Origin: a virus
Strand: one strand, 5' to 3'
DNA: 28,874 nucleotides
IMG/VR virus record: IMGVR_UViG_3300031986_000024
Location: 1-28,874 of that record
Made by a program: the position numbers and the translations under genes. The notes under the pieces were generated by a model. That model was not told the origin of the DNA. It ran no database searches and saw nothing but the letters and a program-made list of their open reading frames with translations. Each line of letters starts with the position of its first letter. The first letter of the stretch is position 1. Below, piece after piece: positions 1 through 28,874 of this stretch.

Positions 1-1176
1 GTGCCGAAATTCAAACTGACCGACCGCTTCGTCGCCAATGTCACAATAGATGTCCGTACCGATTATTTCGACACTCAGCTCTCGGGGCTGTCACTCCGAG
101 TGTCGCCTACGGGGACCAAGACTTGGAACCTCATCTATACTCGGGAGAGCGACGAGAGCCGCCAGCGCGTCAAGCTCGGACGTTACCCGGCTGTCGGGCT
201 TGAGGCCGCGCGCAAGAAGGCTTTGAAGGCGATGACAGCCGCGGCAGACGGGGAAGACCCTGCGGAGGCGAAATCGGCACGTCGAACGGCGCTGACGGTG
301 GAAGAGTTGGGTGCGCTCTACATCAAGATCTACGCCAAGCCCAACAAGAAGACGTGGCAAGAGGACGAGCGTATCCTCAAGGCAGAAGTCTACCCGGAGA
401 TAGGGCGCATGAAGGGCGTGGCCGTCAAACGCCGCGACGTGATCGGCATCATCGACAGCAAAGCTGAGGCTGGCGCCAGGGCACAATCGCGGAACATCCT
501 CGCGGTGGTTCGGAAGATGTTCAACTGGGCGGTGGAAGATGGCTATCTAACCATCTCACCGATAGCGGGGGTTAAGCCTCGGGGTAAGCCAACTAGGCGC
601 GATAGAATTCTTACTGACGCTGAGGTCAAGGGCGCTTGGGGGGCTCTAGGGGAGGTGGCAATAAGCCCCGTCACCGCCGATGTTCTCCGGTTGCTTTTCC
701 TGACTGGCCAGAGATCTGGCGAAGTCTGCGGGATGCGCAAGTCGGAGGTCGATCTCGAAAAGTCGGTTTGGACCATCCCAGGCGAGCGTGCCAAGAATGA
801 GTTGACGCATGTGGTGCCGCTATCGCCGCAGTCGCTCCAGATCGTTACTGCGGCGGTGGTTAGGGCCGACGAAGACCCAGATGCCCCGCTATTCACAAGG
901 ACAGGCGAGCCCCTTGAGAGCAATGCCATTGCCCAGGCGGTACGACTGAAGCTGCAGGCGTCGAAAGAGCGTTGGACCCCTCACGACATTCGCCGAACGG
1001 TTGCCACCGGTATGGCTAACCTTGGCATCATGCCGCACATCATTGAAGCGGTGCTGAACCACATCAGCGGTTTCAAAGCTGGCGTCGCTGGTGTCTACAA
1101 CAGAGCGACGTATGAAGTCGAAAAGCGAGACGCGCTCTTAAGATGGGCAAGACACGTGTCAAATATTGTTCAGTAA
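1..1176 (+). CDS. int: Tyrosine-type phage integrase
   Basis: Site-specific recombinase that would integrate and excise the prophage. The N-terminal about 90 residues look like the DUF4102 arm-binding domain of P4-like integrases, followed by a SAM-like core-binding domain (about 98-185) and the catalytic domain (about 200-385). The catalytic residues can be read directly: Arg238 in GQRSGE, Lys265 in the beta-hairpin, His328 and Arg331 in the HDIRR box, His354 in VLNH, and the nucleophile Tyr366 in VYNRA. The length of 391 residues is normal for the family and the frame is intact. The start is a GTG at the first base of the window, so the true start and its ribosome site cannot be verified and could lie upstream. 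In integrases of this type the attachment site usually lies just 5' of the gene, which here would be outside the window. Identity is secure; the exact start is not. Confidence 0.95.
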   Translation: MPKFKLTDRFVANVTIDVRTDYFDTQLSGLSLRVSPTGTKTWNLIYTRESDESRQRVKLGRYPAVGLEAARKKALKAMTAAADGEDPAEAKSARRTALTVEELGALYIKIYAKPNKKTWQEDERILKAEVYPEIGRMKGVAVKRRDVIGIIDSKAEAGARAQSRNILAVVRKMFNWAVEDGYLTISPIAGVKPRGKPTRRDRILTDAEVKGAWGALGEVAISPVTADVLRLLFLTGQRSGEVCGMRKSEVDLEKSVWTIPGERAKNELTHVVPLSPQSLQIVTAAVVRADEDPDAPLFTRTGEPLESNAIAQAVRLKLQASKERWTPHDIRRTVATGMANLGIMPHIIEAVLNHISGFKAGVAGVYNRATYEVEKRDALLRWARHVSNIVQ

Positions 1177-1271
1177 ATCCAAGGACTTGCCCCCGGTGCG
1201 AACAAATCAAGGCCAAGAGTGAACGTTCGGGGAACGCATGGTTGTGGATATCCTGCGGACATCGCCAGAAA

Positions 1272-1294
1272 AAGTGATTGAATTACAATCACTT
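1272..1294. promoter_or_regulatory. Perfect 9+9 palindrome, probable operator
   Basis: AAGTGATTG and CAATCACTT form a perfect inverted repeat around a 5-base AATTA centre, 23 bases in total, in the control region ahead of the AlpA gene. The size and AT-rich centre suit a dimeric helix-turn-helix repressor or excisionase site. Function is inferred; a small hairpin in RNA is the alternative. Confidence 0.55.
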
Positions 1295-1360
1295 AGTACA
1301 TCTGCCTGTGAATAGTGGGCACAGCGCAAAATAGGTTTAGCGTCCGACTCTGGCGTTCAG

Positions 1361-1366
1361 TATTAT
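1361..1366 (+). promoter_or_regulatory. Possible -10 box for the AlpA gene
   Basis: TATTAT matches the sigma-70 -10 consensus at five of six positions and lies 34 bases before the preferred AlpA start. No convincing -35 element is present at the normal distance, so this is only a candidate, perhaps an activator-dependent promoter. Confidence 0.25.
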
Positions 1367-1399
1367 TACCATTACCTTAATCGAACGAAGGTGATGCCA

Positions 1400-1618
1400 A
1401 TGACAAAACCCGGTCGCGACTTGCGGCTAATCAGTATCAGGGAAGCCTGTCAACTGACTTCCCTTAGTCGGACTTCCCTTTTCCTCAAGTCGAAGGCGGG
1501 AAATTTCCCGAAGCCTTTGCGCTTGAGTGAAGATGGTGTCCGCAAGGCTTTTCTCCTCTCCGAGGTTGAAGCCTGGATCGCCGACAAGATTGCTGTTCGA
1601 GATCAGGAGGCCGCATGA
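1400..1618 (+). CDS. AlpA-family regulator / excisionase
   Basis: Small DNA-binding protein of about 72 residues. The segment LISIREACQLTSLSRTSLF matches the winged-helix/MerR-like fold of AlpA/Xis proteins, which in P4-like elements activate or direct excision by the integrase. The later part (FPKPLRLSEDGVRKAFLLSEVEAWI) is the usual second half of the AlpA fold, ending in the helix that carries the W-I pair. I chose the ATG at 1400 because GAAGG at 1387-1391 is then 8 bases upstream; the in-frame GTG at 1391 and ATG at 1394 would overlap or crowd that site. It follows the integrase in the same direction, the usual place for a directionality factor. Whether it acts as excisionase, early activator or both is inference. 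Confidence 0.85.
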   Translation: MTKPGRDLRLISIREACQLTSLSRTSLFLKSKAGNFPKPLRLSEDGVRKAFLLSEVEAWIADKIAVRDQEAA

Positions 1619-1638
1619 GGCAACCCCCGAACTGCGTA

Positions 1639-1677
1639 GAGATGAGCGGCCAGTCGCCAAACGGGACCGCTCATCTC
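1639..1677. promoter_or_regulatory. Perfect 11-bp hairpin between AlpA gene and early operon
   Basis: GAGATGAGCGG (1639-1649) and CCGCTCATCTC (1667-1677) are perfectly complementary around a 17-base loop. No T-run follows, so it is not a standard intrinsic terminator. It ends 44 bases before the first gene of the early operon, a position suited to an operator pair or an RNA control element. The role is inferred. Confidence 0.5.
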
Positions 1678-1721
1678 CCCATACTGACGAAACTCTCTGA
1701 AAACCTGGAGTCGCTATCAGC

Positions 1722-2081
1722 ATGAAATCCATAGCAAGCGAATCGCCTTCCCGCCAAACGAAATCTGGACGGGGCAAGTTTCAACTCACAGTCTTGGTTC
1801 ATCCTGATGATCCACTCCATGAACGACAGTTCGTCGTTCAGGGCCGCCCAGGTTGGGCGTTGAACGAGTTAGTCAAGGCAAGCGAGCGCGGGTGCAGTGC
1901 TGCCGACTTCCCGGCCGGCATTAGGCTCGCGCATTTCGTTTACAAACTCAGGCATGAGCATGAGCTGCTGATCGAAACCGAGCACGAAGCGCATGGGGGG
2001 CCGTTCCCTGGCTCGCATGCCGTTTATCGTTTGCGGACTCCGGTGCGCATCCTCGTCGATGCGAGGCGCGCTGCCGCATGA
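1722..2081 (+). CDS. Winged-helix (HTH_39-like) phage protein
   Basis: First gene of the early operon, 119 residues. The core from about residue 20 to the end, with GRPGWALNELVKASERGC, then KLRHEHELLIETEHEAHGG and PFPGSHAVYRL, matches the small winged-helix proteins (HTH_39 type) recurrent in rhizobial prophages next to primase genes. These are thought to bind DNA, but their precise role is not established. A GGAG lies at 1707-1710, 11 bases before the ATG, slightly long. The 3' end overlaps the PC4-like gene by 4 bases (ATGA at 2078), so the two are probably translationally coupled. It could be a replication-initiation accessory or a regulator of this operon. Family assignment is from recognised pattern only. 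Confidence 0.75.
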   Translation: MKSIASESPSRQTKSGRGKFQLTVLVHPDDPLHERQFVVQGRPGWALNELVKASERGCSAADFPAGIRLAHFVYKLRHEHELLIETEHEAHGGPFPGSHAVYRLRTPVRILVDARRAAA

Positions 2082-2323
2082 GGAACTCATCGACGCTGAT
2101 CGCGTCGGTGAAGAAGAACCAGCGAGGCGACGAGATCCGCGTCTCGCTGGACTTCTACAACGGCGTATTCCTGTTCAACACAAGGACCTTCTTCGAAGCC
2201 GACGATGGTTCAATGCGACCGGGGAAGGGCGGCTTTGCCATTAAGTTAGATCGGCTTGAGGCGTATGCCGAGGCCGTCACCAGCGCCCTCATGGCGGCCA
2301 GATCGAAGGGACTGCTGAAATGA
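2078..2323 (+). CDS. PC4/p15-like single-stranded DNA-binding protein
   Basis: 81 residues. The pattern RVSLDFYNGVFLFNTRTFF, then DGSMRPGKGGFAIKLDRLEAYAEAV, follows the PC4 transcriptional coactivator C-terminal fold (four-stranded sheet, GK-G turn, then a helix). Members of this fold bind single-stranded DNA or melted promoter DNA as dimers, and bacterial and phage versions are known. Its place just upstream of a PrimPol primase suggests it covers single-stranded DNA during phage replication, standing in for an SSB, since none is visible elsewhere. It overlaps its neighbours by 4 bases at both ends (2078-2081 and 2320-2323). An alternative frame through 1993-2244 was dismissed because it resembles no known family and would overlap two well-supported genes. 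Confidence 0.75.
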   Translation: MRNSSTLIASVKKNQRGDEIRVSLDFYNGVFLFNTRTFFEADDGSMRPGKGGFAIKLDRLEAYAEAVTSALMAARSKGLLK

Positions 2324-2514
2324 CAGCTCCTTCGACATCTCCGTCACGTGGCGTGACGTCACATGACATCACGGGGGCGGCGAACTGGCTGGCCTCCGAA
2401 AAGTCGCCACCGCACCCAGTCATCCCAGAACTTCGCAAGCGTTTCCGCCTGTCTGCAGTCGAGGCGGTGCGGGCAATCCGAGAGGCAAATTTGATCAGGG
2501 CGAGGGCGCTATGA
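2320..2514 (+). CDS. Small early-operon protein, unknown function
   Basis: 64 residues, no recognised family. The N-terminal about 20 residues are Ser/Thr-rich and probably disordered. The rest (VIPELRKRFRLSAVEAVRAIREAN) can form two helices and resembles a minimal helix-turn-helix. It is held between the PC4-like and primase genes by 4-base overlaps at both ends, so it is very likely translated. Small proteins of this appearance precede PrimPol genes in rhizobial prophages, in my recollection. A role as a primase accessory or DNA-binding protein is a guess from position. Confidence 0.65.
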   Translation: MTAPSTSPSRGVTSHDITGAANWLASEKSPPHPVIPELRKRFRLSAVEAVRAIREANLIRARAL

Positions 2515-3626
2515 CGGCGGCCATCGCATTACATAGTCCGCCTTCGCTTCGCGAGACTATGGAGCATCTCTACGCGGCCAACTTTGTTTTGATCCCGCTG
2601 GGTGGCCCGGATGGTAAGAAGCCGCTGATCCTTGGCTGGAAAGGTCGGCGCATTCCTCTTGAAGCTTGTTTTCGGCGAATGGCCAATGCCAATTCGCAGT
2701 CCTATGGGATCAGGCTCGATGGTCTGCTCGTGGTCGACATCGATACCGACAATCAAGAGACGCGCGACTACTTCGCCAGCCGGTTCCAACAGTCGGACGT
2801 GGTGGTTCGCACAGGTCGGGGCGCCCACCATTACTACCAGTCCGAGGGGTTTGTACCCAAAGCGGTACGGCTCGACGACGTGTCGCTCGACTTCAAGGCG
2901 GGCAGCGCGCAGTTCGTGGTTGGTCCAGGGTCTGTGCGGCCAGATGGCTGGCATTACCTCCCTGTTCGCGGAATGCTTGGTACGTCCGCGCTGCCAACCT
3001 TCCGTGATCGGGTCCCTCTCGTAGCAGTCAACGATGGCGGCAAGGTGCAACGCGGCGAGCGCAACGGTGCGCTTTGGCGGCGTGCCGTAGAGTACGCCCC
3101 ATTTGCCGACAACTTCGATGGGCTTTTGGCCGACCTCGTCGCGCTTCGCGATATCGAGTTCGATGATGCAGCCTCCGTGCCCGACGCTGAAATTCAGAAA
3201 GTGGCCGATTGGGCGTGGAAGCTCCGGTTGGAAGGCAAGTTATGGGCCGGAAGGAACTCCGAAATGGGCATTAACCGCCTCGCAACCGACTTGCTTCTGC
3301 CCAGGGCCGACGGTGCCGATGCATTGGCACTCTACGTACTGCTCATTTCCAACCATGGGCACCAACCGGGCAAGATTTTCGCCGTTGTGCCGGACGGGAT
3401 CATTGCAGCTGGGCTGCTCGGCATGAGCCGGCGCCAGATATACCGGGCCCGAAACGTCCTGGTTGAAGTTGGATTGCTCGCCATCGTTCGAAAAGGCCGG
3501 GTCAAGCAGCCAAACGAGTATCGCCTGCAGAGCCCAAGGGTGGCTGCTGCTCTTAAGGCTGATCAAGGGGGGAGGGTTTATCCCATTACATTCAGTACAT
3601 CTGAGGCACACGAGGCAGTGGCATGA
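2511..3626 (+). CDS. PrimPol-type DNA primase/polymerase
   Basis: Archaeo-eukaryotic-type primase of the bifunctional primase/polymerase (prim-pol) family, 371 residues, expected to lay down primers and perhaps extend DNA for phage replication. The family pattern is clear: an N-terminal helix leading to LIPLGGPDGKKPLILGWK, the metal-binding DID at Asp76/Asp78 in VVDIDTDN, the GRGAHHYY strand (about 102-109), and SLDFKAGSAQFVVGPGSV (about 125-141), with the third acidic residue probably Asp127. The C-terminal half lacks a visible helicase domain. Instead, residues about 303-325 (GMSRRQIYRARNVLVEVGLL) form a helix-turn-helix-like segment that could recognise an origin. A GAGGGC ribosome site lies before the ATG. 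It overlaps both neighbours by 4 bases. No helicase is encoded nearby, so a host helicase is probably used. Confidence 0.88.
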   Translation: MTAAIALHSPPSLRETMEHLYAANFVLIPLGGPDGKKPLILGWKGRRIPLEACFRRMANANSQSYGIRLDGLLVVDIDTDNQETRDYFASRFQQSDVVVRTGRGAHHYYQSEGFVPKAVRLDDVSLDFKAGSAQFVVGPGSVRPDGWHYLPVRGMLGTSALPTFRDRVPLVAVNDGGKVQRGERNGALWRRAVEYAPFADNFDGLLADLVALRDIEFDDAASVPDAEIQKVADWAWKLRLEGKLWAGRNSEMGINRLATDLLLPRADGADALALYVLLISNHGHQPGKIFAVVPDGIIAAGLLGMSRRQIYRARNVLVEVGLLAIVRKGRVKQPNEYRLQSPRVAAALKADQGGRVYPITFSTSEAHEAVA

Positions 3627-4690
3627 CCGAACTAATTTACTGTCCAGTTTTCGAGAAGCAGCCGAGCGATGAGTATCTGGAGCGGTGGCGCGAGCACATC
3701 GCCGCGACAGGTTGCCCGGAAACCTTCGAGAACGTCTCGACGACTAAGCCGACGCAGCATGAGAATATCGTGCTGTTGTCGGACGAAATCAGGGTGCCAG
3801 TACTGCTCCGGCCAGGCGGTGACCGCGTGCCATGCTCATTCTGTGCGCCGGGTAGCCCGAAGTTTATCCGCGGCCGTATGGCGTACTTCCCCGACGAGAA
3901 GGCCGTGCGCTTCATCGGCCATCAGTGTGCCGCAACGCATTTTGGTGAGAACTACCAACATGCAGAGCGCCTTTTCCGTCGGCAGCAGCGGTGCCGAGAG
4001 TATTTCGAACTGTGGGACGAGATTGCTTCTCGGCGCGTAACGCTGGTGGAGTTCGTTGACCGTATGGCTGCGGTGGCGAGTGACCTACAATTTGCCCGTG
4101 AGCAGTTCGACACTGGGACTGCCAAGGGCTTCTGCAAATTCTTGCACACCGAACTCGCCCAGACCGACGGCGAACTATTCGTTGACGAGGATTTAGGTGG
4201 GAAGGATCGGCACGGGAATGTCGTCATCCAGCGGAAATCGATAGGGAAGGCCGCAGGGCTCAAGTTCCTGGCAGAAGGCTATGACGTGGCTCGGGACACT
4301 CGGCGGCTAAAGATGGGGCTGTCCGACGCGGAACGGGCATTGCCAGAATGGGCGCCTATGAACCCTGAACATCCAGGCACCGAAGAGATCCTTAAGCGAG
4401 GCCAGTTCGTCGAAAAGGTCATGCGCGACATGCTGGCCACTCTAGCGCTCATCATGGACGGGCAGGAGTTCTTGAAGCGCAAACATCTCTCGATGCTCCA
4501 TCGCTGGGGCAATAGGCCGGGCACGCCGTTCGGTCGATTTGAGATTAAAGCCGACGCCAATCAAGTTCTGGTGCGCAGCGATACTTACGCAGGCATTCAC
4601 TACGCCAACGTGAACGTGCCAGCCCGTGCTCATCATCCGATACCAGTAGTTCATACGGATGTGGCGATCATCCAGAAGAAGGTTTCTTGA
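3623..4690 (+). CDS. Unrecognised early protein with probable zinc knuckle
   Basis: 355 residues, no family recognised. The clearest feature is a cysteine/histidine cluster: Cys71 and Cys74 (PCSFC) followed after 25 residues by His100, Cys102 and His106 (GHQCAATHF). The spacing suggests a treble-clef-like zinc site. Between them lies MAYFPDEKAVRFIG, which reads as a beta-hairpin. The remainder (about 110-330) is mostly helical with alternating charged residues, and the last 40 residues are beta-rich. It is locked to the primase gene by a 4-base ATGA overlap and to the next gene by TGATG, so it belongs to the replication operon. Possible roles are nucleic-acid binding, recombination or host takeover; none is shown by the sequence. 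Confidence 0.8.
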   Translation: MTELIYCPVFEKQPSDEYLERWREHIAATGCPETFENVSTTKPTQHENIVLLSDEIRVPVLLRPGGDRVPCSFCAPGSPKFIRGRMAYFPDEKAVRFIGHQCAATHFGENYQHAERLFRRQQRCREYFELWDEIASRRVTLVEFVDRMAAVASDLQFAREQFDTGTAKGFCKFLHTELAQTDGELFVDEDLGGKDRHGNVVIQRKSIGKAAGLKFLAEGYDVARDTRRLKMGLSDAERALPEWAPMNPEHPGTEEILKRGQFVEKVMRDMLATLALIMDGQEFLKRKHLSMLHRWGNRPGTPFGRFEIKADANQVLVRSDTYAGIHYANVNVPARAHHPIPVVHTDVAIIQKKVS

Positions 4691-5364
4691 TGAAGAGCAC
4701 GAAAGTGACACCGACTGTACGAGTAGATGGCGGCAAGCGCGTCAACCTCGCTGACTTGCGCAGGAGGCGGCAGGAACGCGACGCTGCTATGGCAGTTGCT
4801 CCTGCGGTCGAAGACACGCGCGTAAGCGAGGTGTGGTCGCGTGCTGCTCGTCGTGATCGAGCGGCGCAAGAGACGGCATTATGTCGACGTCAGGTAGCCA
4901 AGCTCCAGGCTGAGGACGGCGGCAAGGAAGGTGCCAAGGTGACAAAGGTTAGGTTGCGGATTTCAGCCGACCGCATAGAGCGGCAGCAGTACCGCTGCCG
5001 GCCTGGATCGTTCGAATGGCGCTATGGCCGTAACAAGCAGGATGCGCTGTTCCACGCTGGATCGCACCTCGCCATCCTCTGGGAGCGCGCGGGCATGACC
5101 GTCGCCAGCTCGGGCGATTTCTTGAGGGGCATCCGGTCTGGCTACGCCCAAGGAATTGCCGAAGGTCGAGTTGCCGCGCTCGACAAGCTGCAAGGCTTTC
5201 GTGACGAGCTTGGTGCTGTCCCCTCGGCACAACTGATCGAATATTGCGTCGAGGGGCGAACAGCGGCGGAAGTTGCGCACGCAAACGGCATGAAAGAACG
5301 AGATATGGCCACTGTCTTGCACCATCATCTCAAAGTGTGCGCGCTGCACTTCGATTTCATGTGA
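4690..5364 (+). CDS. DUF6456-like putative DNA-binding regulator
   Basis: 224 residues and last gene of the early operon. It starts at the ATG in the TGATG overlap with the preceding stop; a TTG one codon earlier is less likely. The N-terminal about 75 residues are rich in Arg, Ala and Gln and probably helical. The C-terminal part has DALFHAGSHLAILWERAGM, then ALDKLQGFRDELGAVPSAQLIEY and CVEGRTAAEVAHANGM, a layout like alphaproteobacterial DUF6456 proteins: a conserved helix around a WERA motif and then a helix-turn-helix resembling a sigma-factor region-4 fold. Its position directly before the early/late boundary suits an activator or antiterminator of late genes. That function and the family link are inference; the gene itself is secure. 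Confidence 0.75.
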   Translation: MKSTKVTPTVRVDGGKRVNLADLRRRRQERDAAMAVAPAVEDTRVSEVWSRAARRDRAAQETALCRRQVAKLQAEDGGKEGAKVTKVRLRISADRIERQQYRCRPGSFEWRYGRNKQDALFHAGSHLAILWERAGMTVASSGDFLRGIRSGYAQGIAEGRVAALDKLQGFRDELGAVPSAQLIEYCVEGRTAAEVAHANGMKERDMATVLHHHLKVCALHFDFM

Positions 5365-5384
5365 TTTGTCGCGCGGATCGTGCG

Positions 5385-5413
5385 TTGACTTTCGTCACGA
5401 AACCCCGTACTAG
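5385..5413 (+). promoter_or_regulatory. Weak sigma-70-like promoter match
   Basis: TTGACT at 5385-5390 agrees with the -35 consensus at five of six positions. At 17 bases it is followed by TACTAG, a poor -10 box. There is no gene directly downstream on this strand, so if active it would make a leader or non-coding transcript. Chance match is likely. Confidence 0.2.
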
Positions 5414-5492
5414 ATTTCTATACGCAGAATTGCGACTCTCGCCGACTAGGCACCTCCCTAAACATCTATTTCAAAGGCACTCCTAAGTGATC

Positions 5493-5526
5493 GGTCCGGG
5501 CGGACGGCGCGCGGACCTGACCTTTC
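5493..5526 (+). terminator. Possible terminator of the early operon
   Basis: GGTCCG (5493-5498) pairs with CGGACC (5512-5517), and an inner alternative pairs GTCCG with CGGAC around a two-base loop. It is followed by a short pyrimidine stretch CCTTTCTT (5520-5526 region) rather than a clean T-run. It lies about 130 bases after the early operon, so it could stop that transcript weakly. Confidence 0.35.
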
Positions 5527-5581
5527 TTGACTCGATAGAGGGTGATGCCAAGAGACTGAATGAAGCTGCCTAACGAAGCCG

Positions 5582-5609
5582 CCCTAGTGCAGGAACCCTA
5601 ATGCAGGAA
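5582..5609. repeat. 14-base tandem repeat, two copies
   Basis: CCCTAGTGCAGGAA (5582-5595) is followed immediately by CCCTAATGCAGGAA (5596-5609), identical except for one base. Two adjacent near-identical units in a non-coding boundary could bind a protein (iteron or activator site) or be a replication-slippage duplication. Confidence 0.75.
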
Positions 5610-5633
5610 CACTGCGCCAGGGCGCCCGCGCCG

Positions 5634-5927
5634 TCAGTCCATGATGTGCACGACCTTGCGGGTCTGCGGGTCAATAAGGACAGTGCGGCCGTCCATTACG
5701 ACATACTGATACTTGTTGTCTGCAAGAGCGCCTGGCTTGAGAATGTCAGGAATGATTGCACCTAGTACCAGTTCGAAGTTGGATGGACGTTCGACGACCA
5801 CCGGGTTGGTTTTCACGTATTCCCGGACCACTACTTCCTGTTCGGGCGTGATCACTACAGTCTGGGCAGCCGCAAACGAGGTGCCAGCGAGCACTACGGC
5901 GGCGACTAGTGTGCTACGGAAAATCAT
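5634..5927 (-). CDS. Secreted DUF1236-like protein
   Basis: 97-residue exported protein of the DUF1236 type, small periplasmic proteins common in rhizobia with no known activity. Residues 1-21 form a classic signal peptide: Arg4, a hydrophobic core (LVAAVVLAG), and cleavage after AAA just before Gln22. The mature part has EVVVREYVKTNP (31-42) and ends with the family's typical MDGRTVLIDPQTRKVV (78-93). The frame is open upstream to 6011, but the ATG at 5927 has an AAGGGGG site 8 bases upstream and gives the signal peptide directly at the N-terminus, so I chose it. It is the last gene of a minus-strand cassette inside a plus-strand prophage. It probably acts in the envelope and is more bacterial than phage in character, suggesting acquisition from a host chromosome. 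Confidence 0.85.
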   Translation of the reverse strand: MIFRSTLVAAVVLAGTSFAAAQTVVITPEQEVVVREYVKTNPVVVERPSNFELVLGAIIPDILKPGALADNKYQYVVMDGRTVLIDPQTRKVVHIMD

Positions 5928-6020
5928 CTCAATGGCCCCCTTGGCAGTTGCAAAGGAGAACAACCGACGCGGACGGAAACGGTTCCGTCGGCGAGGCGGC
6001 GAACTCAGCACAGCGGAACG

Positions 6021-6533
6021 TCATCCTTTGAGGACGGCGTCCACCACCTGGTCCACGTCCATGGCGGATGAATCGATCCACTGACCGATGCGGGGCGTCT
6101 CGCGGGCAAGTGCGTCGGCAAGGACTGCGGGAGGGAATGCCGTGGAATAGCCGGTCTTTGACCGGTCTCTGTCACGCTGACCCAGTACTTCCGGCGAAGG
6201 GGCCAACACCACCACGCGCGGATCGAGGTCGCGAAGGCGCTCGGCAGCGGCGACCAGGTCCTCTCCGATGAGGATGTCCTGGTAAATCACGGTGAACCCT
6301 GCCTCGAAGTATCGACGCACGGCATCAGTCGCGATCACCTGTCGGAGGGTGAGTTGCGCCCGAGCTTCCGCGTCGAGCGTGGGCCCCATTGCCGCGGCGC
6401 CATTCACGATCATGCGACGGAAAACATCGCCGCCGACGAGTGCCGAGCGCGGGAAATGCCTTGCCATCGCGTTGGCAACGGTGGTTTTGCCGGCAGCCAT
6501 GGCACCGGTGATGACAAAGAGAGATTGGGTCAT
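6021..6533 (-). CDS. Small P-loop kinase (AAA_33 / CPT-like)
   Basis: 170-residue cytoplasmic P-loop protein. Walker A is GAMAAGKT at residues 10-17. Asp36 (GGDVFRR) and Asp86 (IYQDILIG) sit where nucleoside-kinase-like enzymes hold catalytic or metal-binding acids. A RDRDRSKTGY segment (120-129) supplies the basic lid. The order and length resemble small kinases related to chloramphenicol phosphotransferase and zeta-toxin folds, annotated simply as AAA-family ATPases in many genomes. The substrate is unknown: a small molecule, nucleotide or sugar is possible. The stop of the upstream 67-residue gene is 4 bases before its ATG, so the two are co-transcribed. As part of an inverted accessory cassette it probably benefits the lysogen. 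No obvious antitoxin partner is visible, so a toxin reading is weak. Confidence 0.85.
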   Translation of the reverse strand: MTQSLFVITGAMAAGKTTVANAMARHFPRSALVGGDVFRRMIVNGAAAMGPTLDAEARAQLTLRQVIATDAVRRYFEAGFTVIYQDILIGEDLVAAAERLRDLDPRVVVLAPSPEVLGQRDRDRSKTGYSTAFPPAVLADALARETPRIGQWIDSSAMDVDQVVDAVLKG

Positions 6534-6537
6534 GTCG

Positions 6538-6741
6538 TTAGAGTACTGCCAATTCGAGCGTGTAGTATTGATACTCGCCTCCTGCGAAGCCAGCGAGTAC
6601 TACATAGTGTTTCCCATGCCCATCGCGCTTCAGACGCAGCGACAAGGTGAGCCCACTTGAGACTGGTGTGTCAATCTGGTGGACAAGTGTCCCTGTGAAG
6701 GCCAGCTTCAGGGGCCAAAAAATCGTCGAAAACAGGCCCAT
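6538..6741 (-). CDS. Small hypothetical protein upstream of the kinase
   Basis: 67 residues, no recognised family. The N-terminal part (LFSTIFWPLKLAFTGTLV) is hydrophobic and could be a short amphipathic or membrane-associated helix. The C-terminal part (GLTLSLRLKRDGHGKHYVVL, then EYQYYTLELAVL) alternates in a beta-strand pattern. It ends only 4 bases before the kinase ATG, which argues it is a real, coupled gene. Ribosome-site support is moderate: an AGG-rich stretch lies about 10-15 bases upstream of its ATG. It may be a partner or regulator of the kinase, but nothing in the sequence shows this. Confidence 0.6.
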   Translation of the reverse strand: MGLFSTIFWPLKLAFTGTLVHQIDTPVSSGLTLSLRLKRDGHGKHYVVLAGFAGGEYQYYTLELAVL

Positions 6742-6803
6742 TTTGATTCTTGCCTACCTGAGGGGCGCATCGACCCGCACATTACGGTCGCACAACCCTT
6801 AGA

Positions 6804-6832
6804 GGGCCGGTTGCCTACTGCGGCGCCGGCCC
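6804..6832. repeat. GC-rich inverted repeat between two cassette genes
   Basis: GGGCCGG (6804-6810) and CCGGCCC (6826-6832) are complementary around a 15-base loop, in the 136-base gap between the 59- and 67-residue minus-strand genes. It could weakly terminate or attenuate the minus-strand transcript. There is no T-run on either side. Confidence 0.35.
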
Positions 6833-6877
6833 GCTCCGCTTCGGTGGCTTGCCAAGGGCAGGCTTCACAATTGGCGG

Positions 6878-7057
6878 TCAGGACTTCGGCTTATACCGGC
6901 CGTATGTCGCCTCAAGGCACGAATGGTAAAGACCCAGCCATCCCTCTCGCGTCAGCCCATTAATATCAGTTGCTGTACTGGCGATTGTTTTTGCCAAGTC
7001 CAGCGCCACCCGTTGGTGGGTCCCCGCCCCAGTTTCGATACTCACCTGCTCTGCCAT
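6878..7057 (-). CDS. Small hypothetical protein, 59 residues
   Basis: No family recognised. The sequence is a helical, soluble-looking protein: a polar N-terminus, then RVALDLAKTIASTATDI and GLTREGWLGLYHSCLEATYG, ending in a basic tail. The frame is open further upstream to 7144, but the ATG at 7057 is preceded by GAGGGG at a spacing of about 9 and gives a natural N-terminus, so I chose it. It is the first gene of the minus-strand cassette and faces away from the small terminase gene, sharing a 137-base divergent control region with it. The conserved-looking Trp/Leu/Tyr core suggests it is a real protein. Function unknown. Confidence 0.65.
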   Translation of the reverse strand: MAEQVSIETGAGTHQRVALDLAKTIASTATDINGLTREGWLGLYHSCLEATYGRYKPKS

Positions 7058-7194
7058 TTTGTAAGTCCCCTCAACGGTTTGAAACAACCAGAGGTAATCA
7101 GGCGCGGCTCGCGGCGGCAATAGGCCAGCGAACGGTACGTCCAATCAATATGAACACGGCCCAATCGACCGATCAAACCGGCGAGAGGAAACAC

Positions 7195-7635
7195 ATGCCT
7201 CGACCATCCGATATGGCGCAGGAGATCTGCGACGCGATCTGCGACGGCATTGCAGATGGCCAGAGCCTAAGGTCGATCTGCACGTCAGCGGACATGCCGA
7301 ACAAGTCGACAGTGTTCAGGTGGCTTGCCGCTGACGAGGCGTTCCGCGACCAGTACGCCCGCGCGCGCGAGGCCCAGGCTGACGCTCTGTTTGATGAAAT
7401 TCTAGACATCGCCGACACGCCGCTCCTCGGAACCAAGACGAAGACAATGTCAGACGGCAAGACCGAAGAAACCGAAGGCGACATGATCGAGCACCGCCGC
7501 TTGCAGGTGGATGCCCGCAAGTGGATGGCCGGCAAGCTCCAGCCGAAGAAGTACGGCGAGAAGCTGACGCACGCCAACGACCCGGAAAACCCGATCCTCG
7601 TTCCCATCCTGAATGTCACAGTCAGCGGCACTTGA
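7195..7635 (+). CDS. Terminase small subunit
   Basis: 146-residue DNA-recognition subunit of the packaging motor. The N-terminal half holds a helix-turn-helix of the small-terminase type: ICDGIADGQSLRSIC, then PNKSTVFRWLAADEAFRDQYARARE (about residues 16-60), followed by a helical oligomerisation part and an EHRRLQVDARKWMAGKLQPKKYGEK segment that is a hallmark of this family. I chose the ATG at 7195 because GAGAGGAA lies 5-8 bases upstream; an earlier ATG at 7150 and the longer open frame lack such support. Its 3' end overlaps the large subunit by 23 bases in a different frame. It opens the late operon. Confidence 0.88.
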   Translation: MPRPSDMAQEICDAICDGIADGQSLRSICTSADMPNKSTVFRWLAADEAFRDQYARAREAQADALFDEILDIADTPLLGTKTKTMSDGKTEETEGDMIEHRRLQVDARKWMAGKLQPKKYGEKLTHANDPENPILVPILNVTVSGT

Positions 7636-9115
7636 CTTTGTCCTGCATGCCAAACAGGGCGTGGCGTTCAATACGGAGGCAACTGAAACCTTCTTCGGTG
7701 GCGCGGCAGGCGGCGGCAAGAGCCACCTGATACGGTCGGCGGCAATCACGTGGTGCTCGGAAATCCCCGGCCTTCAGGTCTATCTGTTCCGCCGCATACG
7801 TGACGATCTGGTCAAGAACCACGTTGAGGGCCCGCAGGGCTTTCGCGCCATGCTAGCCGGCTGGGTGGCGTGTGGATTCGTCACCATCGTTGAGGACGAA
7901 ATCAGGTTCTGGAACGGCAGCAAGATCTACCTCTGCCACTGCAAGGATGAGAAGGATCGATTCAAGTACCAGGGCGCCGAAATCCACGTCCTGCTGATCG
8001 ACGAGCTGACGCACTTCACCGACAAGATTTACCGCTTCCTGCGCAACCGCGTCCGCATGGTCGGAATCGAGGTACCGGAAAAATACAAGCGCAGGTTCCC
8101 GCGCATCCTGTGCAGCGGCAATCCGGGCGGCATTGGCCATCAGTTCGTCAAGAGCACGTTCATCGACGGCGCGGTCGAATACAGGATCTACAAGACGCCC
8201 CCGTCCGAGGGCGGCATGCTTCGCCAGTACATCCCGGCCAAACTCGAAGACAATCCGGCCATGAACGACAACGATCCTGGCTATGAGGGTCGTCTTCACG
8301 GCCTTGGGTCCGAAAGCCTTGTCCGCGCGATGCGCTATGGCGACTGGGACATCGTAGAGGGCGCGTATTTCGATAATTTCCGGCGTGAGCGGCACGTCAT
8401 CAAGCCGTTCTCGATCCCGGCGCACTGGATTCGGTTCAGGGCTGGCGACTGGGGCAGTGCAAAGCCATTCGCTTTCGGCTGGTTCGCTGTCGCATCGGAC
8501 GACACCATCGTCGGCCCCGGCGTTGTGATCCCGCGCGGTGCGCTGGTCATGTACCGGGAATGGTATGGGGTGAAGACCAACGCACAGGGCAAGTTCCTTC
8601 CTGACGTGGGCGTGAAGCTCCATGCCGAGGCAGTCGGTGCGGGTGTCCGGCTTCGCGACTTTGACGACGTCATCTCCTATGGCGTTCTCGACCCTGCAGC
8701 CTTCAGCCAGGATGGTGGCCCGTCACTGGCCGAGCGGTTGGCCAAGGGCGAGAACGGCGAAGGAGCGACATTCAAGCGGGCGGACAACAAGCGAACGCCG
8801 GGTCGCGGCGCAATGGGGGGCTGGGACCAGCTTCGAAGTCGCCTGACGGGGGATGAGGATGGCAGGCCGCTGCTGTTCTTCTTCAGCACCTGCATTCATA
8901 CGATTCGAACGCTGCCAGCGCTGCAGCACGACGAAAACAACCCGGAAGACCTCGACACCTCGCAGGAAGATCACGCGGCCGACATGGTCCGCTGCGCCTG
9001 CATGTCCCGCCCGTGGGTCAGCCAGACAGTAACGCAGAGCGCTCCGCCGAAGCCCGGCCACGTGCAATTGCCGATGCCGCCTGAGACCTCGTCCGGTGGA
9101 AGGATCAAGATATGA
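7613..9115 (+). CDS. Terminase large subunit (packaging ATPase-nuclease)
   Basis: 500-residue motor that cuts concatemeric DNA and pumps it into the prohead. The ATPase has Walker A GGAAGGGKS (29-37), Walker B VLLIDE (126-131, with Glu131 catalytic) and a coupling motif SGNPGG (168-173). The RNase H-like nuclease starts at AGDWG with Asp279, and the closing acidic cluster is EDHAADMVR near residue 460. The length matches other large terminases. The start overlaps the small subunit and has only a weak ribosome site, so coupled translation is likely. It ends in a 4-base ATGA overlap with the portal gene. Family is certain; headful versus cohesive-end packaging cannot be read from the sequence, though P22-like neighbours hint at headful. 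Confidence 0.95.
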   Translation: MSQSAALDFVLHAKQGVAFNTEATETFFGGAAGGGKSHLIRSAAITWCSEIPGLQVYLFRRIRDDLVKNHVEGPQGFRAMLAGWVACGFVTIVEDEIRFWNGSKIYLCHCKDEKDRFKYQGAEIHVLLIDELTHFTDKIYRFLRNRVRMVGIEVPEKYKRRFPRILCSGNPGGIGHQFVKSTFIDGAVEYRIYKTPPSEGGMLRQYIPAKLEDNPAMNDNDPGYEGRLHGLGSESLVRAMRYGDWDIVEGAYFDNFRRERHVIKPFSIPAHWIRFRAGDWGSAKPFAFGWFAVASDDTIVGPGVVIPRGALVMYREWYGVKTNAQGKFLPDVGVKLHAEAVGAGVRLRDFDDVISYGVLDPAAFSQDGGPSLAERLAKGENGEGATFKRADNKRTPGRGAMGGWDQLRSRLTGDEDGRPLLFFFSTCIHTIRTLPALQHDENNPEDLDTSQEDHAADMVRCACMSRPWVSQTVTQSAPPKPGHVQLPMPPETSSGGRIKI

Positions 9116-11307
9116 CTGACGACGAGATCGACGCCACTGCCGGCGAGGAAGTCGTGCTTGCGCGCAAACCGAAGTCGTCAAAGGCTTGGCTCGCGCTCAT
9201 CACCAGCCACGACAAGGCCGGCTTCTCCGATTATCAGGAACGCTGCACTAACATCGAAAAGCAGTATGCAAACCTCTCGCGCCTCGCCAGCATCTCGCGC
9301 GACCGCCAGTTTCAGATTTTCTGGGCCAATATCGAGGTTCTGAAGCCCTCGATGTATGCCCGACCGCCCGTTCCGGTGGTGGCGCCCAGGTTCAATGACA
9401 ATCGGCCTATCCCGCGCGCGGCGTCCGAATTGATTGAGCGATCGACAGCGGTGGGTTTCGACCGCGAAGACATCGACAGCGTCATGCGCCAGGTTCGCGA
9501 TGACCTCGCGGTGAATGCGCGCGGGAGTATCTGGGTCCGGTATGAGACCAAGAGCAAGGAAAGCGGACTCACCGAGCGCACGTGCATCGAACATAAGAAC
9601 CGCCGCGACTTTGCCCATGATCCCGCTCGGGAATGGAAGGAAGTCGGCTGGGTGGCTGGCCGTGCTTGGATGACCAAGAAGGAGATGCGCCAGCGTTTCC
9701 TCAAGACATCGGGCAATGCCTATGCAAATGCCGAGTTCGCCAGGCGCAAGGACGACAAGAACAACAGCGACGGCAAGTTCAAGGCCGGTGTCTGGGAAAT
9801 CTGGTCGAAGACCGAAAACAAGGTGGTGTGGGTCACGCCGGGCGTCGACGTAGTCCTCGACGAGGGCGAACCGCACCTGTCGCTCGAAAACTTCTTCCCG
9901 TGCCCGCGTCCCGCTTATGGCACGCTGGAGCCCAACAGCCTCGTTCCGGTGCCGGACTTCCTTTTCTACAAGGACCAGATCGAGGAGGTGAACGAACTCA
10001 CCAACCGCGTGTCTGCACTGACGCAGGCACTGAAGGTGCGCGGCTTCTATCCGTCGGGTGCTGGCGAACTGAGCGATGCCATTGAGGCGGCGGTAAAGTC
10101 GACCGACGAGCGCAAACTGCTCATCCCGGTCAGCAACTGGGCCGCGTTCGGCAATGGATCGGCCAAGGACACGATTGTCTGGCTGCCGCTCGACATGGTG
10201 GTGGCGACCATCACCCAGCTCATCAGTCTGCGAAAGCAGCTGATCGACGACATCTATCAAATCAGCGGTTTGTCCGATGTCATGCGCGGTGCGACCAACC
10301 CGAACGAGACGCTGGGCGCTCAGACGCTGAAATCGCAGTACGGGTCGGTTCGTATTCGTGACCGGCAGAATGAGCTGGTGCGCATTGCGCGCGACACGGC
10401 ACGCATCGTGGCCGAGATCCAGGCCGAGAATTTCCAGAGCAAGACGCTGCTGGAAATGTCGCAGATGGAATTCGAGACCGACGCGAACGTCATGAAGTCG
10501 GTCAAGGCCCTTGAGAATCAGGCCGAGGAGATTGTCAGGGCGGTCCAAGCGGCAAAGCAGGATCCTCGTCTTCAGGAGATGGCGCAGGTCAATCCTGAGC
10601 AGGCGCAGGGGGCATTTCTGCAGGCGCAGCAGCAGGTCGAGCAAATCGCTCAGCAAGTGCAGGAGTTGGAAGACACCATCACCATCGACAAGGTGATGAA
10701 GTTCCTTCGGGATGAGCGCATTCGCCCGTTTGCCCTCGATATCGAGACCGACAGCACCATTCAGCCGGACGAGGATGCAGCCAAGCAGCGAACCTCTGAA
10801 TTCCTGACCGCTCTCGGCGGGGCGCTCGCCCAACTGTCCCCCATGGTGTCATCAAAGCCTGAAACTGCTCCCTTCGCCGGCGAAATCCTGAAGTTCGCCA
10901 TCGCGCCATTTCGCCCCGGTCGGCAGATGCAGTCGGCAATCGACGAGTTCGTCGAGAAGATGAAGGCGTCTGCGGGCCAGCCCCAGCCAAATCCGATGAC
11001 GGCCCAGGCAGAAGCCAATGCAAAGGCCGATTCCGAACGCGCTGCAGTCGAGCAGGGCAAGGCTCAGGCGGCTGTGGCCAAATCCGAAGCCGATATCGCC
11101 CGCATCAATGCCGATGCAGCACTGAAGCAGCGAGAGGCCGACATTCGTATCCGCGAGATCGAGGCCCGTGCGGCGGCCGATGCCCAGAAGCATGAGCAGG
11201 AAATGCAAAAGGGCGAGCTGGAAATCGAGCGCTTGCGCCTTCAGGTCGCTCAGCAGGCTCAGAAGAACGTGGCCAGCGCACCTTTGATGATTGAGGGTAT
11301 CGCATGA
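9112..11307 (+). CDS. Portal protein (P22-like)
   Basis: 731-residue protein forming the dodecameric ring at the packaging vertex; P22's portal is about the same length (725). It is placed between large terminase and scaffold. The first about 560 residues contain the portal core, including the YQISGLSDVMRGATNPNETLGAQ segment (about 380-405), a sequence typical of P22-type portals and rich in Thr/Asn/Gly turns. After about residue 630 there is a long Ala/Glu/Gln/Lys-rich heptad region (MTAQAEANAKADSERAAVEQ onward to about 720), predicted to be a coiled coil and equivalent to the extended barrel of P22 that reaches into the capsid. It overlaps the terminase and the next gene by 4 bases each. 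Confidence 0.9.
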   Translation: MTDDEIDATAGEEVVLARKPKSSKAWLALITSHDKAGFSDYQERCTNIEKQYANLSRLASISRDRQFQIFWANIEVLKPSMYARPPVPVVAPRFNDNRPIPRAASELIERSTAVGFDREDIDSVMRQVRDDLAVNARGSIWVRYETKSKESGLTERTCIEHKNRRDFAHDPAREWKEVGWVAGRAWMTKKEMRQRFLKTSGNAYANAEFARRKDDKNNSDGKFKAGVWEIWSKTENKVVWVTPGVDVVLDEGEPHLSLENFFPCPRPAYGTLEPNSLVPVPDFLFYKDQIEEVNELTNRVSALTQALKVRGFYPSGAGELSDAIEAAVKSTDERKLLIPVSNWAAFGNGSAKDTIVWLPLDMVVATITQLISLRKQLIDDIYQISGLSDVMRGATNPNETLGAQTLKSQYGSVRIRDRQNELVRIARDTARIVAEIQAENFQSKTLLEMSQMEFETDANVMKSVKALENQAEEIVRAVQAAKQDPRLQEMAQVNPEQAQGAFLQAQQQVEQIAQQVQELEDTITIDKVMKFLRDERIRPFALDIETDSTIQPDEDAAKQRTSEFLTALGGALAQLSPMVSSKPETAPFAGEILKFAIAPFRPGRQMQSAIDEFVEKMKASAGQPQPNPMTAQAEANAKADSERAAVEQGKAQAAVAKSEADIARINADAALKQREADIRIREIEARAAADAQKHEQEMQKGELEIERLRLQVAQQAQKNVASAPLMIEGIA

Positions 11308-11630
11308 CGTCCTATCAGTGGATTGATCTGGAAGACGGTCGCTCGGTTTACCGGAAGGTGGAGACGCACGAGCCGAAGCGCTCACAGCTGGCTTGCCCGA
11401 TGATTGCGACTGACACCATGGAGCCGGTGCAGAGCATGCTGGACGGCAAGACGTACGACAGCAAGTCTGCGCTACGCAGCACCTACCGCGCGGCGGGCGT
11501 CGTCGAGGTTGGCAACGACCCTGCACGTCTTCGTCCACGCAAACGCCCGAAGCCCGACCGCAAGGCGATCAAAGACGCAGTCCACAAGGCCAAGGCCCGG
11601 TTTGACCGCGGCGAGCGCGTCCGCCCGTAG
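11304..11630 (+). CDS. Conserved phage hypothetical between portal and scaffold
   Basis: 108 residues, soluble and strongly basic at the C-terminus (LRPRKRPKPDRKAIKDAVHKA). The N-terminal part reads YQWIDLEDGRSVYRKVE and contains a MLDGKTYDSKSALRSTYRAAG segment. It overlaps the portal by 4 bases (ATGA), so it is coupled to it. I recognise the layout of a small gene at this position in related podophages but no function. The basic tail could bind DNA or the acidic scaffold. Confidence 0.7.
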   Translation: MTSYQWIDLEDGRSVYRKVETHEPKRSQLACPMIATDTMEPVQSMLDGKTYDSKSALRSTYRAAGVVEVGNDPARLRPRKRPKPDRKAIKDAVHKAKARFDRGERVRP

Positions 11631-11646
11631 TCCCTTTCTTCCGCAA

Positions 11647-11659
11647 CCTCTCAGACAGG
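11647..11659 (+). repeat. Leader repeat copy 1 (before scaffold)
   Basis: CCTCTCAGACAGG lies just upstream of the scaffold start and recurs exactly at 14388-14400 upstream of another late gene. The preceding bases (TTCTTCCGCAA here, TTCTTTTTGCA there) are also similar. This looks like a duplicated untranslated leader rather than chance. Confidence 0.6.
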
Positions 11660-11663
11660 TGAA

Positions 11664-12785
11664 ATGATGACCGACGTATTGAACGGAGGCGCTTCGGCGC
11701 CCGCCGAGGCGACCGCTATTGCCCCCGAACCACAGACCCAGCCGAACGCGCCCCAGGCCGAACAGCAATTGCCGGAACCCAATCCGACAGGCTCGGGGAA
11801 GGATGGCAAAGAGGGCCAGGAGCCGAAAAAGGCACCGACCGCTCGCGAAGCACTTAAGCGCGCCGCCGAAAAGGTCGCCAAGGCCGAGGCCAACCGCCCT
11901 CAGGAGAATGCCCAGAAAGCTGATCCGGCTGGCCCAACGCCCGACAAGACGGCGCCTGACACGAAGCCCGTGAAGGCTGATCCCGCCGCGCCAAAGCCTG
12001 TCGATGCGCAGCAGCAGTCGAAGTCGGATGCCCCAGCCCGCTTCTCCGCTGATGCCAAGGCAGCGTGGGCGACCGCACCAGAGCCGATCAAGGCCGAAGT
12101 GTATCGCGCCATCCGCGAGCTTGAGCAGGGCCACGAGAAATATCGGGCGGATGCCGAGGCATTCAGCCAGGTGAAGGAATTCGACGACCTCGCCAAGAGG
12201 AATAACACGTCCCTTCGCGATGCGATGGTCCGATACACCGGCCTTGAAAAGACCTTGCTGACCAATCCAATGGAAGGCATCGCGGCAGTTTGCGAATATG
12301 CCGGCGTGTCGCTTCGCGAGCTTGCCGCAGCGGTAATGGGGCAGGCACCCGATCAGGTGCAGTCGCAGAACGACACGATCATCAGGACGCTGAGGCAGGA
12401 AATCGCCGGCCTCAAGGATCAGATCGGCGGCGTCACCTCATCGCTGCAGCAGCAGCACCGCACTGGCATCGAGACTGCGGTTGATGAGTTCGCCAACAAG
12501 AACCCGCGCTTTGAAGAGCTTGCCGACGACATCGCGTTCTTCATCGAAAGCGGCAAGACCAAGGATTTGGCCGAGGCATACAAGATGGCGGAACGGCTCA
12601 ACCCCGCCCCATCTGCCCCGGCTCCGGCCGCTCCAGCGGCACTTGCAGCAGACCTTGAGGCTCAGACCCGGAAAGGTTCGAAATCCGTCTCTGGCGCACC
12701 CACGCTCGGCTCAGACCCGACCACGCGGAAGCGCTCCACCTCAATCAGGGAATCTCTCGCCCGCGCGGTCGCGCAGGCCGGATAA
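11664..12785 (+). CDS. Capsid scaffolding protein
   Basis: 373 residues, Ala/Pro/Glu/Lys-rich and almost cysteine-free. The N-terminal about 115 residues are a disordered PAEA/PEPN/KAD-type low-complexity stretch. The middle (about 125-200) and 230-300 are helical, with EPIKAEVYRAIRELEQGHEKYR and TIIRTLRQEIAGLKDQIGG in heptad-like pattern. A short basic C-terminus (TTRKRSTSIRESLARAV) resembles the capsid-binding tail of P22-type scaffolds. It sits directly before the capsid gene, where scaffolds are found. It starts at one of two adjacent ATG codons (11664 or 11667). It would direct prohead assembly and then leave. The call rests on position and composition, not on a sequence motif. Confidence 0.75.
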   Translation: MMTDVLNGGASAPAEATAIAPEPQTQPNAPQAEQQLPEPNPTGSGKDGKEGQEPKKAPTAREALKRAAEKVAKAEANRPQENAQKADPAGPTPDKTAPDTKPVKADPAAPKPVDAQQQSKSDAPARFSADAKAAWATAPEPIKAEVYRAIRELEQGHEKYRADAEAFSQVKEFDDLAKRNNTSLRDAMVRYTGLEKTLLTNPMEGIAAVCEYAGVSLRELAAAVMGQAPDQVQSQNDTIIRTLRQEIAGLKDQIGGVTSSLQQQHRTGIETAVDEFANKNPRFEELADDIAFFIESGKTKDLAEAYKMAERLNPAPSAPAPAAPAALAADLEAQTRKGSKSVSGAPTLGSDPTTRKRSTSIRESLARAVAQAG

Positions 12786-12807
12786 CCCGCGTCCATAGGA
12801 GGGCTGA

Positions 12808-13824
12808 ATGCCCCTCACTTCTGTTGAAAAGAACCAGGAGATTATGTCTCTGGCGCTGGAGGATCGTTCCGAAGGCTACCAGGACCTGGTCTCCAACTCA
12901 TCGGCCGCCCTGCACCTGCTCAAGGACAGGGGGAACTTTAAGGAATACTCGGGCCCGAAGATCCGCGAACGCCTGCTCTACAACAAGACGGGCTCGGCGG
13001 TCTGGTACAACGGCTTCGACCTTCTGAACCCGGTTCCGACCGAACTGTTCAGCGATGCCGAGTACACGCCCAAGATGGTCGCCGTGGCCGTCACCCTTCC
13101 GAATGAGGACATCCTCGGCAACGAAGGCGAAAACCAACTGATGGACATTCTGGAGGCCCACATCGAGGCAGCTGAAAAAGAGCTGGTCGATGAGGCTGAT
13201 ATTTCGCTCCACGGCAACGGTACGCGCTTCGGCGGCAAGGAACTCGGCGGCCTTCAGCTGGCTGTTCCGACCATCGTCAATTCCGGCGTTTATGCCGGCA
13301 TCGACCGTGGCAACCAGCCAGCCTGGCGCACGTCGGTGTTCGATGCCCACACTGCCTTTCCGGCCATCGGAACGCAGGTGACCAAGGACACCATCCGCCC
13401 CATGCTCAACTCGATCATGACCCAGCGGTCGCGCGGCAAGCAGGGCGCCAACCTGCTGCTCATGTCGCCTGAGCATTACTCGGCATACGACGCCGCAACC
13501 GTCGCCATTCAGCGTATCAACGACGAAACCAAGCTCGGCAAGCTCGGCTTCTCGGCACTGAAGTACTACGGCGCCGGCCGCGTCGCCGACATCGTGCAGG
13601 AAGGTGGCATCGGCTCCAACATGCCGGCGAATACGACCTATGGTCTGGACCTCGCCAGCCTCTGGCTCCGCTACCACCCGGAACGCAACTTCAACAAGAT
13701 CGGCAAGGCGCTCACGCCGATCAACCAGGACGCCGTTGTCCAGTACATCGGCTTCATGGGCGAGCTGACGATGACCAACCCGCTGTTCCAGTGGAAGCTC
13801 ATCGATTCTAACCCGGCGGCTTAG
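12808..13824 (+). CDS. Major capsid protein
   Basis: 338 residues, preceded by a strong AGGAGGG site, as expected for the most abundant virion protein. It follows the scaffold and precedes a small decoration-like gene. The N-terminal helix-rich segment (about 1-50), the YTPKMVAVAVTLPNEDILGNEG stretch and the long helix IEAAEKELVDEADISLHGNG (about 113-133) suit the N-arm, E-loop and spine helix of an HK97 fold. The following GGLQLAVPTIV is the usual strand region. No N-terminal delta-domain precursor is apparent, so it probably assembles on the separate scaffold without cleavage. I cannot assign it to a narrower capsid family by eye. Confidence 0.85.
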   Translation: MPLTSVEKNQEIMSLALEDRSEGYQDLVSNSSAALHLLKDRGNFKEYSGPKIRERLLYNKTGSAVWYNGFDLLNPVPTELFSDAEYTPKMVAVAVTLPNEDILGNEGENQLMDILEAHIEAAEKELVDEADISLHGNGTRFGGKELGGLQLAVPTIVNSGVYAGIDRGNQPAWRTSVFDAHTAFPAIGTQVTKDTIRPMLNSIMTQRSRGKQGANLLLMSPEHYSAYDAATVAIQRINDETKLGKLGFSALKYYGAGRVADIVQEGGIGSNMPANTTYGLDLASLWLRYHPERNFNKIGKALTPINQDAVVQYIGFMGELTMTNPLFQWKLIDSNPAA

Positions 13825-13833
13825 GAGGTTCCG

Positions 13834-14346
13834 ATGACCTACATTCCCGCAACTCCGACCCTCGGCTTCCCTCCGATTGCCTTCACCGGTCCCGCATCGA
13901 ATGTGGCCGGCCGCAGCACTCCCTGGAAGCTGGGCGATGTCATCCGTGCAGTCGATCCGGTCTACGGCGTCGGCGAGTTCATCTACCTTCAGGGCGTTGC
14001 CTCGACGGCGGTGGGTTCGTGGGTCGTCTACAATCCCGACGACTGGTCGACCGTGCTCTTGGGTGCAGACGCTATCGGATCCGTTGCAGTCGCCATGTCG
14101 GCGAATGTCGCGAACCAGTACGGCTGGTACCAGATCAAGGGCAAGGCGATTGGCAAGGCCCTGGCTGGCTTCCTCGACAACGCGAACGTCTACGGGACGG
14201 CGACTGCCGGTTCTGTAGACGACGCCGTTGTCGCTGGCGACCGCGTCAAGAATGCCAAGGGCGCGTCTGCGGTGGGCACGCCCTCCGCCGGTCTTGCCGA
14301 ATTCGAGATCGACCGTCCGTTTATGGATGACGGCCTCGCGGCCTGA
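13834..14346 (+). CDS. Small structural protein, probable capsid decoration
   Basis: 170 residues, rich in Gly, Ala and Val, and apparently all-beta (GVASTAVGSWVVYNPDDWSTV, QYGWYQIKGKAIGKAL). This composition fits capsid-decorating or head-completion proteins, which often follow the capsid gene directly. It has a strong GAGG site 5-8 bases before its ATG, starting right after the capsid stop codon. The following terminator suggests the capsid and decoration genes are made in higher amount than the rest. No family motif was recognised. Confidence 0.65.
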   Translation: MTYIPATPTLGFPPIAFTGPASNVAGRSTPWKLGDVIRAVDPVYGVGEFIYLQGVASTAVGSWVVYNPDDWSTVLLGADAIGSVAVAMSANVANQYGWYQIKGKAIGKALAGFLDNANVYGTATAGSVDDAVVAGDRVKNAKGASAVGTPSAGLAEFEIDRPFMDDGLAA

Positions 14347-14355
14347 TCCAACCAG

Positions 14356-14385
14356 CGGGGCCTTCGGGCCCCGTTTTCTTTTTGC
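14356..14385 (+). terminator. Intrinsic terminator inside the structural operon
   Basis: CGGGGCC (14356-14362), TTCG loop (14363-14366) and GGCCCCG (14367-14373), followed by TTTTCTTTTT. The 7-bp GC stem, tetraloop and T-tract are textbook features. It sits 10 bases after the decoration gene and about 26 bases before the next gene, so downstream genes need read-through or antitermination. Confidence 0.85.
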
Positions 14386-14387
14386 AC

Positions 14388-14400
14388 CCTCTCAGACAGG
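14388..14400 (+). repeat. Leader repeat copy 2 (after terminator)
   Basis: Second exact copy of CCTCTCAGACAGG, lying between the T-tract of the terminator and the start at 14411. It matches the copy at 11647-11659. The AGACAGGA core may serve as part of the ribosome-binding site here. Confidence 0.6.
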
Positions 14401-14410
14401 ACATCGAGAA

Positions 14411-15184
14411 ATGACCTCGAACAACAATCAGACCACTATCGTGTTTCGCGTTCACACGACGCACGACATCACAGCAAGCCAGAAGGCGGGCCGACCCATT
14501 TTTGCCGACGTGGAAGTCTGCGACATCGTGTTCGCGGGCAACACCAAGACCAAGGCGACGTTCCCCGCTCACGAAACCGAGCCCAATGCGACGCGCGAGA
14601 GCATCAAGGCCGGCGGCGGCGTGGTGACGTACGCCATGCTCTACAACGACCAGTATCGAGCATTCAAAGCCGGCTATGCCCAGCCGACAAGCGGGACACC
14701 ACTGGCGGAAGCGCCGTTCCTCGCAGAAGCCAAGCGCCGTGAACTCAAGGCGCTCAACATCCACACGGTCGAAGCATTGGCTGGCCTGGACGGCAACCCG
14801 CTCAAGCAGCTCGGCATGGGCGGACGCGAACTGAAGAACCAGGCGCAGGCCTATCTGGACGCAGCTGCCGGCTCAGCAGATGTCACGTCGCTTGCCGCCG
14901 AGAACTCCACGCTTCGCCAGCAGATGGAAGACATGAGGGCGCAGATGGCTGATCTCATCGCGTACAACAAGGGCGTGACGGGCGGTGTTACTGGCCATCC
15001 GGCCGACCCGAATGTCCCGAAAACGGAACTCGAGCGGGAGGTCGCGGAAGCGTCGACCGACTTCGAGCTGTGGGACGACGACAAGCTCAAGGACTACATC
15101 GCCGAGCACACCGGTTCGCGTCCGCGCGGAAATCCCAGCCACAACACGCTGGTCGCCGCAGCTGCCGAACTCGCGAACGGCTAA
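14411..15184 (+). CDS. Phage virion protein with HhH-like and HeH/LEM-like segments
   Basis: 257 residues. The start at 14411 gives MTSNNNQTT; the longer open frame to 14228 would cross the terminator and overlap the preceding gene. Domain order: a beta-rich N-terminal domain (about 8-95); a helix-hairpin-helix-like stretch (about 104-140: LKALNIHTVEALAGLDGNPLKQLGMGG, then RELKNQAQAYL), a signature seen in rhizobial phages; an Ala/Glu coiled stretch (about 150-180); and a C-terminal helix-loop-helix (DKLKDYIAEHTGSRPRGNPSH...LVAAAAEL) of HeH/LEM or SAP style. Such segments bind DNA or protein. It lies between head and head-tail adaptor genes, so a connector or DNA-end role is possible. Function unknown. 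Confidence 0.65.
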   Translation: MTSNNNQTTIVFRVHTTHDITASQKAGRPIFADVEVCDIVFAGNTKTKATFPAHETEPNATRESIKAGGGVVTYAMLYNDQYRAFKAGYAQPTSGTPLAEAPFLAEAKRRELKALNIHTVEALAGLDGNPLKQLGMGGRELKNQAQAYLDAAAGSADVTSLAAENSTLRQQMEDMRAQMADLIAYNKGVTGGVTGHPADPNVPKTELEREVAEASTDFELWDDDKLKDYIAEHTGSRPRGNPSHNTLVAAAAELANG

Positions 15185-15190
15185 GCGGCC

Positions 15191-15892
15191 ATGAGCATCT
15201 TGAGCGTGATAAAGCAGGTGTGCCCGGTGATCGGGCTCACCGTGCCGGATGCGGTGTTCTCGTCGACTGAACGCGAACACCTCGAATTGCAGGCGCTCGC
15301 CAATGAGATGGCGCAGCGGATTGCCTTCGACACTCGCGACTGGACCCGCCTCAAGGTGCTTGCAGCGATTACCGGTGACGGCGTCGCCACCGGCTTCGAC
15401 TTGCCGACCGACTACAAGCGCATGTTGAAGAAGGCGCGTGTGTGGCCGTCGGCCAGTCCCTACGTCCCTTTCTCGCACGTGCCCGACTCGGACGACTGGC
15501 TCGCGACGACGGTGCAGAACTATCAGAGCATCACCGGTGCCTGGACGTTGATCGGTGAGCAGATCCACATCAAGCCGACAATGGCCAATCTGGCGACGGC
15601 ATCGTTTTTCTACCTGTCCGACAAGGTCGTGAAGGACAAGGACGGCGTCCCGAAAGTCGAGTTTTCCGCCGACGATGACGTTTTCCGCCTCGATGAGCGT
15701 GTTCTGAAGCTCGGTATGATTTGGCAGTGGAAGGCTAACAAGGGCCAGGCCTACGCCGAGGACATGGTGAACTACGAGGACGCCCTTGCCGTTTCCAGTG
15801 GTGCAGACAAGGGCTCGAATATCCTCGCCGTGGGCCAGCCTCGCCCTTCGGCCAATGCCGATTGCGCATTTCCCGGGGCGATAACGCCATGA
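15191..15892 (+). CDS. Head-tail adaptor (gp4-like) protein
   Basis: 233 residues. The N-terminal helices with EREHLELQALANEMAQRIAFD and DWTRLKVLAAITGDG, then FDLPTDYKRMLKKARVW, fit the adaptor (gp4-type) proteins that seat under the portal in P22-like podophages and start the tail. The segment 105-165 (SITGAWTLIGEQIHIKP, then SFFYLSDKVV) is beta-rich, as in that family. Its 3' end overlaps the next gene by four bases (ATGA at 15889). The ribosome site is weak. Known family: P22 gp4 is somewhat shorter (166 residues). The match is by pattern and gene order. Confidence 0.65.
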   Translation: MSILSVIKQVCPVIGLTVPDAVFSSTEREHLELQALANEMAQRIAFDTRDWTRLKVLAAITGDGVATGFDLPTDYKRMLKKARVWPSASPYVPFSHVPDSDDWLATTVQNYQSITGAWTLIGEQIHIKPTMANLATASFFYLSDKVVKDKDGVPKVEFSADDDVFRLDERVLKLGMIWQWKANKGQAYAEDMVNYEDALAVSSGADKGSNILAVGQPRPSANADCAFPGAITP

Positions 15893-17472
15893 GGCGCGCA
15901 TTCCGACGCATGCCTGTCGCTGCTCCGGCGCAGCAGAAGCACCGCACCAACACGTTCCCCGCGCCCATCCGTGGCAAGATATCGAATGAGAACCTGGCCG
16001 CCTCGCAACCTCAGGGCGCCAAGGTGCTTGAAAACTGGTTCCCGACCAGCACCGGCATCAGGCTCCGCGGCGGGGCGCGCAAAAAGGCGACTATCGGGGC
16101 CGGCCCGGTGGTCAGCATGATCACCTATGACAGCTCCAGCGGTCGGTACATGTTCGCGGCCGACGCGACGAGCATTTACGACGTCACGACCCCAGCCGAC
16201 CCGAATGTGGCCCCGGCTCCTGTCGTTTCCGGTCAAACCAGTGGCTACTACAGCTATATCCAGTTCGCGACGGCTGCAGGTGACTTCCTGTCAGCCGTCA
16301 ACGGTACGGATTCGATGCGCCAGTTCAATGGCAGCGTCTGGTCGACAGTGGCCAACCTCGGGCCGATTGCCACCAACAAGCTGTCGCAGGTGTGGGCCTA
16401 CCGCAATCGCCAGATGTTCGTTCAAAAGGACAGCTTGGTCGCGTGGTTCCTGCCGGTAAATCAGATCACCGGCACTGCTCAGGATTTCTCCCTTGCTGGT
16501 GTGTTTCAGAAGGGTGGAGCACTCAAGTTCGGCGCGACCTGGTCGCTAGATGCTGGCGACGGCGTCGACGACAAGTGCGTTCTCGTCTCCGACCAAGGCG
16601 AGGTCGCGGTCTACGAAGGTTCAGACCCTGGCAACGCCAATGATTGGCGCTTGGTGGGCCGTTATGACATCTCACGCCCCATGGGCAGGCGCGCTTTCAT
16701 GCAGGCCGGCGGCGACCTGTTGATTGCCATGGAAGATGGCATCGTTCCGATTAGCCAGGCGATTGCGAAAGACCGCGCTGCGCTCTCTTTGAGCAGCGTC
16801 AGTCGGAACATCGAGCCGGATTGGCGACGGGAGGTTGCCCGCCGCGCCATTCTGCCATGGGAAATCGTCAAATGGCCCCTGATGAATATGGGCATAGTCT
16901 CACTGCCGACCGATGTCGGCCAGGACAGGCTCTGCTTCGTGGTCAACCTCGAAACCGGAGCCTGGGCAGATTATACCGGCTGGGACACGCGCTGCTTGGC
17001 CATTCATGACGACTGGGGTTATTTCGGCACGTCTGACGGCAAGGTTATGCAGTGCGAAGTCGGCGGTAACGACGACGGCGAGCCATACGTTTGCACCTAT
17101 GTCGGCCTTTTCGACCATCTCAGGGTGCCGGCAGCCTCCAAGATAGTTCACATGGGCAGGACCGTATTTCTCGCGGCCCGCGCTTTCATCGCCAAGCTGT
17201 CGATGTCGACCGACTATCAGGTTTCGCTGCCCTCGGCGCCGTCTTCCGTCCCAGACGACACCCTGTTCGACGAATGGGACAGCGGCCTTTGGGACGTCAT
17301 GAAATGGGATGCAGGATCCGACAAACGCATTGCGACCCGCTGGGGTTCCATAGGCCGGTCCGGCTTCGTGGTTGCCCCCCAGGTGCAGGTTACCTGCGGT
17401 GTCACCCCGACGCCCGATGCGGAGTTGGTCGCAATCGACATCACCTATGAAGTCGGTGCCGTAGTCGTCTGA
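15889..17472 (+). CDS. Tail hub/nozzle protein (P22 gp10-like)
   Basis: 527 residues; I use the ATG at 15889 in the ATGA overlap, not the TTG at 15862. The protein begins with a basic segment, then KVLENWFPTSTGIRLRGGARK, typical of podophage tail-hub/packaged-DNA-stabilisation proteins: the mature form starts with beta-strands that form a propeller. The whole chain is beta-rich with repeated Asp/Gly turns and aromatic residues (SMITYDSSSGRYMFAAD, VVSGQTSGYYSYI, GDLLIAMEDGIVP). P22 gp10, the equivalent, is 472 residues. It would sit below the adaptor and plug the exit channel. Position between adaptor and ejection proteins supports the call. Confidence 0.65.
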   Translation: MRRAFRRMPVAAPAQQKHRTNTFPAPIRGKISNENLAASQPQGAKVLENWFPTSTGIRLRGGARKKATIGAGPVVSMITYDSSSGRYMFAADATSIYDVTTPADPNVAPAPVVSGQTSGYYSYIQFATAAGDFLSAVNGTDSMRQFNGSVWSTVANLGPIATNKLSQVWAYRNRQMFVQKDSLVAWFLPVNQITGTAQDFSLAGVFQKGGALKFGATWSLDAGDGVDDKCVLVSDQGEVAVYEGSDPGNANDWRLVGRYDISRPMGRRAFMQAGGDLLIAMEDGIVPISQAIAKDRAALSLSSVSRNIEPDWRREVARRAILPWEIVKWPLMNMGIVSLPTDVGQDRLCFVVNLETGAWADYTGWDTRCLAIHDDWGYFGTSDGKVMQCEVGGNDDGEPYVCTYVGLFDHLRVPAASKIVHMGRTVFLAARAFIAKLSMSTDYQVSLPSAPSSVPDDTLFDEWDSGLWDVMKWDAGSDKRIATRWGSIGRSGFVVAPQVQVTCGVTPTPDAELVAIDITYEVGAVVV

Positions 17473-17473
17473 C

Positions 17474-17941
17474 ATGCGGTTGCTCTTTGGTTGCACTGAT
17501 CGCGTAGCGCGGTTTGTGGCGGGCCTGATCCCTGGATGCGAAGCCGGCTTCGGCAACTGTAAGGCAATCGGCGTGGTCGACGAGGAGACCGGCGAGTTGG
17601 TCGCGGGAATGGTCTTCCATGACTGGCAGCCCGGTACCGGCCTCATGCAGATATCGAGCGCGTCCGTCACGTCGCGTTGGCTCACCGCCGAGGTCCGCCA
17701 CAAGATGTTCTCGTACCCGTTTGACGAAGTCGGCTGTCAGATGGTCGTGCTTCAGGTCTCAGCGTCCAACGAGCGCATGGTGCGCATAGCCAAGGCCTTT
17801 GGCTTCACCCCGCACTTCATCGAGCGAATGCGCGGCCGCAACGAGGACGGCTACGTCTTCACGCTCACCGACGACGCTTGGCGGAACAGCAAGTTCACGA
17901 GGAAATACCATGGGCAAACCCAAAGCTCCGACGCCTCCTGA
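17474..17941 (+). CDS. GNAT-like acetyltransferase in the structural operon
   Basis: 155 residues with a GNAT-fold outline: early strands IGVVDEETGELVAGMVFHDW (about 32-52), the helix after MQISSASVTSRWLT, strand MVVLQVSASNERMVRIAKAFGF (about 89-110) with the family's ASNERMVRIAKAFGF helix (N-x-x-M-x-R then FGF), then FTPHFIERMRGR. These sequences occur in tail modules of many rhizobial and other podophages. It would move an acetyl group from acetyl-CoA to an unknown acceptor, perhaps a virion or host protein. It begins 2 bases after the hub gene and overlaps the next gene by 32 bases, so it is fully part of the late operon. The glycine-rich pyrophosphate loop is not clear, so activity is uncertain. 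Confidence 0.7.
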   Translation: MRLLFGCTDRVARFVAGLIPGCEAGFGNCKAIGVVDEETGELVAGMVFHDWQPGTGLMQISSASVTSRWLTAEVRHKMFSYPFDEVGCQMVVLQVSASNERMVRIAKAFGFTPHFIERMRGRNEDGYVFTLTDDAWRNSKFTRKYHGQTQSSDAS

Positions 17942-18914
17942 TCCGAAGGAAACTTCGGCGGCATCGACCGGCACCAATATCTCGACCGCCATTGCGAATT
18001 CCTGGCTGAACAACGCCAATCAGGTCACGCCCGATGGGACGATCACCTATACGAAGACCGGCGAAGAGCAGATCACCGATCCGTACACGGGCAAGACGTA
18101 CACGATCCCGAAAACGACGGTTACGACGCAGCTTTCCGCCGCGCAGCAGGCCATCAAGGACCAGACAGACAAGGCCCAGCTGAATCTTGGCACGCTCGCC
18201 AACAATCAGTCGTCGTTCCTGAACGAATACATGTCCAAGCCGTTCGACGGCTCCAATGAGGCGGTCGAGTCTCGACTGATGGAGCTAGGCCGGAAGCGGC
18301 TCGATCCGCTCATTGCCCAGCAGCAGGACCAGCTTGCAACGCGGTTGGCTAACCAGGGCATAATGCCCGGATCGGCGGCTTATGATCGGGCAATTGCGCG
18401 GCAGGGGCTGACGGCCAATGACGCCTATAATCAGTTGCTGTTGACCGGTCGAGGTCAGGCCTTTTCCGAAGCCCAGGCCGTACGCAACCAGCCGATCAAC
18501 GAGATTACGGCGCTGCTTTCGGGCTCGCAGGTGGCGGCACCACAGGCCCAAGGTCACAACGGCAGCACCATCCCGACGACAGACAATGCCGGGCTGATCA
18601 ACGAAAACTACAATCAGAAAATGAACGCCTATAACCAGCAGGTTGCCCAGAACGGCAGTCTGATGGGCGGGCTGTTCGGTGGCATCGGCAAGCTTCTAAC
18701 GCTGTCGGACAAGCGGGCCAAGACCGACATTGAAAAGGTCGGCAAGACCGACGACGGCCAGCCCATCTATGCCTATCGCTACAAGGCTGGCGGACCGATG
18801 CAGCTGGGCCTGATGGCTCAGGATGTCGAAGAGAAGCACCCCGACGCGGTATTCGATACCCCGAGGGGCTTCAAGGCCGTGGATTACCGCAAAGCACTGT
18901 CGCTGGGAGCATAA
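17910..18914 (+). CDS. Ejection/tail protein with C-terminal S74 chaperone domain
   Basis: 334 residues; the ATG at 17910 has GAGGAAA just upstream. Residues 1-60 are Pro/Thr-rich; 75-200 are helical and Gln/Asn/Ala-rich, like an internal virion protein; GGLFGGIGKLL (253-262) is a short glycine-zipper that could touch membrane. The last about 70 residues (SDKRAKTDIEKVG, IYAYRYKAGG, LGLMAQDVEEKHPDAV, VDYRKALSL) match the peptidase S74 / endosialidase chaperone, with the putative cleavage Ser266. S74 domains fold a trimeric fibre and then cut themselves off. It is unusual to find one on a short helical protein next to ejection proteins, but related phages show this layout. Could be a trimeric tail component rather than an ejected protein. 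Confidence 0.75.
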   Translation: MGKPKAPTPPDPKETSAASTGTNISTAIANSWLNNANQVTPDGTITYTKTGEEQITDPYTGKTYTIPKTTVTTQLSAAQQAIKDQTDKAQLNLGTLANNQSSFLNEYMSKPFDGSNEAVESRLMELGRKRLDPLIAQQQDQLATRLANQGIMPGSAAYDRAIARQGLTANDAYNQLLLTGRGQAFSEAQAVRNQPINEITALLSGSQVAAPQAQGHNGSTIPTTDNAGLINENYNQKMNAYNQQVAQNGSLMGGLFGGIGKLLTLSDKRAKTDIEKVGKTDDGQPIYAYRYKAGGPMQLGLMAQDVEEKHPDAVFDTPRGFKAVDYRKALSLGA

Positions 18915-18917
18915 TCA

Positions 18918-21422
18918 ATGGCTCTATCCTTCATTTTTGACGCCTCCAAAGAAACGCCGGCCAGCCTAGCGAAGAAGCGAGCCGTGGCGGATGCGCTCGC
19001 CAGCCGCAATCAGGTTCCGCGCAATGTCGGAGAAGGCATCAGTGCCTTGGCTGATGGTGTCGTCGCCGCGGTGCTCGGAAGCCGTGCCGATGCCGGGGAA
19101 AAGGCTGGTCGTGAACATGCTGCCACGACCATGGCGCAGACACTGGGCGCCGGCATGTTCCCCGATGCTCCGACTTCCAAGCCAAGCGCGTCCACGTCGT
19201 CTGCTCCGGTTGACTACAAGGGCGACGAAATCGCTTGGACCGATGCGAAGCCCTATCAAAAGGCGCTGCTGAATACGATTGCCGGGCCGGAAAGTGGCGG
19301 CCGGTACGATATTATCTATGGCGGTGGGAGGTTTGACGACTTTTCGAGGCATCCGGGCCGGGCAGTTCGGATCCAGACCGGGCCGAACGCCGGCCGCACG
19401 TCGTCTGCTGCCGGCAAGTACCAGTTCCTCGGTTCGACGTGGGATGATCAGGCCGGCAAGCTCGGGCTCGCGGATTTCTCCCCGGCCAATCAGGATCAGG
19501 CCGCCTGGAACCTCGCAGCAGAGACTTACAAGACCAAGACGGGTCAAGACTTGGTTGCTGTGCTGGAGTCTGGCGACCCGGCAGCGCTGGCAACCGTTGG
19601 CAAGGTTCTCAATCCGATCTGGACGAGCTTGCCGGGCGGCATCGAGCAGGGCACGAACACCGACAGGTTTGTCGCTACCTATCAGCGCGCGCTCAGTGCC
19701 GGCGCCTTACCTGCTCAGGCAAAGCAGGTTGCTCAGCAGGAACAGGCGCAGCCCGTTCAGGTCGCGTCGCTCGATCCGTCCGCAGGTATTGCACAGGCCA
19801 CCGCACGCCCGATGCCTGAGGAGTATGCAAACATCGGCCTGTCGCAGGATGCTTGGGCCGGTATGAACGCGCCGACGGGTGGGACGCCTGCAGCTGCCAC
19901 GGAATTGCCCGCAGCACCGCAGAATGGCGCTCCGCAAGGGGCCGGTTCGCCGGGAGAGATCCGCAAAGGGCCCGACGGTCAGTCCTACCAGTATGCGGAA
20001 ACCACTGGCATGGCTGGCGCGTCGGGTTCGCAGGGCTGGATCAGGGTGAATGCCCCCCAAGGCGCTCAGTCCGTTGCTGCAGCAACCACACCTGCCGCTC
20101 AGAGGGTGCTCAGCGCCATGATGAGCCAAGAACCGATGGGCGGGGCACCTGCTCCTTTGTCAGCCTCAGGAGCCTATCCGCAGGTGACAGGGGCGCTCGC
20201 AAAGGCGGCAGCTGACAGCGAGATGCCTGTCGACACTCCGGGCACACAACGAGTTGCCCAAGCTCTCGGTGGCGGCGCAGAAGCCTATCGAGGCACGGCC
20301 ATAGACAGCGACATGCCTGGCCACGAACCGCTTCCGCCCGGCGAGGCTGGGCCGTCCATTCAGCAGCTGATGCAAGCCGCGTCCGATCCATGGTTGAACG
20401 AACAGCAGCGCGCGCTGGTCAACACGATGCTTGAGCAGAAAATGCAGTCTGCCGATCCTATCCGCCGCCTTCAAATCCAAAAGCTGCAGAAGGAATTGGG
20501 CACGCCTCATAAGCAGTGGCAGAAGCTCGACGACAACACGCTGTTCGACCCTGCAACGGGTGAAACCAAGAGTATCGGCAAGATTGGTGCCGGCGCATTC
20601 CGGTTTCAGGGCAATTCGGTCGAGGCTCAGTCGCTCAATGGGCTGATGGACAGTGGTGCGCTGACGCCCGAGCAGGCTCAGCAGCTCGGCGCCGGCAAGA
20701 CAGTGACGGGCCCGAACGGCGAAACCATCTTCATGACGCCTCAGGGTGTATTCGGACAGACTTCGCCCGGCGGCCCTGCCATGCCGATCACGCCGCAGGC
20801 TACACCAGCGCCGGCACCATTGAACCCGGCTGCCCCGACCCCGGCGCCGGCACCAACGACCGTCCCCGCACCCGCCCAGCCGCAGCGCCCGGGTATGATC
20901 CCGATCACCGACGCGAAGCCGGTTCGGGCGACCGAGGCCCAGCGGAATCGCACGTCAAATGTCGACCAGGCTTTCACCACGATCACCAATGAACTCGACC
21001 GTTACGAGAAGCTCGTCAGCGAGACCGGCATCGAGGCGAAGCCGGGGCAGGCGAAGGACAACCTCAATACGGTCCGCCAAGGAATCATGCTTCAGATGAA
21101 GGAGCTGTTTAACCTTGGCGTGCTGAACGGGCCCGATCTCTCGCTCATGGAACGCATGATCTATGACCCGGTAGTCGACCCCTTGAAGGAAGGCGGGATT
21201 GCAAACCTGCCTGATCAGCTCTGGACCGGAGTGACGGGCGGAGCCGGCGAGCGGGCCAAGAACAGCGTGGCGGAGCTGAAGCGCATGCTCGGCAACATCA
21301 AGAGTTCAGTCGATAGCTCTGTCGATAAGCAGACCCCGACACCTGACGGCACGACCGCCCCGGCTGCTCCAGGCGAGTGGAAGGTATTACCGAACGGCGT
21401 CAAGATCAGGGTGAAGCCATAA
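18918..21422 (+). CDS. Internal virion/ejection protein with lysozyme domain
   Basis: 834 residues. The N-terminal about 75 residues are helical. Residues about 105-255 are a lysozyme-like muramidase of GH104 type (lambda R-like): PESGGRYDIIYGGGRF with likely catalytic Glu125, HPGRAVRIQTGP, SAAGKYQFLGSTWDDQAGKLGL and LNPIWTSLPGG. It would open the peptidoglycan for the tail or ejected proteins to cross. A long Ala/Gln/Pro region follows, with two pseudo-repeats (AADSEMPVDTPG and AIDSDMPGHEPL around 438 and 460) and a Pro-Ala linker (about 630-660). The C-terminal 170 residues are helical. It is separated from the S74 gene by only 3 bases and has a GGGAG site. Length and layout resemble the ejected lysozyme proteins of T7/P22-type phages. 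Confidence 0.8.
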   Translation: MALSFIFDASKETPASLAKKRAVADALASRNQVPRNVGEGISALADGVVAAVLGSRADAGEKAGREHAATTMAQTLGAGMFPDAPTSKPSASTSSAPVDYKGDEIAWTDAKPYQKALLNTIAGPESGGRYDIIYGGGRFDDFSRHPGRAVRIQTGPNAGRTSSAAGKYQFLGSTWDDQAGKLGLADFSPANQDQAAWNLAAETYKTKTGQDLVAVLESGDPAALATVGKVLNPIWTSLPGGIEQGTNTDRFVATYQRALSAGALPAQAKQVAQQEQAQPVQVASLDPSAGIAQATARPMPEEYANIGLSQDAWAGMNAPTGGTPAAATELPAAPQNGAPQGAGSPGEIRKGPDGQSYQYAETTGMAGASGSQGWIRVNAPQGAQSVAAATTPAAQRVLSAMMSQEPMGGAPAPLSASGAYPQVTGALAKAAADSEMPVDTPGTQRVAQALGGGAEAYRGTAIDSDMPGHEPLPPGEAGPSIQQLMQAASDPWLNEQQRALVNTMLEQKMQSADPIRRLQIQKLQKELGTPHKQWQKLDDNTLFDPATGETKSIGKIGAGAFRFQGNSVEAQSLNGLMDSGALTPEQAQQLGAGKTVTGPNGETIFMTPQGVFGQTSPGGPAMPITPQATPAPAPLNPAAPTPAPAPTTVPAPAQPQRPGMIPITDAKPVRATEAQRNRTSNVDQAFTTITNELDRYEKLVSETGIEAKPGQAKDNLNTVRQGIMLQMKELFNLGVLNGPDLSLMERMIYDPVVDPLKEGGIANLPDQLWTGVTGGAGERAKNSVAELKRMLGNIKSSVDSSVDKQTPTPDGTTAPAAPGEWKVLPNGVKIRVKP

Positions 21423-23464
21423 TGCCCCTATTTGAGATCCAAGGCCCTGACGGCAAAACCTACGAGATCGATGCTCCCGACGAAAATTCGGCGCTGGGGG
21501 CAATCGGTCAGATGGAACAGCCTGCCGCTGGGCCCAGCGCTCAGCCGCTTCATCCGGAATTCGACCCGGACAACGTGCCGAGCGGCGTTCCCGGCTACAA
21601 CACGAGCACCGGCCTCATCGAGGGCGATGATGCCCTGAGCAAGTTCAGGACAGCGTCGGGTGGCATGCTTGAGGGCATTCCAATCGCCGGCCCCCTGATC
21701 CGCAGCGGTGTGGATCGCGCGGCCGCGGCAACGCTCGCGCCCTTCTCCGAGAAAGACTATGGGGAAATCCTCAAGGTCATCCAGGCCGGAACAGAGGCTG
21801 AAAAGTCGATGAACCCGAAGCTGGACACTGCCGCTCAAGTCACCGGTGCGGTTGCTGGCACGATTCCGATGATTGCCGCGGCCCCGGGGGCTTTCGGCAT
21901 TGGCCAGGCAACCCGCGTAGGTCAGGTCGTCGGCGCCACACTCGGCGGTGGTGGTCTCGGTAGCGGTGATGCCTTTGTGCGCTCCGGTGGTGATCTCGAT
22001 GAAACGCTGAAAGGCGGTCTCTGGGGGGCGGGGAGCGGCGGGCTTGGCACTTATGCAGCGCCTTGGATTGGCAAAGGTGTCAAGAAGGTCGCCGACGCCC
22101 TGCTTACTGGTCGTCTCGCCAAATCTACAGGAGTCGACAAGCAGGCATTCAACCTCCTGGCCAAAGGAATGGAGCGCGACGGCCTTGACGCAGCATCTGC
22201 AAACGCACGCCTTGCCGAACTTGGACCGGATGCAATGGTGCTGGATCTCGGACCCAACCTGAAGCACCAAGCGGCAGCGCTCGCCGCCATGCCCGGGGAG
22301 GGGCAGAAGGTCGTTCGCGGGGCTATCGAGGGCCGAGACGCAGCCGCAAACCGCCGGATCATCGATGAAGTAGAAAACCAGCTTGGCCCAGCGCCCATTC
22401 CGCGTCGGGTATCGGCGGAAATCGAGGGAAATCAGGGACTGCTGTCGCCGCAGTACCGTGAAGTTTTCCAGAATGCTTCGCCCGTCGACACGAGCCGCAT
22501 TGCCCAGTACCTGGATCGGGAAATTCAGACCCTTCGGGGCGAGGCACAGCGCGGTCTGCAGCGTGTTCGCTCGATGTTGAACCGTGTCGGCACTGAGCAG
22601 CTGGAAACCAACCCGGTGACACTGCTGGAGACGCGCAAAGCCATCGACGGCATGCTTGAGACCGTACAGGAAACGAATGCCCGCAATGCGTTGACGACGG
22701 CACGCCAGGCGGTCGACGATCAGTTGCGAGCATCGGTACCTGGCATCAAGGAAGTCGATGCGAAGTATGCCGAACTCGCTCGGCAGAACACGGCCTTGCA
22801 GCGTGGTCAGACCGTTCTGGCCAATGGCCGCGAAGCCCCGCGACCGCACGAACTGGCGGATGAGTTCACTCAGGGCGCCTTGCCCCAAGGCGAGCAGATC
22901 GGCCCGTCGGCCGTTCCGGTGCGGCTACGCGAAGGCGCCCGCGCAGAAATAGAGCGCATCATCGGCACCAACGCCAATGACCGTGTCGCGCTTCAACGGC
23001 TCATCAAGGGCGAAGGCGACTGGAACCGCGACCGGCTTGCGACCCTGTTCGGACAGGATAGGGCTGACCGCATCATTCGCCTGCTCGATAATGAGCGCGC
23101 TTTCGCCGATACGTCGCAGATCGTCACTCGAAACAGCGAAAGCCTTGCCCGGCGCGAAGCCATCAATGACCTGACTGGCCAGACGGGCGCCGACTTCGGT
23201 GTTGTCGACAGCTTCAAGGCCGGCGGGGTAGGTGGCGCCACCAGAGCAGCGGGCATCAAGAGCCTGGAGAAGGTCGTCGAAGCGCTGCAGGGTGTGAAAA
23301 CTGAGGCTGCACGAAAGCAGATGGCCGAAACCCTGACAAGCAACAACACCGAAGTGGTTGATACGCTGTTGAAGGCCGCGAAAGGCTCAAACCTCGATCC
23401 GTCACAGATCGATAGAGTTTCGCGGGCTCTGCTGCTCACGACGGTTGGCGGTATTGGCCGCTGA
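21422..23464 (+). CDS. Internal virion/ejection protein, large helical
   Basis: 680 residues. The start at 21422 sits in TAATG with the previous stop, and gives MPLFEIQGPDGKTYEIDAPD; this short N-terminal motif is seen on many podophage internal proteins. After it comes a hydrophobic, Gly/Ala-rich part (about 85-215, with GAVAGTIPMIAAAPGAFGIG and TLGGGGLGSGDAF) that could form membrane-active segments, and then a long charged helical part (about 230-670). The pair with the lysozyme-bearing protein upstream matches the two- or three-protein DNA-ejection apparatus of podophages (compare P22 gp16/gp20). It carries no enzyme motif I recognise. The 3' end overlaps a minus-strand gene by 63 bases. 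Confidence 0.75.
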   Translation: MPLFEIQGPDGKTYEIDAPDENSALGAIGQMEQPAAGPSAQPLHPEFDPDNVPSGVPGYNTSTGLIEGDDALSKFRTASGGMLEGIPIAGPLIRSGVDRAAAATLAPFSEKDYGEILKVIQAGTEAEKSMNPKLDTAAQVTGAVAGTIPMIAAAPGAFGIGQATRVGQVVGATLGGGGLGSGDAFVRSGGDLDETLKGGLWGAGSGGLGTYAAPWIGKGVKKVADALLTGRLAKSTGVDKQAFNLLAKGMERDGLDAASANARLAELGPDAMVLDLGPNLKHQAAALAAMPGEGQKVVRGAIEGRDAAANRRIIDEVENQLGPAPIPRRVSAEIEGNQGLLSPQYREVFQNASPVDTSRIAQYLDREIQTLRGEAQRGLQRVRSMLNRVGTEQLETNPVTLLETRKAIDGMLETVQETNARNALTTARQAVDDQLRASVPGIKEVDAKYAELARQNTALQRGQTVLANGREAPRPHELADEFTQGALPQGEQIGPSAVPVRLREGARAEIERIIGTNANDRVALQRLIKGEGDWNRDRLATLFGQDRADRIIRLLDNERAFADTSQIVTRNSESLARREAINDLTGQTGADFGVVDSFKAGGVGGATRAAGIKSLEKVVEALQGVKTEAARKQMAETLTSNNTEVVDTLLKAAKGSNLDPSQIDRVSRALLLTTVGGIGR

Positions 23465-23644
23465 CCGGTCTTCGCGTGCAGCCAAGTAGATCAGCAGCCC
23501 GAAGAAGCTGCCGCCAAATATTGCCCCGTAGATGAAATCTCGGCTCATCGCGTCGAGAAACCTATCGAAGCCAATGCCGAACGTCACCATCAACGCGATG
23601 GTGACTGCTGCAGCGATCAATTGAACGACAATCCGGTAGCTCAT
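23402..23644 (-). CDS. Small two-helix membrane protein
   Basis: 80 residues from the ATG at 23644, with two clear membrane helices: about 5-25 (IVVQLIAAAVTIALMVTFGIG) and 36-57 (FIYGAIFGGSFFGLLIYLAA), and a charged tail (REDRSAANTANRREQQ). A TTG 36 bases further upstream (23680) has a better ribosome site (GAGGCGG) and would add 12 basic residues, so the start is uncertain. It opposes the late operon and its 3' end overlaps the ejection gene by 63 bases. It could be a holin, a superinfection-exclusion protein or a membrane moron; inverted orientation disfavours holin. Function unknown. Confidence 0.6.
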   Translation of the reverse strand: MSYRIVVQLIAAAVTIALMVTFGIGFDRFLDAMSRDFIYGAIFGGSFFGLLIYLAAREDRSAANTANRREQQSPRNSIDL

Positions 23645-23713
23645 GCGCCGGAAAGTAAACTCAGCCCGCCGTTTCGACAATAGGCCGCCTCAGGAGACAG
23701 CCATTGCTTAGTG

Positions 23714-23980
23714 CTACTGCTTTAAGCCCCCAGCGGGCTGCTTCGCCGCCTCAATCAGGTCTGCTTGGCGAATAAGGCCTTCCGCGATTTTTCGTGCCTG
23801 GTGGGGCTTTATCAGAAGCTCCACGCTTTCAGCCGTAGTCTCTCCGCGACGAACCTGCTCGATGTGCTCCTGAGATGTCACGTATTCCAGACGCACAATA
23901 AGATTTCCGGGCGCCAGCGCGTTGATGTGCACATTGATTAGGTTCGGTGTGTTGGTCGTGTTCTCGAATTTTGCAGGCAT
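23714..23980 (-). CDS. Small hypothetical protein, minus strand
   Basis: 88 residues, no recognised family. MPAKFENTTNTPNLINVHINALAPGNLIVRLEYV reads as beta-strands, followed by helical VELLIKPHQARKIAEGLIRQADLIEAAKQ. I chose the ATG at 23980, with GGAAGGA 7 bases upstream; the ATG at 23986 would sit against that site. A longer open frame to 24205 contains no better start. It is transcribed away from the tail-fibre gene and towards the membrane-protein gene, with which it may form a two-gene unit. Function is unknown. Confidence 0.65.
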   Translation of the reverse strand: MPAKFENTTNTPNLINVHINALAPGNLIVRLEYVTSQEHIEQVRRGETTAESVELLIKPHQARKIAEGLIRQADLIEAAKQPAGGLKQ

Positions 23981-24035
23981 AGGCATTCCTTCCGAATCTC
24001 GGGGATCATGCCGCCGCACCCACCAAGAGTCCATC

Positions 24036-24057
24036 AGCCGCCTCGAGCGGCTTTTTT
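24036..24057 (+). terminator. Intrinsic terminator just before the tail-fibre gene
   Basis: AGCCGC (24036-24041), loop CTCGA (24042-24046), GCGGCT (24047-24052), then a run of six T (24052-24057). It would stop plus-strand read-through from the late operon just 15 bases before the fibre start, so the fibre may depend on antitermination or its own promoter, though the hairpin could instead control the fibre leader. It lies upstream of the minus-strand gene and cannot terminate that gene's own mRNA. Confidence 0.75.
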
Positions 24058-24072
24058 CATGGAGAATTGCCG

Positions 24073-25098
24073 ATGCCCCGTAACGGCTCAGGTGTGATGT
24101 CTTGGCCTCCAAACACCAATGGCGTGCCAGGCACAACGGTGTCGAGCACCAGATACAATGCATTTCTCGCTGATCTGCTGACGGATCTGAACGCCGCACG
24201 CCCAATCACTGCGGGCGGTACCGGCGGCACGTCGGCGGTCTCGGGCAATGACGGGCTCAACACCACGTCGACGGACATGGCGTCTGCGGCCACGCTTAAC
24301 CTGGCCAACGCCACGGGCATCATCGTCAATGTCACCGGTACGACGACCATCACCGCGCTCGGCACGGTTAGTTCGGGGGCGATCCGCACGCTGATCTTTG
24401 CGGCCGCGCTCACACTGACGCATCACGCCACCAGCCTCATTCTCCCGGGGGGCGCGAACATCACCTCCGCGGCCGGCGACGCGGCAACGTTCCGTTCGAA
24501 GGGGGCTGGCAACTGGGTCTGCGTCAACTACCAGCGGTCGAATGGGCACGCCGTCTCCAACACCCTCGACAGCCCAACGATCAATACGCCCATGTTGACT
24601 TTCAGACAGGGCGCGACTGCGACACCAACAGCAGAGGGCGCAGTCGAGTGGGACACTGACGACAACGTTCTGGCAATCGGCGACGGAGCGGCCACGAAGC
24701 TTTTCGTGCCTATCCCGGCTTCAACTGCTGCTGGCGACATCGAGTATTTCGACGGTGCCAAGTCCAAGGCACGGCTGGCAAAGGGCACTGCCGGGCAGGC
24801 GCTGGTTATGAACGGCGGCGCGACCGCTCCGATATGGCAGACCTTAAACTACGGTGCAGGGGTGGCGGCTATTGTGCCAGGGGCAATCGGATCGATGATG
24901 TTTGCTAACTACACCGGCGCGGTCGCGCCTGTCGCTTACGGGGGGGCGGTGGCAGGCTCTACGCTGCAACCTGTAGGTCTGTCCGCCGTGGGTGACGACT
25001 TTCCTGAGGGAGCTTCCCCTTCGGGAACGTGGGTACTTCTAGGCGCGATAACTTCGCCAGTCGCTCCGCGCAATACCTTGTTCCAGAGGATTTCGTGA
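24073..25098 (+). CDS. Tail fibre protein
   Basis: 341 residues; the ATG at 24073 has GGAGA 7 bases upstream. The N-terminus (MSWPPNTNGVPGTTVSSTRYNAFLADLLTDLNAARPITAGGTGGT) is a well-known podophage-fibre anchor pattern. The chain is Thr/Ala/Gly-rich and beta-strand-like (VTGTTTITALGTV, SLILPGGANITS), with a C-terminal tip resembling other fibres (GTWVLLGAITSPVAPRNTLF). It would bind the host receptor, probably a surface polysaccharide, so it should be the fastest-evolving structural gene. A tail-fibre assembly gene follows with a 1-base TGATG overlap. The family is recognisable; its precise receptor is not. Confidence 0.85.
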   Translation: MPRNGSGVMSWPPNTNGVPGTTVSSTRYNAFLADLLTDLNAARPITAGGTGGTSAVSGNDGLNTTSTDMASAATLNLANATGIIVNVTGTTTITALGTVSSGAIRTLIFAAALTLTHHATSLILPGGANITSAAGDAATFRSKGAGNWVCVNYQRSNGHAVSNTLDSPTINTPMLTFRQGATATPTAEGAVEWDTDDNVLAIGDGAATKLFVPIPASTAAGDIEYFDGAKSKARLAKGTAGQALVMNGGATAPIWQTLNYGAGVAAIVPGAIGSMMFANYTGAVAPVAYGGAVAGSTLQPVGLSAVGDDFPEGASPSGTWVLLGAITSPVAPRNTLFQRIS

Positions 25099-25541
25099 TG
25101 GAATACCGCAACGCAACCTACAATGCGCACGGCACAATCGATGTCGAGATTGAGCATCCTGTGTTCGGCTGGATACCGTTTACAGCCTCGCCTGATGACT
25201 CCGAGGAATTTGGGCGAGAACTGTTTGCAGAGGTCAATCTCGGCGAGGCTGGGCCATACTTGGTACCGCCGCCGATCGTAGAAGACTACACAGCGGCTAT
25301 CGTCTCAATGCTCGATGCCAAGGCGAAGGAACGCCGCTACGACAACGCGATGTCCCTCGCGACATACGAGAAAAGCACTGATCCGCAATGGTCAGCCGAA
25401 GCTACGGCGTTCATCGCATGGCGCGACGCAGTGTGGGCTTACGCTTACGCCGAACTCAAAAAGGTCGAACTGGAACAGCGCTCGCAACCGACCGTTGAAG
25501 GGTTCTTGGCCGAGCTCCCGGTCATGAGCTGGCCCACCTAA
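25098..25541 (+). CDS. Tail-fibre assembly/chaperone-like protein
   Basis: 147 residues; the ATG at 25098 overlaps the fibre stop (TGATG), with an AGAGGA site upstream inside the fibre gene. The second half (AAIVSMLDAKAKERRYDNAMSLATYEKS, then WSAEATAFIAWRDAVWAYAYAELKKV, then FLAELPVMSWP) matches the DUF4376-like / fibre-assembly family found behind tail-fibre genes. Such proteins help fold and attach fibres; some remain on the tip. The first half is beta-rich and may contact the fibre. Being next to the fibre supports the role; the exact action is inferred. Confidence 0.75.
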   Translation: MEYRNATYNAHGTIDVEIEHPVFGWIPFTASPDDSEEFGRELFAEVNLGEAGPYLVPPPIVEDYTAAIVSMLDAKAKERRYDNAMSLATYEKSTDPQWSAEATAFIAWRDAVWAYAYAELKKVELEQRSQPTVEGFLAELPVMSWPT

Positions 25542-25589
25542 CCACATGGTCGCATGTGCCAGAGGCCGGTTGCGGCGGCATTCGCAATC

Positions 25590-25614
25590 TATTATGCCCT
25601 GCACTTAGTATAAA
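25590..25614 (+). promoter_or_regulatory. AT-rich promoter-like stretch before the methyltransferase
   Basis: Within a GC-rich surround, TATTAT (25590-25595) and TATAAA (25609-25614) both resemble -10 boxes; -35 matches at a proper distance are poor (TTGCGG is only 14 bases before TATTAT). It lies 17 bases before the methyltransferase start, so a separate lysogeny-expressed promoter is plausible but weakly supported. Confidence 0.3.
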
Positions 25615-25630
25615 AGGCGGGGGCCTGTGC

Positions 25631-26266
25631 ATGCGACTACTAGATTTCTTTTTCGGGAAGAGTAACGGCGAAAGCTTCCGGTCTGGCGATTATTGGGATC
25701 AGCGATATCGCAACGGAGGCACTTCTGGCGCAGGCTCCTATGGCCGATTAGCTGAATTTAAGGCCGAAGTTCTGAACGCTTTCGTTGCTGAACACCGCAT
25801 TCAGACTGTCGTAGAGCACGGCTGCGGCGACGGGGCGCAACTGGAGTTGGCCCGGTACCCCAACTATCTCGGGCTCGACGTATCGCCTACCATCGTAGAG
25901 GTCTGCCAGAAACGGTTTGAGAGCGACCCGTCGAAGCAGTTTCGCTTATCGGGATCCGAGGAAACCGGCACCCACGATCTGGCCCTATCTCTGGACGTTA
26001 TCTACCACCTCGTAGAAGACGCTGTTTATCAGGAATACATGGGTGGGCTGCTCGGCTCATCGCACCGATACCTCGCGGTCTATGCGAGCAACTACGACAA
26101 GCTGACCAAGGATGAGCACGTCAGGCATCGGCGGTTCTCAGACATGATTGATGCGACGGGCCAGTGGAACCAGGTCAAGCACGTTCCCAATCGATACCCG
26201 CTTGAGCGGCGCAATAAGAGGGAAACCAGTTTTGCTGATTTCTACTTCTTCGAGCGCGTAAACTAG
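25631..26266 (+). CDS. Class I SAM-dependent methyltransferase
   Basis: 211 residues; I chose the ATG at 25631, preceded by a GGGGG purine run. The S-adenosylmethionine-binding glycine-rich loop VVEHGCGDG lies at 60-68, with the acidic strand end Asp83 (LGLDVS) that would hold the ribose, then a helix (PTIVEVCQKRF) and the LALSLDVIYHLVED loop near residue 118. The N-terminus (YWDQRYRNGG) resembles small-molecule/sugar methyltransferases rather than DNA ones, and no DPPY-like DNA-methylase motif is visible. It ends by converging on, and overlapping by 3-4 bases, the acyltransferase gene. The likely substrate is a cell-surface sugar or a small molecule, so together they may alter the host surface. 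Confidence 0.85.
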   Translation: MRLLDFFFGKSNGESFRSGDYWDQRYRNGGTSGAGSYGRLAEFKAEVLNAFVAEHRIQTVVEHGCGDGAQLELARYPNYLGLDVSPTIVEVCQKRFESDPSKQFRLSGSEETGTHDLALSLDVIYHLVEDAVYQEYMGGLLGSSHRYLAVYASNYDKLTKDEHVRHRRFSDMIDATGQWNQVKHVPNRYPLERRNKRETSFADFYFFERVN

Positions 26267-28254
26267 CGGCGTTCAATCGCCTGCTCGAACATAGGCACGA
26301 GCAAGTGAGCCCCGGCCCGCGTCAGATGGTTGTAATCTGCATAGAGGACCACACCATCGCGCACGACCTCGCACTTGAGACCGGGGCACAGGATGGTGTC
26401 CGGCGTCATCAATAGAGCCCCGTATTTCTTGGCAAGCCGGGTCACTTCGGCAGTGCTTCGCTGCTGGCGCTGATCGTATGCTTTCCGAGTGGGTGCGATG
26501 TCTATTTCTCGGCCAAGGATTGCCGCCCTTCCCAATGTGGACGGAACGGGGAAGCCCACTTCGGGGACAGTCGTCATCAAGATCAGTGAGGGGACCATAG
26601 GGCGCAACCTGGCCAGGGTTGCGTCTAGACCGGCAGCAACAACCTCGAAATTGCCCTCGGGGGCAAAAACAGGCGCGGGGCCTTTCCGTTCATAACGCGA
26701 ACCTTCGAAATAATACGGCCAACGCGCGACCATGATAACCAGTTCCGGCTTGATGGTTGCTAAGGCTTGGAGCGCCTTGTCGGCAAACTCGGCACACGGC
26801 CATGCCGGCCGGTCTATCCGCTCGATGCTTACGATGGGGACGCATCCGCCGCGACCGAAAAGGTAGCCCGCCTTGCCGCCTCGCGCCAAAGCCGCATCAA
26901 GGGCTGGGGCTGCTGCTTCACCGTGGGAGTCGCCCCAAAGGATCACAGTTGGCTGAACGTTTGGATCACCTAGGCGACAAATCATGCTGCGACGGACATT
27001 TGCGAGATGAGCGAGCCGCTGGTCGGCTTCCGCGAGTTTGCGCATGCTACAGCGCTCTGAAGGCATGCCCGACCGGACAGCCTCCTTGTTGGTCATCGCG
27101 GCGACATCATCCGGTAGGCGCCAAGCCGCACCCTTTGACTGATCTGCGACAAGGGCAACCGCGAGCAAGGCCGCGAAACCACCAAAAAGCGGAGTGATGC
27201 CAGTCCTGTTGACTGGGCGCCGGAATGGCCTTTCGACGAACCGATAGGAAAGCCACGCCGCCACAAAGGCGAGTGCAACGATAGCGGCCGCCTCGATCGG
27301 TAGGAGGGGGCGGATGGCGATGTAGGCGCCGAACGACAGAAGGGGCCAATGCCATAGATACAGGGAATAGGAGATTAGCCCGATGCCGACCATCGGCGCT
27401 GTCGACAGCCCGCGATTTAGTGTGGCCTGAGGCCCAGCGTAGATCAGGAGAGCAGCACCCAGGCTCGGGATCGCAGCATTCCAACCCGGGAACGTAGATG
27501 CGCTCGACAGCCCCCACAGGGCTGCAGCAATAAGCGCGCCACCGATGAGGGAACACACATCGGCCGCTCGGTGGCTCAAGGTCGGGAGGGTGCCCACGGC
27601 CAAGAAGGAACCGATCAACAGTTCCCATGCCCGATATTGGGCGAGGAAGAATGCAGCCTCTGGATTGGTGATCACGGCAACACAACCTGCGGCAAAGGAG
27701 ACCGCAAGCCCGATCACGATCCCCGCGGTTCGAAGCTTCCACTTCGACAGCAGCACGAGTGCCAGGGGGAAGAAAACGTAGAACTGCTCTTCGACCGACA
27801 GCGACCAGATATGAAGCAGGGGCAGCACTTCATCTGATGCGGCGAAGTAGCCGGACTCCTTGAAGAAGAAGATGTTGGCGTAGATCAGGAGTGAGGCCAC
27901 CAGGCTTTCGCCGAACAGCTCGAAATCGTTCGGGACGTAGAGTAGCGCGGCACCGATGGCCGAAACAGCGCAGACGACAAGAAACGCGGGGACGATGCGC
28001 CGCAGTCGGCGCTCATAAAACCGCCATGTGCTGTAGGTCCCGGCGTCGATCTCGCGAGCGATGATGCCGGTGATCAGATAGCCCGAAATCACGAAAAAGA
28101 TGTCGACGCCGACGAACCCGCCAGGCACGAGCCCAGGGAATGCGTGGAACAAAACGACTGCTAGGACAGCAACAGCTCGCAGTCCATCGATGTCGGCCCG
28201 ATAGCCGTGCGCCACGATGCTGCTTGTTGCCGGCGCCAGTTCTCGGCGGTTCAT
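26263..28254 (-). CDS. OafA-type membrane acyltransferase with SGNH domain
   Basis: About 663 residues from the ATG at 28254 (a TTG at 28269 is in frame, but a GGGG run lies 9 bases before the ATG). The N-terminal about 370 residues are an acyltransferase-3 membrane domain: YRADIDGLRAVAVLAVVLFH with the family's RxxxGLR-like start, GVDIFFVISGYL, SVEEQFYVFFP, and about ten hydrophobic helices. From about 430 comes a periplasmic SGNH hydrolase-like domain, with GDSH (about 441-444) holding the nucleophilic Ser, and DYNHL (about 640-644) holding Asp640 and His643. Such fusions O-acetylate O-antigen or exopolysaccharide. On the minus strand, it opposes the methyltransferase. It is a strong lysogenic-conversion candidate: it could change the phage receptor and block superinfection. 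Confidence 0.93.
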   Translation of the reverse strand: MNRRELAPATSSIVAHGYRADIDGLRAVAVLAVVLFHAFPGLVPGGFVGVDIFFVISGYLITGIIAREIDAGTYSTWRFYERRLRRIVPAFLVVCAVSAIGAALLYVPNDFELFGESLVASLLIYANIFFFKESGYFAASDEVLPLLHIWSLSVEEQFYVFFPLALVLLSKWKLRTAGIVIGLAVSFAAGCVAVITNPEAAFFLAQYRAWELLIGSFLAVGTLPTLSHRAADVCSLIGGALIAAALWGLSSASTFPGWNAAIPSLGAALLIYAGPQATLNRGLSTAPMVGIGLISYSLYLWHWPLLSFGAYIAIRPLLPIEAAAIVALAFVAAWLSYRFVERPFRRPVNRTGITPLFGGFAALLAVALVADQSKGAAWRLPDDVAAMTNKEAVRSGMPSERCSMRKLAEADQRLAHLANVRRSMICRLGDPNVQPTVILWGDSHGEAAAPALDAALARGGKAGYLFGRGGCVPIVSIERIDRPAWPCAEFADKALQALATIKPELVIMVARWPYYFEGSRYERKGPAPVFAPEGNFEVVAAGLDATLARLRPMVPSLILMTTVPEVGFPVPSTLGRAAILGREIDIAPTRKAYDQRQQRSTAEVTRLAKKYGALLMTPDTILCPGLKCEVVRDGVVLYADYNHLTRAGAHLLVPMFEQAIERR

Positions 28255-28379
28255 AGAAAAGATCCCCAAAGTCCGCCGGTTCTTCGCACACGCCTATCTG
28301 ATCATCAACCGTCCTCGAACGTCGCATGGCCCGCCCCCTGCGGGAATGACGGCGGCTGACACCCACAATGGAGCATCAC

Positions 28380-28874
28380 ATGGACCGCAATTTCGCGCGG
28401 GCGCTTTCGCTCGTCCTAAAACATGAGGGTGGCTGGTCAGATCACCCGGCCGATCCAGGCGGCGCCACCATGAAGGGCGTCACGCTCGCGAACTTTCGCC
28501 GATACGTGAAGCCGAACGCGACCAAGGACGATCTGCGCGAGATCACCAATGAGCAGGTGGCCTCGGTCTATAGGCGCTTCTACTGGGATGCGGTGCATGG
28601 CGCCGAGCTTCCCGACGGGGTCGACTATGCCGTGTTCGACTTCGCGGTGAACAGCGGGCCCGGCAGGGCAGCCAGGTACCTGCAGGGTATCGTTGGTGTT
28701 GCCCAGGACGGCAAGATCGGGCCGGCCACGCTGGCCGCGGTTCGAGCCAAGCCGCATGCCGCGGTCATCCATGATCTCTGCGACCGCCGCATGGCCTTCC
28801 TACGCGGCCTGAAGACCTTCGGCACCTTCGGCAAGGGCTGGTCCTCTCGCGTCGCTGGTGTCCGTTCCGAGGCG
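28380..28874 (+). CDS. Endolysin, GH108-type muramidase (3' end missing)
   Basis: N-terminal 165 residues of a lysis enzyme, cut by the window edge. It has the glycoside hydrolase 108 pattern: a leading helix then LKHEGGWSDHPADPGGATMKGVTL, with likely catalytic Glu16 in HEGGW; FYWDAVHGAELPDGVDYAVFDFAVNSG; and AARYLQGIVGVAQDGKIGPAT, the peptidoglycan-binding helix of the family. The ATG at 28380 has a GGAG six bases upstream. It would cut the glycan strands at the end of infection. No signal peptide is visible, so a holin is needed to release it, and none was identified nearby. It continues in frame to the last base with no stop. Confidence 0.92.
   Translation, partial: MDRNFARALSLVLKHEGGWSDHPADPGGATMKGVTLANFRRYVKPNATKDDLREITNEQVASVYRRFYWDAVHGAELPDGVDYAVFDFAVNSGPGRAARYLQGIVGVAQDGKIGPATLAAVRAKPHAAVIHDLCDRRMAFLRGLKTFGTFGKGWSSRVAGVRSEA

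Follow-up and report, generated by a model that had tools for sequence, protein, structure and literature searches.

Phage-borne O-acetylation is described to change phage sensitivity in several Gram-negative hosts, and superinfection is covered in the same source (PMC13123978). In the AT3 family of acyltransferases, the motifs R/K-X10-H and RxxR are described as essential, and the Salmonella LPS acetyltransferase whose periplasmic domain has been solved (PDB 6SE1) is named OafB (PMC9558356). As for rhizobia, Sinorhizobium meliloti isolates in which a stretch of pSymB including the rkp-3 region was replaced are described to have a changed K-antigen profile and to resist phages, and a figure of that paper includes methyltransferase and glycosyltransferase genes in the rkp-3 region (PMC5429615). 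In addition, a different family of rhizobial temperate phages has been described (PMC8631192). This paper deals with a methyltransferase (MT) gene and an acyltransferase gene of a temperate phage, which, with a probability of about 0.65, form a lysogenic-conversion (moron) cassette that would O-methylate and O-acetylate a surface polysaccharide.

The window, that is, the whole stretch of DNA analyzed, is an IMG/VR virus record of 28,874 bases with both ends cut, and the integrase gene is at its first base (Table 1). The phage is regarded as temperate because this virus record carries, together with the integrase gene, genes for an Sf6-like small terminase, a large terminase, portal, capsid and tail. 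Among named phages, Rhizobium phage RHph_I3_18 comes closest (52.7% identity in the portal and 53.2% in the capsid), and the next nearest over the portal (26–41%) are Microcystis, Bradyrhizobium, Ruegeria, Stenotrophomonas and Myxococcus Mx8-type phages. The host is probably rhizobial, as judged only from RHph_I3_18, and the large protein encoded at 21419–23464 is absent from the three bacterial genomes searched for the host. The 834-aa tail protein encoded just before it, with an endolysin- or metallo-endopeptidase-like stretch, is probably a virion protein that opens the cell wall.

Table 1. Positions of the features discussed, in the window and in other records
Record	Feature	Position	Strand	Basis or remark
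Window	Tyrosine integrase	1..1176	+	PF00589, 1.6e-20
Window	834-aa tail protein	18918..21422	+	Endolysin/metallo-endopeptidase-like stretch, residues ~108–281
Window	Large protein used for the scan of related loci	21419..23464		
Window	Small hydrophobic-looking protein	23402..23680	-	
Window	ORF upstream of the fibre	23714..24205	-	Inside stretch ~23697–24036
Window	Tail fibre	24067..25098	+	phrog_24210, 1.1e-11
Window	Fibre-assembly/fibre-associated protein	25029..25541	+	phrog_4628/1141
Window	Class I SAM-dependent MT, predicted polysaccharide-cluster subfamily, 211 aa	25631..26266	+	
Window	CTAG, stop codons common to both convergent genes	26263..26266		
Window	AT3-SGNH (OafA/OafB-type) acyltransferase, 663 aa	26263..28254	-	
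Window	Endolysin, cut off by contig end, downstream border of slot	28368..28874	+	Homology to relatives' intact lysins
L005	Conserved slot protein	15134..15883	-	
L018	Conserved slot protein	15021..15800	-	
L053	Conserved slot protein	15100..15891	-	No Pfam match
L018	AT3-SGNH past the endolysin	18406..20622	+	
L031	Resolvase/invertase-like serine recombinase ORF	14641..15168	-	By eye
L138	MT subfamily fused to heparinase II/III-like domain	6998..9307	+	S. meliloti AK76 pSymB

Both genes lie where the first-pass annotation had placed them, and their overlapping stop codons were also read correctly there, because the shared bases CTAG give TAG on each strand. Such a four-base tail-to-tail overlap is unremarkable by itself, and a similar one, with other genes involved, is found in the relatives L002 and L003. 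The same annotation put the pair between fibre and endolysin genes; both flanks were found, but a fibre-assembly-like ORF separates the fibre from the MT. This ORF overlaps the fibre gene and its true start is probably near the fibre stop, and the C-terminal domain of its product is common to L002, L003, L031, L222 and further viral loci. Between the gene of the large protein and the fibre, a small hydrophobic-looking protein is encoded, and ORFs resembling it occupy the equal position in several relatives (L002, L003, L011 and L013); it is perhaps a second moron, maybe an exclusion protein. Furthermore, the stretch of about 23697–24036 has no counterpart in L002 and L003, which makes it one more insertion immediately before the fibre; the ORF in it gave no PADLOC match.

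The acyltransferase is, by its sequence, an ordinary member of the known OafA/OafB-type family. It consists of an N-terminal AT3 domain (PF01757, 2e-29) and a C-terminal SGNH domain (PF19040, 1e-47) and matches PHROG 6705, “O-antigen acetylase” (1.3e-144). The AT3 motifs are present as R26-X10-H37 and R83-x-x-R86, and the SGNH motifs as G441-D-S443-H and D640-x-x-H643. In an alignment of 29 sequences, namely 27 of the 80 viral loci fetched, the window and L018, the residues R26/H37, R83/R86, S443 and H643 are invariant, D640 is nearly invariant and six cysteines are conserved. The top PDB fold match of the AlphaFold model (pLDDT 87.6) is 6SE1 (rank 1, E 1.4e-6, TM (target) 0.66), so that Pfam domains, catalytic residues and fold agree with the OafA-type assignment made at first pass. 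As for transmembrane segments, 11 are expected; simple hydropathy gave 8, and in the model, residue 372 is preceded by many long helices, which are not membrane-assigned. By tblastn, 68 of 50,697 phage records match the acyltransferase, all below 60% identity and just one covering at least 80% of the query, and the matches include the O-antigen acetylases of D3/PMG1 and Oac-like proteins of Salmonella phages. PADLOC gave no match to the enzyme.

The MT matches Pfam Methyltransf_11 with 23.3 bits (E 1e-4), just above the cut-off of 21.2, and its model (pLDDT 92.5) has the class I fold. The model has 911 PDB matches at E ≤ 0.001; nearly all of the 50 listed are SAM methyltransferases, including NodS, which acts on chitooligosaccharide, and none of those listed names a specific substrate. 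A reading of the MT as a DNA methyltransferase or defence enzyme was considered and is unsupported, since PADLOC gave no match and the fold matches do not point there. Relatives are absent from the annotated phage collection (50,697 records), and a scan of viral contigs with the single MT sequence gave none; an alignment query of the viral contigs gave 32. Across 50 homologues, 20 columns are invariant.

In bacteria, relatives are found in polysaccharide contexts. Matches occur in 13 of 72,556 plasmid records, among them Sinorhizobium rkp-3-type capsule clusters on pSymB and its equivalents. Of the seven plasmid neighbourhoods read, four are capsule-type clusters of Sinorhizobium that encode an RkpR-like export protein together with several glycosyltransferases; these genes are annotated in L137 and L140 and were recognized by eye from ORF similarity in L136 and L141. 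An annotated FkbM methyltransferase is near the MT relative in L137 and L140. A glycosyltransferase adjoins the relative in Pantoea (L135) and two are nearby in Priestia (L139). On pSymB of S. meliloti AK76, a fusion joins the subfamily with a heparinase II/III-like domain. At least 478 relatives were obtained by a scan of genomes, and the neighbourhoods of the best 80 were counted by taking the nearest ORF of 120–900 aa within 600 bases on each side (133 ORFs) and, as controls, 119 ORFs from these loci at a distance of 5.5 kb or more. Glycos_transf_1 occurs in 23 of the 133 neighbours versus 2 of the 119 distant ORFs (Fisher p 2.4e-5) and Polysacc_synt in five neighbours; Glycos_transf_2 is not enriched (14/133 versus 9/119, p 0.51), which counts against the conversion reading. 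Moreover, relatives occur within large proteins with GT8/GT2 domains (L161, L201, L220 and L195, the GT2 matches in L195 and L220 falling below the curated cut-off), and in five of the 80 loci (L145, L155, L172, L206 and L213), the sequence fetched also encodes an AT3 protein. In the Bradyrhizobium loci L155 and L145, MT, flippase-like, glycosyltransferase and AT3-SGNH genes lie within about 6 kb, and these look like exopolysaccharide clusters when the ORF translations are read by eye. The MT of the window appears to belong to a subfamily of polysaccharide clusters, and the capsule-cluster relatives, fusions, Glycos_transf_1 enrichment and Bradyrhizobium clusters bear out the earlier suggestion that a polysaccharide is the likely substrate of both enzymes.

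The region between fibre and endolysin, called the slot hereafter, was compared among relatives. A scan with the large protein gave 53 related loci, and because 13 of them have the window's endolysin type, there are, with the window and RHph_I3_18, 15 comparable phages. Nine of these carry a sugar-active or MT gene in the slot, in six arrangements: MT and AT3-SGNH (the window); an FkbM-type MT (L002 and L003); GT4, a hexapeptide acyltransferase and one protein without assigned function (L005, L006 and L053); GT8, a hexapeptide acyltransferase and one protein without assigned function, with an AT3-SGNH gene beyond the endolysin (L018); AT3 and a class I MT (L029); and a Methyltransf_23 MT of 335 aa (RHph_I3_18). 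L002/L003 and L005/L006/L053 are near copies, so they are not independent, and one representative of near copies was scanned for slot content. In the remaining six (L007, L009, L011, L012, L013 and L051), no recognized enzyme was found in the slot, L011 and L013 holding further ORFs beyond those scanned one by one; this also counts against the conversion reading. Thus, the fibre-adjacent position, from which receptor modification had been suggested at first pass, recurs for sugar-modifying genes. In L031, where the window's endolysin type was not found, AT3 follows the fibre-assembly gene directly, and a serine recombinase-like ORF adjoins this AT3 gene. The slot protein conserved in L005, L018 and L053 has no Pfam match (L053 copy scanned), and its opening looks, by eye, like a GT-A type glycosyltransferase. 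The AT3-SGNH gene of L018 past the endolysin is additional to the GT8 and hexapeptide acyltransferase genes of its slot. When 47 of the 53 records were searched for five sugar/MT Pfam families, 12 matches were obtained, eight in the slot, one just past the endolysin (L018) and three elsewhere (L025, about 39 kb away; L032 and L042, about 8 and 7 kb downstream, respectively).

The fibre-assembly domain is found in at least 130 viral loci, and among the best 80 examined, an MT, glycosyltransferase or AT3 gene lies within 100 bases after the fibre-assembly gene in 15 (11 distinct), unrelated phages included. Of these enzyme genes, 13 run against the direction of the fibre genes, an orientation which, the AT3 gene of the window included, would suit expression apart from the late genes. 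Among the 15, L254, L295, L298 and L299 are the same records as L222, L031, L002 and L003, respectively, L278 is a weak Pfam match (E 0.007), and the near copies L270, L283 and L284 depend on an L270 match below the curated cut-off; L282 was left out, having no match. L283 and L284 (of the scanned L270), L299 (L298 is L002, and L003 was scanned) and L310 (of the scanned L309) were counted as near copies. Whether the type of fibre-assembly gene marks the cargo was also considered: one type was always followed by a sugar enzyme or MT in the five loci seen first, but this was rejected by the 15 of 80 in the wider scan, and RHph_I3_18 pairs the other type with a methyltransferase.

The N-terminal ~255 residues of the fibre are conserved in close relatives and the tip is unique; in blocks of 40 residues, identity to L002 is 85–90% (62% in one block) and drops to 38, 30 and 17% at the tip. 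Between the window and L002/L003, nucleotide homology is lost inside the fibre gene (24830) and regained inside the endolysin gene (28380, 82% identity); within this gap, just the final part of the fibre-assembly gene is homologous (67–69%). Likewise, L005 and L018 lose homology inside the fibre gene at 13238 and regain it at 14546, past the first sugar gene (84%). Because homology ends in the fibre and resumes afterwards in these two pairs, the tip and the adjacent sugar gene differ jointly while both sides are kept. Tips also vary without cargo (window/L007 and L007/L051), and the window's own tip matches only L010 and, weakly, L280. A strict linkage of tip and cargo was rejected, since L222 and L002/L003 have one tip family (42% identical) with different cargo, L222 having the window's MT.

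From domains, catalytic residues, the temperate phage, the slot and the context of relatives, all read from the sequence, we infer the substrates, acetyl as the acyl group, expression in the prophage and the effect on adsorption as follows. The AT3 domain would carry an acyl group through the inner membrane, acetyl from acetyl-CoA being the most likely one, and hand it to the periplasmic SGNH domain, which would O-acylate a surface polysaccharide (O-antigen, capsule/K-antigen or exopolysaccharide) of the probably rhizobial host. The MT would act in the cytoplasm and O-methylate a sugar of this polysaccharide or of a different one, either while the polymer is assembled or afterwards. With the sugar coat altered, competing phages, perhaps including those of the same kind as this one, would probably adsorb differently, and the modified polysaccharide is possibly the receptor of this phage. 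That the pair would modify the sugar coat is well supported by homology and context. On the other side, the pair is not conserved as such, L222 having the MT without AT3. In regard to expression, neither gene was found to have, beyond chance level, a sigma-70-type promoter or a terminator by which it would form a unit of its own (one promoter-like site versus 1.1 expected), although the consensus may not fit rhizobial promoters. Relative to the late genes, the AT3 gene lies antisense and the MT gene co-directional, so that lytic-phase expression of the latter is possible.

Other explanations concern either the meaning of the position or the substrate. The fibre tip through the cargo may be one hypervariable island between conserved borders, in which neighbours are linked only passively; the loss and regain of homology at the island borders in two pairs and the variation of tips where cargo is absent would fit this, but the cargo is restricted in kind, the five sugar/MT families having eight of their 12 matches in the slot lineage-wide; this explanation is doubtful. 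The pair may instead serve the lysogen by altering a surface polysaccharide (in root colonization, in evading recognition by plants or protists, or in relation to other phages) regardless of the phage's own receptor, as the loose linkage of the L222 and L002/L003 tips to cargo and the six slots without such enzymes would allow. However, the position directly after fibre and fibre-assembly genes recurs even in unrelated phages (15 of 80 loci), and this explanation is rather unlikely.

With respect to substrate, the acyltransferase could O-acetylate peptidoglycan and shield the lysogen from endolysins, the neighbouring endolysin being its functional partner. OatA is likewise an AT3-SGNH protein (PMC9558356), and the gene does adjoin the endolysin; but the PHROG match is an O-antigen acetylase, the best fold match is an LPS acetyltransferase and the slots of relatives hold glycosyltransferases and FkbM-type MTs, making such a role highly improbable. 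It is scarcely more credible that the MT has no connection with the acyltransferase and modifies nucleic acid or protein: the generic class I fold and the Pfam score barely above cut-off leave room for this, but the homologues in capsule clusters, fused to glycosyltransferases and a heparinase-like domain or adjoining Glycos_transf_1 genes, and the lack of a PADLOC match speak for a glycan. Conversion of a surface polysaccharide is preferred here.

Going further, it may be conjectured, tentatively and with odds well against it, that temperate phages, foremost those of Rhizobiales, carry a lock-changing cassette in which tip, fibre-assembly protein and exchangeable glycan-modifying enzymes (O-acyl, O-methyl and glycosyl) are swapped together, so that receptor recognition and later receptor alteration in the lysogen evolve as one unit, the window having a double O-methyl/O-acetyl mark. 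As related phages fill the slot with different sugar-modifying enzymes, it lends itself well to testing whether a virus, once inside, changes the lock. If the slot couples receptor binding to receptor alteration, its cargo would predict both the polysaccharide recognized by the prophage's fibre and the phages excluded by the lysogen. Moreover, rhizobial surface polysaccharides also matter for symbiosis, and lysogeny could therefore alter nodulation as well as phage sensitivity.

Compared with known systems, the window enzyme resembles phage O-antigen acetylases (D3 ORF28/PMG1 and Salmonella phage Oac) in AT3 domain, catalytic residues and temperate carriers, and bacterial OafA/OafB in having an SGNH domain, but it is only 30.6–41.1% identical to the phage enzymes (40 phage matches listed) and is paired with a methyltransferase. 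The MT resembles those of Sinorhizobium rkp-3 (K-antigen/capsule) clusters (43.8–46.8% identity over 92–94% of the length), although it is phage-borne and outside a polysaccharide operon, and the bacterial genes themselves have only an inferred function. RHph_I3_18 has the same order of fibre, fibre-assembly gene, methyltransferase and endolysin, but its MT is the Methyltransf_23 type, its fibre-assembly gene is of a different type and there is no AT3 gene. The IMG/VR phage L222 carries an MT 75% identical to the window's directly after a fibre-assembly gene 59% identical, while in the 16.6 kb fetched no other window protein is matched and no AT3 was found. No description of the slot was found in the literature searched by title and opening of the abstract, and an earlier one may exist. 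Each enzyme is of a known kind, and what appears to be new is the pair, the presence of this MT subfamily in a phage as compared with the annotated phage collection, and a slot that recurs and whose sugar-modifying cargo is interchangeable.
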